Source of the DNA: a virus
DNA length: 46,593 nt
Direction: 5' to 3' (one strand)
Virus record (IMG/VR): IMGVR_UViG_3300005577_000011
Span: 1 to 46,593 of that record
This document shows, piece after piece, positions 1 through 46,593 of the stretch. The stretch's first letter is position 1, and each line of letters opens with the position of its first letter. The notes beneath the pieces were generated by a model that saw nothing but the letters and a program-made list of their open reading frames with translations, did no database searches and had not been told where the DNA came from. The position numbers were made by a program, and so were the translations under genes.

Positions 1-70
1 CACCGTCACGCACCGTCACGAGTTGTACGTGCTCCCGAAGTCCACCTTGCGTGCTTTTGGTGCGGACGTC
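1..70. repeat. Direct terminal repeat, left copy
   Basis: These 70 bases are identical to 46524-46593. The repeat begins with a doubled 10-mer (CACCGTCACG twice) and lies inside the terminase small-subunit reading frame, which continues correctly when the ends are joined. It is most simply the overlap of a circular or circularly permuted assembly. A true short terminal repeat is possible but would be oddly placed inside a gene. Confidence 0.95.
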
Positions 71-175
71 GAGCGCGACGCGGACCTGACGGGTGCGGCG
101 AAGCTTTTGGAAGCGGCGCCATCGCCGACTGAGGCGATCGAAGAGGCGGAAATCGTCGGTGTGCCAGCAAACTGA
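2..175 (+). CDS. Terminase small subunit, C-terminal part (continues from 46120-46593)
   Basis: This is the 3' end of the gene cut by the contig ends; codons start at base 2 and the stop is TGA at 173-175. It encodes an acidic tail ending EAEIVGVPAN. In small terminases the C-terminal part usually contacts the large subunit or portal. It overlaps the start of the large-subunit gene by 17 bases, as is usual for translationally coupled terS-terL pairs. The N-terminal helix-turn-helix half is at the other end of the window. Confidence 0.85.
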   Translation, partial: TVTHRHELYVLPKSTLRAFGADVERDADLTGAAKLLEAAPSPTEAIEEAEIVGVPAN

Positions 176-2009
176 CGAACTTCGCCGGATCGATCCAGAA
201 ACTCGTGCCCTCCTGCGCGCGAAGATGGACGAAGATCCGTGGTACTTCTTCAAGTACGTCTGCAAGCAGGCCGACCTCGCCGTCGAGCGCATTCACCGTC
301 CGCTGCTCTACGTCTACACCGGCCAGGCTGCACTCCTCGCCGCCACGCTCAGCGATCCGCGCTTCGAGGGCATCATCACGCGGCAAATCCGAGAGGACTT
401 TTTGCGGCAAAGCCCGCCGATCGACTGGCGCAACCCGGCGGACCTTCCGAGGATCAAGGCGCGGCTGAAGCGCGTCTACATGTGCGGTCCGCGCGGGATG
501 GGCAAGTCCGTCGACGCCGATTGCGCGGACCTGTGGGAGACGACGGTCAACCCGAACCTGCGCGTAGGCATCGGCTCGAAGTCCGACCCTTACGCCGAGA
601 AACGCGTCATCACCATCGGCGAGATTGTCATGAGCCCGGAGTACGCGTTTTGGTACCCGGAGCGCGTTCCGCTCAGCCCGAAGAGCGACGTGACGATGAA
701 GGCTCTCCTCCTCGCCGGACGAACCGAGAAGGCGGCGGAAGCAACGATCGAGGGCCGCGGTATCACCTCGCAGTGGCGCGGCAATCACTACGGGAAGATC
801 CGGCTCGATGACATCGCGGGAACGGAGTACGGCGAGGCGTCGATCGAGGACGCGCTGCGCTTCATCGCTGGTATCGACGCGCTGCAAATTCGCGAAGTGT
901 TTGGCGGGAGCCGCGAGGTGTACATCGGCACGGTCAGCGGGGAGCTCGACGATCACTCCGTGCTGATGGCCGATCCAGGCGTTTTGCACATCGTGATGCC
1001 GATCGAGGAGCACGAGGGCGGCACGACGATCGAAAACATCTTCTCCGATGGCACCCTGACGATGTCGGAGGAGGGATGGTTCACCCGCGAGGCCGTCAAC
1101 GAGTTGAAGCGGAAGGCGCGGGCGAACGAGGACAAGCATTCCATCGTCGAGCTGCTGCACAACTTCTACATGGTGCCGCACAAGGATGGCGGATCGTTCG
1201 TCTTCACCAAAGCGATGCTCGACGCGGCGAAGGGCATTCACTGGATTTTCAGCGAGGAGTTGCAGCGCGACGTTCTGATGCTCCCCAAAAAGGGCAAAGA
1301 GAAAACGTGCCGCGACCGGTCGCGACCGGAGTTTAACGCGGACGATTGGCGCCTTCTCGACGTGACGACTCTCCCTCGGACGGCGCGCGCCTGGGCTGTT
1401 GATCAAAGCGTTTCTCAGACCGGCGACGAGTGGGCATTCGAATACGTAGTCATGGATCACGAGGGTGTCGAAATCCTGCTCGATGAAGAGGTTGATCGGG
1501 GATACGACAGGCTGTTAGACGCCGCCAATCCGTTCGACAAAAAATGTGGATCCCCGAAGCATGTAGGCGCCGACACCAACGCCACACAGGGAATGACCCT
1601 CGAATGGATGAACAGGACGCAGGAGTTTCAGTCGCTCGCCAAACGAATCGAGGGGATTACGTCCGGCCAAGAGGCGAAAGACGCGCTCATTCGTCGCTGG
1701 ATTGCGGGGCGCATGCTCACGGGCGATTTCTATGTCAACCCGCGCATGATCAAATGGATTCACGAGGCAAGCCGTTACCGGCCGCGAAAGCCGGACGGAA
1801 CGCTGCGAAAGAACGCGGTTGATAACCGGCTCGACGGCACATGGATGGCGTGCTCACTTTGTAAGCGCCCGCCCTCGCCGGAACAGATCGAAGCGGATGC
1901 GTCGAGCGCTTTGCTCGAAAAAGCACTATCATCGCGCAACGTGAATCGGCTGACCGGCATCGACAACTCGAATTGGATGGACTGCCTGCCAAAGGGTCGC
2001 GCGGCATGA
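159..2009 (+). CDS. terL: Terminase large subunit (DNA-packaging ATPase and nuclease)
   Basis: About 616 aa, the usual size. The N-terminal ATPase has a Walker A motif GPRGMGKS (Lys about 116) and a Walker B strand IRLDD (Asp about 217-218). The C-terminal RNase H-like nuclease has three candidate metal-binding acids: AVDQS (Asp about 415), VGADTN (Asp about 472) and AVDNR (Asp about 555). It pumps DNA through the portal and cuts it at headful or site-specific ends. I chose GTG at 159, preceded by GAGGCGG and overlapping terS. The frame is open upstream to ATG 93, but that extension is Arg-rich out-of-frame translation of terS. ATG 225 is the conservative alternative. Confidence 0.93.
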   Translation: MCQQTDELRRIDPETRALLRAKMDEDPWYFFKYVCKQADLAVERIHRPLLYVYTGQAALLAATLSDPRFEGIITRQIREDFLRQSPPIDWRNPADLPRIKARLKRVYMCGPRGMGKSVDADCADLWETTVNPNLRVGIGSKSDPYAEKRVITIGEIVMSPEYAFWYPERVPLSPKSDVTMKALLLAGRTEKAAEATIEGRGITSQWRGNHYGKIRLDDIAGTEYGEASIEDALRFIAGIDALQIREVFGGSREVYIGTVSGELDDHSVLMADPGVLHIVMPIEEHEGGTTIENIFSDGTLTMSEEGWFTREAVNELKRKARANEDKHSIVELLHNFYMVPHKDGGSFVFTKAMLDAAKGIHWIFSEELQRDVLMLPKKGKEKTCRDRSRPEFNADDWRLLDVTTLPRTARAWAVDQSVSQTGDEWAFEYVVMDHEGVEILLDEEVDRGYDRLLDAANPFDKKCGSPKHVGADTNATQGMTLEWMNRTQEFQSLAKRIEGITSGQEAKDALIRRWIAGRMLTGDFYVNPRMIKWIHEASRYRPRKPDGTLRKNAVDNRLDGTWMACSLCKRPPSPEQIEADASSALLEKALSSRNVNRLTGIDNSNWMDCLPKGRAA

Positions 2010-2107
2010 ACGTCAGCCGCCGCCCCTACTCGGTAGATTCGCGCGCGCTTCCCTCGCCCGGTAGCCGCGAAGACCACTACCGAGAGGGACGACGGGTGCG
2101 CTCATGA
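2006..2107 (+). CDS. 33-aa microprotein tiled between terL and the metallopeptidase
   Basis: ATG at 2006 overlaps the terL stop (ATGA), and the TGA at 2105-2107 overlaps the next start (ATGA). The short frame exactly fills the gap between two genes with coupling at both ends. The product is basic and Ser/Arg-rich with no recognisable domain. The double ATGA tiling is the only evidence. It may be a real peptide or simply a re-initiation relay that keeps ribosomes moving to the downstream gene. Confidence 0.45.
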   Translation: MNVSRRPYSVDSRALPSPGSREDHYREGRRVRS

Positions 2108-2604
2108 AAAAGAAACGGGAGATCGCGACCCCAACGGCCATCTTTGTGGTTGCACACGGTGGATATCCCTTCGACGTGATGGTGGCGATCGGCGCGTCTG
2201 ATGCCGAGGTAGCGGCCGCGCTATCGGAACGTGGGATTGACCCGACCGAGGAAGAGACTCGCGACCTGAGCGTGGAGGGAGAGACGTCGGTCGAAGGGCG
2301 GTGCGTGATGCTTCGCGGTGGTGGAACCGTGCTGCGCCTACGAACCTTTACAGACACGCCGAAGCATTGGGGGCAGCTCGCGCACGAAGTCTTTCATGCC
2401 GTCGACTTTATGCTCTACAGAATCGGCGTGCGTCATTCGGAGAACAGTTGCGAGGCATACGCTTACGCGATCCAGCACCTCATGACGGAGATCACGACGC
2501 AGCTTGCGCTCCCGCCGAGTAAGCGCGAACGCGGCATTATCCCATCGCCAAATCAGCGACCGATGCGAACGAAGGGCACGCGTGGAACCCGACGCCAACG
2601 CTAA
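2104..2604 (+). CDS. Small zincin-type metallopeptidase-like protein
   Basis: 166 aa with a zinc-protease signature HEVFH (His94, Glu95, His98) and a downstream Glu in NSCEAYAYA (Glu117) that could be the third ligand, as in gluzincin-like folds. Uncharacterised proteins of this type sit beside terminase genes in other phages; a role in virion maturation or in modifying a host protein is inferred, not shown. It overlaps the neighbouring frames at both ends. The C-terminus is Arg-rich and translated through the portal start. A second HExxH protein is encoded at 19115-21274. Confidence 0.75.
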   Translation: MKKKREIATPTAIFVVAHGGYPFDVMVAIGASDAEVAAALSERGIDPTEEETRDLSVEGETSVEGRCVMLRGGGTVLRLRTFTDTPKHWGQLAHEVFHAVDFMLYRIGVRHSENSCEAYAYAIQHLMTEITTQLALPPSKRERGIIPSPNQRPMRTKGTRGTRRQR

Positions 2605-4810
2605 CGACCCGATCACTCCCCTCCTGCGCAGGGAGGAGGACTCGGCGAAGATCGAGACCGACGAGCGGTACGGCTACGACCGCATCTATCCGGCGAAAGA
2701 CATCCTCGCAAAGATGGGCAGCACGTACGCCGATCAGGTCGAACAGGGCGACAAGAATTTCGAAGAGCGGTTCCGCCGCATGCGCGCAGCAGAGGATGCG
2801 TACGAGGCGGACGAACCGGGCGCCAACGAAGTCCTGACCGTGCCGCTCGGGAAGGGCATCATCAACCAGCAAATCGCGTGGGTTTCGAATCAGATCCTCA
2901 GCAAAGACCCGTACATGACATTCCGCCCGCTCGACGGCGGATCGTACGAGGTTCCGGTTGGCGTGATGGACGGCCCGTCGACGAACACGCCGGTAGTCGG
3001 GTACGAGGAAGCCGGACCGCAACCGATCTTCGAGACCGAGGATCTGTCGAGCGAAGAGATCGCTGCGAACTTTCAGGACCTCATCCAGTACTACCTGACC
3101 GAGTGCGAGGACTTCGAGCAGCTCGTTGAGGACACCACGCACGCAATCATGGTCGGTGAGAATCCGACCTACTGGCGCATCGATTACGACCCGCGAGTGT
3201 TGCACGCGAAAACGCGCAAGTTCATCCGGACGGCAAAAGGTGACGTGCAGATTTTCGGTGTAGAGGACACGACCGTCGTTCCGCGAAATTTAGTACGCAT
3301 CCGCCACGTCTCCGGCTACAACGTCACGACCTCACTCCCGATCGAGGACGAACAAACGGCGTGGTGGATCGCGGAAAAGAATCCGCTCACCAATCAAAAG
3401 CTGTGGGAGGGGATCAAGGAAGGCCGGTACGACTTCGCGCGCAAGTGGGGCAAGAAAGGGCCGGACCAGTCCCTCGTAGACAAGGTCATGAACTTCGGCG
3501 AGAACCTGCGCGAAAACGACCCGATCGAAGCGCGCGCCGACCGGATCGATTCGCTCGTGGCCGAAAAGCCGCTTGCCGAGCACGACGTACGGACCCTCTC
3601 CTTTTTTCACCCGTTCCTTATCACGCAGCAGGACGGGACCAAAGCCATCGAGATCCGCTCATGCCTTGGCGATCTGCACGTCAAATCGCGGACCTTCCTG
3701 AGCATGACGGCGAATTGGTCGTGGAGCGGAAGGCGCCTCATCGTGCCGTTCTTCCGCCACAAGCGCCCGCATCGGTTCAGCGGAATGTCGGCGTCGGGAG
3801 ACGTGGCGCCGATCCAAGCACTCCTGTCAAGCTTCATGGATCTCCAGGTGAAGAACAAGGTTCAGAACACGCTGAAAGTGTTCCTCATCAAAGAGAACTC
3901 GCCGACATGGCGGCAACTGAAGGCCAAGAACTTTCAAGTTCGTCCCGGCGACATGCTTACCTTCGACGAGCCGACCGACATCAGCCTTCAGCAACTCGGC
4001 GCGCCAGTCGAAACGCTCGCGCCGGAAATCGGGATGCTCACCGCGATGGGCGAAAGCCTCCTCCGTCAAGACGAGACGGACATCCCGAACCGCACGCCCG
4101 GAGCGACGGTTGCCCTCACGCAGCAGTCGGTCAAGCAGCAGTCGATTCAGCTTCTCCGCTCCGAACGGCGCTCGATTGCGAAGGCGATCATGCTGTACCT
4201 CCAAACCATCGCGCAGTTCTCGCAGTACGCCGTGATCCCGTACAACGACAAAGAGAAGAAGAAGATCGTCTCAAAGATCATCGGCTTCCCGCGCGAGGTG
4301 ATCGCGAATCACTTCTCTTGCCGCGTGACGGCGACCGGGGATGACGATTCCGCGCAGGCGCGCTTCGAGAAGGCCGGACTGCTCGCGCAGGATACCGACG
4401 CGCAGAACGAAGCGGACATGGGCCTGCTTCAGACGATCCTTGACGGGCAGGTACCGCAAGCCAAGCGCGACGCCGCGCAGTTCCTCCTGCTTCGTCGCAA
4501 CCGGCTCTACGCGGAACGGATTCGCAGCTTCAAACTCGACACGCAGCACTACGCCATTGACGAGAAAATGATTGCCGGATGGCGGCAGTCATTGATCGAC
4601 GAAGCAGCGCAGCAGGCCGAGGCAGCGGCAGCGGCGCAAGGAGGAGTGAATGGCCCGCAGCTTCCTGCCCCCGAAGGTGGAGGATCTGTTCCCCAGCCAC
4701 AAGCCGGACAAGAACCATCTGGCGGCCCTGGCGGACAACCTGTTCTTCCAGGAGTACCTGTCCCAGCTTCACCGCAAGCTGTTCAACCACCGGGAGCGGC
4801 TGGGCCATGA
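2582..4810 (+). CDS. Portal protein
   Basis: 742 aa from GTG 2582, which has GAAGGG seven bases upstream. The frame is open to 2504, but that stretch overlaps the upstream gene and is not portal-like. Position directly after terminase, length, and the N-terminal region on nucleotide-binding membrane-free helices (for example LTVPLGKGIINQQIAW) fit the large portals of podoviruses, which form the dodecameric DNA channel. The last ~65 residues are Pro/Gly/Ala/Gln-rich and probably disordered. That tail overlaps another gene (4650-4931) by 161 bases in a different frame. Confidence 0.85.
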   Translation: MEPDANANDPITPLLRREEDSAKIETDERYGYDRIYPAKDILAKMGSTYADQVEQGDKNFEERFRRMRAAEDAYEADEPGANEVLTVPLGKGIINQQIAWVSNQILSKDPYMTFRPLDGGSYEVPVGVMDGPSTNTPVVGYEEAGPQPIFETEDLSSEEIAANFQDLIQYYLTECEDFEQLVEDTTHAIMVGENPTYWRIDYDPRVLHAKTRKFIRTAKGDVQIFGVEDTTVVPRNLVRIRHVSGYNVTTSLPIEDEQTAWWIAEKNPLTNQKLWEGIKEGRYDFARKWGKKGPDQSLVDKVMNFGENLRENDPIEARADRIDSLVAEKPLAEHDVRTLSFFHPFLITQQDGTKAIEIRSCLGDLHVKSRTFLSMTANWSWSGRRLIVPFFRHKRPHRFSGMSASGDVAPIQALLSSFMDLQVKNKVQNTLKVFLIKENSPTWRQLKAKNFQVRPGDMLTFDEPTDISLQQLGAPVETLAPEIGMLTAMGESLLRQDETDIPNRTPGATVALTQQSVKQQSIQLLRSERRSIAKAIMLYLQTIAQFSQYAVIPYNDKEKKKIVSKIIGFPREVIANHFSCRVTATGDDDSAQARFEKAGLLAQDTDAQNEADMGLLQTILDGQVPQAKRDAAQFLLLRRNRLYAERIRSFKLDTQHYAIDEKMIAGWRQSLIDEAAQQAEAAAAAQGGVNGPQLPAPEGGGSVPQPQAGQEPSGGPGGQPVLPGVPVPASPQAVQPPGAAGP

Positions 4811-4931
4811 AAAGACGGATCAGTCGCTTGATTTCCGGCGCGGACAAATCGCCGGATTTGACGAAACGCTGCAAATACTTGAAACTTTGCGCGACAAAGT
4901 CGAGAATCCACCGACCGAGGAATTGAAATGA
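4650..4931 (+). CDS. 93-aa protein overlapping the portal 3' end
   Basis: ATG 4650 is preceded by AAGGAGGAG, one of the best ribosome sites in the window, although it lies inside the portal gene. The product is a charged helical protein with no recognised domain (residues such as FDETLQILETLRDKVEN suggest helices). Its stop overlaps the next start (ATGA at 4928). Its composition is ordinary, whereas the overlapped portal tail is low-complexity, so this frame is probably the constrained one. Function unknown; an assembly co-factor is plausible from position. Confidence 0.75.
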   Translation: MARSFLPPKVEDLFPSHKPDKNHLAALADNLFFQEYLSQLHRKLFNHRERLGHEKTDQSLDFRRGQIAGFDETLQILETLRDKVENPPTEELK

Positions 4932-5899
4932 GCGTCATCGAAGATCGGCTGAAGGAACTCCACACGATGAATGAGGGCGCTCCGGATGACGAGCCGACGC
5001 CCGCACCGGTTGTAGCGGCCACTCCAGAAACACTTGCCGCGCCGGTTGTTCCGGCGACCCTCTCCTTCGACGGCATCCTCCCTGACGATGACGATTTGAT
5101 CCCGCCTACCCTTCGCGGAAAGACACTGCGCGAGCTGGCCGAGGATCGCAAGCGCAGCATCGACCAGCGCGACAGAATCGGGGAGGCGAAGAACATCGCC
5201 GAGCAGGAAGCGTTGCTTTTGAAGCGTCTCCTCGGATCGGTCCTCGAAAGGCAACCCGCCGCGCCGCCAACTCCTGAACCAGCGAAGTCCGAGACGTACG
5301 AGGAACAGATCCGCCGCGAATCACTCGGTGAGGTTGCCGCCGCCGATCCAAACCTCGCCCTCGGTCGCGTGGCGGATATCGCCGAGGGGCGCATCGTTCC
5401 GCAGATCGACGAGAAGTTGCAGCCGCTTGATGAGCGCCTGCAACGTATCGAGACTCGCGAGCGGAACAACGACATTCGCGCGGCGCATCGGCAGGCGGGT
5501 ATCCTGCTCGGACGAGACCCGAAAGACTGGGCTTCGGATCGAGAAATCGAAATCATTTCGAGCGTTGTAGAATCCAAAGGATGGGCGCCAGACGATCCAA
5601 AGAGCTACGTGGATGCGGCGAAATGGATCGACGACATCGTTTCGTACAAAGTGCCGAAGCCAGGGCCGACCGCACCTCGCCAACCCGTTCCCACGGCGCC
5701 CGCCCCGACGGTCGGTTCAGGTGCCCCGGCCGCCCCAGTCGACGCGCCAGCGCAACCGGAATTTGATGTGCGCACGCAGAACCTCATCGAGCGCGTCGGC
5801 AAGCACTTCCGCGCGCAGGGCTACAAACTCCCCGACGATAAATTGAACGCAGCGGCCGTGGCCGCGATGAGTCAAACCAAACGCCGCCGCACGGCGTAG
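4928..5899 (+). CDS. Putative scaffolding protein
   Basis: 323 aa. Acidic, Pro/Ala-rich N-terminal third; a central charged helical region (about residues 60-215, with likely coiled coil around QIDEKLQPLDERLQRIETR); a Pro/Ala linker; and a basic C-terminus ending TKRRRTA. Acidic helical body plus basic tail between portal and capsid genes is typical of scaffolding proteins, whose basic tail binds the coat. Sequence homology was not tested, so this rests on architecture and position. Confidence 0.6.
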   Translation: MSVIEDRLKELHTMNEGAPDDEPTPAPVVAATPETLAAPVVPATLSFDGILPDDDDLIPPTLRGKTLRELAEDRKRSIDQRDRIGEAKNIAEQEALLLKRLLGSVLERQPAAPPTPEPAKSETYEEQIRRESLGEVAAADPNLALGRVADIAEGRIVPQIDEKLQPLDERLQRIETRERNNDIRAAHRQAGILLGRDPKDWASDREIEIISSVVESKGWAPDDPKSYVDAAKWIDDIVSYKVPKPGPTAPRQPVPTAPAPTVGSGAPAAPVDAPAQPEFDVRTQNLIERVGKHFRAQGYKLPDDKLNAAAVAAMSQTKRRRTA

Positions 5900-5909
5900 G
5901 AGCAACGAA

Positions 5910-6518
5910 ATGGCAGCGACAGAGCAAGACTTCACACCAGCCGACGCGAACCCGGTTTACAGTTTTCGCGCCCCCAAAAAGCTCCCTGAGAAACATGCGG
6001 CGGTTCACGGCGAGCACTTCATTACCGATCAGAAGGATGTCATCAACGACCGCAGCTCTGTGGCAGCGATCTACCCCGGCTATTTTCGGCTTCGCTCCAA
6101 CCCGACGCAGGAGTTGGACTTCAAGTTGTGGGAGGACCGGGAGGACACACACTCGCTCCGCGACTGGGCGCGCATGACTGGCGAGGGATTCACCGAAGCG
6201 CTCGCGAAGGACTTTGACATCAACTTCCGCGTACGCCATCTGTGGCGCCCCGACACGGGGAAGAGGATCACGCTCGGCGGCCACACCAAGCCCGCACTCG
6301 TTCTGATGTACCGAACCGGCGAAGAGGCTCAGCGGAAGCAAGAGGAGAAACTTCGACTCTCCACCGACGTTCAGACTTCGGTCGAACAAAAGGCGGCGGG
6401 GGCAGCGAAGAATTGGCAACGTGAGGCCGGGAATCTCGACCTCCCCGCAGACATGGAAGTAACCGACGTGAAGATCACCGAGGGCGAGGAAGAAACCATT
6501 CAACTGAAAGAGGAGTAG
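5910..6518 (+). CDS. Conserved-looking virion-region protein, unknown
   Basis: 202 aa, start ATG 5910 after GGAG. Mixed alpha/beta composition with a charged C-terminal helix and an acidic end. No motif recognised. It lies between the scaffold-like and beta-rich surface-like genes, so a head-associated or assembly role is likely but unproven. Confidence 0.65.
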   Translation: MAATEQDFTPADANPVYSFRAPKKLPEKHAAVHGEHFITDQKDVINDRSSVAAIYPGYFRLRSNPTQELDFKLWEDREDTHSLRDWARMTGEGFTEALAKDFDINFRVRHLWRPDTGKRITLGGHTKPALVLMYRTGEEAQRKQEEKLRLSTDVQTSVEQKAAGAAKNWQREAGNLDLPADMEVTDVKITEGEEETIQLKEE

Positions 6519-6521
6519 GGG

Positions 6522-7412
6522 ATGCCCACGTACATCGGGAACACCGCAACCTCAAACATCACCACCGGGAACGTGATCGGTTCAAGCCTCACGATTTCCA
6601 CGGCGGCAGGTAAGATCATCGCCGGCGCCACGTCCCTTTCCATCCGCAACAACGCGGACAGCGCCGACAACTTCAAGATTTTAGACGCCGGAAGCGCGAC
6701 GCTTCGCAGCACGCTCACCATCACGGCGGGCGGCGTCGTTCTCACCGACGACGGAATCACCTTCAACGGAACTTCCGAGAAGATCATCCAGCCGGTGACA
6801 TCGCTCGTGTTCCGTGACCACGGCGACGCGAATACCAACATCACCGTTCTCGACTCCGGCGCGACCACCATTCGCGGCGCGATCACGCCCACCGGTGGCG
6901 TAGCTGCCGCTGGCGGATTCGCTACCTCGCCGCGCCTCTGTCACACCGGTGGCGTGCCGGCAATCGCGACCACCTCTGGAACCAACTCCGCGACGAACAC
7001 GGCCGGGATGATGTACCTCGCCGAGGTGTTCGTGCCGGCCAATATGAGCGTGACCGGCGTGGCGATCTTCAACGGGACTGCCGTTGCGGGAAACGGGAAG
7101 GTCGCGCTCTTCAGCGTCTCCGGAACGACCGGAACGCGCGTCGCGGTGTCGGCGTCGACGGCGATGTCCGGAACGACCGCATACCAGCTCATCCCGTTCA
7201 CTGGGGCGCCGATCGCCGTCGTCGGCCCGGCGACGTACTTCATCGGCGCAATCTACGACACGACCACGCATGACCTGCGCGGCCACGTCATCGGATCGTT
7301 CGCCACCGGCACGGTCGGATCACTGACTTATGCCACCGATTCCACCTTTGCCACCCTGACCGTTCCGACGACGTTCACCGCCGACCTCGGACCGATCGCG
7401 AGCCTCTACTAA
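6522..7412 (+). CDS. Beta-rich virion surface or fibre-like protein
   Basis: 296 aa, almost entirely Thr/Ser/Gly/Ala/Val. The N-terminal half has repeated beta-strand units (TLTITAGGVVLTDDGITFNG), as in phage fibre stems. The C-terminal half (about 130-296) resembles a beta-sandwich receptor- or carbohydrate-binding domain. It lies three bases after the previous gene. A head fibre or head decoration role fits its place upstream of the capsid gene, though a misplaced tail fibre is equally possible. Confidence 0.6.
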   Translation: MPTYIGNTATSNITTGNVIGSSLTISTAAGKIIAGATSLSIRNNADSADNFKILDAGSATLRSTLTITAGGVVLTDDGITFNGTSEKIIQPVTSLVFRDHGDANTNITVLDSGATTIRGAITPTGGVAAAGGFATSPRLCHTGGVPAIATTSGTNSATNTAGMMYLAEVFVPANMSVTGVAIFNGTAVAGNGKVALFSVSGTTGTRVAVSASTAMSGTTAYQLIPFTGAPIAVVGPATYFIGAIYDTTTHDLRGHVIGSFATGTVGSLTYATDSTFATLTVPTTFTADLGPIASLY

Positions 7413-7419
7413 GAAACCG

Positions 7420-7722
7420 ATGATGACCGTAAGCAACAGGACGCACAAAGGCCTGCTCTTGTCCCTCTTCTTTTCAGGATCGAATGAGCGGCGCTTTCAG
7501 ATGAGCGTTGCCCCTGTGGCAACGCGCACCTTCGACAAGCTGCGAGGCTCCGCGGCCATCATCAAGAGCGAACACGAAACCACCTACCAGTTTCAAGACG
7601 GGGAAGTCGACTTCGATCAAGACGAAGCCGATTTGCTTCGGGACCTGTTGTCAGGCCTGACGGAAGCCTCTCCTTCGGAATTTCACGCAATCGGAGAGTT
7701 GAAAGCACTTTTGAATCCGTAA
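7420..7722 (+). CDS. Hypothetical protein, ~100 aa
   Basis: Acidic in its second half (FDQDEADLLRDLLSGL), with a predicted helical C-terminus. Start uncertain: ATGATG at 7420 has a weak ribosome site, and an internal ATG at 7501 would give a 73-aa product that keeps the whole ordered part. Nothing recognisable; lies in the head gene block. Confidence 0.55.
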   Translation: MMTVSNRTHKGLLLSLFFSGSNERRFQMSVAPVATRTFDKLRGSAAIIKSEHETTYQFQDGEVDFDQDEADLLRDLLSGLTEASPSEFHAIGELKALLNP

Positions 7723-7768
7723 GGCGCTTGGTCGCGCATGGCAGGGCGAGGAGATAGAGACATGCGAC

Positions 7769-8260
7769 ATGGCAGCAGGAGCCTATTTCCCGTGGTACCC
7801 GTTCGATCAGAATGTCTACGATGAATGCGCCGAAGAGTTCCCCGAGTCCGCGTCTCTGACGGGGCTGGCCGGGACTCCGGTCATCATCGATTCCAACGGC
7901 CGCATCGACGAGTGCGGCGCCTCCCCGACCGTCATCTACGGCGTTCTCGCCGCCGATGGTCATAACGGCACGGCTGGCCAGTACAAAAACATCGTCTACC
8001 GCCTCCGCGCTGGCGACAAGTGGGTCATCTGCGTTGACGAAGCTCTCGCGCAGAACCTCCTCGGCGTCGCGGCGGGCAACCTCGGCGTCGTCAAGGACGC
8101 GACCACCGGACTGTGGTACGGCTCGACCGGCGACGCCGGCGACCAGTGCCGCGCGGTCGGCTACATCCAGGGCACAACCCCGCCGGGATTCCAAATCGGC
8201 GATACCAAGTGGGCGGCGTTCGTCATCTTCGACGATGCCAACCTCCAGATCGGCCAGTAA
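7769..8260 (+). CDS. Putative head decoration protein
   Basis: 163 aa, directly upstream of the major capsid gene. The central part (GTPVIIDSNGRIDECGA, then YGVLAADGHNGTAGQYKNIV) has the beta-barrel look of gpD/decoration-type proteins, which trim expanded capsids. A strong GAGGAGAT precedes the start by about 12 bases. Identity is inferred from position and strand pattern. Confidence 0.6.
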   Translation: MAAGAYFPWYPFDQNVYDECAEEFPESASLTGLAGTPVIIDSNGRIDECGASPTVIYGVLAADGHNGTAGQYKNIVYRLRAGDKWVICVDEALAQNLLGVAAGNLGVVKDATTGLWYGSTGDAGDQCRAVGYIQGTTPPGFQIGDTKWAAFVIFDDANLQIGQ

Positions 8261-8272
8261 GGATCAGACGCC

Positions 8273-9235
8273 ATGATGACACTCGACCAGTTCACCGACT
8301 TCCTCTACTCGACGCAAGATCTCGCCTTCGAGGAGAAGCGCGACAAACCGGGACGCACGTACACCAAGTACACGCGTTCCATCAGCGAAGACAACGCCGA
8401 CCATCGCTCCGTGACGGGCGTCAAACTCGGCCCGGCGGCCTACACCCCGCTCGGCGGGCAGTCGCACCTCGACGAATACGCGCCCGGTACGACCCTCGTC
8501 ATCAAGCCGAAGAAGCTCACCATCGCCGTCCTGACTCCGCACGAGCTGGAAACCGACATGTTCGCCAACGGGCGGATCGACGATGACAAGGTGAAGTTCT
8601 TCGCCAAGATGGGCAGTGACATGAACGACTCCCACGAATGGGCGTGGGAACTGCTCTGCACCGATTTCCAGCTCCGCGGTACGTCCACAACCGCAACCTC
8701 GTTCTGGCAGGGTGCGGGCCGCGACGGGCTGGCGCTCTTCTCCACCTCGCACGTCACCACCAAGGGCACGCCGGTTACGTGGTCCAACAACCAGACCTCC
8801 GGCACGCTCAACGCCCTGGCGCTCATGGAAGGCGTCACGATGCTGGAGAACATCCCCGACGAGACCGGCCGCCCGCAGGGGTCCATCAAGCGCATCGGCA
8901 TCGTTCACGGCCGCTACTGGTCGTGGCGCATTCCGGAGCTGCTGAAGGCCGTTCGTCAGCCGGACACCATGAACTACGGCACCCCCAACGCGCTCAATGA
9001 GCGGTACGAAGAGGTGGAGTGGGTTCCGATCCTCAACACCTATCTCGGCGCGCTGGAGACCTCGTGGATGCTGCTCAATCTCGACGACAACGATCTGTGC
9101 TTCTGGGTCAAGGAGAAACCGACCGTTCGCCGCGCGACGATTCCGCGCACCGGTACCAAGCTTGTGGAGTACTACTCTCGCGTCGCCCCGTTCTTCGAGA
9201 GCGCGAAGTGCGCGCTCATCAACGCCGGGGTGTAA
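8273..9235 (+). CDS. Major capsid protein (HK97-fold)
   Basis: 320 aa, the right size for an unprocessed HK97-type coat. It has features of the group lacking a delta domain, including the central loop with LFSTSHVTTKGTPVTWSN and a long P-domain-like helix region (TLNALALMEGVTMLEN). It is flanked by a decoration-like gene and small connector-type genes. A very stable hairpin follows the stop (9257-9278), consistent with high expression. ATG 8276 directly follows the chosen ATG 8273 and cannot be excluded. Confidence 0.85.
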   Translation: MMTLDQFTDFLYSTQDLAFEEKRDKPGRTYTKYTRSISEDNADHRSVTGVKLGPAAYTPLGGQSHLDEYAPGTTLVIKPKKLTIAVLTPHELETDMFANGRIDDDKVKFFAKMGSDMNDSHEWAWELLCTDFQLRGTSTTATSFWQGAGRDGLALFSTSHVTTKGTPVTWSNNQTSGTLNALALMEGVTMLENIPDETGRPQGSIKRIGIVHGRYWSWRIPELLKAVRQPDTMNYGTPNALNERYEEVEWVPILNTYLGALETSWMLLNLDDNDLCFWVKEKPTVRRATIPRTGTKLVEYYSRVAPFFESAKCALINAGV

Positions 9236-9256
9236 CCTCTCTGGCAGCAACGGTGT

Positions 9257-9278
9257 GGGCGGGCCTACGGGTCCGCCC
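9257..9278 (+). other. Nine-base-pair hairpin with UACG tetraloop after the capsid gene
   Basis: GGGCGGGCC, loop TACG, GGTCCGCCC: nine pairs with one G-U, closed by C-G. C(UNCG)G loops are among the most stable RNA tetraloops. There is no T-run, so it is not a classical terminator. It may protect the 3' end of the capsid mRNA or slow read-through to lower expression of the following genes. Confidence 0.6.
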
Positions 9279-9296
9279 CGCCGCGTGTGGTAACGA

Positions 9297-9884
9297 ATGG
9301 GAAAAGCCGCCGCAATCCCGCAGCATGTCTTCGACGACGAACGCCTTCGCGGCGGAAGCCTTGGCTCGTTCAATTGCGATATTTGCGGCGCTGAATATCC
9401 GGTTCGCCATCAGGAGTTTCAGCCTGGGGGCGACGGACTCTCCTCCTCGGCGTTCGTGGGTCGCTTCTGCTGCCACGAGCCGGATGGCAGCTCGATCGAT
9501 CGCGATCTGAAGCGTGCCGCCGCCGCAACTATGGTTGCTGCACTGAGCGCAGTCGAGCAGCAGCCTCCCGCGCATGACGGACAGGTCGCGACCGGGTACG
9601 ACTCGGTTCCGTTCTATCCGTCGTTCGTGGTGAGCGTTGATCCTTTCCCGATCGTTCTCATTCGCGGCGGGGTGGCTGTTCCGGCGTCTCTCACGGGGAA
9701 CGGTTTCGTTGTGGGCGATACCATCGCGTACGGGAGTGGGGGGATAACGGACGCTACCCCGCCGGTTCTGGTGTCCGACATTTTGCGCACGCTTTCTGTG
9801 CAGGCTTCCGGTGGCATGAATGCCGGGCGATATTCATTCACCTTCAACGGCACGGTTTGGCCGCGCCTATTCGACGTGAGGTAA
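9297..9884 (+). CDS. Zinc-ribbon plus beta-domain structural protein
   Basis: 195 aa. The N-terminus has CDIC and RFCCH, a possible zinc-binding pair about 30 residues apart. The C-terminal ~85 residues (FPIVLIRGGVAVPASLTGNGF) look like an Ig/IPT-type beta domain. Ribosome site weak. Function unknown; position suggests a minor head or head-tail-joining role. Confidence 0.6.
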   Translation: MGKAAAIPQHVFDDERLRGGSLGSFNCDICGAEYPVRHQEFQPGGDGLSSSAFVGRFCCHEPDGSSIDRDLKRAAAATMVAALSAVEQQPPAHDGQVATGYDSVPFYPSFVVSVDPFPIVLIRGGVAVPASLTGNGFVVGDTIAYGSGGITDATPPVLVSDILRTLSVQASGGMNAGRYSFTFNGTVWPRLFDVR

Positions 9885-9887
9885 TTC

Positions 9888-10238
9888 ATGGCCGGAATCC
9901 TTTCTCCCGTGACTCTGACGACGGCGGGCACACGCCAGCCGCTCGTAGCCGCCGCAACGTACGTCGTGGGCGGTATGCAGATGCCGACGCTGCGATACTG
10001 CAACCGGTGCAGCGTGCGGCTCGAAGATCCGACGAAGACGGGCTACATCGGCCTTCAGCCATCGGGCGGCGTCTCGAACACGGTCAGCTCGACGGTCTAC
10101 AACGTGTTGCTGAACTCCGCGACGCCAGCCTTCACCATCGGTCCCTTCGGCGACGGTAACGATGTGGACCTCGGCTCGACGTACGTCGACGGCGACACCA
10201 GCGGGATGAAATTCATTCTCAGTCCGGTGCAGGTATGA
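9888..10238 (+). CDS. Small beta-rich virion protein
   Basis: 116 aa; Thr/Ser/Gly-rich with short strands (TKTGYIGLQPSG, GNDVDLGSTYVDGDTSG). Lies three bases after its neighbour and overlaps the next start. Resembles the small accessory head or neck proteins found after capsid genes; no specific family recognised. Confidence 0.6.
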   Translation: MAGILSPVTLTTAGTRQPLVAAATYVVGGMQMPTLRYCNRCSVRLEDPTKTGYIGLQPSGGVSNTVSSTVYNVLLNSATPAFTIGPFGDGNDVDLGSTYVDGDTSGMKFILSPVQV

Positions 10239-10750
10239 GTGATTACGTCTACGCGACCGGCATCACGCAGACAGCGGCGGACGCGCGCTACTCACCGCTG
10301 GCTGGGAGCGTCGGTGGCCCATCGCGCATCGCGGTCGTCACGGTTCAATTCGACAAGACGAACAGCACACTGGCGAACGTGACCGGCCTAACCTTCACCG
10401 TGGAGCCGGGCACGTACAAACTCGCGGCGCTCATGAACGTGAATTCGCAGGCGGGCGGGACGAAATACGCCATCGGCGGCTCCGCGACCGCAACCGCCGT
10501 TTGGGCGCGCAGCGTGATCTTCGGTGACCCAGCCGCACCGCAGATTCAAACCGGCAAAGCGACGGCGCTAGGCGCAAGCGTGGGCGCCGAAACGTTCGCG
10601 TTTGGCGTCGATACCAACGTCACTATCAACGGAACGATTACGGTCAGCGTGGCTGGAACTCTGACCGTACAATTCGCCCAACAGACTACGGACGTAACGG
10701 CGTCGTCAGTTCTTGCTGGGTCCACATTCGAGCTGCTAAGGATTTCGTAA
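10235..10750 (+). CDS. Beta-sandwich virion protein
   Basis: 171 aa. N-terminal segment ITQTAADARYSP resembles the short linker found in phage fibre genes. The rest alternates strands and turns (FTVEPGTYKLAALMNV, GTLTVQFAQQTTDV), suggesting a jelly-roll or TNF-like domain used for surface binding. Start ATG overlaps the previous stop (ATGA). Confidence 0.6.
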   Translation: MSDYVYATGITQTAADARYSPLAGSVGGPSRIAVVTVQFDKTNSTLANVTGLTFTVEPGTYKLAALMNVNSQAGGTKYAIGGSATATAVWARSVIFGDPAAPQIQTGKATALGASVGAETFAFGVDTNVTINGTITVSVAGTLTVQFAQQTTDVTASSVLAGSTFELLRIS

Positions 10751-10762
10751 TGGGAGGGATTC

Positions 10763-11137
10763 ATGGACTTTGGATTTGAAGTGAGCGAGGCGCAGTCTGG
10801 CAGCAGCACAACGTTCGTTTCGGGCGGCGCAAAAGGGTTGCAACTCCTCGTGGTAGTGGGCAGTACGAGCCAGGAAGAGAACACAGTCAACGTGGCCGTC
10901 GTCGCGGTCGATAAGGACAGCAACAACGAGCAGGCCTCGCAGGAGTGCATTCGCGTCGAAGCGCTTCCCGCCGAGAACACGTCCATCGTCACGATCTATC
11001 CAGGCATCGCCGAAGCGGGGTCAGCGCAGTTCGGACGACAGGTCAGCGCAGCCGTGCCGCCGCAGTTTCAGGTGCAACTCAGCAACGCGCTTGGCCTCGA
11101 TATGACCGTGAACGTGCTCGGCAGCTTCATCGAATAA
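10763..11137 (+). CDS. Small beta-rich virion protein
   Basis: 124 aa with alternating hydrophobic strands (LQLLVVVGSTSQ, VNVAVVAVDKDSN). No Cys cluster, no signal peptide. Immediately followed by the neck-like gene with no gap. Likely structural; identity unknown. Confidence 0.55.
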   Translation: MDFGFEVSEAQSGSSTTFVSGGAKGLQLLVVVGSTSQEENTVNVAVVAVDKDSNNEQASQECIRVEALPAENTSIVTIYPGIAEAGSAQFGRQVSAAVPPQFQVQLSNALGLDMTVNVLGSFIE

Positions 11138-11896
11138 ATGGCGAACCTGACGCGCGCGGAGTTCCGGTCCGAGGTTCAACTGGCATGCCGCAACTTGCCG
11201 GACACGGACCCGTATTACGGTGCCGGAGCTGCCGTCATCGATCGGTTCATCAACCGCGCGCGGAATCGCCTCATCCGCATGGCGATCGGTCCGAAGGGAA
11301 GCGTCGATCTTTTCCCTGAACTGAAAAAGGATTGGACCATCGGCCCGACCGTCGCCGGAGCCAATTCCTTCGACAGGCGAACCGTTGCTCCCGATTCGAT
11401 CTACATCAACAAGATCACGAAGCAGGAGAGCGGCACCGTCCCGACTGGCGGGCCGCCTCCTCTCGGCAATTGGGCTGTGATCCGAGAGAAGCCTGTCGAG
11501 TTCAAGGCGCGCGAGCAATTCGATTTTCTCGCCCGTGATTCGGCGACGGGGTACGCGTCGATTTGGACTCGCCACGGATGGTTCATTTTCTACTACCCGA
11601 CCACCGACGCCGATCACGTCGACTACTTCCGCGCGTACGGGGTCGGGTCAGAAACGATGGCATCTTCCGGCGCGGCGTTCATCTGTGATGAGTTTTGGGA
11701 TGACCCGACCGTGATGCTGGCGGCGGCGATCATCCAGGAACGACGCGGCTGGTTTGCGCGGTCGCGGGAGCTGATGACGCGCGTTCACGAGATCCTCGAA
11801 GAGACCAGCGACACATCCGCGCTCGAAGGGTTGGGGCAGTCGAACACGCTTTCGGTGATCGGTGCCCCAACCCGCGCAACGGTGTACCGGCGATGA
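11138..11896 (+). CDS. Putative head-tail adaptor / neck protein
   Basis: 252 aa beginning MANLTRAEFRSEVQLACRN. The start with a helical region and an Arg-rich helix (INRARNRLIRMAI), followed by a beta region (WAVIREKPVEF, GWFIFYYPTTDADHV) and a C-terminal helical pair, is like the gatekeeper/adaptor proteins that bind below the portal in podoviruses. It precedes the large tail-hub-like gene, interrupted only by an inserted reverse-strand gene. Confidence 0.6.
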   Translation: MANLTRAEFRSEVQLACRNLPDTDPYYGAGAAVIDRFINRARNRLIRMAIGPKGSVDLFPELKKDWTIGPTVAGANSFDRRTVAPDSIYINKITKQESGTVPTGGPPPLGNWAVIREKPVEFKAREQFDFLARDSATGYASIWTRHGWFIFYYPTTDADHVDYFRAYGVGSETMASSGAAFICDEFWDDPTVMLAAAIIQERRGWFARSRELMTRVHEILEETSDTSALEGLGQSNTLSVIGAPTRATVYRR

Positions 11897-11898
11897 CC

Positions 11899-12390
11899 TC
11901 AGCAGGCGAACGTGAAGAAGCCGTCGCGGCACGTCAGCCAGAACTGCGGCACCTCGGCCATGCCGCGATACATGATCTCGTGCGACACGACGCAGCCCTG
12001 TTTCACGACCTCCGCTTTGCCGTTCAACTCGATCAGGAGGCTCGCCATCGTGAAATGAACCGTCGTCACCGGATTGTGCAGCCAGACGGCAGGACACGGC
12101 CCGAAAGCGAGGATCGGCGTCACGGCGTGCGGGGAGAGCAGCAGGCACGAGGCGTTGGATTCGACGGCCGTCACGGTGACCCATCCGAGGGAATCCGTGC
12201 GCAGCGGGCCGCGATCGGTCGCGATCGTCGTGGACGTGAAGGCGGGGAACAACGCGACAGGCCGCGGAGAGGCTTGAATCTCGGCAATGGCGGCGGTCAC
12301 CGAGGCATGGATCTTCGGCTCAAAATCCTGAGCGTTACCCACGAAAGGGAAGAGCAGAAACAGCACTACGGCAATCAGGCACTTTTGCAT
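11899..12390 (-). CDS. Secreted protein, reverse-strand moron
   Basis: 163 aa, the only reverse gene within the late block. A signal peptide is clear: Lys, hydrophobic VVLFLLFPFV, then cleavage near GNAQ. The mature part has about four Cys (FGPCPAV, KQGCVV, LTCRDG and the final C), suggesting disulphides in the periplasm or outside. AAGGAG lies eight bases before the ATG, and it has its own candidate promoter (12413-12442). A self-contained reverse gene here is typical of a moron expressed in lysogens or pseudolysogens; superinfection exclusion or host-surface change is a guess. Confidence 0.8.
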   Translation of the reverse strand: MQKCLIAVVLFLLFPFVGNAQDFEPKIHASVTAAIAEIQASPRPVALFPAFTSTTIATDRGPLRTDSLGWVTVTAVESNASCLLLSPHAVTPILAFGPCPAVWLHNPVTTVHFTMASLLIELNGKAEVVKQGCVVSHEIMYRGMAEVPQFWLTCRDGFFTFAC

Positions 12391-12412
12391 TGGAATTTCT
12401 CCTTACGGCAGG

Positions 12413-12442
12413 AGTGTAGTCGCGTTGTTACAAATGGCGCAA
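12413..12442 (-). promoter_or_regulatory. Candidate promoter of the reverse-strand secreted gene
   Basis: On the minus strand, TTGCGC (12442-12437), an 18-base spacer and TACACT (12418-12413) lie just upstream of the AAGGAG site at 12404-12399. The -35 is weak, so this is a moderate-quality sigma70-type match. Confidence 0.4.
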
Positions 12443-12452
12443 ATGGGGTCGC

Positions 12453-14765
12453 ATGACTCGGACTCGGAAACTGATCCCGCCGTCAGTGGCCGTTGACCCG
12501 CGACCAGTCCCGCTCTTGTGGTGGAAAGGCTCATACCTCGCCGGCAACGCGGCAACGATCCCGGATGGCTACGCGCGCCTCATCGAGAACATGCTGATTC
12601 GCCCAGGGCCGCGCCTCGATGCGCGTCCTCCGTTCAAGTACGACTCACTCATGAACATTTCGGGCCTGATGCGCTTCGAGGATCTGGTCAACTCGCAGAC
12701 CCGTTTCTGCGCGCTCGACACCTCGCGAAACTTGTACGTGAAGGCGGCAAGTGGGGAGACGTGGAGCAGCGCGATCACCGGCACGTTGACGGCATCGCGG
12801 GTCACGGGGCATGCGAATTACCGCGGCAAGGTCTATTACATGATGGACGACGGTGCCGGATTCCCGACCGCCGCCGCCGTCTTCGATGGCACGAACATCT
12901 CGCCCACGCCCTTCAACTCGCCGATCGTTTCGCGAACCATCACCGCATTCATTGATCGCCTCATCCTCGCCTACCCGCGCGTGACGGTGACACCGTTGAC
13001 CGTTGGCGCGTCTGGTATCACCGGAATGTACGACTTCGGAATTCCTGGGTGGAACAAGAGCGCGGTGTCGGCGAGCAACATTACGAGCGGCGGGGTGACC
13101 ATCAGCCGACTTCTCCCGACATCCACGACGGCGGCCTTCACGGCGTATTTCTCGTTCGGCGTTGTGAACGTCGGTCCGGCCTCCTTCAGCGCCGCCGCGA
13201 CGAAACGCAATGCGATGTGGCGAAGTGATCTACGAAATACGCACGCGACATACAAGATGCCGATCACGATGGAATGGTTTCTCGTGACGAATTGGCAGGT
13301 CGCGACGGCGTACGTCGTCGGCGACCTAATCAGCGACGGCACCAGCAGGCAACGCTGCACGACGGCAGGAACCTCGGGAGGCGGTACGCCAGCGTGGAAC
13401 GCGACCTTGGGCGGTACGACGACGGACAACACCGTCACATGGACGAACGAGGGGCGGGAAGTCGTAGCCTCACGCGAGATGTACCTCCCGACCGCAACCG
13501 AATCCCCCAACTTCAACACGTACTTTCTGACGATGACGGCGCCGCGCGCCACGAACACCACGCAGTACGCACCACGCCTGAAGTTCTTCAACACGTCAAC
13601 GCCGACGATCACGCTCGCGACGGTTGAAGTTTCGCTGCGCGATGGTCTCGCAGATGGAGACCCCGCGAAGAAAAACTACGGCCAACAGCTCACCATCGGC
13701 GATTACTATTTCCCGTTCTTCAACACAGAGACCGCGACGTCGGCCACGATCAACCTGGAGGCGATCGTATGGTCAGAGACAAGCGACCCCGAGGCGATCC
13801 GCGGAGCGAACAATTTTGAGCCCAAAGAGATCGCCGGACACGCGACGGGAGCGCACGTTCATTCAGGGCGCTACTTCATGTTCAAGCGGCGCGGCATGTG
13901 GCAGTTCGTCGGGACGGATGATCCGGACAACCCGCTGCTGCCAGAGCGCTTGCCGCGAGCGATCGGATGCCTCGGGTCTCTGGCTATTGATGATGACGGC
14001 GACGATGAAATGTTCTGGATCAGCGAGACCGACGGCTACCGGATGAAGGGACTCGATGATCCGAAACCGTTCTTCGGCGACGGCATGCGCGAAGAGATTC
14101 TTGCGAACGGGAGCAATTGGGTTCCTTCGCAGGCCACGTACAACCGGCCACTGCTCGCCGTGGACAGGAAAAACCGCGAGGTATGGGTCTACACGCAGAA
14201 GGGGAAGCTCTACTGCTGCCACCTCCGATACGACGCTGCGTGGACGCGCCACACCACCCCGAACGGCGCCGAAGTCAACGCGCTGGCCTACAACCCCACC
14301 ACGCAGCGGATGTACGTCGCGTACGGAGGACAGGGACTCTGCCGCCTCGACGAATCGCTGACTCAGCAGGACGAACTGAGCAACGCACCCACAACCTACG
14401 CGGGAACGAAATCGCTCGTCCTCAAGCCGTTCGAGTTGTCCACTCCGCGCGCCGAGCTGTGCCTGCACGAGGTAGGGCTGTATCACATCGCGACCTACAC
14501 GCAGGCCGGAGAAGCGCTCTACGCGTACGTTTCTTTTGATCGCGGCGTGACGTACCCGAAGTATGACGAGGTGCGCTTCGACCCGACGAAGGATCGCATC
14601 TCTCTCGGCCTGTACCAGAGCGGGGTGACCACGACGGCCAAGATTGATCACGTTGGATCGCTCGGTGCGGCGGCATGGGCGCTCTCGGGCGGCGAGGCGT
14701 ACCTTGAACTTCTCGCTGGTGAATGGCCGCTGTCGCTCCCGACTACGATCGCGAGTTCTCTCTGA
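12453..14765 (+). CDS. Large tail protein with carbohydrate-binding-like insert
   Basis: 770 aa. Beta-rich, with repeated propeller-like segments in the second half (GRYFMFKRRGMWQFVG, NREVWVYTQKGKLYCCHL, TQRMYVAYGGQG), as in the tail-tube or hub proteins of short-tailed phages. About residues 281-333 form an inserted module with the pattern W..ATAYVVGDLI, RCTTAGTSGGGTPAWN, TVTWTNEG, which is common in phage tails and resembles chitin/carbohydrate-binding modules. It probably forms the tail nozzle and touches surface sugars. Confidence 0.7.
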   Translation: MTRTRKLIPPSVAVDPRPVPLLWWKGSYLAGNAATIPDGYARLIENMLIRPGPRLDARPPFKYDSLMNISGLMRFEDLVNSQTRFCALDTSRNLYVKAASGETWSSAITGTLTASRVTGHANYRGKVYYMMDDGAGFPTAAAVFDGTNISPTPFNSPIVSRTITAFIDRLILAYPRVTVTPLTVGASGITGMYDFGIPGWNKSAVSASNITSGGVTISRLLPTSTTAAFTAYFSFGVVNVGPASFSAAATKRNAMWRSDLRNTHATYKMPITMEWFLVTNWQVATAYVVGDLISDGTSRQRCTTAGTSGGGTPAWNATLGGTTTDNTVTWTNEGREVVASREMYLPTATESPNFNTYFLTMTAPRATNTTQYAPRLKFFNTSTPTITLATVEVSLRDGLADGDPAKKNYGQQLTIGDYYFPFFNTETATSATINLEAIVWSETSDPEAIRGANNFEPKEIAGHATGAHVHSGRYFMFKRRGMWQFVGTDDPDNPLLPERLPRAIGCLGSLAIDDDGDDEMFWISETDGYRMKGLDDPKPFFGDGMREEILANGSNWVPSQATYNRPLLAVDRKNREVWVYTQKGKLYCCHLRYDAAWTRHTTPNGAEVNALAYNPTTQRMYVAYGGQGLCRLDESLTQQDELSNAPTTYAGTKSLVLKPFELSTPRAELCLHEVGLYHIATYTQAGEALYAYVSFDRGVTYPKYDEVRFDPTKDRISLGLYQSGVTTTAKIDHVGSLGAAAWALSGGEAYLELLAGEWPLSLPTTIASSL

Positions 14766-15064
14766 TGAAAGACGTCACGCCAGTTTCGATAGCGACGCCC
14801 GACAACATCACGTCGGCGCTGAAGAACAATCTGCGCGGCGTCGTGTCGTGGGCGGAAGGCGTACCCGGCTTCTGCTCGGTGAACGGCGGGACCGTCACCG
14901 TCACGCACTCGCTCGGCAAGATGCCCAACCGAATCGACGTGGAGCCCAACGTCGACGGCAATTGGTGGTTGGACGACGACGACAAAGGGACGTGGGACGA
15001 AACGTCGGTCACGTTTCACGCCTCGGCGGTTGGGCGTTACACTGTGTTCGTCGGGAGAGTCTGA
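14765..15064 (+). CDS. Small tail-associated protein
   Basis: 99 aa from ATG 14765, which overlaps the previous stop (TGATG). The frame stays open to ATG 14723, giving 113 aa. Beta-rich core (VTVTHSLGKMPNRIDVEPN) resembles small domains at the end of tail or fibre proteins. Stop overlaps the next start (TGATG). Confidence 0.65.
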   Translation: MKDVTPVSIATPDNITSALKNNLRGVVSWAEGVPGFCSVNGGTVTVTHSLGKMPNRIDVEPNVDGNWWLDDDDKGTWDETSVTFHASAVGRYTVFVGRV

Positions 15065-15636
15065 TGGCGACAAATCAATGGGACGAGAACGGGAACCCGC
15101 TCAAACCGACGCCATTGCCGGATGAGGGCGCTGGGTCCTATACGCCCGGCAGCGTCATCTCGTACAACCCCAAGACGGGGCGGTACGAGCCCACGAAGCC
15201 GCAAACGGGCGCGCCGGGAGGCGGCGCTGGAGCTCCCGGCGGCGGGGCAGGATCGCCGGGGGGCGCCGCTCCTGCTGCAAAGACTGGCGCGTCAGTCCTC
15301 GGCAAGACCATCGGCGGCGCCTCGGTTCTCGATTGGCTCGCTTTCGCCACCAGCGTCTACGAGTCGCAGAAGAAGGGATCTTTCCAGTTCCCGCCGATGT
15401 CACCTGAACAGAAACAGATGCTTGATTGGGCGATGGGCGTGCTGAAGCAAACGCCGAACACGGCCGCGATGGCGATGCCGATCCTTCAGCACGACCTGAG
15501 CAACCGCAGTACGCTCGACATCAACGCTCTGAAGCGTGGCGAGACGGGCTACACGCCGGGCGCCCGAATGTCAGCGGCAGAACTGGCGAAGATCATCGGA
15601 GGGGGCGCGACAACGCCGCCTCCTACCGGTCCGTGA
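15064..15636 (+). CDS. Gly/Pro-rich linker plus helical virion-region protein
   Basis: 190 aa. An N-terminal ~45 residues, a GGGAGAPGGGAG-type disordered linker, then an Ala-rich helical region with a hydrophobic stretch (VLDWLAFATSVYES) and PMSPEQKQMLDWAMGVL. Start overlaps the previous gene. First of a run of proteins that look internal to the virion; function unknown. Confidence 0.65.
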   Translation: MATNQWDENGNPLKPTPLPDEGAGSYTPGSVISYNPKTGRYEPTKPQTGAPGGGAGAPGGGAGSPGGAAPAAKTGASVLGKTIGGASVLDWLAFATSVYESQKKGSFQFPPMSPEQKQMLDWAMGVLKQTPNTAAMAMPILQHDLSNRSTLDINALKRGETGYTPGARMSAAELAKIIGGGATTPPPTGP

Positions 15637-15647
15637 GGTAAACGAAC

Positions 15648-17576
15648 GTGGCGGGATACAGCTACAACTATGGCACTCCTCAGGCTCCCGAATACACCGA
15701 GAAACCTTCGGCCGATTCGCTGTACGGGATTCTTGGGACCAACACGCCCGCCGCCAGACAGAATCAGCAGGAACGCGCTACCGGTGGCGGCGGAAAGACC
15801 AATCCGTACGCGGCCTTTCACGATGCGCCGATGGTCTGGAATCCTCCCACGAAACCTGCGCAACCGGCCGCGCCAGCACAGCCGACGACATCGCCACTGG
15901 CGTCCGTCCTGATGGGCAGCAATGCCGCGCCTCCTCCGGCGATGAAGGCTCAGGCGGCGACGCTCGCTCCATCGCCAGCACCACAGCAACAGCCCGCGCT
16001 TCCGCCGCCGCCGTTCCATCCCGACGCGATCCCGCCCATTCCGACGCTCACGACGTCGAGCGCGAGCACGCTTGCGGGGGTCATTCAATCGACGCCGGAA
16101 GCCGAGGCGCAGCCGTCGGGCGCAATCCCGGCGAGCGGCGCGACCGCCGGCATTCCTGGCGGCACACCTGGACCGACACCGTTGCAACAGCAGGCCACGC
16201 CAGAGGTGCAAATCCCCGATGGTCAGCCCGCGCCCTCTCCGTCGCAGCCTGTCGTCCCGGTGCCGCCGACTGCCGCACCGACAGGAGGCACGCGGGAGCG
16301 CGCCGTAGCGCCTCCACAGGTCACTCCCGGCACAATGAACACCGGCAACGACACGCACGACGCTGGCGGCATGCCGTACGGGCCGCAAAACCCGCCGCCG
16401 AAGCCACCGGGCACCGAAGATTCCGAAGTCGCGGCGTCGTGGTACAGGAAATTTCAGTACCTCGATCCGTCGTATGCGAACATCACCGGCGGCACGGTCA
16501 CGGCCTACCGAACCTCGGGCTTCCAGGGGAGCATTGCGGAGTGGCTGAAGGCTGGCGGTCCGACTCCGGCACAGACGCCAACGACCCCCCCTGCGACAAC
16601 GCCAACCCAACCCTCGGGAGGCAACGCGTGGATTCCGACCGCCCCGCCATCGCCCGAAGAGGCGCAGGCGCAATTTGCCGCCCGCCGGGATCAGGGGCTG
16701 GATTTCAAGACGTGGTACGCGCAGACCTACCCCAACGCACCGGCCCCAACGCCCGAAATGGCCCCGCAGGCGTCCCCTGCCGCCGCTGCGCCGCCTACGA
16801 CTCCAGCGCCTCCGTCTACCCCTCCCACCGCCCCCGCGCCCCCAGAGGCTCCTGCTGCGCCGTGGAACCCGACTGTCGCCGGAGGCCAGACCCCAACCGA
16901 CATCGCCGACATCATGGGGAAGTTCTACGGCCCACAGTTCGAGCGCCAGCAGTCGGACCTCGCCCGCGTCCTCCGTGCCCAAGGTGCTCTGACCGGCAAG
17001 ACGGACTCCGGTGGCTTCAACGAGTCTCTGGACCGCAACATCGCCCTCCTGGCGGCTCAGCAGGGCGGCCAGCTCGCCGAGCACACCGAGGCTGCGCTGA
17101 ACCGCGCCTCCCAACTCGCCATCGCGCAGATGCAGGACGCGACGCAGCGGTACGGCATCAAGACGAACGCGGACCTTCAGCGGTGGCTCAACTCGGCGGA
17201 CTCGGACACGATTACGAAGCTCGGCATCGACAAGAACGACCTGTTGCAGCGCTACCTCGGCCAGCTTGGGATCGACAAAGCAAAGATCGACGCGAATGCC
17301 GCGATCAGCGCCGCGCAACTCCACGCTGCCGCCGCCTCGGCCGCCGCGAATGCCGGTGCCGGTGCCGCGCTCGCCAAGATCGCCTCCGAAGAGAAGATGT
17401 TCGGCATGAGCAACACTCTTGATTGGGCGAAGCTTCAGGCTGGGCTCTACCAAGGCGATCAGAACGCGTACATCACCGAACTCGGGTACCTCATCAACGC
17501 CGGGATCACGCCTGACCTGGCTGCGAAGATCGCCGGGGCGTTCGGTCCGAATCCGCCCGTGTACGTGCAGCCGTAG
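15648..17576 (+). CDS. Pro/Ala-rich internal virion-like protein
   Basis: 642 aa from GTG 15648 (GAGG upstream). Residues ~60-430 are dominated by Pro, Ala, Thr and Gln and are probably disordered. The C-terminal ~210 residues are helical (DIADIMGKFYGPQFERQQSD, ALNRASQLAIAQMQ, LGIDKAKIDANAAISAAQL). Long, loosely structured proteins between tail and lysis genes are typical ejection proteins of short-tailed phages. The sequence bias leaves long open frames on both strands here; I regard those as by-products. Confidence 0.7.
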   Translation: MAGYSYNYGTPQAPEYTEKPSADSLYGILGTNTPAARQNQQERATGGGGKTNPYAAFHDAPMVWNPPTKPAQPAAPAQPTTSPLASVLMGSNAAPPPAMKAQAATLAPSPAPQQQPALPPPPFHPDAIPPIPTLTTSSASTLAGVIQSTPEAEAQPSGAIPASGATAGIPGGTPGPTPLQQQATPEVQIPDGQPAPSPSQPVVPVPPTAAPTGGTRERAVAPPQVTPGTMNTGNDTHDAGGMPYGPQNPPPKPPGTEDSEVAASWYRKFQYLDPSYANITGGTVTAYRTSGFQGSIAEWLKAGGPTPAQTPTTPPATTPTQPSGGNAWIPTAPPSPEEAQAQFAARRDQGLDFKTWYAQTYPNAPAPTPEMAPQASPAAAAPPTTPAPPSTPPTAPAPPEAPAAPWNPTVAGGQTPTDIADIMGKFYGPQFERQQSDLARVLRAQGALTGKTDSGGFNESLDRNIALLAAQQGGQLAEHTEAALNRASQLAIAQMQDATQRYGIKTNADLQRWLNSADSDTITKLGIDKNDLLQRYLGQLGIDKAKIDANAAISAAQLHAAAASAAANAGAGAALAKIASEEKMFGMSNTLDWAKLQAGLYQGDQNAYITELGYLINAGITPDLAAKIAGAFGPNPPVYVQP

Positions 17577-17585
17577 GATGACGCG

Positions 17586-19127
17586 ATGACTCAGGTAATC
17601 ACGAACAACCGCCCAAGGCTCTCCGACGCGATCGGCGGGCTGGCGAATGTCATCCGTGGCCGGTCGGACAAGGCGGCGGCGGATGAGGACTCGAAAGCGC
17701 GCGCCCGCGCCAGTGCCGTGATGCAGTACGCCATCGCACGCAAGGCCAACCCTCAGCAATTACGGGCGGTGCGCAGTCAGCTCGCGCAGGCCGATCCGAC
17801 CGCTGCGCAGTACATCCCGAACATCGAGGATTTGCCGCCCGATGAATTCGAGGAAGCGAAGCGTCAGATTCAGATCGAAGCCGCCAATCGGATGAAGGGC
17901 GGCACGGCGACGAACACCGATCCGACGATCGTTTTCAATACCGACGAGGTTGGGAAGGAACCGTTCAGGCAGCAGCAGCTCTCCGACATCATCAAGACGA
18001 ATGACCCAACGAATCCGCAGACCGGCCAAGCGCGCATCGAAGCGAAGATGGACCCGACCGCCGACGTCGCGCTGCGCGAGAAGACCGAAGGGCCGTTGCG
18101 TGTAGCGCAGACGCAGCAGGCAACTGCCGACGCGGCTTTCACGGCTGGCCCCAAGACGGCGCGCGAGACCGCGGAGGCAACGTTCACCGCTGGCCCTCGC
18201 ACGACCGAAACGCTCGCCTCTGCGCGCGAGAAAAACGCGACGGCGCGCGGCAAGAATACGCCGCCTGGCGGCGTACCCGCCGATGGCTCTGGCCCGATCG
18301 GCGAAGCCTTCCTGAACACACTCCCACCGTCAGAACAGCGGCTCATCAAGTCAATTGCGGGCTATTTCGTCGACCCTACAAAGGTGGCATCTCTTCGCAA
18401 CCCGAAGGATGCAGGGAGCGAACGGAATCGGCTCATCAAGGAAGTCCTCCAGTACGACCCGAGCTATGACATGACGCAGTTCGCGTCACGAAACAAGTTG
18501 CGCCAAGACTTCAACTCCGGGATGGGCGCGCGGAACATCCGCTCGATCAACACGGCGGTCAAGCATCTTGCCTCGCTTTCAGAAGCCGTCGACAAGATGG
18601 ACAATAGCGAAGTGCAGATCGCCAACACTGTCGGGAACTTCTTCAGCAAACAAACCGGCTCGCCAAAAGTCACGAACTTCCAGAACGCCGCCAACGCGGT
18701 TGAATCGGAGATGGCGAGCGTCTTCAAGGGGACAGGCGCGACGGATCAGGAAATCAAAGCATGGCGCGAGAACCTGAAGCCGAACATGTCGCCCGAACAG
18801 CTTCATGGCGCCATCAACACGATGATCGAGCTGATGGGCGGACGGCTCGCGGCTCTCGCGTCGCAGTATCAGCAGGGGATGGGCAAGCCGAAAGACTTTC
18901 AGATCCTCAGCGACGGATCGCGCAAGACGCTGAGCAAGTTCGGAATCGACCCCGACGCGTTGGAGAACGGGAACGTGGTGCCGCTCGGCGGCGGTGGTGC
19001 ACCATCTGCACCGCCCGCGCCAAGCGGCGCTGGCGGTGGCCGCATGTCGAAGGAACAGGTCAACAAGGCCACCGGGGAACGCCGCACGGTCTACTCGGAT
19101 GATGGTGGTGCGACATGGCACCCGTAG
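17586..19127 (+). CDS. Putative internal virion (ejection) protein
   Basis: 513 aa. Helical and Ala/Gln-rich with repeated TAGP segments (AFTAGPKTARETAEA, TFTAGPRTTETLA). A compact helical C-terminal domain (about 290-460; NIRSINTAVKHLASLSEAVD, QGMGKPKDFQILSD) resembles a region shared by many phage injection-like proteins. The tail ends in a basic Gly-rich segment. It overlaps the next gene by 13 bases. Role inferred from position and architecture. Confidence 0.7.
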   Translation: MTQVITNNRPRLSDAIGGLANVIRGRSDKAAADEDSKARARASAVMQYAIARKANPQQLRAVRSQLAQADPTAAQYIPNIEDLPPDEFEEAKRQIQIEAANRMKGGTATNTDPTIVFNTDEVGKEPFRQQQLSDIIKTNDPTNPQTGQARIEAKMDPTADVALREKTEGPLRVAQTQQATADAAFTAGPKTARETAEATFTAGPRTTETLASAREKNATARGKNTPPGGVPADGSGPIGEAFLNTLPPSEQRLIKSIAGYFVDPTKVASLRNPKDAGSERNRLIKEVLQYDPSYDMTQFASRNKLRQDFNSGMGARNIRSINTAVKHLASLSEAVDKMDNSEVQIANTVGNFFSKQTGSPKVTNFQNAANAVESEMASVFKGTGATDQEIKAWRENLKPNMSPEQLHGAINTMIELMGGRLAALASQYQQGMGKPKDFQILSDGSRKTLSKFGIDPDALENGNVVPLGGGGAPSAPPAPSGAGGGRMSKEQVNKATGERRTVYSDDGGATWHP

Positions 19128-21274
19128 CCGCTGACGAGTGGGTCGATGTTGACGACGATCAGTGGGAGGATGTTCCTGCGGCAGCACCGCGACCGACCGC
19201 ACCCCCGCCGCGCGCCCAAAGCTTCGCGGAGAAGGCCTCGACGCTCAATCCAGGCAACATCATCGCTGGCCAGTTGAAGGGCATCGGCAGCACCGCTTAC
19301 AACCTCTACAAGGGCGTCGCCAACACCATCCAGGGCCAGCCCGCCGACACCGTACGCAGTCCCGAGATTGAGGCCGCCCTTGAACCGTCAAATGCTGGCC
19401 AGCGCCTCGGCAGGTTCACCGAGCAGGGCGCGGAGTTCATGGCCGGTGAGGGTGCCGTGGCGAGGGGCCTGACGAAGATTGCGCCAGCGCTCACGAAGAT
19501 CCCGAAGATGGCCCGTACGGCATCAGCGGCGATCTCGGGAGCGGGCGTCACGAAGGCGCAGGGCGGCACGGATCAAGAGGCTGTCGTGAACGCGGCGACC
19601 GGCGCCGTTCTCCCGGCACTCTTCGAGGGAACGGCCAAGTTCATGAAGGCGCTCGGCGCAAAGATGCAGATGTCGCTGATGCGCCCAACGTCGGCCGACA
19701 TCGCGGCCGGGTTCAAGCCGGAGAACGTGGACGCGTACGATGTGGGACGAGCAACCCTCCCGCGCGCGCTGAAGGCGGTAAACGAGAAGATCACGAAGCT
19801 CGCCACCGAACTGCGGAGCATCACGGCGAACAGCCCCGGAACCGTTGATCTTACGCAAGCACTGTCCGATGTCGAGCAGGAATTGCTGTCGCGCGCCGGG
19901 CGAATCAAAAGCCCGGGCGACGCGACTGCGATCAGGAACGCGATCGACCGCTTCAAAGAAGACGCCGCCGCGATCGGAAATGCTGTCAGCGTCGACGAAG
20001 CGCAAACCCTGAAGCGCGCCGTTGGCCTGAAGGGCGCATGGTCATACGGGAAGACGGACGCGGATAAGGCGATGGAAGCCGTAGCGAACACCTACTACTC
20101 GAAACTAAAGAACGCCATCGAGCAGGCCACACCTCCAGAGTTGATCGCCATCAACAAACAACTCGGCGACCTGATGCCGATCGAGCAGGCCATCGTGCGG
20201 CGTATCCCAGTCAAGATGCGCGAATCTCCGCTCTCGCTCAGTGACCTTGTTCTCTTGGCGCATGGTCACCCGATCGGAGCGCTAATGCACGTGGCGTCGA
20301 AGACTGGCGTAATGGCCGGAGTACCGGCCGCGATCGGCTCGGGTATGCGCACCGCCTCTCGTCCGCTCACGGCCACGATTCAGGAACTCAACACGTCGAA
20401 AAAGAGCGACGCGCCGAAGCCCAAGCTGGGGTCGATCCTGAAGCAAGAGCCGACGGAACGAACGGCAGGCATGCGCGGACCAGAGATGAAGCAATCCTCG
20501 CCCGGCGGTCCGGCGGGGTCGCCAGTACTGAACCGCACTTCGGGGCGCGACATGGCCGAATGGCCCGTTCCTGCGAATCGTGTGGCGAACGAGAACGAGC
20601 AGTTGCTTGCCGATCGCACGCCCGCGCAGTTGCTCCCATCGCGATTTACCAACGCACGACAGGTGCGGTACGGCGAGCCGCGCAGTGGGAACATCAGCAC
20701 TACCGTCCCCGAAGCGCCATCCGACGCGTACGCGGTGTACGGAACGCAGTTCGTAACCGGACCTCAGTCGGGGCGGATGGGCACTGAGTACGACAACTCG
20801 ATTCTGGTCAATCCGCAAGCGCAGGACATGACCGATGTTCTCGCTCACGAAACGTTTCACGCCGTCTGGAACAAGGATCTTGTGCCGCAGGAGCAGGCGC
20901 AGTTTCGGGCGCTGTACGACGGCGCCATTGAGGATGTTCGCAGACAGGCAGCGGCAGCAGGAATCCGCCCAGGAACGCCCGGAGCGGCCGAGAAGGTCGC
21001 GGAACTTGCGAAGCGCATGCTCCCGGCCGCGATCTACGCGAGCCTCAGCGACCAAGGCGCTACGGATTCAAGCGTGCGCTACGACGAGGCGTTCTCGGAG
21101 CTTGGCGGGCAGTACATGATGAACCCGACGAAGTTCCGCGAGACCTACCCAAAGATTTACGGGTGGTATCGTCAGCTCGTCGGAACGGAGTACACGGTCC
21201 CGAAAGAGAAGCGGTTCGTTCCGATTGGGCCGCTGCGCAATAAACCGCATTGGGAGTATCCGGGGGGCATGTGA
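19115..21274 (+). CDS. Internal virion protein with C-terminal metallopeptidase domain
   Basis: 719 aa. Acidic N-terminus, then Gly/Ala-rich amphipathic or weakly hydrophobic helices (about 60-180 and 390-420) suited to membrane contact, then a helical middle. Near the C-terminus lies a zincin signature HETFH (His578, Glu579, His582) with downstream DEAFSELGG (Glu658 or Glu662 as third ligand). An ejected protein carrying a protease could process host or virion proteins during DNA entry, which is inference. It is the second HExxH protein of this phage. Confidence 0.75.
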   Translation: MAPVAADEWVDVDDDQWEDVPAAAPRPTAPPPRAQSFAEKASTLNPGNIIAGQLKGIGSTAYNLYKGVANTIQGQPADTVRSPEIEAALEPSNAGQRLGRFTEQGAEFMAGEGAVARGLTKIAPALTKIPKMARTASAAISGAGVTKAQGGTDQEAVVNAATGAVLPALFEGTAKFMKALGAKMQMSLMRPTSADIAAGFKPENVDAYDVGRATLPRALKAVNEKITKLATELRSITANSPGTVDLTQALSDVEQELLSRAGRIKSPGDATAIRNAIDRFKEDAAAIGNAVSVDEAQTLKRAVGLKGAWSYGKTDADKAMEAVANTYYSKLKNAIEQATPPELIAINKQLGDLMPIEQAIVRRIPVKMRESPLSLSDLVLLAHGHPIGALMHVASKTGVMAGVPAAIGSGMRTASRPLTATIQELNTSKKSDAPKPKLGSILKQEPTERTAGMRGPEMKQSSPGGPAGSPVLNRTSGRDMAEWPVPANRVANENEQLLADRTPAQLLPSRFTNARQVRYGEPRSGNISTTVPEAPSDAYAVYGTQFVTGPQSGRMGTEYDNSILVNPQAQDMTDVLAHETFHAVWNKDLVPQEQAQFRALYDGAIEDVRRQAAAAGIRPGTPGAAEKVAELAKRMLPAAIYASLSDQGATDSSVRYDEAFSELGGQYMMNPTKFRETYPKIYGWYRQLVGTEYTVPKEKRFVPIGPLRNKPHWEYPGGM

Positions 21275-21681
21275 CCGAAGCGCGAGGGCAAGAGCGGCGG
21301 TGGTATCAGAAACCGGAGTTCCTTTTCACGATCTTCGTTTTCCTTTTGGCGCAGGGCGTGACGTATTGGCGATCGTCGGTCAATCAGGCGACCGCTGACC
21401 TCAACCAGCGCCGCGACTTCGAGGAGTTCAAGCGCAACCAGGACAACTTCAACCGCGATCTGCTCGGACGGATGTCGAGCTTCGAGAAGAAACAGGAAGA
21501 TGTCCTCAAAGCGTGGAACACCGAGCACGATGGCGTGAACGCGCTGACCGGATTGGTCGGAACGTTGCGGAGAGAGTACGATTCTTTCGTACTCCGCCAT
21601 GACGAGGACGAGCGGACACAGAACGCATACCAAACCAACACCCGTGAACGCGTCATCAAACTAGAATCGAAACAACCGTAA
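21271..21681 (+). CDS. Single-pass membrane protein with coiled coil
   Basis: 136 aa from GTG 21271, overlapping the previous stop (GTGA) after a G-run. One membrane helix (FLFTIFVFLLAQGVTYW) near the N-terminus is followed by a long charged coiled coil. This topology matches inner-membrane spanins or accessory holin-type proteins. Its place at the head of the lysis-like cluster supports a lysis role, but no outer-membrane spanin partner was identified. Confidence 0.65.
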   Translation: MTEARGQERRWYQKPEFLFTIFVFLLAQGVTYWRSSVNQATADLNQRRDFEEFKRNQDNFNRDLLGRMSSFEKKQEDVLKAWNTEHDGVNALTGLVGTLRREYDSFVLRHDEDERTQNAYQTNTRERVIKLESKQP

Positions 21682-21696
21682 ACGAAGGCGAAACCG

Positions 21697-22089
21697 ATGG
21701 CAACCAAGACGAAGAAAATGAACTGCATCCCCTGCAAAATCATCATCGACTGTGGCGCCCTCGCCGTCGCCGCCGATCAGTTCGCGGAGATGCCCGGCGT
21801 ACCGGCCGATGCCGCACTCGCCGCGAAAGGCATGGCCCGCTACATCGACCGCTACATCGTGGCGTACGAGAAGATGGACGCTTTGGGCATGACGAAGGGG
21901 TACGAGGAAGAGGCGGCGGAGTACTCGCAGACCGCGTGTGATTTCGCGCTCCGGATCGACAACTTCCGCATGGGCATAATGAGCGCCGTCTCCCCGACCG
22001 CCGCCGAATTCGACGACTACAAGCACGAGCTGCTGGAATTCGGCCAGAAGCTCGCCGGGTACGGGTCCGACGAAACCGACGAGTCCTGA
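21697..22089 (+). CDS. Hypothetical helical protein in the lysis-like cluster
   Basis: 130 aa, helical and acidic at the C-terminus, with early Cys (NCIPC, DCG). GAAGG before the start; the A of its TGA begins the next ATG. No domain recognised. Confidence 0.65.
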   Translation: MATKTKKMNCIPCKIIIDCGALAVAADQFAEMPGVPADAALAAKGMARYIDRYIVAYEKMDALGMTKGYEEEAAEYSQTACDFALRIDNFRMGIMSAVSPTAAEFDDYKHELLEFGQKLAGYGSDETDES

Positions 22090-22529
22090 TGCCGACCAGG
22101 GATTACGCCGACGCTGACTCGACGCTCGTTGCGAAAGTGACGGCGGCGACCGACCGGTACAACGCGACGTTCCGGCCGCTCGGCTACGAGGCGCGCCCCA
22201 TCGAAGTGTTCCGAACCGCTGCTGAGCAGATGGTCGCGTTCAAGGCGGGCAAGTCGCGCTTCGATGGGGTGCAGCGGGAGAGCAAGCACAACACGAAGCC
22301 GACGCGCGCGATCGACTTCGGGATCTTCCGGCTGAGCGACGGCGCGTACATCGACAACGTCGAGGGTTTCGACAGGGCGATGCTCGTCGCGCTCTACTGG
22401 AGCCTCGGGCAGCTTTTCCAACGATTCGGATTGCGCTGGGGCGGCGATTGGGACGGGGACGGCTGGCCGGTCGTCCCCGATCCGGACGAGTCGCTCAACG
22501 ACATGCCGCACGCGGAGCTGCCGGGGTGA
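22089..22529 (+). CDS. Endolysin, M15-family peptidase
   Basis: 146 aa, a single catalytic domain. The zinc ligands of M15 D-Ala/L-Ala-D-Glu peptidases are visible: SKH (His67), AIDFG (Asp76) and PHAEL (His141), with the typical Trp/Gly/Asp-rich loop GLRWGGDWDGDGW between. It should cut peptide cross-links or stems in peptidoglycan. No signal peptide, so release depends on the neighbouring small membrane proteins. Both ends overlap neighbours. Confidence 0.88.
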   Translation: MPTRDYADADSTLVAKVTAATDRYNATFRPLGYEARPIEVFRTAAEQMVAFKAGKSRFDGVQRESKHNTKPTRAIDFGIFRLSDGAYIDNVEGFDRAMLVALYWSLGQLFQRFGLRWGGDWDGDGWPVVPDPDESLNDMPHAELPG

Positions 22530-22978
22530 TGCTCACCGCGCTCCTACTGATGATCCAACTCGCCGTTCTGCCACCGCAGGGCTGGTTCGACCGCAACGTC
22601 AACACTGCCGTCCTGCTCGCCGCGATGGCGACCGTTCAGGTGCTCGCAACTCTCATCCTTGGGCGTAGGCAGCGCACACTTCGGAATGAAAGCAGCGCCG
22701 AGCATTTCGGCACCGTTACCGAGTTGCGCGCACGCGAGGAACGGGTCGCCGCGGCGGTGGCTACTGTCGCCAAGGATGCCGCGCGCATCGTCGCCCAGGA
22801 ACTCCTCGCGGAGAACAAAAAGCTCACGGCGATGATCGCCGAGAACACGGCCATCAGCCGCGATGCGAACGTGAACGCGCTGGAGGCATCGCGCGAGGCA
22901 AACAACGTGAACAAGAAGCTCGAAGCGCTTGGTATCGAGCACAACGCGCTGCAACGGAAAGGGCAGGAGAAACCATGA
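22529..22978 (+). CDS. Membrane protein with coiled coil (holin- or spanin-like)
   Basis: 149 aa from ATG 22529 (TGATG). Two hydrophobic segments near the N-terminus (LTALLLMIQLAVL and NTAVLLAAMATVQVLATLIL), then a long helical coiled coil rich in Ala/Glu/Asn. Sits between endolysin and a two-helix membrane protein. It may be an inner-membrane spanin or holin regulator. Confidence 0.65.
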   Translation: MLTALLLMIQLAVLPPQGWFDRNVNTAVLLAAMATVQVLATLILGRRQRTLRNESSAEHFGTVTELRAREERVAAAVATVAKDAARIVAQELLAENKKLTAMIAENTAISRDANVNALEASREANNVNKKLEALGIEHNALQRKGQEKP

Positions 22979-23160
22979 CCGGAATCGTGACCATCATCCT
23001 CGTGCTCATCGTGATCGGGTTCTGCCTGTGGCTTCTGCTGCGTTTTGTTCCGCTCGCTGAGCCGTTCAAGCAAGTGGTGATCGCCATCGTCGTCATTCTG
23101 CTGGTGCTCTGGATTCTCGGCTACCTCGGGCTGGTGCATGTCCCGGCGAAGTTGCGGTAG
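22975..23160 (+). CDS. Two-helix small membrane protein, candidate holin
   Basis: 61 aa with two hydrophobic helices (IVTIILVLIVIGFCLWLLLRF and VVIAIVVILLVLWILGYLGLV) joined by a short PLAEPFKQ turn, basic at the end. Matches the widespread two-helix family often annotated as holin-like in phages. Start overlaps the previous stop (ATGA). Last gene of the late block before the terminator. Confidence 0.75.
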   Translation: MTGIVTIILVLIVIGFCLWLLLRFVPLAEPFKQVVIAIVVILLVLWILGYLGLVHVPAKLR

Positions 23161-23275
23161 AATCGCTGCCACGTTGCGCGCGTAGCGATCGATGTTCTCG
23201 CTCTTTTAATTTTCCCAACAAGTTGTTGAACATTCCCGATACGCGGGACGTCGGCAATCGACTTTGGGGAGTCGG

Positions 23276-23300
23276 CGCCGCTCGAAAGGGCGGCGTTTTT
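23276..23300 (+). terminator. Intrinsic terminator of the late/lysis block
   Basis: CGCCGCTC, loop GAAA, GGGCGGCG, then TTTTT: an eight-pair stem with one G-U and a GNRA tetraloop. It lies 115 bases after the holin-like gene and 16 bases before the next start codon. The intervening 115 bases show only a small CAACA/TGTTG inverted repeat and no convincing gene. Confidence 0.85.
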
Positions 23301-23302
23301 GT

Positions 23303-23308
23303 TACACT
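23303..23308 (+). promoter_or_regulatory. Possible -10 element for a leaderless secreted-protein gene
   Basis: TACACT lies eight bases before ATG 23317, in the spacing seen for the leaderless starts at 25350 and 33875. No SD and no good -35 are visible, since the -35 position falls inside the terminator stem. Weak alone; noted because of the recurring pattern. Confidence 0.3.
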
Positions 23309-23316
23309 CGGCGCCG

Positions 23317-24741
23317 ATGAAGAAACTTCGATTCGTCACCACGATCCTCTTTCTTTTCGTTGCTCGCCAGGTCAACGGCCAGCCATGGCCCAAACCGGGC
23401 GCGAACACCGCTGACGGCCGACGCACCGTAGCCGTCCCTCCAACCCTCCGCTTTGTCGGCCGCGTGCTCGACTCGCACGACACCCCGGAAGGCGTCATGG
23501 GGCCGTCCGCCATGCGCGGCCGACGTGTCCGCGTGTCCGTCGCGCTCGACACGATCGTTTTCGGCTTCGGCTCTGCGATCGGCGACTACAAGCTCTCGCG
23601 GCTCCTGCAACGAATGGCGTCTGGCGAGTCGATGACGTGGACGGTCCGCAACACGGCCAGCCGCGAGCTGATGCTTGGACCGGATCAGGGATGGTGGTTG
23701 CCGCAGCCCGGGGTCGATGTACGAGAGCCTCTGCAGGAGATCGACATCGACGATCGCGGCGTCGTCTACGTCGCGGCAACGATGATGGGGACGGCATTCC
23801 TTGGGCCGAACCTCCAGCCGATCGCCATCGTCCCGTCGAGCACCATCACCGGAGATCCAGTGGCAACCGCGATCCGCGCCGTCAAGGTGGGAGGCGTCTA
23901 CTTCGCAATCGCTTCAGCGGACGGGGGCGGCACGGCGCGCTACCGCGTGCGGCTCGATGGGGTGGACCGCGTTGATGCGATGCCGGGACCGATCCCGCCG
24001 GATACGAGCCGCAACGCGCCGCCGTTCCTCGCCTCGCTGCTCGATGCGTACTTCCTGCCAGGGGTGGCGAATGGCGAGGGGTACACCGCCATCTACGGCC
24101 AGCGTCGTGACGGGTTGGGGGCGGACCTCCGACTCTTCCGGACGGACGGGGGCGAGGTGCCGCTCGGCGGGTTCTTCAGACTCTACTACTCGCGCAACCC
24201 GGACAAGACGTTTGCCTCGCCGGCGCAGTCGGGGCTCGACACGTTGGGGCTCGGGTGCGACGTGGCGATCTTCGCGACGGGCGGGAAGATGTACCTCGTC
24301 GCCGCCGCCATCGGGTTGGTGGACATCTACGAGATCGTCGCCACGCCCGTTCCGGTGCCCGCCCCGCAGCCCCAGGCCGTGCTTCCTCCATCGCCGACGC
24401 CAGTCCCCATGTGCCCATGCCCACAACCGGTGCCGGTGCCTCAGCCAGCCCCGCAGCCCGCGCCAGTGCCGGTTCCGTCGCCAGCACCCGCTCCCGCCCC
24501 AACACCTGCCGCTGCGATCGTGGTTGACCCCCTGAGCAATCCGATGGTCGGCGCGTTCATGTTTTTCCATGTGCAGCCGCCGATCAGCGGGAACTGTGTC
24601 TGGCGATTCGGCGATTCGTCGCCGACGTTCACCACGTTGTGTTCCCGCGCCGGGCAGCACATCTACGGCTCGGCAGGGACGTTCACTGTGAGCGTGACGG
24701 CGACGGTTCCGGTGGCGTCCAGGTCGATCACGATTCGGTGA
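23317..24741 (+). CDS. Secreted protein with Pro-rich linker and PKD-like domain
   Basis: 474 aa from ATG 23317; a TTG 18 bases upstream falls beside the terminator. Signal peptide: MKKLRFVTTILFLFVARQVNG, cleavage before QPW. The central ~320 residues are beta-rich (VVYVAATMMGTAFLG, MYLVAAAIGLVDIYEI), then a long Pro/Val/Ala linker with CPCPQP. A C-terminal PKD-type domain (FGDSSPTFTTLCSRAGQHIY, then GTFTVSVTATV) closes it. PKD domains mediate surface or polysaccharide contact. It follows the late terminator and may be a separately expressed cargo gene. Confidence 0.75.
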   Translation: MKKLRFVTTILFLFVARQVNGQPWPKPGANTADGRRTVAVPPTLRFVGRVLDSHDTPEGVMGPSAMRGRRVRVSVALDTIVFGFGSAIGDYKLSRLLQRMASGESMTWTVRNTASRELMLGPDQGWWLPQPGVDVREPLQEIDIDDRGVVYVAATMMGTAFLGPNLQPIAIVPSSTITGDPVATAIRAVKVGGVYFAIASADGGGTARYRVRLDGVDRVDAMPGPIPPDTSRNAPPFLASLLDAYFLPGVANGEGYTAIYGQRRDGLGADLRLFRTDGGEVPLGGFFRLYYSRNPDKTFASPAQSGLDTLGLGCDVAIFATGGKMYLVAAAIGLVDIYEIVATPVPVPAPQPQAVLPPSPTPVPMCPCPQPVPVPQPAPQPAPVPVPSPAPAPAPTPAAAIVVDPLSNPMVGAFMFFHVQPPISGNCVWRFGDSSPTFTTLCSRAGQHIYGSAGTFTVSVTATVPVASRSITIR

Positions 24742-24922
24742 TTGACGGCGCGGGCTTGTCGTCCACTGCCGCTGTCGGATTGCTCATGCGAGTTCCGCAT
24801 GGGCACCAACAGCACCCGTTGATCGTGTGACCCCAACACTGATGCGTGAGCTCGCCAACGCTTTGCTGCCAGTGGCGTCCGCACCCTTCCGTCAAGCCTT
24901 TCGGTTGTTTCACGCCGGCCAT
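24728..24922 (-). CDS. Cysteine-rich small protein downstream of the Lar-like gene
   Basis: 64 aa from an ATG overlapping the upstream stop (TGATG), with GAGGGA nine bases before. Cys/His cluster (EGCGRHWQQ, HQCWGHTINGCCWCPCGT) could bind zinc. Its 3' end overlaps the convergent secreted-protein gene by 14 bases. Unknown function; translationally coupled to the Lar-like gene. Confidence 0.6.
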   Translation of the reverse strand: MAGVKQPKGLTEGCGRHWQQSVGELTHQCWGHTINGCCWCPCGTRMSNPTAAVDDKPAPSITES

Positions 24923-25284
24923 CACACCACATCCCTCGGCGTCACGTACTTGCACGCCTTCTCGGCCTCGAAGTAGGCCTCTCGCCACTTCGCCGCCGCC
25001 TCTTGCCACTCGGGCGATTGCTGCGTCCAATCGCCGCCGCTGACGTTGGCGAGCGTAACCCATAGCATTTCGGCGGCATCACGCATTGCGCTCAGGCTGT
25101 CGTTGGTGGTGCGTCTGTTCCATGCTGAAATCGCGCGCTCGTAGCTGTCGCATCGTGATCCCCGCACGCCGCATTGGCAGACAACCATCTTGAACTCAAA
25201 ACCGTCTAGCGGCGCCAGCTCGATGTTAGGCTTTGTGCCGCAGAACGGGCAAGGCTGCAATTCGTCAAAAGTCTGGATCTCCAT
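24922..25284 (-). CDS. Lar-like restriction-alleviation zinc-ribbon protein
   Basis: 120 aa. The N-terminal ~58 residues fit the Lar family: LQPCPFCG (Cys12, Cys15), then VVCQCG (Cys36, Cys38) and the characteristic end ERAISAWNRR. Lar of the Rac prophage lessens type I restriction by modulating the host system; the same role here is inferred. The C-terminal half is a helical extension rich in Trp/Ala. AGGAGG precedes the start. Transcribed from a good -10 (TATACT) divergent from the XRE gene. Confidence 0.75.
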   Translation of the reverse strand: MEIQTFDELQPCPFCGTKPNIELAPLDGFEFKMVVCQCGVRGSRCDSYERAISAWNRRTTNDSLSAMRDAAEMLWVTLANVSGGDWTQQSPEWQEAAAKWREAYFEAEKACKYVTPRDVV

Positions 25285-25304
25285 TCGGCCCTCCTGTTCC
25301 CGCG

Positions 25305-25310
25305 AGTATA
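25305..25310 (-). promoter_or_regulatory. -10 element for the Lar-like gene
   Basis: Minus-strand TATACT at 25310-25305, one mismatch from consensus, about 21 bases before the start and upstream of AGGAGG. The matching -35 is poor, which fits a regulated promoter. The XRE promoter and a palindrome lie immediately alongside. Confidence 0.55.
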
Positions 25311-25312
25311 TC

Positions 25313-25341
25313 TTGCTTTCCGAAAGTTTCGCGCCTAAACT
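25313..25341 (+). promoter_or_regulatory. Leaderless promoter of the XRE regulator
   Basis: TTGCTT (25313-25318), 17-base spacer, TAAACT (25336-25341), then eight bases to ATG 25350. Transcription should start at or next to the A of the ATG, and no SD exists. This resembles cI of phage lambda, whose maintenance transcript is leaderless. Confidence 0.65.
25316..25326. promoter_or_regulatory. Candidate operator CTTTCCGAAAG
   Basis: A perfect five-plus-five inverted repeat around one base, overlapping the -35 of the XRE gene and close to the -10 of the divergent Lar-like gene. Well placed for autoregulation by the XRE protein. Confidence 0.45.
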
Positions 25342-25349
25342 GCAATTTC

Positions 25350-25520
25350 ATGCGAATCGGACAAGCACTCCAAGGGTACCGCTTCAAAGCGGGCGTCAGC
25401 CAGAAAACGGCGGCGAAGGAAATCGGCATCGCCGAATCCACCCTCTGCCGCCTCGAAAACGGAACGGGCGGACTCGACATGCAGGCTTTCGTGAAGCTGC
25501 TCGTGTGGTTGTTCTCGTGA
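25350..25520 (+). CDS. XRE-family (Cro/CI-type) transcriptional regulator
   Basis: 56 aa, just one helix-turn-helix domain: ALQGYRFKAGVSQKTAAKEI, then IAESTLCRLENG, the classic XRE helix 2-turn-helix 3 pattern. Short like Cro. Starts at ATG 25350 directly behind a promoter, leaderless. Overlaps the next gene by GTGA. Probably binds the palindrome at 25316-25326 and sets the balance between its own operon and the Lar-like operon. Confidence 0.85.
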   Translation: MRIGQALQGYRFKAGVSQKTAAKEIGIAESTLCRLENGTGGLDMQAFVKLLVWLFS

Positions 25521-25828
25521 GCGAGCAGGACACACGGCGTTGCCGCCACTGTTGGCGTCCGTTCGTGGAGCACGTCGAAGAAGACGGCGACATGTTCTGT
25601 CCGCCAGTTGCGAGCGACATATACGAGCCTGACGACTCCGCTGACGCGCGCGCTCACGAGATCGTGGACGGAATGTTGATCGCCGCACGTAGCGCCGCGA
25701 AGCGCGAGACGCTGATGAACCAAACGGAGTTCAGCACGTACATGCGCGGCGCGAGCGAATGGAGCGATCTCCTGACGGCGCTCGCGGCTGCATACTTGAT
25801 GGAACGGGATACAAAGTCGGATCTTTGA
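25517..25828 (+). CDS. Zinc-ribbon small protein downstream of the XRE gene
   Basis: 103 aa from GTG 25517 (GTGA overlap). N-terminal CRHC and FCPP, about 20 residues apart, may form a zinc ribbon. The rest is helical (ARAHEIVDGMLIAARSAA, WSDLLTALAAAYLMERD). Co-transcribed with the regulator; function unknown. Confidence 0.6.
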   Translation: MSEQDTRRCRHCWRPFVEHVEEDGDMFCPPVASDIYEPDDSADARAHEIVDGMLIAARSAAKRETLMNQTEFSTYMRGASEWSDLLTALAAAYLMERDTKSDL

Positions 25829-26086
25829 ATGTTTGTGATTGCGGCGTGGCACGCGGGAGCCTATTTGACGACCTTCAGCGATTGGCGTTGGAGGTAGTGG
25901 CCGATGGCACCGGCAGTCCCTTCGGGGAGAATGCTCAACAAGTCAGCCGGTATTGAATCCGGCGCCCGTGCACGGGACAGGACACGAGGCCCTACGCAGT
26001 CGAGCGCGAGCCATCCAAGCCAACCGGCCCGCAGTCACGAACATTGAGAGCTTCGGCGGAACACCCGCCGCGAAAGGAGAATCAAA
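25829..26086. other. Intergenic stretch, 258 bases
   Basis: No convincing gene. A 22-codon frame starts at ATG 25829 directly after the previous stop. CCCGTGCACGGG, a perfect 12-base palindrome, lies near 25970, preceded by the inverted repeat GCCGG/CCGGC. No sigma70-like promoter with both elements is visible, although the downstream operon needs one. Confidence 0.4.
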
Positions 26087-26134
26087 ATGACTGTCCAGCA
26101 CCACACTCTTGAAGCGAAGGGCGGCACACCTTGA
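26087..26134 (+). CDS. 15-codon leader ORF upstream of the lipoprotein gene
   Basis: ATG 26087 has a strong AAAGGAG site. The frame stops after 15 codons with TGA overlapping the TTG start of the lipoprotein gene. The good ribosome site thus belongs to the tiny frame and the lipoprotein start may depend on re-initiation, though GAAGGG also lies before the TTG. Peptide or translational relay; undecided. Confidence 0.45.
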   Translation: MTVQHHTLEAKGGTP

Positions 26135-26532
26135 AACGAAGAATCATTCCCCTCATCGCAGTTCTCCTCCTCTCATCCTGCGGCACGATGTTCAACCCCG
26201 GCAACGTCATCCGCCGGAACAGCTACGCGGAGTTTCAGGCCGCGGCCGCCGACCTCGCCGAAGGAGGCGCCGCCTACAAGACGTCCGGCACCAACCTTCA
26301 GGCCAAGTGCCAGAGCGGCGCGATCAACAAGGATGACTGCCTGCAAATCACCGACGATGAGCGTGCCGTGCGCGTCGCCGCGCGCAAGGTCGGCGCGTTC
26401 CTCAATGCGTGGGCTGCTGCCGGTGGTCGCCGCAAAGACAAGCCGGCCGGGTACGATGATGCGGCCGAGCAACTCCGTCTCGCCCGGCAAAAGGTTATCG
26501 TCGCGGAACTTCTTTCGGAGGTGATTCAGTGA
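26131..26532 (+). CDS. Lipoprotein
   Basis: 133 aa from TTG 26131. Lipoprotein signal: KRR, hydrophobic IIPLIAVLLL, lipobox LSSC with the lipidated Cys at 17. The mature part is Ala-rich and helical with a Cys pair (AKCQSG, KDDCLQ). Phage lipoproteins can be outer-membrane spanins or superinfection-exclusion factors. This one is four genes upstream of an Acb2/Tad1-domain gene and apart from the lysis genes, so exclusion is the better guess. Confidence 0.7.
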   Translation: MKRRIIPLIAVLLLSSCGTMFNPGNVIRRNSYAEFQAAAADLAEGGAAYKTSGTNLQAKCQSGAINKDDCLQITDDERAVRVAARKVGAFLNAWAAAGGRRKDKPAGYDDAAEQLRLARQKVIVAELLSEVIQ

Positions 26533-26891
26533 CAAACGAGCAGATCGCCAAACTCGCCCACGAAGTAAACCGCGCCTACTGCGTTTCGATCGGCGATGCC
26601 TCGCGGCCTTCGTGGGAGGACGCTCCTGAATGGCAGCGAAAATCCGCCATGAACGGTGTTGCCGCGCACATCAAAGAGCCCCGGACGCCGCGTGAGTCGC
26701 ATGAATTGTGGCTCGCGGAGAAGCGCGCGGACGGATGGACCTACGGAGCGGTAAAGGATGTTTCCGCCAAAACCCATCCGTGCTTCCTGCCGTACGAGGA
26801 TCTTCCGGCAGAGCAGCGCGCCAAAGACTTCCTGCTCGCGGCCGTCGTCGAAACGTGCATCAAAATCAACCAGGAGGCGCCAACGCCATGA
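26529..26891 (+). CDS. RyR-domain protein
   Basis: 120 aa from GTG 26529 (GTGA). Almost the whole protein is a RyR (ryanodine-receptor repeat) domain: helix IAKLAHEVNRAYC, PESHELW-type core (RTPRESHELWLAEKRADGW), TYGAVKDVSAKTHP, and FLPYEDLPAEQRAKDFLLAAV. Stand-alone RyR domains occur in many phages. From memory, they have been linked to nucleotide-sensing conflict systems. Its presence in an operon with an Acb2/Tad1-domain protein makes a nucleotide-binding counter-defence role worth testing. Confidence 0.88.
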   Translation: MTNEQIAKLAHEVNRAYCVSIGDASRPSWEDAPEWQRKSAMNGVAAHIKEPRTPRESHELWLAEKRADGWTYGAVKDVSAKTHPCFLPYEDLPAEQRAKDFLLAAVVETCIKINQEAPTP

Positions 26892-27169
26892 TCGCAACCG
26901 TCGCCACACTCACCGCCGTCTTCGAGCTCGCGCGTCGCGGGCAAGAGATCATCAGGAAATTTAACGCCGCCGACAACGACGAAGCGCGACTTGAAATCGC
27001 CGGCGACGCCATCGCCTTCGTGAAGAGCGCGCGCGTCAGGCTGCAGGACGAATTCGATGGTCCGGCGATCACCGTCGAGGCCGCGCGCGAGGCCATCGCC
27101 AACATCGCGCAGGGCATGGCCGACTACGAGACGGCGTTCGACAACACGCCGGGGAAGGAGACGACATGA
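26888..27169 (+). CDS. Helical small protein between RyR and Acb2-like genes
   Basis: 93 aa; ATG 26888 overlaps the previous stop (ATGA) and AGGAGG lies 12 bases before. All-helical, Ala-rich, acidic (FELARRGQEIIRKFNAADND, SARVRLQDEFDGP). No motif. Tightly coupled on both sides, so likely part of the same functional unit. Confidence 0.7.
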   Translation: MIATVATLTAVFELARRGQEIIRKFNAADNDEARLEIAGDAIAFVKSARVRLQDEFDGPAITVEAAREAIANIAQGMADYETAFDNTPGKETT

Positions 27170-27753
27170 GCGAGAACGAACAGAACATCCGCGACATCTT
27201 CAGTTACAAGAAGCCGACCCCCGAGAAACAGGTCAAGTTCGAGGCGCTGCGCAACGCAGCGATCAACTTCGGGCTCGCCATCGACGAGCACTGCCCTCCG
27301 AGCGCCGATCGCACTGCGGCAATGCGTCAGGTCCAAGACGCGCTGATGACGGCGAATCGCGCGGTGGCCAACGACGGCGCCGGCTACTACGGAGGGTCGG
27401 GAGGGGCGCAGAGCAAGATCATGAGTCCGGCGCCCGGCGTCGGCAGCGCCGGCCCGCAAGGCTTCATCGGCGAGCCCGAGCCCGGCGCGCAGCCCACCTT
27501 CAACCAAGGCCCCTACGACAGCATCGGGGACGCGAAAGAGGTGCTGTTCGACGCGATGGAGAAAACCGGCGAGTGGATGAAAATCTACGAGAGCTTCGGA
27601 GACCCGTCGCACGAGAAGGGCAAGTTCTACATCGGGCCGACGAACTTCGCGACGTTCGGCAAGGATGCCTTCGTGCCGCCGCGGCCCAACATCCCCGCCG
27701 CAGTGGATTTCGGCCACGCCGACAACGACCCGAATCCGCCGCCGAGGCAGTAG
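27166..27753 (+). CDS. Acb2/Tad1-domain protein (predicted anti-CBASS/Thoeris nucleotide sponge)
   Basis: 195 aa. Residues ~12-70 match the Acb2/Tad1 helical-hairpin domain: FSYKKPTPEKQVKFEALR, AAINFGLAIDEHCPPSADR, AAMRQVQDALMTANRAVAN. Known members form multimers that bind and hide cyclic di- and trinucleotides (Acb2) or gcADPR-type signals (Tad1), blocking CBASS or Thoeris effectors. Unlike minimal Acb2, it has a long extension: a Gly/Pro linker (71-115) and a second ordered part (IGDAKEVLFDAMEKTGEWMK, KGKFYIGPTNFATFG). Last gene of its operon, 29 bases before a terminator. Confidence 0.82.
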   Translation: MSENEQNIRDIFSYKKPTPEKQVKFEALRNAAINFGLAIDEHCPPSADRTAAMRQVQDALMTANRAVANDGAGYYGGSGGAQSKIMSPAPGVGSAGPQGFIGEPEPGAQPTFNQGPYDSIGDAKEVLFDAMEKTGEWMKIYESFGDPSHEKGKFYIGPTNFATFGKDAFVPPRPNIPAAVDFGHADNDPNPPPRQ

Positions 27754-27781
27754 AATAGCGAGCGGGGAAAGTTCGGGGCGA

Positions 27782-27810
27782 GGGCGCCGGCGAGAGTCGG
27801 CGCCCTTTCT
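27782..27810 (+). terminator. Intrinsic terminator after the Acb2-like gene
   Basis: GGGCGCCGGC, loop GAGA, GTCGGCGCCC, then TTTCT: ten pairs with one G-U and a GNRA tetraloop, the same design as the terminator at 23276-23300. It ends four bases before the next start codon. Confidence 0.8.
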
Positions 27811-27814
27811 ATTG

Positions 27815-27985
27815 ATGGCGAACACGAAAATAACCGTCTCGATCCTTCAGCGCCACCTCGCCATGATCGACCATTGGTGCGTCACGATGCGGTTGCAACA
27901 CGGCGCGGTTATCTCGCGCTCCGCCGTCATCCGCGCGCTGCTCGACCTGCACGAACAGAAGTGCCTGAAGGGTCAACGCAAGTGA
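27815..27985 (+). CDS. Small RHH-like DNA-binding protein
   Basis: 56 aa. KITVSILQRHLAMIDHWC, then ISRSAVIRALLDLHEQ fits a ribbon-helix-helix pattern (one strand, two helices). No SD and the terminator stem ends only five bases upstream; no -10 at leaderless spacing, so how it is translated is unclear. ATG 27864 is a later start, but would remove the strand. Convergent with the minus-strand operon. Confidence 0.5.
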   Translation: MANTKITVSILQRHLAMIDHWCVTMRLQHGAVISRSAVIRALLDLHEQKCLKGQRK

Positions 27986-28049
27986 AGCGAAAGAAACCCC
28001 CACGCAGGCACTTGACAACAGATTTGATCGCAACCTGGGCAAGCGTGGC

Positions 28050-28172
28050 TCACTGCGCTTCCCGCCCGTTGAAGCAGGGAAGGCAAAGGTTGCAGCCGTC
28101 CGCCTCCATGTAGTCGTCTGCGTGGAGCTGCGCATCACAAAGCCCGCAGTGGTCCGTGTATCCGATCACCAT
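28050..28172 (-). CDS. 40-aa double-CxxC zinc-finger microprotein
   Basis: Start overlaps the upstream stop (TGATG) with GGGAGAAGG before it. Motifs CGLC and CNLCLPC, 18 residues apart, form a classic zinc knuckle or ribbon. Last gene of the recombination operon. The opposite strand also has an open 43-codon frame, which lacks such support. Confidence 0.65.
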   Translation of the reverse strand: MVIGYTDHCGLCDAQLHADDYMEADGCNLCLPCFNGREAQ

Positions 28173-28411
28173 CAGACCTTCTCCCTCGCCACGCTCAGCG
28201 CGTGCGCCTCGTTCAGCGCGTCGATCAGTTCGCGGATCTCGTCGCGCGGCGCGTAGTAGATATCATCATCGTATCGGAATCCGAGAGCGATTTCGCCGTC
28301 CTCGTTGATTCCGACGTCAACAGCTTCCTCGCCTTCGCCGACCGTGCGCACCAACCACAATTTCTTTATGGGCCGCGCGTAGCATTCCGGCCACTTCTTC
28401 AGCTTCGCCAT
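28172..28411 (-). CDS. Hypothetical acidic protein in the recombination operon
   Basis: 79 aa; basic start (MAKLKKWPECYARPIKK), then acidic beta-alpha region (EAVDVGINEDGEIALGF, DEIRELIDALNEAHAL). Lies 10 bases after rusA with a GGAGG-type site. Not recognised. Confidence 0.65.
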   Translation of the reverse strand: MAKLKKWPECYARPIKKLWLVRTVGEGEEAVDVGINEDGEIALGFRYDDDIYYAPRDEIRELIDALNEAHALSVAREKV

Positions 28412-28421
28412 TCGTTCCTCC

Positions 28422-28862
28422 TCAGAAGGGTTCTACGATGATCACCGCGCCCGGCGAGTCCAGAGCGTCGGGATCTTCGTTCACGTACACCTTTGCAGCC
28501 CGCACGTACTCAACTACGCGCGCATCGTCCTCCCAAATGCGTGCCGTGGTCAGCGCGTCCTCGGTGGACCGCAGCAGCTTCGACAGGTCCGGTGTGCCCT
28601 GTGGCCGCGTCGGAGCTCCGTCGCTGATTAGGTGGGCGTTTCTGCCGCTGCGGTAGTGGCTGCGCGGGCGGGCGAAGGTGAAGACCATCTGGACTCGGAC
28701 CGCACCGGCGATCGGGAGCCCACCGTCACGCGCTTCCACCGCTGCGTAGGTCACCGCATCGCGCCACGGCTGCACCTTCTTCGATGACTCGATCATGATG
28801 CCGTGGCCGACGTGGCGCTTCGATCCTTGCGGGGCGGGATTGCCGCGTACGACGATCCTCAT
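28422..28862 (-). CDS. rusA: RusA-family Holliday-junction resolvase
   Basis: 146 aa from ATG 28862. RusA features: N-terminal strand MRIVVRGNPAPQGSKR, basic core, PDLSKLLRSTEDALT with the catalytic-type Asp pair, and IWEDDARVV. It resolves branched intermediates before packaging. The frame is open 46 codons further upstream, but that part is Arg-rich shadow of the preceding gene, and ATG 28862 overlaps that gene's TGA (ATGA). Works with the exonuclease and ATPase of the same operon. Confidence 0.88.
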   Translation of the reverse strand: MRIVVRGNPAPQGSKRHVGHGIMIESSKKVQPWRDAVTYAAVEARDGGLPIAGAVRVQMVFTFARPRSHYRSGRNAHLISDGAPTRPQGTPDLSKLLRSTEDALTTARIWEDDARVVEYVRAAKVYVNEDPDALDSPGAVIIVEPF

Positions 28863-29002
28863 AGTGAGTTGAACTGCTGGCGGTGCCGCTTCACCGTACC
28901 AGTCCCGCCTTCCTCCCGATGGTCGCCGCCTTGGCAGGCCGAGCACACCTTCCCGAAGATAATGCTGTGCGGCGCGCAAGAGGTTGCTTCGCACTCGCAA
29001 AT
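28859..29002 (-). CDS. Cys-rich small protein, start unclear (possible frameshift)
   Basis: Frame ending ATGA-coupled to rusA, with ICECEATSCAPHSIIFGKVC SAC, a likely zinc-binding array. No ATG, GTG or TTG lies at a sensible place in this frame: only ATT at 29002. A GTG at 29046 with a good AAGGAGGGG and GTGA overlap opens the +1-related frame, which loses codon quality just where the Cys-rich frame begins, at TCAAAATTT. A -1 slip there or a sequence error would join them into a ~62-aa protein. Confidence 0.4.
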   Translation of the reverse strand: MCECEATSCAPHSIIFGKVCSACQGGDHREEGGTGTVKRHRQQFNSL

Positions 29003-29042
29003 TTTGAGGCCGCGATCCCCTCCTTGATCTCCTGCTGTCGAG

Positions 29043-29300
29043 TCACATCCCCTCCTTCGCCGCGCACAAGCGGCAGACTTCGGCATCCTTGGGCAACTCC
29101 GCGCGCTGTTTGAGCTTCGCACCGTGACGCGGCAGGAGCGATCCGCGGTTGCACGATTGGGCCAAGTAGAAATCGTTAGCGGACGGGCGCCACCGATGGA
29201 AGACGCCGCCGACGGTTCGGCGCGCGTAGCCGTCCACTTTGCACTCCGCACACAAGCCGTCTACATTCATACGAAATTCGAGAATGCGCCCGTTCATCAT
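29043..29300 (-). CDS. Zinc-finger-like small protein
   Basis: 85 aa from ATGATG at 29300 with GAGG just before. CAEC near the N-terminus, a lone Cys (AQSCNRG) and CRLC at the end form two CxxC pairs with a basic middle. Phage small proteins of this kind often bind nucleic acid; function unknown. The frame is open to 29363 but that would overlap the upstream gene. Confidence 0.6.
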   Translation of the reverse strand: MMNGRILEFRMNVDGLCAECKVDGYARRTVGGVFHRWRPSANDFYLAQSCNRGSLLPRHGAKLKQRAELPKDAEVCRLCAAKEGM

Positions 29301-29328
29301 CCGATCCTCATCTACGCGTCTTGCGCGG

Positions 29329-29553
29329 TCATCCAAGCATGCCAGGCAGCAAGCCCTTGGCAATTTTGGCCGCGCGTTCTTCCCAAAGACGCGCCTCTGT
29401 GCGGCTTTGCGAGGCGCGTTTGATTTCGGCTAGCAACTCTTCGACGCCCGGCACCTCAACCATTTTTTGCTTCAACCGCTGACGGAGCATCGCCGCAGCC
29501 CACGCTGGCGAGGTGTCCGTCTCTTCCTGATGCAGCGTGGTTTTGTAACTCAC
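29329..29553 (-). CDS. Small helical protein in the recombination operon
   Basis: 74 aa from GTG 29553 (GTGA overlap). Charged helices (AAAMLRQRLKQKMVEV, VEELLAEIKRASQSR, LWEERAAKIAKGLLPG). Not recognised. Confidence 0.6.
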   Translation of the reverse strand: MSYKTTLHQEETDTSPAWAAAMLRQRLKQKMVEVPGVEELLAEIKRASQSRTEARLWEERAAKIAKGLLPGMLG

Positions 29554-30278
29554 GCGCTCACCCCCGCCACGAGTTCTTTCCATTGGTCCCAGAAGTCGTG
29601 CGCTGGCGAGCAGCGTATTGCCGCGAATACCCCTCCGTCACCGTGCGAGCCAGCCCATTCGTTGAAGATCGCGCGCACACTGACTGAGCGGTCCGGATTG
29701 CCATGCTCCGCGACGAACTCCGCGACCCTTGGCGCATGGAACGCAACGACCTTCGCCTTCCTGGTCGCCTCGTCTTCCTCGGGCTCGGTGGTCCGGCCGC
29801 TTGAAGTGCCGACCTTCGCGGCAGCCTCAAGCACCTTGTCCGAGTTGAGCATGCCCTGTTTGGAGCCCAGGAGCCACGAGAAGCGCACGAAATGCCAGAA
29901 GGGGTCAGCGGTCGCGACCCGTTCCGCGGCCTCTACGACGCTCTCCAGGAGATACGTGCGACCGTCGTTCTTGCGCTTCCACGTGCGGTACGGGCTGACG
30001 AAGTTGCCGATCGCCCGAACTTTGGGCAGTTTCGGCCGCACACGGTCAGCCATCGCGTTCCACCGCTCGACGGCGCGCGCGAGCTCGGGCGGGATCTTCG
30101 GCATGGCCACGGACGCCTTGAACAGCGTCTCGGTCACTTCCAGTTCGCCGTGAGGGTGCGCATTCGTGGCGCGGGCCAGCATCGCCTTGACGCCCTTCTC
30201 GTCGCCACACTGGTCGACGATCGTCGGGAAGTCCGTCGCGAAGGGGATCGCGGAGTGCAGGATGCAGAAGAAGGTCAT
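29550..30278 (-). CDS. Unknown protein, 242 aa, recombination/replication operon
   Basis: ATG 30278 overlaps the upstream stop (ATGA). Mixed helical, with conserved-looking aromatic segments (FVSPYRTWKRKNDGRTY, DPFWHFVRFSWLLGSK, NEWAGSHGDGGVFAAI). No Walker or nuclease motif found. By position between the ATPase and RusA genes it may be a replication or recombination accessory. Confidence 0.65.
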   Translation of the reverse strand: MTFFCILHSAIPFATDFPTIVDQCGDEKGVKAMLARATNAHPHGELEVTETLFKASVAMPKIPPELARAVERWNAMADRVRPKLPKVRAIGNFVSPYRTWKRKNDGRTYLLESVVEAAERVATADPFWHFVRFSWLLGSKQGMLNSDKVLEAAAKVGTSSGRTTEPEEDEATRKAKVVAFHAPRVAEFVAEHGNPDRSVSVRAIFNEWAGSHGDGGVFAAIRCSPAHDFWDQWKELVAGVSA

Positions 30279-30547
30279 CGGCAGTTCTCGCACCACGCGC
30301 TCTCGCTGGTATTGGTGGTGAGTCGCCCGCACCGCGAGAAGTTCCGGCATTTGCCCGCACGTGGCGCCGGAAGGATCGCGTCCTCGTTGTAGATAGCGGG
30401 CGTGGCGGTGTCGGGGAACGCCACGACGACCATATCAGGATACTTTCGTTGACGCCCGATGAAGATTCCGACGTGCGCACCGGGCGGACGCTTTGCGGCG
30501 ACTCTTTCAGATAACTGCACGTAATCACCGAACTGGTAGTTGATCAT
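30275..30547 (-). CDS. Small protein with SH3-like start and C-terminal zinc ribbon
   Basis: 90 aa. N-terminal FGDYVQLSERVAAKRPPG, then VGIFIGRQRKYPDMVVVAF resembles a KOW/SH3-like barrel. The C-terminus has CRNFSRCGR and WCENC, a likely zinc site. ATGA overlaps at both ends. Unknown role. Confidence 0.6.
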   Translation of the reverse strand: MINYQFGDYVQLSERVAAKRPPGAHVGIFIGRQRKYPDMVVVAFPDTATPAIYNEDAILPAPRAGKCRNFSRCGRLTTNTSESAWCENCR

Positions 30548-31566
30548 TTCGCCAACTCCCGCAGCCTGTCATCCCGCGCCCCAACCAGCTTGTCGAGCAG
30601 CGCGCCCTGTTCGGCGCTCACCAGTTCGGTGATGAGCTGGCTGCATGCGTCGTACGCCTGATTGACCTTCTCGGCGGTCGCCTTGGTGCTGATGCGACCG
30701 ACCGCCACGTCAACGCGCTCCACGAGCGTCTTGTCCGTTGGCGGCGGCGGCGACTGGCGCGGCGGCTTGCCTGCCGATCCACCCTTAGCCCATTCGGCCA
30801 TCAGACGGCCATGCTCTTCGCTGAGCGGCTTCCCCTCCGTTGCGGAAAACATCTTTTTGAACTGCTCGGGGAGCTTGCGCATTAGCTTCTCGCCGACGTT
30901 CTCCGGATTCCACGTCGGCACACCGTTCGCCCCCGGCATCAGCAGAGCGCACACCGTAGCCTCGTACACGAACGGCTTGCCAGCAATCGGCATGAAGCCC
31001 ATCTGAATGACTTCCGTTTTGTCGCCCTTCTTCACCGGCTTGGACTGCTCGTCGGCGCGGAAACAGAGGATAAAGACCGCCTCGGTTCCGAAGGCCAGCA
31101 TGCCGCGGAGGAGTTGCTTGCGTGCGGCCTTCGGTTTCGTCCACGCGAGCATCTTCACCCGCTCTTGCTTCTGCCAGTCGTCACCGCCGAGGCGCCGCAT
31201 TTCGGTTTCTTGGAATTCGATCATTCCGCCTTCGCCGTCGTGTTCGTGGCTCAGGCTATCCACGATGACGATACGCGCGCCTTTGCCCTTGACGGCATGC
31301 GTGATGGCGGCGAGGTAGTCGAGCGAGCCATGAGGCGGTGGAAGCGGTGTGTAGTCGTAGTCAAAGAGATCCGCGTAGTGGAGCCCGCGGCCGGATTCCG
31401 TGTCGATGAAGTTGATGCGCCCGTCGACGACGGACTGGATTCCCTTCGCCAGGAGAAGCGCGGAGAACGTCTTGCCGCCCCCCGATGGCCCGAACAGTCC
31501 GACCCACAGTGGGCGCGGCCCCGGCTCGGCATGGACGGTGGTGAAGGTGCGATCGGGGAGTTTCAT
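30544..31566 (-). CDS. RecA-like ATPase (Sak4-type recombination protein)
   Basis: 340 aa from ATG 31566 (ATGA overlap). Walker A GPSGGGKT (Lys32), a DTE motif (IDTESGRG) and Walker B IVIVDSL (Asp103). Phage ATPases of this AAA_24/Sak4 class load single-strand-annealing or recombination factors onto DNA and usually travel with an exonuclease, as here. The last ~80 residues are a helical tail after a Pro-rich linker. The frame is open 47 codons upstream but that overlaps the previous gene. Confidence 0.8.
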   Translation of the reverse strand: MKLPDRTFTTVHAEPGPRPLWVGLFGPSGGGKTFSALLLAKGIQSVVDGRINFIDTESGRGLHYADLFDYDYTPLPPPHGSLDYLAAITHAVKGKGARIVIVDSLSHEHDGEGGMIEFQETEMRRLGGDDWQKQERVKMLAWTKPKAARKQLLRGMLAFGTEAVFILCFRADEQSKPVKKGDKTEVIQMGFMPIAGKPFVYEATVCALLMPGANGVPTWNPENVGEKLMRKLPEQFKKMFSATEGKPLSEEHGRLMAEWAKGGSAGKPPRQSPPPPTDKTLVERVDVAVGRISTKATAEKVNQAYDACSQLITELVSAEQGALLDKLVGARDDRLRELAK

Positions 31567-31847
31567 GGCTTGGTCTCCGCGCCCGAATCGAACTCTATCC
31601 ACTCGCCGAGTTCCGTATAGCCGAGCACGACGCGGCGGGCCGATCCGTTGGGCATGCACAGATCCAAAGTGAATCCCCCCTCGATCACTTGGCTCCCGTC
31701 CAGACAATCGATGAGACCAGCGGATACGATCGTCGCGCCATTCATGAAGGCGAATTCGCCGCCATTGATCGGTGCTGTGCGTAAGTGGTGCGCACGCTCC
31801 GCGGCAAGGCGTTCCATCTCATAGTCGTCGTATGTGCGCTCGCTCAC
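31563..31847 (-). CDS. Hypothetical protein between exonuclease and ATPase genes
   Basis: 94 aa from GTG 31847 (GTGA overlap). Helical acidic start (YDDYEMERLAAERAHH), then beta-rich part (GGFTLDLCMPNGSARRVV, LGEWIEFDSG). Not recognised. Confidence 0.65.
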   Translation of the reverse strand: MSERTYDDYEMERLAAERAHHLRTAPINGGEFAFMNGATIVSAGLIDCLDGSQVIEGGFTLDLCMPNGSARRVVLGYTELGEWIEFDSGAETKP

Positions 31848-32788
31848 GATTGCGTCTCCTCATTCTCAAACTCGGCGAGCATCCACGCCGGAGGCTCGGG
31901 TGCGTAGACCGGTGAGTATGTCGGCCATTCGTTTGCCGCGAGGCACTTCGCGAACAACTCGGCCGCGCGGTCGTTTCGCTGCCGCGCGATGTGAATCCAC
32001 GCTTCCGGCAGATCGACGAACCGCGCCTGATACGGCGGCGTCATCTCGACGACGGGGAAACGGAAGCGCAGACGCCCCGCCAGATCGACATCCGGATGGC
32101 ACTGCTCTACGCCCTCCAGGTACCACGCCGCCTGAATGCCCCAGCCGTCATCCGCGGCCATCTTCTGAAGCATGCGGTCACTGATGCCCCGGCCGGTGGA
32201 CTTCGGATCGAGCAGGACCATGTGCCGCAACGCCAGATGGTCGACGCGTGCCCGGCAGAGGATCGGCCCGAGCGAGGTAGCCCGCCGCCAAATCAGCGTA
32301 ACTTCCGAGTCGCCGATCGGCCAGTCGTCATACTCGTCGCGCAGCAGGCGGATCATCGACTCGGCCGCGGACTGCACGTGCTCGCCCTTCTCGCGGTTCA
32401 GGACGATCGCGCCGGTCGCTTCCTGGGCCTTCTTCCACGCTGCCGCTTTGCCGCTCCACGTCTTGTACGCGCCGCCCTGGTCGGTCGTGACTGGCGCGTC
32501 CTCGGGGTCGGCAACGAGGCACTGGTTGATCGTGCCCAGGACGAGAGCATGGACCACAGTTCCGAGATCCTGCGCGTCGGACGAATCGAACAACTCCGGC
32601 CACGCCAGTTTCCCATCAGGGAGGCGCTTGGTCAGCTTCGGATGACGAGCAGCGAAATCGGCAGGCGATCCGCTGAATAGCCGCTTGATCCCCGAACTGG
32701 TCAGCGAAGGTTCGGGTGTTGGGTCCTGATGGTACCGCGCAGCGTCGATGTTCGGATGCACTCCGCAGAGGAGATAGTTACTGGACAT
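31844..32788 (-). CDS. RecE/YqaJ-like PD-(D/E)XK exonuclease
   Basis: 314 aa from ATG 32788, GGGAGG upstream. Nuclease core: GTVVHALVLG, CRARVDHL (Asp183), VLLDPKST (Asp194, Lys196) and a following IQAAWYLEG helix with the usual Gln, the pattern of RecB/Exo VIII-type phage exonucleases. It degrades one strand of double-strand ends to start recombination. Starts inside the last codons of the HNH gene (11-base overlap). Forms a recombination set with the ATPase and RusA. Confidence 0.82.
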   Translation of the reverse strand: MSSNYLLCGVHPNIDAARYHQDPTPEPSLTSSGIKRLFSGSPADFAARHPKLTKRLPDGKLAWPELFDSSDAQDLGTVVHALVLGTINQCLVADPEDAPVTTDQGGAYKTWSGKAAAWKKAQEATGAIVLNREKGEHVQSAAESMIRLLRDEYDDWPIGDSEVTLIWRRATSLGPILCRARVDHLALRHMVLLDPKSTGRGISDRMLQKMAADDGWGIQAAWYLEGVEQCHPDVDLAGRLRFRFPVVEMTPPYQARFVDLPEAWIHIARQRNDRAAELFAKCLAANEWPTYSPVYAPEPPAWMLAEFENEETQS

Positions 32789-33281
32789 GCTGGCGGCGCC
32801 TCCCTGCCACGATGTGGCCAATGTATGGCGGACTCGTAGCGTAATCGCGCGCTATCTCCGTTCGGGTTTCGCCGCGCGCATGTCGCCGGCGGATGATCGG
32901 AATTTCGGCGTCAGGTATGTGCGTGCGCGGGTTCGCGTCGCCGCTCAGCCGCATGAACGTGCCGTGACGAATCGCATCGCGGACGTTTTCCGATCGGGTC
33001 ACCCAACGAAGATTTGTGGCGATGTTGTTCGTTGGAACGCCGTCTCGATGCCCAACCTCATGACCCGCTGGCGGCTCGCCGTGAAACGTGATGGTCACCA
33101 TCCGGTGAATCGCCTCGTTCTTTCGGCGACCGTCCGGATGCTTGATGGACACGTAGTAATAGTTGCCTCGGTCCTTGCGCGCCTTAACTGATCGCCATTT
33201 TCCGCCAACCGTGCGCACGCGGCCAAGGTTGCTCACTTCATATTCTGGATTTCGCGGGTACGGCCTAATCTCCTCTCTCAT
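32778..33281 (-). CDS. NUMOD4-HNH endonuclease
   Basis: 167 aa. NUMOD4 start (IRPYPRNPEYEVSNLGRVRT), then HNH core: AIHRMVTITFHG, AGHEVGHRDG, NNIATNLRWVTRSEN. A C-terminal helix-turn-helix-like part (AEIPIIRRRHARGETRTEIA) probably recognises DNA. Free-standing homing endonucleases of this type spread between phage genomes; its insertion within the operon, coupled by ATGA with its upstream neighbour, suggests it is expressed with it. Confidence 0.85.
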   Translation of the reverse strand: MREEIRPYPRNPEYEVSNLGRVRTVGGKWRSVKARKDRGNYYYVSIKHPDGRRKNEAIHRMVTITFHGEPPAGHEVGHRDGVPTNNIATNLRWVTRSENVRDAIRHGTFMRLSGDANPRTHIPDAEIPIIRRRHARGETRTEIARDYATSPPYIGHIVAGRRRQHVQ

Positions 33282-33568
33282 CGCACCTCCGGCGCCGTCG
33301 TCTCGGCGAGATCGAAGCTGTTGACGGCGGCGATCACTTGGGCGAGAGGGAGGTAGGTTTCAACTTCCTGTAGCAGGATGGTGCGTCTCACCTCGACGGG
33401 CCATACGTCATCGATGTACTCAAACTCGACGAACGTCCGCCGCTCTTCGGGGGTTTGATTCTCCGGCCGCGTGCGAACCTGCCGCCATTCTCTGCGCGGT
33501 CGGTCGACCATTTCAATGCTGGTGATCTCGACTCTGTACCGAATCTGTGGTTGAATTGTCTCGTTCAA
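33278..33568 (-). CDS. First gene of the recombination operon, unknown
   Basis: 96 aa from TTG 33568, chosen because AGGAGGAG lies perfectly before it. Beta-rich (YRVEITSIEMVDRPRREW, FVEFEYIDDVWPVEV), with no motif. Its leader contains a hairpin (33589-33614). Confidence 0.65.
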   Translation of the reverse strand: MNETIQPQIRYRVEITSIEMVDRPRREWRQVRTRPENQTPEERRTFVEFEYIDDVWPVEVRRTILLQEVETYLPLAQVIAAVNSFDLAETTAPEVR

Positions 33569-33588
33569 GATTCTCCTCCTGTTTCGCG

Positions 33589-33625
33589 AAGGGCGCGGTT
33601 ACGGCCGCGCCTTTCTGCTTTTTTA
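33589..33625 (+). terminator. Hairpin plus T-run, plus-strand orientation
   Basis: AAGGGCGCGG, loop TTACGG, CCGCGCCTTT, then CTGCTTTTTT. As written it is a plus-strand terminator although no plus gene lies upstream; it could stop antisense transcripts. In the minus direction the hairpin lies in the leader of the recombination operon, 20 bases before its ribosome site, and may act there as an attenuator or pause. Confidence 0.5.
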
Positions 33626-33701
33626 CCTTATCTCCAGATGTGGCGCCTGACCGCGTAGCGAAACCATCCGAACTCGCAGCGCAGACGAAAGAAGGCTGGC
33701 A

Positions 33702-33875
33702 TCAGCGCGCCTCCCGCATGTCGAGCCACGCACGAACTGCCGCATTGCCCCCGCGTCGAAGTAGTTCCGTGTGCTGATGCGGGAAGATGCGGATCGTAAC
33801 CTGTTCCAATCGCTGACCCTTGCTCTCCATCGGCGGGCGTCCGGGTCGTGGGCTGCCCTTCTTCGGCTTCTTCAT
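33702..33875 (-). CDS. Arc/RHH-type repressor, leaderless
   Basis: 57 aa. Basic N-terminus (MKKPKKGSPRPGRPPM), then a strand (LEQVTIRIFPHQH) and helix pair (LLRRGGNAAVRAWLDMRE) as in ribbon-helix-helix proteins. ATG 33875 lies eight bases after a strong -10 and has no SD. First gene of the leftward transcript, facing the early rightward promoter, so it is a good candidate for the lysogeny or early-gene switch. Confidence 0.7.
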   Translation of the reverse strand: MKKPKKGSPRPGRPPMESKGQRLEQVTIRIFPHQHTELLRRGGNAAVRAWLDMREAR

Positions 33876-33883
33876 GAGGAGCC

Positions 33884-33912
33884 AATATAGGCCCTCCAGA
33901 ACATTTTGGCAA
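33884..33912 (-). promoter_or_regulatory. Strong leftward leaderless promoter
   Basis: Minus strand: TTGCCA (33912-33907), 17-base spacer, TATATT (33889-33884), eight bases to ATG 33875. Each hexamer is one mismatch from the sigma70 consensus, the best promoter I see in the window. Confidence 0.8.
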
Positions 33913-33920
33913 GTCCCTTG
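33910..33920. promoter_or_regulatory. Candidate operator between back-to-back promoters
   Basis: CAAGTCCCTTG is an inverted repeat (CAAG/CTTG) overlapping both -35 hexamers. GGCAAG also repeats directly at 33908 and 33928, exactly 20 bases apart, which suits an RHH repressor binding two turns of one DNA face. Confidence 0.45.
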
Positions 33921-33946
33921 ACTTTCAGGCAAGCCGGAAGTACATT
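33918..33946 (+). promoter_or_regulatory. Rightward early promoter, leaderless
   Basis: TTGACT (33918-33923), 17-base spacer, TACATT (33941-33946), six bases to ATG 33953. It is separated from the leftward -35 by five bases, so a repressor bound here would affect both. Confidence 0.75.
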
Positions 33947-33952
33947 GCTCGC

Positions 33953-34069
33953 ATGGAAAGCACGACAGCGCTTTTCGGTGGGAGACGTTGTCATTTCGAC
34001 GCGACGAGCGTCCGAACCGATCCTGGCGTGTGCGCCGGGACGTACAAGGATTTTGAGGAGGAAAGATAA
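33953..34069 (+). CDS. 38-aa leaderless first gene of the early operon
   Basis: ATG 33953 directly follows the rightward promoter; TAA overlaps the next ATG (TAATG), whose ribosome site AGGAGG is inside this frame. The product has two Cys and no known domain. Its position as the first early product resembles small Cro-like or anti-repressor genes, but it has no helix-turn-helix. It may also be only a translated leader. Confidence 0.5.
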   Translation: MESTTALFGGRRCHFDATSVRTDPGVCAGTYKDFEEER

Positions 34070-34248
34070 TGAACGCAGAGCAGATCGTGGGTCGCGCAAC
34101 ACAAGAGGAAGTGCTTGATCTAGTCAGGGAGATCATCCCCTCTCTGACCGAAGAGAACCTGTACGCAATACTCCTCGAAACGCTGACGGATGAGCAGATC
34201 GAAGAGCTTTACATCGCGTACGAGCAGAAATTGAAGGCGCGGCGATGA
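34069..34248 (+). CDS. Small acidic helical protein
   Basis: 59 aa with AGGAGGAAAG before the ATG. Wholly helical and acidic (QEEVLDLVREIIPSLTEEN, LTDEQIEELYIAYEQKL), basic end. Overlaps the next gene (ATGA). Unknown. Confidence 0.65.
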   Translation: MNAEQIVGRATQEEVLDLVREIIPSLTEENLYAILLETLTDEQIEELYIAYEQKLKARR

Positions 34249-34460
34249 CCACCGCGACCCTCTCCGCAGAATCGGAAGACGTCCTGAAGCACCTCGCGAG
34301 CATGCCCGGATTGGGCCATTCGTCGGTCACGAAGGCGCAGTTGTGGGAGATCATGCTCAGCACTGGCGGGGAACTACTTCTCGCTGGCCGCATTTACGAC
34401 ATCACGTCAAAGCACCTGGGCGCGGGCGTCTACCGCGTTTGCACGAAGGTCCGGCCATGA
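34245..34460 (+). CDS. Small early protein, unknown
   Basis: 71 aa, helical (ESEDVLKHLASMPGLG, KAQLWEIMLSTGGELLLAG) ending with a beta segment. ATGA overlaps at both ends show it belongs to the early operon. Confidence 0.65.
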   Translation: MTTATLSAESEDVLKHLASMPGLGHSSVTKAQLWEIMLSTGGELLLAGRIYDITSKHLGAGVYRVCTKVRP

Positions 34461-34660
34461 GCGCCGAACCCCACACCCTCACGCTGAAGTCGCAGCGCGT
34501 CGACAAGGCGCGTCGCGAAATGCTCTACCGCGCAACCTGTTCGTGCGGGTGGAAACTGTCGTATTCGATCACCGCTACGGGCGCTCGCAGAGAACACGCT
34601 GAGCACGTGCAGCAGTTTCTCGGCCCGGAAGCGCAAGAGCGCAGATTGGATGGTGAGTGA
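34457..34660 (+). CDS. Small early protein with CSC segment
   Basis: 67 aa; strands LTLKSQRVDKARREMLYRATCSCGWKLSY-like region split by turns, then a His/Glu-rich helix (ARREHAEHVQQFLG). Two close Cys plus His residues could bind metal. Coupled to both neighbours. Confidence 0.6.
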   Translation: MSAEPHTLTLKSQRVDKARREMLYRATCSCGWKLSYSITATGARREHAEHVQQFLGPEAQERRLDGE

Positions 34661-35121
34661 TGAAGCAAGCCAAGAGAGCGCCCTTGTCGCTGTCCCAATT
34701 GGTAATTACGGCCGTAACGAACAGCCCGGCCAACATGCACGAGGGTAAGCGTGCCTACTTCCCGCACATTCTCATCGGACGGACGAATGAACGCCCGAAG
34801 TTCTACCGCAGCGCCTCTCACGAGGGGTTGCAGGAGTGCCACGGCGAGTACATCACCATCAACGAGACGGGCGCATACGAGTCAACCATGGAAGCCTGCG
34901 ACGCGCTCGCTGAGTTGTTCGCGGCGGCCCCCGAATTGCTGAAAATCGCCGAAGTTGTGGCGTCGGCCGAAGCGCTGTCCGGGCCGGTGCAGGAGTCGGC
35001 GGCGCGGCTGGTCGCGAAGTTGGGGCGTCATCGGTTGCGGTGGGACACGCACGGCGGGCCGTACTTCCACGCTGATGGATCGCCATTCGACGCGCAGGCG
35101 GAAAGGGAGGACGGGCGATGA
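34660..35121 (+). CDS. Unknown early protein, 153 aa
   Basis: ATG 34660 overlaps the previous stop (TGATG); GTG 34657 is an alternative. N-terminal SQLVITAVTNSPANMHEGKR, a polar middle, and a helix ACDALAELFAAAPELLKIAEVV. Acidic C-terminus. Not recognised. Confidence 0.65.
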   Translation: MKQAKRAPLSLSQLVITAVTNSPANMHEGKRAYFPHILIGRTNERPKFYRSASHEGLQECHGEYITINETGAYESTMEACDALAELFAAAPELLKIAEVVASAEALSGPVQESAARLVAKLGRHRLRWDTHGGPYFHADGSPFDAQAEREDGR

Positions 35122-35183
35122 ATCCCGCATACACGACATCAGAGAATGCGCGCTGCGAGGAGTGCGGGGCGCCCGCTGCATGA
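35118..35183 (+). CDS. 21-aa CEECG microprotein
   Basis: ATG 35118 and TGA 35181-35183 both overlap neighbours by ATGA. The short product carries CEECG, half a zinc knuckle, followed downstream by a protein with two more CxxC pairs. Either a real micro-gene or a frame left by a break in a longer zinc-ribbon gene. Confidence 0.45.
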   Translation: MNPAYTTSENARCEECGAPAA

Positions 35184-35380
35184 ACATCGCCCTCGCCCTC
35201 TGCGTGGACTGCGATCGGCGCGTCGAGCTCCACGAAGGCCGATGCCCGATCTGCGCGGGAGCCTCGGTGATGCAGGTCGGCGGTATCGCGTCGCGGTTCG
35301 CGCGGCTACCGTTCCTACGCGTGCTCAGACGGGCTCACGTACCCGTCGACCAGCGGGCGCCGCATTCGGGGCGGAAGTGA
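35180..35380 (+). CDS. Zinc-ribbon small protein
   Basis: 66 aa. CVDC and CPIC, 11 residues between pairs (LCVDCDRRVELHEGRCPICAG region), form a rubredoxin-like zinc ribbon. The C-terminal half is Arg-rich and may bind nucleic acid. Coupled to the 21-aa frame by ATGA. Confidence 0.65.
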   Translation: MNIALALCVDCDRRVELHEGRCPICAGASVMQVGGIASRFARLPFLRVLRRAHVPVDQRAPHSGRK

Positions 35381-35423
35381 GGGTGTTTAAGACTATCGTC
35401 GCGCCTGTTCTGAAAGGGAAAGA

Positions 35424-35446
35424 GCCCGCCGGTCGATTCGGCGGGC
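35424..35446. other. Perfect eight-pair hairpin before the methyltransferase gene
   Basis: GCCCGCCG, loop GTCGATT, CGGCGGGC, ending 11 bases before ATG 35458. No T-run follows on the plus strand; on the minus strand it is followed by TCTTTCCCTTTC, so it could stop leftward transcription. In plus mRNA it could mask or set off the ribosome site. Confidence 0.45.
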
Positions 35447-35457
35447 CGTGGTGAAGA

Positions 35458-35859
35458 ATGGCTTACGTTGATTGGTATCAGGGCGCGCGTCGACAGACTC
35501 ACCAGACGCCCCGCGAGCTGTTTGATCGCCTACACGCACGATTCAACTTCACTATGGACGGCGCGGCCGAGCGGCGCAACCGTCTGCTGAAGCACGCATC
35601 GACGTTCGCGAGGCCGCTGCCGTGGAAGGGCGAGCGCGTGTTCTGCAATCCACCATGGTCGAACATCCGTCCGTTCGTGGAGCTTGCGGAGACCGCTGAT
35701 TTCGCTTGCTTGCTCGTACCGGCGCGAACGAATGCCCGATGGTTTCACCGCGCGCTGAGCCTAGGCGCCCGAGTTGAATTCTTCCTCGGAAAGCCGAAGT
35801 TCGTCGGGAACAAACACACCTCGCCGGTTGACTGCGTTCTCTTGCTCTTCGGCGCGTGA
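35458..35859 (+). CDS. DNA N6-adenine methyltransferase (Dam-type phage family)
   Basis: 133 aa. Matches the short phage N6-adenine methyltransferase family: TPRELFDRLHARFNFTMDGA, then FCNPPWSN (Asn64-Pro-Pro-Trp67, the catalytic DPPY-type motif) and LLVPARTNARWFH, ending with a VDCVLLLF strand. It methylates adenine in phage DNA, giving protection from restriction or timing signals. With the cytosine enzyme at 39755 the phage has two DNA-methylating activities. Confidence 0.85.
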   Translation: MAYVDWYQGARRQTHQTPRELFDRLHARFNFTMDGAAERRNRLLKHASTFARPLPWKGERVFCNPPWSNIRPFVELAETADFACLLVPARTNARWFHRALSLGARVEFFLGKPKFVGNKHTSPVDCVLLLFGA

Positions 35860-35903
35860 CCATCAGCAACGGCAGCAACCCTACCCTGCTGTCGCTCCAG
35901 CGC

Positions 35904-35941
35904 GGCACCGAACGCCCGTGGGTGCCGGTCTTCTTGTTTTT
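35904..35941 (+). terminator. Probable terminator after the methyltransferase gene
   Basis: GGCACC, an 11-base loop, GGTGCC, followed within eight bases by TTGTTTTT. The stem is short and the loop large, so efficiency is doubtful. Together with the promoter at 36118 it separates the two early transcription units. Confidence 0.5.
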
Positions 35942-36054
35942 CCACCTCAAATGAGGCGCGAAAAGAGGAAGAGGTGAGCGATTTCAAAGAAAGGTTGCAC
36001 CAAAGAAAAGAATGAATTTGAATCTGGAGTTGCTTCTGCATCTGCCTCTGAGGT

Positions 36055-36154
36055 GTTACCGAACGTTACATTCCATTACACCGTAGGTAACTCCCTCATT
36101 TTGTTGAATTTTGCCCGTTGACTTTGCGATGAAACGCATGTAACGTCTGTAACG
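36055..36154. promoter_or_regulatory. Cluster of GTTAC/GTAAC operator-like repeats
   Basis: TGTAACG occurs at 36139-36145 and 36148-36154 as direct repeats nine bases apart, and inverted as CGTTACA at 36064-36070. GTTACC (36055) and GGTAAC (36086) form a further inverted pair. The two direct copies cover the -10 and start region of the promoter at 36118-36146, as expected for repressor sites. Confidence 0.6.
36118..36146 (+). promoter_or_regulatory. Promoter for the wHTH replication-like gene
   Basis: TTGACT (36118-36123), 17-base spacer, TAACGT (36141-36146), then 11 bases to ATG 36158 with no SD. The leader would be only a few bases. Overlapped by the TGTAACG repeats. Confidence 0.6.
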
Positions 36155-36157
36155 CAA

Positions 36158-36547
36158 ATGTATACGAGGGTCTTCGAATCCATTCTCGACTCGTCGCTCA
36201 ACTTGCAGAGTGTCCCGACGGCCGCCCGGTGGTTGTGGATCACGATGCTCATCATTGCGGACAAGAATCGTACGGGCGTCGTCGACATGCCGGTTGAGCG
36301 GTTGGCTGCGAAGGCTGGGTTGAGCGTCGATGACACGAAGGCCGCACTCGAACTCCTCGGCGCGCCAGATCCAGAGTCACGCTCGCAGGCTGAAGAGGGG
36401 CGGCGCATCATCCCGATTCGCGAGGACTCAAGCCGCGGATGGCAGCTCGTCAACTGGGAAGAGTACAAGGTGGTGGCGAACGAGGAACAGCAGCGGGAGA
36501 TGACGCGCGAGCGCGTCCGCCGCTTCCGCGAGAAAAGGAAGGGCTGA
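36158..36547 (+). CDS. Winged-helix replication-organiser-like protein
   Basis: 129 aa, of a family common in phages: MYTRVFESILDSSLN, TAARWLWITMLIIADKNRTG, VVDMPVERLAAKAGLS (recognition helix region), DPESRS and WQLVNWEEYKVV, with a basic C-terminus (RERVRRFREKRKG). Such proteins resemble the N-terminal domain of phage replisome organisers and bind origins. No helicase-loader domain follows. Starts just behind its promoter. Confidence 0.72.
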   Translation: MYTRVFESILDSSLNLQSVPTAARWLWITMLIIADKNRTGVVDMPVERLAAKAGLSVDDTKAALELLGAPDPESRSQAEEGRRIIPIREDSSRGWQLVNWEEYKVVANEEQQREMTRERVRRFREKRKG

Positions 36548-36984
36548 TGCCGAGCGCAAACGATATGACCGATGACATGCCCGAAGTTGCGCGGATCGCG
36601 GCATTCGAGATTCACCACGACCGCCTGATGCGCGAGATTGAGCAACTGAAGAAAGATCGAGACTTCTGGAGTTCGGAGGCGAGTCGGCTGCGGGATGATG
36701 TGCGGCGTCTTCAGGACACGTGTGAAAACGAATGGGCCGCTCGCGTGGCCGAACTGATGCGCGAACGCGACAAAGAGCACGGACGGGCGGAGGGGATGCG
36801 TGACGCCATGTTGGCGTACGGCATTCGGCCGATCCCGATGGTCCTGCATTGCCCGAAGTGCCGAGGCCAGCATATCGACCGTGAAGAGTGGGCCACTTAC
36901 CCGCACAAGACGCATCGCTGCGAGCACTGCGGAGAACTCTTTCGCGTTGCTGAGATACCGACTGTCGGCGTGGAGGCTTTGTGA
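36547..36984 (+). CDS. Coiled-coil protein with C-terminal zinc ribbon
   Basis: 145 aa from ATG 36547 (TGATG). A charged coiled coil (HDRLMREIEQLKKDRDFW, ARVAELMRERDKEHGRA) and then a zinc ribbon with CPKCRGQHID and CEHCGELFR, a C-terminal module seen in many phage early proteins. Function not known; nucleic-acid contact likely. Confidence 0.7.
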   Translation: MPSANDMTDDMPEVARIAAFEIHHDRLMREIEQLKKDRDFWSSEASRLRDDVRRLQDTCENEWAARVAELMRERDKEHGRAEGMRDAMLAYGIRPIPMVLHCPKCRGQHIDREEWATYPHKTHRCEHCGELFRVAEIPTVGVEAL

Positions 36985-37175
36985 GTGACGCGACGGTTGA
37001 AGTTGGTCAGCGGGTCACGATAGCGGATTACTCAGAGGTTCATGGTAGATGTGGCGTCGTCTTCAGCGTGCAGGAGAACGGAATCATCATCGTGGAGCTT
37101 GATGGTCACGACGAGACGCTGTGGCCCGTCGAGTCCGGGCAGGTTGAAATTCACGCGTCGCCGAGGAACCCATGA
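36981..37175 (+). CDS. SH3/KOW-like small protein
   Basis: 64 aa from GTG 36981 (GTGA). Beta barrel pattern VEVGQRVTIADYSEVHGRCG, VVFSVQENGIIIVELDGH. Overlaps the next gene by ATGA. Unknown partner. Confidence 0.6.
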   Translation: MSDATVEVGQRVTIADYSEVHGRCGVVFSVQENGIIIVELDGHDETLWPVESGQVEIHASPRNP

Positions 37176-37327
37176 TCGAAGTCAGCATGCGCGCAATCGA
37201 GGTCGTCCTGAATGGCACAGAGCACGAGTCCACGAGCGACACCATCACCGAAATCCGGCGCGTGTTCGAGGCGCTTGCGGACGCTGCGGAAGAGGGTCCG
37301 TCGGTGCCGGTCGTATTCGTTCCGTGA
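37172..37327 (+). CDS. 51-aa small early protein
   Basis: ATGA overlap with the previous gene. Strand-helix-strand pattern (MRAIEVVLNGTEHES, TITEIRRVFEALADAAEE, VPVVFVP). No motif. Last gene before the Arc-family promoter. Confidence 0.6.
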   Translation: MIEVSMRAIEVVLNGTEHESTSDTITEIRRVFEALADAAEEGPSVPVVFVP

Positions 37328-37342
37328 TTTGAAAGATTTTGC

Positions 37343-37371
37343 TTGACGTAGCCGCGCGGTGGCCCCATATT
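37343..37371 (+). promoter_or_regulatory. Leaderless promoter of the Arc-family repressor
   Basis: TTGACG (37343-37348), 17-base spacer, CATATT (37366-37371), seven bases to ATG 37379. No SD. The preceding AAAGATTTTG is AT-rich, possibly an UP-type element. Confidence 0.7.
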
Positions 37372-37378
37372 GCTACCC

Positions 37379-37534
37379 ATGCCGAAGCGGGATGAACGAA
37401 TTGAGGGGCGGCTCAGGTGGTCGCGCGAACTGCATGACAAATTGGCGAAGGAAGCGGCGAAGAACCACCGCAGCCTGAACGCCGAAATCATCGTGCGGCT
37501 GGAGCAATCGTTCTACATCGAAGTCAAGCGGTAG
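37379..37534 (+). CDS. Arc-family ribbon-helix-helix repressor
   Basis: 51 aa, the size of phage P22 Arc. IEGRLRWSRELHDKLAKEA supplies the DNA-binding strand and first helix, and NHRSLNAEIIVRLEQSF the second helix, with the usual S-x-N-x-EI pattern. Expressed from its own leaderless promoter. Probably represses an early or late promoter, perhaps its own. Confidence 0.85.
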   Translation: MPKRDERIEGRLRWSRELHDKLAKEAAKNHRSLNAEIIVRLEQSFYIEVKR

Positions 37535-37546
37535 TTCATTCCTTGG

Positions 37547-37663
37547 ATGTTGGGCGGTGGCGGTAACCGCAACCTAGCGGAACTCCATCGCAGGGGCAGC
37601 GCCGGAAGCATCGTGCCGCCGCCGCTCAACATCGAGGGTGCGAATGGAAGCCCCTGCGAATAG
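37547..37663 (+). CDS. Possible 38-aa gene
   Basis: Open frame from ATG 37547 ending at a TAG that overlaps the next ribosome site. Codon third positions are GC-rich like real genes, and the end VPPPLNIEGANGSPCE is not low-complexity, but no ribosome site precedes the ATG. Weak. Confidence 0.3.
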   Translation: MLGGGGNRNLAELHRRGSAGSIVPPPLNIEGANGSPCE

Positions 37664-37672
37664 GAGGAAAGA

Positions 37673-37966
37673 ATGGCCACCAAGAAATCTTCCGAGCGTC
37701 CTGTCATCGTGACCACCGTCCACAAGGGAGTGTTCTTCGGCTTCGCGGAGGACACGTCCGGCGCAACCATCAAACTGAAACGCGCTCGGCTCTGCGTCTA
37801 CTGGTCGGCGGATCTGCGCGGATTCATGGGGCTCGCATCTGTCGGACCGAACCGCAACTGCAAGATCGGGCCGCCCGCCGACATCGAACTGCGTGACATC
37901 ACTGCTGTCCTTGAAGTTTCGCCGGAAGCCGTCACGAAGTGGGAGGCCGCGCCGTGGAACGGGTAA
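37673..37966 (+). CDS. DUF6948-like small phage protein
   Basis: 97 aa, start after AGGAGGAAAG. The pattern VIVTTVHKGVFFGFAEDTSG, CVYWSADLRGFMGLA, CKIGPPADIELRDITAVLE is familiar from a phage family that I believe is DUF6948. In other genomes it too precedes a Gly-rich repeat gene. Function unknown. Overlaps the next gene by 13 bases. Confidence 0.65.
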   Translation: MATKKSSERPVIVTTVHKGVFFGFAEDTSGATIKLKRARLCVYWSADLRGFMGLASVGPNRNCKIGPPADIELRDITAVLEVSPEAVTKWEAAPWNG

Positions 37967-38253
37967 TCCGTGGTGAACTGCCGACTTTGGCGAATGCCCA
38001 AGTCGGCTACGGCGACGGCTCCGGCGACGGCTCCGGCTACGGCTACGGCTCCGGCTACGGCTACGGCTCCGGCGACGGCGACGGCTCCGGCTCCGGCTAC
38101 GGCTACGGCGACGGCGACGGCTCCGGCTACGGCTACGGCGACGGCGACCAGCCAATGATCGCGGTCCTGAAGCGCTCAGAGGAAAAGGTCAGCGTGCGGA
38201 AGTACGTCATACCGAAGAAGGACACCACGGCGAGCACGGCGAGCGGCGAATAA
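37954..38253 (+). CDS. Gly-Tyr/Asp/Ser dipeptide-repeat protein
   Basis: 99 aa from GTG 37954 with GGGAGG eight bases upstream; the frame is open to GTG 37939. A short N-terminus (ERVIRGELPTLANAQV), then 24 dipeptides Gly-X with X only Tyr, Asp or Ser, then a basic C-terminal part with VIPKKDTTASTASGE. The repeat should be fully disordered, with Tyr spaced as in sticker-type low-complexity proteins. Role unknown. Confidence 0.7.
   Translation: MERVIRGELPTLANAQVGYGDGSGDGSGYGYGSGYGYGSGDGDGSGSGYGYGDGDGSGYGYGDGDQPMIAVLKRSEEKVSVRKYVIPKKDTTASTASGE
38005..38148 (+). repeat. Hexanucleotide tandem array, 24 units
   Basis: 144 bases made only of GGC followed by TAC, GAC or TCC. The units differ by single bases and the order is irregular. 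Such arrays change length by slippage in six-base steps, which would keep the frame open. Confidence 0.95.
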
Positions 38254-38268
38254 CTCGCGCGCTGCGGT

Positions 38269-38520
38269 GGTCGCGCGGTCGCCGGATCTGCCTCCTGCGG
38301 GAGCGTATTCGGCGGACCTCACCGCGCGACCTTCGGAGCGACCCGTCGTGTACCTCTCTGCGCCGATCTTCTCTTCGCCGGGTTGAACGGTACCTCAGCG
38401 GCGGGTCGCTCCGATTCTTTGAACACTCGCGATTGCCAGGCGCAGCAAAACAAGTGGTTCGCCGCCGAACCCGGCCCGCAGTCGAGGTCAAGCGGGTTCA
38501 ACTCCCGTCCGTTCGCAACC
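38269..38520 (+). ncRNA. Highly structured non-coding region with T-arm-like end
   Basis: 281 bases between genes contain long exact inverted repeats. Hairpin I: GGTCGCGCGGT (38269) with ACCGCGCGACC (38321), inside it CGCC/GGCG and CTCC-TGCG-GGAG. Hairpin II: GGAGCGACCCG (38335) with CGGGTCGCTCC (38402), inside it GTACC/GGTAC. Hairpin III: GGTTCG-CCGC-CGAACC (38456-38471). Finally GCGGG-TTCAACT-CCCGT (38492-38508) looks like a tRNA T-arm. No full tRNA can be folded. It lies directly upstream of the RNA ligase gene. Likely a structured RNA; identity unknown. Confidence 0.6.
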
Positions 38521-38534
38521 ATTCAGGAGGAAGC

Positions 38535-39158
38535 ATGAGCAAATACCCGAAGATCGAAACGCTGTACGAGCGCGACGAGGCCACGCACAAGTTGAAGACG
38601 GAACTCGTCCTAAAGAACCGGACCTACAGCCTTATCAAAACGTGGCAGTTCACCGAGAAGATCGACGGCACCAACATCCGCGTGACGTGGGACTTCGCTG
38701 CCCGCAAGATCACGCTCGGCGGGCGAACGGACGCCGCGCAGATTCACGCGGACCTCGTTCGCTGGCTGTACAAGAATGTTTCGACGGAGCGGCTTGCCGA
38801 TGTCTTTCCCGATGTAAACGCCGTCATCTATGGCGAGGGGTACGGCGCCGGAATCCAGAAGGGCGGCGGCTACTCGGCGACGAAGAAACTCATCGTTTTC
38901 GATGTGCTCGTTGACGGCAAATGGTGGCTCAATTGGGAGTCAACCTGCGATGTTGCCAGCAAGCTCGGACTCGACGTCGTTCCGCTCATCGGCGAGATGA
39001 CCCTCGAAGACGCAACGGATTTCGTGCGGCGCGGTTTCCAGTCGCGGCTGAACGGCGGACAGATCGCGGCCGAGGGACTGGTTGGCAAGACGGCCGAGCC
39101 GCTCTTCGACAAGAAGGGCCATCGACTCATCGTGAAGTTGAAGACCAAGGACTTTTGA
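38535..39158 (+). CDS. RNA ligase (Rnl2-like nucleotidyltransferase family)
   Basis: 207 aa, AGGAGG before the ATG. Nucleotidyltransferase motifs in order: I FTEKIDGTN (Lys42 would be adenylylated), III VIYGEGYG (Glu101), IIIa LIVFDVLVDG, IV AEGLVGK, V LIVKLKTK. It would seal nicks or breaks in RNA using ATP, as T4 Rnl2-type enzymes do. No C-terminal extension and no polynucleotide kinase gene were seen. Adjacent to a structured RNA region that may be its partner or substrate. Confidence 0.82.
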   Translation: MSKYPKIETLYERDEATHKLKTELVLKNRTYSLIKTWQFTEKIDGTNIRVTWDFAARKITLGGRTDAAQIHADLVRWLYKNVSTERLADVFPDVNAVIYGEGYGAGIQKGGGYSATKKLIVFDVLVDGKWWLNWESTCDVASKLGLDVVPLIGEMTLEDATDFVRRGFQSRLNGGQIAAEGLVGKTAEPLFDKKGHRLIVKLKTKDF

Positions 39159-39170
39159 AGGAGAAAGACA

Positions 39171-39398
39171 ATGGCATCCCCGAACCTGATCAACCTGCTC
39201 GCGAAACAGTTCCTCAGCCCCAGTAAGATCGACACGACCGAGAAGATGCTGACCACGATGCACGTGGTCGCGGTCGAAGCGAAGGACGCACTGGAGGCCC
39301 TGACCGTCGGCCAACTTCTGACCGAAGTCGGCAAGCTGAAGGTGCGGCTCAGCGCGCAATCGGCGAAGGCTGCGGCCGAGAAGCCTGCCCGAAAGTAA
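39171..39398 (+). CDS. Small helical protein after the RNA ligase
   Basis: 75 aa, GGAGAAAG before the ATG. Helical (NLINLLAKQFLSPSKIDT, VVAVEAKDALEALTVG), basic Ala/Lys end. Unknown; probably co-transcribed with the ligase. Confidence 0.6.
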   Translation: MASPNLINLLAKQFLSPSKIDTTEKMLTTMHVVAVEAKDALEALTVGQLLTEVGKLKVRLSAQSAKAAAEKPARK

Positions 39399-39401
39399 CG
39401 C

Positions 39402-39755
39402 ATGCCAAAGCGCCGCGACATCGCGCAGTTCATCCGAATCCTCCGCGAAGTTGAACCGCGTTGGATGCGCGAACGGTTCACCAACGGGGCGTGCTACGAA
39501 CTGCACCGCATGCTGGTGAGCGCGTGGCCCGAGGGTGAGCCGTGGATTGCTAGATTCGTTCGTGGTGGTCGAATCGGCTGTCATGTTTTCACGCGGTACG
39601 GTGACGAGTATTTCGATATTGCTGGGCCGCATCGTCTCGCGACGATCCTGAAGTACGCACGCAAACAGGCCGGAACCTTCGATCTGATGGACGGATATGA
39701 CCACGCAAATGCGCGCGAAATGAATCCGCGCCGCCTGGCAACGGAACGTTCTTGA
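39402..39755 (+). CDS. Putative papain-like (C-H-D) protein
   Basis: 117 aa. Cys31 in FTNGACYELHRML at a helix start, His61 in RIGCHVF and Asp72 in DEYFDIAG give the order and spacing of a cysteine-peptidase or transglutaminase-like fold. The strand between (GCHVFTRYGDEYFDIAG) is typical of such folds. No substrate can be named. Overlaps the methyltransferase start. Moderate confidence in the fold, low in activity. Confidence 0.5.
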   Translation: MPKRRDIAQFIRILREVEPRWMRERFTNGACYELHRMLVSAWPEGEPWIARFVRGGRIGCHVFTRYGDEYFDIAGPHRLATILKYARKQAGTFDLMDGYDHANAREMNPRRLATERS

Positions 39756-40633
39756 TGCAACCACCCCTGATGATCGATCTGTTCTGCGGGTCATTCGGCT
39801 GGAGTCAGGGCTGGTTGGAGCTCGGCGGGCGAGTCGTCGGTTTCGACCTCGAACACGAGCCACATCACGGGCCTGTGCCGCGCGGCGCGGACCTCGTACT
39901 TCAGGACGTCCGGACCATCAACGGCGCACTGTTCAAGGATGCCTCGCTGATCGTCGCCAGCTCGCCGTGCCAAGAGTTCAGCTACCGCGCGATGCCATGG
40001 AAGCGGGCGAAGGCACTCGGACCGCCGCTGCTCGGCATTGAGCTCTTCGCGCAGGCTGAACGCATTCAACGCGAGGCGATCGCCGCAGCGGGCCACTTCA
40101 TCCCGATGGTTCAGGAGAACGTGCGCGGGGCGCAGAAGTACGTCGGGCGGGCGCGCTGGCACCACGGGAGTTACTACCTGTGGGGCGACGTGCCGGCGCT
40201 GATGCCGATCACGCTGGGGCGTTCCGACGTGAAGAAAGTCGCGATTCAATCGTGGAGCAACTTCGGGAAACCAGGCTATGTCGGTGAGGCGTTCAACCAT
40301 ACCGCCGAGCGCGCCACGAAGAATGACGGCGGCTCATGGTTCAACGTCGCGCACAACAAGGTCCTTGGAAACAACCCTGTCAGACCTCATGGCGGGCAGA
40401 TTCGCCACGATCCGCGGTACCCGCATTTGGACCCGAACACGGCCGATTACGACGGCGTGAAGCAAGGCGGCAACTGGTTCAACGTTGAAGCGTTGGACCG
40501 TGACGGACAGCAGGTAATCGCGCGACGCTCAGGCAGCAAATCGAACGCCCGCAAAGCCGCCTCGGCCCGCATCGCGAAGATTCCTTTCGCGCTCGCCCAG
40601 CACATCGCCAGGACGTACTTCCCGAAAAGGTGA
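39755..40633 (+). CDS. DNA cytosine-C5 methyltransferase
   Basis: 292 aa from ATG 39755 (TGATG). C5-methyltransferase motifs: I MIDLFCGSFGW, IV SSPCQEFS (catalytic Cys72), VI QENVRG (Glu121), and a C-terminal KIPFALAQHIART helix like motif X. The target-recognition part is unusual, with two similar blocks (GGSWFNVAHN and GGNWFNVEAL). Protects phage DNA from restriction enzymes or marks it for other purposes. Confidence 0.88.
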   Translation: MQPPLMIDLFCGSFGWSQGWLELGGRVVGFDLEHEPHHGPVPRGADLVLQDVRTINGALFKDASLIVASSPCQEFSYRAMPWKRAKALGPPLLGIELFAQAERIQREAIAAAGHFIPMVQENVRGAQKYVGRARWHHGSYYLWGDVPALMPITLGRSDVKKVAIQSWSNFGKPGYVGEAFNHTAERATKNDGGSWFNVAHNKVLGNNPVRPHGGQIRHDPRYPHLDPNTADYDGVKQGGNWFNVEALDRDGQQVIARRSGSKSNARKAASARIAKIPFALAQHIARTYFPKR

Positions 40634-41068
40634 ATGATGATCAAGAGCGTGTACGTCGCGTGCTCATTCAGAACAGACCGATGGATCACCCGGCCGCGCG
40701 TACAGCAGTTGCGCCGAATGGGGATCGAAGTGACGAGCCGATGGATCGACACCGAAGAGTGGGGCAACCCGCTTGGGTCGGGTGACGATGGGTTGTGCGC
40801 GCTCTACGCACGGCAGGACTTTGAGGACATCGACCGCGCGGATGCGGTCCTCTACTTCGCCGACTTTGTCAGCGTTGGCAAGCACGTAGAGTTGGGGTAC
40901 GCGTGCGCGAAAGGAAAGCTCGTCTTGATTGTCGGACATCCCACGTCGGTATTCTGCTTCCTTCCAAACGTTCAGCGGTTTGATACTTGGGGGACTTTCG
41001 TTACGTGGCTCACCATGAGGGTGCCAGCCCCGCCAGTTCAGATTCCGCTGGACGAACTGCCGTTCTAA
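40634..41068 (+). CDS. Nucleoside 2-deoxyribosyltransferase-like protein
   Basis: 144 aa. The Rossmann-like start SVYVACSF, then ARQDFEDIDRADAVLYF, a conserved GKHVELGYACAKGKLVLIVG with the Glu nucleophile candidate, match the nucleoside deoxyribosyltransferase/DUF4406 family. Enzymes here cleave or exchange N-glycosidic bonds of nucleosides or nucleotides. In a phage it may serve salvage or alter nucleotide signals. ATG 40634 directly follows the previous stop; ATG 40637 equally possible. Confidence 0.72.
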   Translation: MMIKSVYVACSFRTDRWITRPRVQQLRRMGIEVTSRWIDTEEWGNPLGSGDDGLCALYARQDFEDIDRADAVLYFADFVSVGKHVELGYACAKGKLVLIVGHPTSVFCFLPNVQRFDTWGTFVTWLTMRVPAPPVQIPLDELPF

Positions 41069-41071
41069 CGC

Positions 41072-41269
41072 ATGCCTTCCCTCGGTGCGCTCAATCGAAA
41101 GCTGCGCATCAAGGAACGACAGGCGAAGGCACGCAAGCGATGCATCTGCGGACACGACAGAAGCGACCACGAGCAGGTAGGAACATCACCGCGTGCATGC
41201 CTCCACGGGCTGAGCGACGCGGTTACGGAAGTGTGCCGATGCCAACGATTCAAGCAAGAAAGTTCTTGA
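41072..41269 (+). CDS. Cys/His-rich small protein
   Basis: 65 aa. Basic N-terminal helix (LRIKERQAKARKR), then CICGHDRSDH, ACLHG, VCRCQRF: seven Cys/His in a pattern also seen in small phage zinc proteins. Its stop codon lies in the centre of a perfect palindrome (41262-41276). Confidence 0.65.
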   Translation: MPSLGALNRKLRIKERQAKARKRCICGHDRSDHEQVGTSPRACLHGLSDAVTEVCRCQRFKQESS

Positions 41270-41276
41270 CAAGAAC
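41262..41276. promoter_or_regulatory. Perfect palindrome GTTCTTGACAAGAAC
   Basis: Seven-base arms around one A, overlapping the end of the preceding gene. It contains TTGACA, an exact -35 hexamer, but no -10 follows at 16-18 bases. Likely a protein-binding site; it could be a LexA-type or phage-repressor operator. Confidence 0.5.
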
Positions 41277-41545
41277 ACGAATTCGGAGGGAAGCTCTCGC
41301 GCGCCCGCCATCAGAGACCGAGATCGATTTCCTTCCTCCTCGAAAGCACGTCAAATCAGCGATGACACGTTCGGTGGCCTTCACCAGACGAAGCACCGGA
41401 CAGGGGAGGAAAGGATGGTGATGCCGAGTGGTCGATAAACACATTCTCACTTGCAAGTGCGAACGCTGTCGCCGACAAGCCTTAGTGTGACGGTCGCGGA
41501 CTGGACATCCGCACCACCGAAGAGAGCGACGAAAGGACGGGCAAA
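41270..41545 (+). other. 276-base stretch with only weak coding signs
   Basis: Two small frames are possible. One starts at TTG 41266 (overlapping the previous stop) and runs to 41421 as a 51-aa basic protein; its codon third positions are poorer in GC than real neighbours. The other, GTG 41428 to 41490, encodes a 20-aa peptide with CKCERC and lies behind GGGGAGGAAAGG. Neither is firm. Confidence 0.35.
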
Positions 41546-41734
41546 GTGGCGAACGAACCGACATGGATTGAACGGGAACCGAATGTAGACGAGTGGACGC
41601 TGAAGTGCGTCAATGCCTGCGAAACGCTCGCTCGGTTACTCACTCATGGATGCCCCGAATTGACACGGATTCGCGTGACGCATGAAAGGCTTCTCCCTCC
41701 CTGTCCCGCAAATCGTGACGGAGTGAACGAATGA
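41546..41734 (+). CDS. Small protein, unknown
   Basis: 62 aa from GTG 41546 with AAAGGACGGG upstream. Helical with scattered Cys (LKCVNACETLARLL, HGCPEL). Not recognised. Confidence 0.5.
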   Translation: MANEPTWIEREPNVDEWTLKCVNACETLARLLTHGCPELTRIRVTHERLLPPCPANRDGVNE

Positions 41735-41753
41735 AGAAGAGAGTTGATCGGGT

Positions 41754-41867
41754 GTGGAACGAGCACTCGCAAAACACTACGGGTTGCGCGTCACGGTCAT
41801 CGGAAACAGTCTGCGCGCGTACCCGCCCCCTCTGAGCGATTCGATGCCAACTCCTCCCTCGAAGTAG
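41754..41867 (+). CDS. Possible 37-aa protein
   Basis: GTG 41754; ERALAKHYGLRVTVIGNS LRAYPPP is protein-like (helix then strand). A competing frame, ATG 41731-41835, is ATGA-coupled to the previous gene but has a poor sequence. If a base were missing upstream, the two would join. Confidence 0.35.
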   Translation: MERALAKHYGLRVTVIGNSLRAYPPPLSDSMPTPPSK

Positions 41868-42526
41868 TGGGTCAATCACTGAACTCCGGCCACGAAAGGG
41901 CGTAAGTCCAACTCATAATCTTGCCGAATATTCTGAGATTCGCGTAACCCCCGCAGCATCAGCACTTACGCGAACCGCCCGATTTAACATTTCGTGCATT
42001 ATGGGACACGTCACCGAATAGGGACGCTCATGGGAAGTCGGAAGGCGTCCGACATAAAGACCCACCACGATCCGGAAGGGGTCCCACCAAACCCAGAGCC
42101 CCCAAGCCCTTGCCCGTCCGGATCGAGGCTGACGCGAGCGAGAGGTAGCGCGTGGCAGCGTACAAGCCAGCGTGAGGCGCGATCGGCTATCGCGCGTGGG
42201 CAACCCCACCACCCACCCCACCCCTCCACCACGGGCGAGGGTGGGCGGCAGAGGGTGGGTGGTAGGGCGGGGACCGGGGCCCATGGCCCTATGCCCAGAC
42301 CCCTCACGCGTGAGTGTTGAGGTGGAGGGTCATACATCATCTCCATGCACGCACGAAATTCAGACATTTCACGTCTCGGTGGGCGATGCGGCTGGTTTCT
42401 AATCGGGAAAGTTCGTGTTGATTTCTGCAACCGCGTGCCTGCGGAAAGCGGAGCGTGAATTCGGCGGTTGCGCGGGAGTGAAGGGAGCGCGTAGGATGCG
42501 GGGCATACAGAACAGGAGGAAATCCC
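41868..42526. other. 659-base non-coding region, candidate origin or control region
   Basis: No believable gene. TTCGCGTAA (41939-41947) and TTACGCGAA (41966-41974) form a nine-base inverted repeat, with a further GCGTAA near 41900. C-tracts (42204-42224) face G-tracts (42233-42279), including ACCACCCACCC (42208) paired with GGGTGGGTGGT (42253). CTCACGCGTGAG (42303-42314) is a perfect palindrome. The flank 41905-42020 is AT-richer than the genome. The combination suits a replication origin or major control region. Confidence 0.5.
42208..42279. repeat. Inverted C-tract/G-tract block
   Basis: Eleven-base inverted repeat ACCACCCACCC/GGGTGGGTGGT enclosing more C and G runs. Eight runs of three or four G lie within about 47 bases on the plus strand, and four C runs just before, so each strand could form a G-quadruplex besides the hairpin. 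Confidence 0.7.
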
Positions 42527-42814
42527 ATGAGCGAATACCAGCAGGCGGCGCAAGGTGGACTCGTCGGCCACGGTTCAGTCGGGACCGCGAAAGCAGCCGA
42601 ATCGCTGCCGATTTGGGCGCGCGCGCACCGCGATCTCGACAGCATGCGCGAGACGCTGATGAAGTGTCGGGAAGACGCGCAGCAGCGCGGGCGAATGGCG
42701 GACAGAGAAATCGCGGACATTGACGCGGCGCTGAATCGCATCCAGCCGCCGGTTCCTGAGGCGATCGGCGTGAACTCTCCGTCCGTCCCGGTCGACTATC
42801 CGCGCCGCTGGTAG
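42527..42814 (+). CDS. Small protein preceding the fibre-like gene
   Basis: 95 aa, CAGGAGGAAAT before the ATG. Polar N-terminus, a helix (ARAHRDLDSMRETLMKCRED, RGRMADREIADIDAAL), Pro-rich end VPEAIGVNSPSVPVDYP. Unknown; first gene after the non-coding region, so perhaps first gene of a late transcript. Confidence 0.65.
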   Translation: MSEYQQAAQGGLVGHGSVGTAKAAESLPIWARAHRDLDSMRETLMKCREDAQQRGRMADREIADIDAALNRIQPPVPEAIGVNSPSVPVDYPRRW

Positions 42815-42817
42815 CCC

Positions 42818-43816
42818 GTGGCCGTCTACGGCAAACGTTTCTGGCCGTGGCGCTGGCGCAAAGCGGGCGATCTCGACGACGTTGACGAGGTTCTGACCTC
42901 CGATCAACTTCGCTCGTTCGTCAGCGACGAGACGGGCTCCGGGGCGCTGGTTTTTGGGACCGCTCCGACGCTCGGCACGCCGGCCATCGCCGACTTCACC
43001 AACGCGCAACACTATCACCTAGATGCGGACGACGGGGGCACGTTGGATGCCGCGGCGATCGCGTCGGGGACGCTTCCTGTGGCACGCGGCGGGACAGGCA
43101 ACACCACCGGCACCGCAACGATCAACGCCAACCTGACCGGACCGATTACGTCGGTAGGGAACGCGACGTCCATCGCATCGCAAACCGGCACGGGCACGAA
43201 GTTTGTCGTCCAAACCAATCCGGCTCTTGTCGGGCCAACGACGGACACCCTCCAGACTTCCGGCCGCGTCGGGATCGGTGTCGCACCCCCGACCGCCACG
43301 ATATGGCAGCAAATCTTCGGAGGGGCGTCGACGGCCACGCGTGTGCGCATCGGCGGGAACGGTACGGCGAACAACCTTGCCGTCAACATCACGCTCGATG
43401 CGTCGACGGGCCTCCTGACAATCGAGGAGGGTACCGGCCCGTCGACGGTTTTTTCCATCACGCAGGCCGGGAAGGTGACGGTCTTCAAATCGACGGTCTT
43501 TCCGAACAAGCCTTTGACACTCGCGAATGGGGCGAACAACGATTTGGCGATCGCGGACGCAGGATTCTTGCGGATCACCGGGCCAACCGGCGCGTTCAGC
43601 GTAAGCGGATTCGCAGCGGGCACCGATGGTCAGGTGCTCGTGATTTTCAACACCACCGCGCAGCAGATGACGCTGACAAACCTCGCGACGTCCATCGCCG
43701 CGAATCAGATTCAGACCTTGACCGGCGCGGACATCGTTTTGCGCGCTGGTACGTCGTCGGCGAGTTTCATCTACGATGGTGGCCTGTCGAAGTGGATCGT
43801 CACGGCGACGAATTGA
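42818..43816 (+). CDS. Tail-fibre or spike-like protein
   Basis: 332 aa from GTG 42818. After a basic Trp-rich start, SDQLRSFVSDETGSGALVFG and TAPTLGTPAIADFTN, then LPVARGGTGNTTGTATINAN are hallmark segments of phage fibre stems. The rest is beta-rich and Thr/Gly/Ala-rich (GRVGIGVAPPTATIWQ), likely a trimeric receptor-binding protein. It is apart from the tail genes but would join the late block on the circle. Confidence 0.78.
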   Translation: MAVYGKRFWPWRWRKAGDLDDVDEVLTSDQLRSFVSDETGSGALVFGTAPTLGTPAIADFTNAQHYHLDADDGGTLDAAAIASGTLPVARGGTGNTTGTATINANLTGPITSVGNATSIASQTGTGTKFVVQTNPALVGPTTDTLQTSGRVGIGVAPPTATIWQQIFGGASTATRVRIGGNGTANNLAVNITLDASTGLLTIEEGTGPSTVFSITQAGKVTVFKSTVFPNKPLTLANGANNDLAIADAGFLRITGPTGAFSVSGFAAGTDGQVLVIFNTTAQQMTLTNLATSIAANQIQTLTGADIVLRAGTSSASFIYDGGLSKWIVTATN

Positions 43817-43827
43817 GGGTGTGGAAA

Positions 43828-44031
43828 ATGTTGACGATGGCCGAGCCTGAAGCGCTGACCCAAACCGGACTCATTCACTCGCGGAATGTCGCGATGGCCT
43901 TTTCGGAACTATATCTTGCGCTCGACAATCACCGCATCGGGGTCAACGATGTTCTTTCGTGGGACTTCGGTCGGTTGACTTGCGAGAAGTGCATCGCCAT
44001 TGAAAACACCGAGGAAGTTGTGGCCAGCTGA
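43828..44031 (+). CDS. Small protein after the fibre gene
   Basis: 67 aa; GAGGG precedes ATG 43828. Helical, with LTCEKCIAI near the end (CxxC). Could be a fibre chaperone-like or unrelated protein; unknown. Confidence 0.55.
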   Translation: MLTMAEPEALTQTGLIHSRNVAMAFSELYLALDNHRIGVNDVLSWDFGRLTCEKCIAIENTEEVVAS

Positions 44032-44033
44032 CC

Positions 44034-44279
44034 ATGCAAATCACGGCGGCAGGAACGGCAACGCTCGTCCTCGGAACAGCGACGGTTCAGACCACCGCCG
44101 CGAAAGCCGGAATGGTGGTCATCATCACCCCGCAAACGCCGCTCGGAACGCCGGGCGCGCGGCTCACGGTCGGAACGATCGTCCCCGGAACGTCGTTCGT
44201 CATCAATTCCAACCTACTCGGCCTGCTCAGCATCCAGACGCTCGACAGCAGCACAGTCGGGTGGGCGATCATCGGGTGA
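44034..44279 (+). CDS. Beta-rich small virion-like protein
   Basis: 81 aa of Thr/Val/Ala/Gly strands (GTATLVLGTATVQTTAAKAG, LLGLLSIQTLDSSTVGW). It resembles the C-terminal beta part of the fibre gene (TLTNLATSIAANQIQ region), so probably a fibre tip or a split-off fibre domain. Its end overlaps the convergent gene by 11 bases. Confidence 0.55.
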   Translation: MQITAAGTATLVLGTATVQTTAAKAGMVVIITPQTPLGTPGARLTVGTIVPGTSFVINSNLLGLLSIQTLDSSTVGWAIIG

Positions 44280-44478
44280 CCGGCCGCCATCCCGCAATCG
44301 CAGCAATCTCACGCGCGCCCTTCACGGTGAGCCCGAGCGGGCGGCGAAATCCACTCACGTGCGCGGCGATCACGACGTTCGCGCGATCGTCAATTTCGAT
44401 GAGGAAGGATTCGCCAGCCCGCGGCGGGATGATGCAGCGGAAGTAGGTGTTCACTTCGGGTCGGAAGAGTTGTTTCAC
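44269..44478 (-). CDS. Small protein, end of the minus-strand operon
   Basis: 69 aa from GTG 44478 (GTGA). Beta-strand pattern CIIPPRAGESFLIEIDDRAN, VVIAAHVSG, then a helix. Coupled to the 113-aa gene upstream. Unknown. Confidence 0.6.
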   Translation of the reverse strand: MKQLFRPEVNTYFRCIIPPRAGESFLIEIDDRANVVIAAHVSGFRRPLGLTVKGAREIAAIAGWRPVTR

Positions 44479-44816
44479 TTCGCCTTTTTCTTCGCAGCGG
44501 TCGGTGCGGGCGGCTCTTCCGAATGCTTCTCGGTGATGGCGTCCGGTTCCAACTGGACCGCAACTGGTGCTTCCTCGGCGGCTGGCGCAGGCGCTTCGGC
44601 TTCCGGTACCACGTTCGCAACCCAGTTGCCCGCCTGTCCACCCTCGAAGCGTCCGCCGAAGACTTCCTCGACGAGCGGGATGCCGTGGCCCTTGAACTCC
44701 TCGTTCGATCGCCCGCACTGCTTTTCGAGCCATCGCAGGGCTTCCTCGGGAGTCCATCCGTCGGTCTTCTTTCCTTCCAACTGCTCGCGCATCTGTTCCC
44801 TGAAGTCGGTGGTCAT
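44475..44816 (-). CDS. 113-aa protein with acidic Ala/Pro tail
   Basis: AAAGGA before ATG 44816. N-terminal helical domain (MTTDFREQMREQLEGKK, TPEEALRWLEKQCGRSNEE) and a disordered Glu/Pro/Ala tail ending in KKKAK. Unknown function. Confidence 0.65.
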   Translation of the reverse strand: MTTDFREQMREQLEGKKTDGWTPEEALRWLEKQCGRSNEEFKGHGIPLVEEVFGGRFEGGQAGNWVANVVPEAEAPAPAAEEAPVAVQLEPDAITEKHSEEPPAPTAAKKKAK

Positions 44817-44905
44817 GTCGCTGTTTCCTTTCGCTGTTGAAGTCTAACGGCGATTGCCGCCGCGAGCAACATTCGGGTCGTTCGTCCCGTCTGGCGATCG
44901 CTCAC
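44813..44905 (-). CDS. 30-aa P-loop-like fragment
   Basis: GTG 44905 overlaps the previous stop (GTGA) and its TGA overlaps the next start (ATGA). SDRQTGRTTRMLLAAAIAVR matches the beginning of small phage P-loop proteins (GRTTRM), but the rest of such a domain is missing. Either a truncated gene kept in place by coupling or a real micro-gene. Confidence 0.5.
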   Translation of the reverse strand: MSDRQTGRTTRMLLAAAIAVRLQQRKETAT

Positions 44906-45402
44906 GACCGCACCCTGCTTGCCGCCACAGCCACCGACTCGGTGAGCGACGGCGTGACCAACTCGACGGCCGGACCCGCGCCGCACTTCGGGCAGATGAG
45001 GATGCGCGGCTCCTTCCTGGAGCGGTAGTCGCATCCTGGCGCGTCGCAAAAGGCTTCGAGCCTTCCGAGTAGGCCGCCGAATTGGATGACGGTGAGAAAT
45101 TCGATCGTTCCGTCGCCAGCTTCGAGCGGGATTTCAACGCCCATGTTCGTGATCGCGTAGAAGTCGCCCTTTTCGGCGTCGCAAGTGATCTTCGTTCCGT
45201 ACATCGTGGTTTCGCTCTTCCCGACGTCAAGCACTTGCGCCCAAATCTGACGGACGTGCTCGTACTTGCCCTCGCCGACGTACACAAGATTGGTGTCCTC
45301 ATCGCCGAGAGCGACTGGTGACGGGCGGTAGCCGTAAAACTCTCGCGTCGAAGCCCTGCTCGCGAGAACGTAGCCGTTGTTAGGAACAAGAGTTTGCTTC
45401 AT
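44902..45402 (-). CDS. Unknown protein with C-terminal zinc ribbon
   Basis: 166 aa. Beta-rich N-terminal domain (NGYVLASRASTREFYGYRPS, LVYVGEGKYEHV) and a C-terminal zinc ribbon with FCDAPGCDY and ICPKCG. The start overlaps the HicB-like gene. Function unknown. Confidence 0.65.
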   Translation of the reverse strand: MKQTLVPNNGYVLASRASTREFYGYRPSPVALGDEDTNLVYVGEGKYEHVRQIWAQVLDVGKSETTMYGTKITCDAEKGDFYAITNMGVEIPLEAGDGTIEFLTVIQFGGLLGRLEAFCDAPGCDYRSRKEPRILICPKCGAGPAVELVTPSLTESVAVAASRVRS

Positions 45403-45599
45403 TTCACGAGCCCATCCTTCCGAACACCCGCGTACGCGAGCGTGTGTTCTCGGTACGCGTCGGCGAGGTTGACCAGTGCCTCTTCGACGGTTTCACCCTG
45501 CGTGATCACCCCCGGCTCTTCGACGCAATGCGCGGTGTAGCCCGTTTCGTGCGCCTCTCCGGTTTCGCTGGCGGGTTGAATCTCAAATGTCAGTTTCAT
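45399..45599 (-). CDS. HicB-like protein (orphan antitoxin fold)
   Basis: 66 aa; the HicB N-terminal fold is visible: LTFEIQPASE, GYTAHCVEEPGVITQGETVE, EALVNLADAYREHTLAY. HicB normally neutralises the HicA RNase toxin and represses its operon with a C-terminal HTH or RHH, which is absent here. No HicA gene lies beside it. Phage orphans of this type may neutralise host HicA. Confidence 0.72.
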   Translation of the reverse strand: MKLTFEIQPASETGEAHETGYTAHCVEEPGVITQGETVEEALVNLADAYREHTLAYAGVRKDGLVK

Positions 45600-45811
45600 A
45601 CCTCTCCTCCTTCGTTTCTGAGAATCGAAATTGCCTCAAGCAGTTGCCGCATCGTCATGGGCGGCGGGCAATCGGGCTGATCCTTCGTCCACCATTCGAT
45701 CGTCCCTGCTCTTCCGCTTGATCGGTGCCTTCCGGAATGCGAGGTTTTAAGTTGGCAGAACGCGTAAACGCGAGCGCCTTTTAGGTGGAATCGCTTTCGA
45801 CAGAGGCTCAT
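45596..45811 (-). CDS. Small protein with Cys/His array
   Basis: 71 aa from ATG 45811 (ATGA). FCQLKTSHSGRHRSSGRAGT resembles the Cys-His-His segment of small phage zinc-binding proteins. Ends ATGA-coupled to the HicB-like gene. Not HicA: no dsRBD-like GSH motif. Confidence 0.55.
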   Translation of the reverse strand: MSLCRKRFHLKGARVYAFCQLKTSHSGRHRSSGRAGTIEWWTKDQPDCPPPMTMRQLLEAISILRNEGGEV

Positions 45812-46038
45812 CGCCTTTTGAACGGATCGTGACTCCACGGATGCTTCACGATGCTCGGATCGCCGTGGTTGTTGATCCGATCCCAATGCTTTTTGCATGC
45901 GTTGTAGAACTCGTTGGGGTACAGGTGCCGGATGTCCGGATTGAGCCGTTTCGACGCCATCCGGCGGTACTTTCCGCGCTTACACTGAAGGAATTCGCAG
46001 CGACGGTACACTCCTGAAGGCATCTGTTGAGCGCGCAT
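45808..46038 (-). CDS. First gene of the 46-kb minus-strand operon
   Basis: 76 aa. Cys pair (RRCEFLQCKRGKYRR), basic N-terminus, then NPDIRHLYPNEFYNACKKHWD. ATG 46023 is an alternative start. A TAAAAT sequence overlaps the first codon, leaving the promoter unclear. Divergent from the terminase gene. Confidence 0.5.
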   Translation of the reverse strand: MRAQQMPSGVYRRCEFLQCKRGKYRRMASKRLNPDIRHLYPNEFYNACKKHWDRINNHGDPSIVKHPWSHDPFKRR

Positions 46039-46081
46039 TTTAAGCGATTTGCCTCTCGAAACGGAGCACTTCGCTAATTTG

Positions 46082-46111
46082 TTGACGCGCCGACGCTTAC
46101 GCGCGCATGAT
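46082..46111 (+). promoter_or_regulatory. Candidate leaderless promoter of the terminase gene
   Basis: TTGACG (46082-46087), 18-base spacer, CATGAT (46106-46111), eight bases to GTG 46120. The spacer contains TTACGCG, also part of the inverted repeat at 41939-41974. The -10 is weaker than at other sites, so confidence is modest. Confidence 0.45.
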
Positions 46112-46119
46112 TGCCGATC

Positions 46120-46593
46120 GTGGCGAGGACGCGCAGTTTACCGGGCGAAACAGACCGAAAATACACCCTCCGCGAGATCGCTATCGCGGTCGGTCTGGCC
46201 GCCGGAGCGACGAAGGAAGAAGTTGCCGAGTCGCTGGGCTGCACGAGCCGGACGATCTACAACGAACTCGGACGCGGCGGCGTCATCCAGGACATCATCA
46301 ACACCGTCAAGCCGCTGGTGAAGGTGAATCGGCGCGAGTTCAAGGCCATCGCCAAAGAGAAGGCCGAAGACGAACTCGAAAAGTACCTCGGCGCGGCGAT
46401 CGGGGCGATCGAGCGCGCGCTGACGGAAGGCGATGACGTGAAAACGGCCGCCGACAACGCGTGGAAGCTCATTCACCAGCTCCGCGGCTCGCCGACGTCG
46501 ACGGTCAAGACGCTCTACGGCGGCACCGTCACGCACCGTCACGAGTTGTACGTGCTCCCGAAGTCCACCTTGCGTGCTTTTGGTGCGGACGTC
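46120..46593 (+). CDS. terS: Terminase small subunit, N-terminal part (continues at 2-175)
   Basis: Joined product about 215 aa. N-terminal helix-turn-helix: REIAIAVGLAAGATKEEVAE, SLGCTSRTIYNELGRGG, which would recognise the packaging site. Then a helical oligomerisation core (RREFKAIAKEKAEDELEKYL, AIERALTEGDDVKTAADNAW). GTG 46120 fits the promoter spacing; TTG 46111 is the only other start after the in-frame stop. No SD is present. Confidence 0.82.
   Translation, partial: MARTRSLPGETDRKYTLREIAIAVGLAAGATKEEVAESLGCTSRTIYNELGRGGVIQDIINTVKPLVKVNRREFKAIAKEKAEDELEKYLGAAIGAIERALTEGDDVKTAADNAWKLIHQLRGSPTSTVKTLYGGTVTHRHELYVLPKSTLRAFGADV
46524..46593. repeat. Direct terminal repeat, right copy
   Basis: Exact copy of positions 1-70. 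Joining the two copies restores one uninterrupted terminase small-subunit frame, so the genome unit is 46,523 bases. Confidence 0.95.

Follow-up and report, generated by a model that had tools for sequence, protein, structure and literature searches.

The region under study lies in a phage genome of 46,593 nucleotides (IMG/VR record IMGVR_UViG_3300005577_000011), the whole of which was analysed and is referred to here as the window. The two ends of the window form an exact terminal direct repeat of 70 bp (1-70 and 46524-46593), and the junction between them is bridged by sequence from a relative, G001, which shows that this phage genome is complete. The search for close relatives turned up only two: G001 (IMGVR_UViG_3300028380_000029, 46,396 bp), identified through its terminase (95% identity), and the more distant G002 (IMGVR_UViG_3300006914_000005), identified through its capsid (73%). 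A third relative, L021, is more distant still. The named phage records searched yielded no DNA match and no terminase match for the window, and a host search in GTDB genomes detected no relative. Gene calls were made with a codon-model script and show leftward genes from 28050 to 33875 and mostly rightward genes from 34069 to 44279. A PHROGs scan of the larger genes assigned a terminase, an endolysin, exonuclease VIII, RusA, an RNA ligase and methyltransferases, among others, together with a weak match to a replication initiator. No Rfam family and no tRNA was found in the window. Elsewhere, an Acb2/Tad1 hairpin domain (E 1.5e-11), belonging to a family of cyclic nucleotide-binding anti-defence proteins of phages, is encoded at 27166-27753, and a Gly-Tyr-Asp-Ser repeat protein built of GYGDGSG units is encoded at 37987-38253, the called length of which differs among the window, G001 and G002.

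The leftward and rightward arms diverge from an intergenic gap of 77 bp between an ATG at 33875 and an ATG at 33953. The leftward operon opens with a gene for a small basic protein of 57 aa (33702-33875, minus strand) and continues with genes for a RecE-type exonuclease, an AAA ATPase and RusA and an HNH gene. The rightward operon opens with a 38-aa ORF (33953-34069, plus strand), the stop codon of which overlaps the start codon of a 59-aa ORF (TAATG; 34069-34248, plus strand) that is preceded by a Shine-Dalgarno (SD) sequence (GGAGGAAAG), and a replication-initiator-like gene is located further along this arm. The 38-aa ORF matches the second G001 ORF (phmmer 1.8e-13) and appears to join the N-terminal part of the first G001 ORF to the C-terminal part of the second; it may lack an independent function. 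Both this ORF and another at 25350-25520 look like deletion fusions that have retained their leaderless start together with the end of the ORF that follows, and their tails, DPGVCAGTYKDFEEER and FVKLLVWLFS, respectively, occur in G001 in separate ORFs. Within the leftward operon, a strong 12-bp hairpin followed by a T-run (33588-33615, plus strand) separates the 57-aa gene from the gene after it and is conserved in G001. As a terminator this hairpin would act on antisense transcription, and on the minus strand it immediately precedes a TTG start that has an SD sequence. A NUMOD4/HNH endonuclease gene occupies 32778-33281, a place taken in G001 by a 309-aa gene that differs in sequence.

The original prediction placed a near-consensus leftward promoter eight bases before the start of the 57-aa gene and a rightward promoter six bases before the first early ORF, with -35 hexamers five bases apart and no SD sequence at either start. 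Inspection of the sequence together with a promoter scan bore out each of these points. The leftward promoter (33884-33912, minus strand) consists of the -35 hexamer TTGCCA (33912-33907), a 17-nt spacer and the -10 hexamer TATATT (33889-33884), leaving 8 nt (33876-33883) before the ATG at 33875. The rightward promoter (33918-33946, plus strand) consists of TTGACT (33918-33923), a spacer of the same 17 nt and TACATT (33941-33946), leaving 6 nt before the ATG at 33953. The two -35 hexamers are separated at the base level by exactly 5 nt (33913-33917), and no SD sequence precedes either ATG on its own coding strand. The arrangement taken to indicate a leaderless gene, a -10 hexamer located 5-9 nt before an ATG that lacks an SD, is found on both sides of the gap, and by sequence the gap also has the cI/cro-type organization of two back-to-back promoters between divergent genes. 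Scanning of 28.0-46.6 kb returned six promoter-like sites, the top two of which are the leftward and rightward sites described here, compared with a mean of 3.1 in shuffled sequence. Each hexamer pair alone is therefore unremarkable, and the unusual part is their paired placement: when the 77-bp gap was shuffled 20,000 times and the -10 was required to fall 5-9 nt before the ATG, the single-side frequencies were 0.0012 and 0.0014, and both sites never occurred together. Recognition of both promoters by a sigma70-type polymerase is assumed.

Across 33624-33991 of the window, BLAST finds no match to G001 DNA. At the corresponding place, G001 reads TTGCCA-17-TACGAT-7-ATG leftward, with the same -35 hexamer and the same 17-nt spacing as the window, and TTGACT-17-TATGTT-7-ATG rightward, with 14 nt between the -35 hexamers as opposed to the 5 nt in the window. 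In a MAFFT alignment of the window and G001, the hexamers are identical at 19/24 positions compared with 25/53 in the rest of the gap (one-sided Fisher P 0.008), with both -35 hexamers identical at 6/6, and the rightward ORF is identical at 15/18 positions over its first six codons and at 3/15 thereafter. In G002, the orientation of which is reversed, the recombination-side operon begins with a 54-aa ORF that starts 9 nt after TTGACA-17-TAGATT, and the divergent arm has an extended -10 (TGC-TATTCT) that is followed after 6 nt by the ATG of an XRE helix-turn-helix (HTH) gene (L018:7334-7612; E 8.8e-8); this second promoter has no good -35. By geometry, the leaderless design of the window is thus shared by G001 and G002, its closest relatives, but with different small proteins. 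The geometry, the shuffles and the conservation in two relatives all support the prediction of back-to-back, putatively leaderless promoters serving the two early operons.

We also examined a wider sample of 62 loci, comprising the window, G001, G002 and a further 59 phage loci in which the AAA gene is also present. An automatic scan detected five divergent leaderless pairs at an offset of 5-9 nt, in the window, G001, L045, L050 and L055, compared with one pair in five control offsets taken together and one in 12 shuffles of the whole set. The rightward gene encodes a CI-like S24 protein in L050 and L055, and the leftward gene of L055 is HTH_3; the distance between starts is 85 bp in L050, 93 bp in L055 and 77 bp in the window. 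Given that the divergent leaderless layout recurs among phages, the window represents one more case. However, the layout is not universal, as the leftward arm of L021, read by eye, is leadered. Owing to low hexamer scores, the automatic scan missed both the XRE gene g29 (discussed below) and the G002 pair, which were likewise read by eye.

Two candidate operators in this gap were considered. The first, CAAGTCCCTTG (33910-33920), does overlap both -35 hexamers as predicted, but as a palindrome it is at chance level: one with 4-bp arms and a 3-bp loop is present in 24% of shuffles and is not significant. The second rests on copies of GGCAAG at 33908 and 33928, which are indeed 20 bases apart and form part of a 13-nt direct repeat, ACATTTTGGCAAG and ACTTTCAGGCAAG (33901-33933, plus strand), with a 20-bp step. 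A 13-mer direct repeat of this kind arises in 2.6% of shuffles (P 0.026), which is marginal, and the repeat is absent from G001, leaving it a weak candidate operator. No operator conserved between the window and G001 was found. We also considered GGCAAGTCC as a genome-wide operator, and rejected it given 12 near-matches compared with 12.1 expected. Separately, the 12-mer GAAACTTTCGGA is shared exactly between the divergent region of g28 and g29 in the window (25319-25330) and the spacer of the G001 leftward promoter (L012, about 11729-11740). The window contains one exact copy, with near-matches at chance level, and on the basis of this shared sequence an XRE regulator may have the 12-mer as its operator at both places.

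The 57-aa protein had been proposed to be a ribbon-helix-helix (RHH) repressor, an identity that we could not confirm. It has no Pfam match to E 10 and no PHROGs match to E 0.1, and no relatives were detected in IMG/VR, in phage records or among 18,295 ORFs of the fetched loci. A single-sequence AlphaFold model has a pLDDT of 66, three helices, no strand and no PDB match, although models of this kind are unreliable for obligate dimers. Given the lack of a profile match and of relatives, and a low-confidence model with no PDB match, RHH is only a guess, and we refer to the product as a putative small DNA-binding protein. At the place of the 57-aa gene, G001 has a 61-aa ORF with no detectable homology to it. 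Of the genes beside the promoters, the one in the equivalent region of G002 encodes an XRE HTH protein, and the 57-aa protein has no family match.

Several other genes of these phages have a leaderless appearance. The Arc-family gene g59 (37379; E 1.7e-11) is preceded by TTGACG-17-CATATT-7-ATG, an arrangement kept in G001. The g29-type XRE gene is preceded by TTGCTT-17-TAAACT, with 8 nt to the ATG in the window and 7 nt in G002, and between the two phages the hexamers are identical whereas the spacer differs. At a strict cut-off in the window, a leaderless-type promoter precedes three genes that lack a good SD and 0/54 that have one (Fisher P 0.024), which is weak given that it involves only three genes from the window alone. 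A gene for a 474-aa secreted-looking protein (23317-24741) has no SD, TACACT 8 nt before its ATG and a weak -35, and is possibly a further leaderless gene. One could extend these cases to a rule for the phage group, whereby small regulators (the 57-aa protein, g59, g29 and the G002 XRE protein) would systematically be leaderless, SD leaders would be used nearly everywhere else, and regulator-plus-operator cassettes would be swapped at one fixed site with divergent leaderless promoters. We regard this extension as speculative and rather doubtful. If true, synthesis of the leaderless regulators would respond differently to the state of the host ribosomes.

From the promoter geometry observed here and its conservation in relatives, we infer how the region might be transcribed, translated and regulated. 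The reading that we favor with reasonable confidence is a divergent leaderless early control region, probably with a small local regulator. Host RNA polymerase would use both sigma70-type promoters soon after infection, each transcript would begin no more than about 2 nt from the AUG of its first gene, and the first ORFs of both early operons would be translated leaderless. A small regulator encoded in one arm (the 57-aa protein in the window, the HTH protein in G002) would then bind between or over the promoters and turn both arms down, its own gene included. Given the short distance between the -35 elements, a single bound protein, or a single polymerase, could be enough to occlude the two promoters. 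It is highly improbable that the hexamers are fortuitous and that the real promoters are located elsewhere, with genes that lack an SD but are leadered: single promoter-like sites are common enough to invite such a reading, but the joint placement was never reproduced in shuffles and recurs in two relatives. An alternative that shares the promoter reading, and differs only on regulation, is that the divergent promoters are constitutive and have no dedicated local regulator. The layout would then reflect simple compaction of the genome, with short accessory or leader ORFs encoding the 57-aa and 38-aa products. We consider this a real possibility, if not a probable one. It would account for the fact that no operator stands out, for the lack of detectable homology between the proteins encoded at equivalent positions of the window and G001, and for a 38-aa ORF that resembles a deletion fusion; however, one of the two flanking genes in G002 clearly encodes an HTH regulator, and HTH or Arc-type regulators are also the products of other genes with a leaderless appearance in these phages.

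The region had also been interpreted as an early/lysogeny switch, and the early-control part of this interpretation is upheld by the geometry and its conservation, whereas the lysogeny part is not. In a temperate switch, the 57-aa protein, as an RHH maintenance repressor, would silence the rightward promoter in the manner of lambda CI. The cI/cro-like layout is compatible with this, as is the similarity of its 77-bp distance between starts to those of L050 and L055, which carry CI-like S24 genes, and a small RHH protein can regulate lysogeny, as seen for F55 of SSV1 (PMC5569661). However, no match to a tyrosine or serine integrase (PF00589, PF00239) was found in the complete window genome or in the G001 and G002 records, with positive controls, and no integration functions appeared in the PHROGs scan of the larger window genes. 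Furthermore, the 57-aa gene heads the recombination operon, so that the exonuclease, AAA ATPase and RusA would be on in a lysogen, and the RHH fold could not be confirmed. We therefore consider a lysogeny switch unlikely, although the phage may be maintained as an episome, and given the absence of an integrase or resolvase match from the complete genome and the records of its relatives, the region is better read as controlling early genes. A divergent leaderless region does not imply lysogeny. Few cultured phages have been mapped with a compact control design of this kind, in which both messages begin at the AUG. The region adds a comparative case from a phage group with no DNA or terminase match in the named phage records searched, and in it promoter hexamers and start spacing are kept while the intervening DNA and the small neighboring genes turn over.

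Divergent phage promoters under small regulators have precedents. In the immI region of P22, the small RHH regulators Arc and Mnt control divergent promoters; in the window, the Arc-type gene is g59 at 37379 and not the 57-aa gene, and no sequence relation was found. In lambda, the PRM and PR start points are about 82 bp apart, and only the cI side is leaderless. The window resembles lambda OR in having back-to-back promoters of similar spacing, but differs in that lambda CI and Cro bind three known operators. The lambda cI mRNA is leaderless (PMC4488713; PMC9031893), and in the immB region of the telomere phage PY54, RACE identified only one mRNA species each for cI and cro, both leaderless and starting at the AUG (PMC4488713). 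Like PY54, the window has divergent genes, with arms predicted from sequence to be leaderless. However, the repressors of PY54 are identified as CI and Cro, and the Cro operator has been mapped, whereas in the window the family of the 57-aa protein is unconfirmed and neither a conserved operator nor lysogeny genes were found. F55 of SSV1 is a very small RHH-type regulator that uses tandem repeats to act on early promoters (PMC5569661), but SSV1 is an archaeal virus, and in the window the RHH fold is not confirmed and the direct repeat, which is of marginal significance, is not conserved. Bacterial leaderless genes carry a -10-like TANNNT signal ~10-12 bp upstream of the start (PMC3160421). Given PY54 cI/cro, lambda cI and this published signal, the divergent leaderless layout is already known; compared with such TA-led bacterial genes, the window has a full -35/-10 pair on both sides of one short phage region.

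Follow-up and report, generated by a model that had tools for sequence, protein, structure and literature searches.

A tRNA-like end in the leader of a phage RNA ligase gene, possibly the remains of an altered tRNA gene

The DNA analysed here, a 46,593-base IMG/VR virus record (the window), carries a non-coding gap at 38254-38534, which follows the stop codon (38253) of a Gly-Tyr-rich ORF and runs up to the ATG of an RNA ligase gene (38535), and the 3' part of this gap contains a T-arm derived from a tRNA. We read this 3' part as what is left of a tRNA gene directly ahead of the ligase gene, or as such a gene in much altered form. To this reading we give about even confidence, and a broken or interrupted tRNA is more likely than a decoy RNA of a new kind. 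The latter, a multi-hairpin RNA that mimics tRNA beside a ligase, had been put forward in the original prediction. Of that proposal, the tRNA-like end of the gap, with a 20-mer found elsewhere only in tRNAs, and its position next to a true ligase gene held, but a conserved multi-hairpin partner was found at none of 121 ligase loci. The features discussed are listed in Table 1.

Table 1. Coordinates of the features discussed (positions in the window, unless another contig is named).
Feature	Position	Strand	Remarks
Upstream Gly-Tyr/Asp-Gly-repeat ORF (GYG repeats)	37954-38253	+	Final codons adjoin the gap
Hairpin 1	38269-38331	+	11-bp perfect stem 38269-38279/38321-38331; nested helix 38280-38287/38307-38314
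Hairpin 2	38333-38414	+	13-bp perfect stem 38333-38345/38402-38414
Candidate tRNA 5' part	38384-38408	+	Putative; alternatively, 38392-38408 is the 5' strand of the long arm
Insert-like middle	38409-38479	+	About 56-60 nt outside the tRNA; holds the GGTTCG-CCGC-CGAACC hairpin 38456-38471
Alternative long arm, 3' strand	38472-38488	+	15 of 17 pairs with 38392-38408
Canonical tRNA T-arm, GCGGG-TTCAACT-CCCGT	38492-38508	+	5-bp stem, TTCRANY loop
Acceptor-3'-like strand	38509-38521	+	CCGTTCG, then CAACCA
RNA ligase gene	38535-39158	+	P0001, 207 aa; Rnl2-like catalytic domain only
Interrupted tRNA, L204	269-386	-	Anticodon-loop insert
Interrupted tRNA, L225	8138-8294	-	Anticodon-loop insert
Interrupted tRNA, L302	11962-12085	+	Anticodon-loop insert
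Interrupted tRNA, L142	7341-7460		Anticodon-loop insert
Interrupted tRNA, L126	7375-7515	-	Anticodon-loop insert
Interrupted tRNA, L029	2355-2484		Anticodon-loop insert

The T-arm, described beforehand as T-arm-like, proved to be canonical. Its motif occurs once on the + strand of the window, with a chance expectation of about one per 93 kb over both strands, i.e., about one per window. The exact 20-mer of the T-arm (GCGGGTTCAACTCCCGTCCG) was found in five other viral contigs, every time in the T-arm of a tRNA: four of the five matches lie in ARAGORN-called tRNAs, and the tRNA that holds the fifth has either an insert of 29 nt or a very long variable arm. A 14-mer from the candidate 5' part in the same gap (TGAACGGTACCTCA) had 54 other viral matches, none of which was a tRNA; scaled from this number, chance alone would give about 0.01 occurrences of the 20-mer. 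Moreover, when 72 phage tRNAs were used to build a tRNA covariance model, this matched only the T-arm in the gap, and the match was the top one of the model on both strands of the 46.6-kb window. In the strand that follows, CAACCA after CCGTTCG exceeds the length of an encoded CCA end by two bases, and about 10 nt separate the tRNA-like structure from the Shine-Dalgarno sequence AGGAGG (38525-38530) of the ligase gene. Neither ARAGORN nor Rfam called any known RNA in the gap, tRNA and tmRNA included, which bears out the predicted absence of a standard tRNA fold; the score of the Rfam tRNA family at the gap was under the threshold, and the Rfam search of the gap gave no match at the gathering score and none that was plausible at a lax score.

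The gene downstream of the gap had been said to carry all RNA-ligase motifs, and this was confirmed. Its product, P0001, matches the Pfam family RNA_ligase (PF09414; E 1.8e-18, 67.7 bits, cut-off 27) as well as PHROG RNA ligases, and the core catalytic motifs K42-x-D-G, E101, E180-G and K201-x-K are invariant in 14 relatives of the ligase. A profile of these relatives matches the T4 Rnl2 structures at 5e-9; the cut-off of the Rnl2 equivalog TIGR02307 was missed by P0001 (26 vs 197 bits). By these similarities, P0001 is a true member of the RNA_ligase family, a small, Rnl2-like enzyme that consists of the catalytic domain only. The ORF on the other side of the gap encodes a short protein of GYGSGDG repeats, and in a Manatee Spring phage (L183) the RNA ligase gene is followed by that of a 'pgdyg' protein. 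The stretch 37921-38040, in the start of the GYG gene, is the strongest fold of the window on both strands, with the hairpin GCCGACTT...AAGTCGGC.

The position of the T-arm was compared with the surroundings of the ligase in 121 loci, of which 87 are from viral contigs and 34 from bacterial genome contigs. Several relatives carry a tRNA at the edge of the ligase gene, either upstream of it (tRNA-Leu at a distance of 24 nt in L005, tRNA-Glu at 13 nt in L012, and a D-arm-poor tRNA at about 17 nt in L041) or downstream (tRNA-Phe at 5 nt in L004, and tRNA-Leu at 13 nt in L031, in which 22 tRNAs surround the ligase). With a single exception, the tRNAs in these loci lie on the ligase strand. Thus, the T-arm sits in a normal tRNA slot, and since this slot is filled by an intact tRNA in relatives, a tRNA or its relic would explain the T-arm without any decoy role. 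The enrichment of strict T-arms at the ligase edge is borderline (5 seen vs 2.1 expected, p 0.057), and about 90% of the ligase loci are without an ARAGORN tRNA within about 3 kb. In L086, L054, L116 and L066, tRNA-like sequences that ARAGORN missed lie close to the ligase edge.

Some of these loci contain structured elements that are worth describing separately. In L086, a tRNA-like element (1298-1471, +) that lies 40 nt ahead of a ligase with 43% identity has a 7-bp acceptor (AAATGGG/CCCATTT), a T-arm, a long middle arm and, inside, a second T-arm-like hairpin. The element of L054 (3616-3734, +), directly 3' of the ligase, combines a 10-bp acceptor-like closing stem with a Ser/Leu-type D-arm sequence and a perfect T-arm. 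Upstream of the ligase of L029, an element at 2779-2884 (+) is closed by an 8-bp acceptor-like stem and has a perfect anticodon arm (CCGGA-TTTGTAA-TCTGG) without a T-loop, and two structured non-tRNA stretches with strong closing stems (3811-3950 and about 2590-2680, +) lie in the array of 22 tRNAs of L031. A hammerhead ribozyme type III (RF00008; 37.9 bits, E 4.7e-7, below the gathering score) was found in L064 (2606-2674, +), with two tRNAs on one side and the RNA ligase gene on the other; it overlaps a T-arm-like hairpin, GTCGG-TGTAATC-CCGAT.

The rest of the gap did not have such counterparts among the ligase relatives. No similar gap was found in the 121 loci, blastn of the gap against the relatives gave nothing past a 15-base match, the gapped pattern of hairpin 2 had no match in viral contigs, and the upstream regions of the relatives are unstructured on average (median fold z -0.45). 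A conserved non-coding RNA upstream of the ligase was rejected on these grounds, and conservation lends no support to the new phage RNA system that had been envisaged. As the gap as a whole is not conserved in these loci, it is not a conserved partner RNA.

All the structures named in the original prediction are nevertheless present in the gap. Both inverted repeats, predicted to be 11 bases each, are real and have the nested helices ascribed to them, but the stem of hairpin 2 is actually 13 bp long. The stem of hairpin 1 is formed by GGTCGCGCGGT (38269-38279) and ACCGCGCGACC (38321-38331) around the nested pair CGCCGGAT/ATTCGGCG, and hairpin 2 encloses the pair GTACC (38350-38354)/GGTAC (38389-38393), its 3' arm overlapping the candidate tRNA 5' part. 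The third hairpin is formed by GGTTCG (38456-38461) and CGAACC (38466-38471). The + strand of the gap folds with a z of -3.26, equalled by 1 of 200 shuffles, and the - strand with a z of -1.77. Six perfect stems of at least 11 bp within 100 nt occur in the window, compared with 2.4 expected in Markov sequence, and two of the six stand back to back in the gap, which is rare in Markov sequence. Hairpin 2 alone is borderline relative to gap shuffles (helix score 16.0, null 95th percentile 16.5), whereas the second helix, at 15.5, stands out from a null mean of 11.8 with a maximum of 16.0 in 400 gap shuffles. The pair is unusual through its second helix, the best single helix being borderline in this GC-rich, repeat-like composition. 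On the scale of the whole window, other stretches fold more strongly than the gap. No further copies of the hairpin arms were found, and a role of the hairpins as repeats or binding sites was rejected on that ground.

A possible 5' counterpart of the T-arm was found upstream of it in the gap. TGAACGG (38384-38390) pairs with CCGTTCG (38509-38515) at 7/7 positions, including one U.G, and is followed by T8, A9, A14-like and GG positions and by the D-loop-like CTCAGCGG. A strict scan that covered the window together with about 715 kb from relatives gave this candidate as its sole match, with a chance of 5e-5 to 0.002 in shuffles, an optimistic p-value as the scan was written after the candidate had been seen. 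A general tRNA scorer placed the best partner of the T-arm at 38384 as well (26.8 bits vs a null maximum of 24.9 in 1500; p <0.001), and did so again with stricter settings; both scorers had general parameters but were written afterwards, and the first was lenient on weak D-stems. In the three tailored tests, the chance of the 5' part was below 0.1-0.3%. However, the candidate D-stem is poor (2/4 pairs), and the candidate reaches 21-26 bits, compared with 33-48 for convincing interrupted phage tRNAs (L142, L302, L204 and L225). The 14-mer from this part was never a tRNA in its other viral matches, hairpin 2 competes for the same strand, and the nulls based on ARAGORN, given below, range from weak (3%) to uninformative (58%). 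Taken together, these results suggest, rather than show, a tRNA 5' part at 38384-38408. A compact class-II cloverleaf at 38429-38516 was dropped, having a 6-nt anticodon-like loop without an anticodon and an acceptor of 6/7 pairs.

If this 5' part is genuine, the gap could even encode a tRNA that is functional once the small insert in the anticodon region has been excised and the neighboring ligase has joined the halves, but we regard this as unlikely. In its favor are the single match in the strict scan, the existence of small anticodon-loop inserts in phage tRNAs, and the 77-nt tRNA-Gln(UUG) that ARAGORN calls at default settings once 56 nt are taken out. However, a spliced ARAGORN call was also obtained in 14% of the shuffles that kept the T-arm, and the score of the spliced candidate was matched by 3% of shuffles (p ~0.03). 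ARAGORN run with introns at the default threshold found nothing in the gap, and its intron mode at a 90% threshold succeeded in 58% of T-arm-fixed shuffles. As so many T-arm-keeping shuffles are solved too, the ARAGORN call on the spliced sequence is no evidence by itself. Moreover, the anticodon varies with the splicing register (Gln, Lys, Glu or Ala), inspection by hand of the junctions in two registers revealed no bulge-helix-bulge of the archaeal tRNA-intron type (no 4-bp central helix with 3-nt bulges), and hairpin 2 competes with the tRNA form. An insert of about 56-60 nt also falls well short of a group I intron, whose core takes about 200 nt or more, and no Rfam intron family was matched. 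Splicing by the ligase was rejected, as members of the RNA_ligase family turned up in 2 of 12 contigs that have interrupted tRNAs and in 1 of 20 controls, i.e., without clear co-occurrence.

Interrupted tRNA genes of this kind do exist elsewhere: phage tRNA genes with 43-81-nt anticodon-loop inserts were found in L204, L225, L302, L142, L126 and L029. Removal of the inserts gives canonical loops (CTGTTAA, CTTTTAA, CTTCTAA) with good outer arms. A total of 21 candidates were obtained in 2.25 Mb and none in a Markov control, with T-arm-fixed shuffles giving 0-27% false calls per candidate. Those of L204, L225 and L302 score 42-48 bits, with a null maximum of about 23, and each of their inserts has a T-arm-like hairpin and a CCA...TAA end before the 3' stem. 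These three are convincing small-insert phage tRNAs, with inserts too small for group I introns, and they merit study for their own sake.

The same 3' part also admits a different fold. When 38384-38521 was folded alone, it formed the 7-bp acceptor, the T-arm and the long arm (chance 0.00075 with the T-arm fixed). The strand 38389-38414 can pair either with its hairpin 2 partner (38333-38354) or with the long-arm strand, as if the leader had two states. Such a leader could serve as an operator, in which a tRNA-binding protein, e.g., the ligase itself, or a cleaved-tRNA signal would bind the tRNA-like form and set the expression of the ligase, with independent versions in phages like L086; we think this rather improbable. 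The structure stops close to the Shine-Dalgarno sequence, L086 has the same layout upstream of its ligase, and in a transcript starting after 38354 the tRNA-like form would be favoured over hairpin 2. In the full leader, however, the hairpin 2 form is better by 11 kcal/mol and sequesters the candidate 5' part. The long arm is also unexceptional among the helices of the GC-rich gap (score 12, ranks 3-5), and the structure is not conserved in close relatives of the ligase.

It is similarly improbable that the T-arm is a chance motif, or the 3' end of a host tRNA serving as an integration site. About one such motif is indeed expected per window, but the exact 20-mer matched tRNAs in five out of five cases where about 0.01 match was expected. 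attP sites often contain tRNA 3' ends, in keeping with an integration site; however, neither a tyrosine (PF00589) nor a serine (PF00239) recombinase was found in the record, which may be incomplete, and attP was rejected. Least credible, and indeed very doubtful, is a free decoy or partner RNA of the ligase that mimics tRNA like a Y RNA, for although the T-arm adjoins the ligase gene, the gap RNA has no conserved relatives and no Rfam match, nothing around it resembles a promoter or, on the + strand, a strong terminator, and a TROVE/Ro gene (PF05731) is absent from the possibly incomplete record. Judged by anatomy, a role as a decoy, a Y-RNA-like partner or an operator is possible.

We therefore return to the remains or altered form of a tRNA gene. 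Its acceptor and D-arm side would lie at 38384-38408, and the gene would be interrupted in the anticodon region by about 60 nt. The gap RNA would be transcribed with the ligase gene, as the leader of its message. As it stands, this leader would yield no working tRNA but would fold into two hairpins, with the T-arm stem just 5' of the ribosome-binding site; the hairpins may be local leader structure, e.g., RNase III or transcription-attenuation sites, and the ligase would act on other RNAs, most plausibly nicked tRNAs, in line with the role proposed for phage RNA ligases. As a relic, the element would be a further sign that tRNAs turn over rapidly at a tRNA/ligase locus. A functional tRNA-like leader would mean that the message of a phage RNA-repair enzyme carries a tRNA mimic that controls or feeds the enzyme, linking the sensing of tRNA damage to its repair. 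What remains of interest is thus the possible two-state tRNA-like leader, along with the small-insert phage tRNAs.

Among known systems, bacterial Y RNAs, which have a tRNA-mimicking domain and Ro/Rsr as a partner, resemble the gap RNA in bearing a tRNA-like end on a structured RNA, a likeness in the way of working only, and here the neighboring protein is a ligase and not Ro. tRNA-like operators occur in mRNA leaders, e.g., that of E. coli thrS, and, as in these, a tRNA-like structure lies here just 5' of the ribosome-binding site of a protein that possibly acts on tRNA; the likeness is one of anatomy. With T4 RNA ligase 2, the window ligase shares the nucleotidyltransferase domain, but it differs in being reduced to the catalytic domain and in falling far short of the equivalog cut-off. 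A further parallel is offered by phage tRNA genes beside RNA ligase genes, which have been described as tRNA repair loci in a review of jumbo phages (PMC7824862), where RNA repair is proposed for phage RNA ligases acting with phage tRNAs. While the tRNA in the slot is here unrecognisable as a whole, with only the T-arm and the acceptor-like 3' strand clear, the window resembles these loci in having an RNA ligase in a tRNA-bearing phage region, on the same strand, with a tRNA at the edge of the gene in several relatives.
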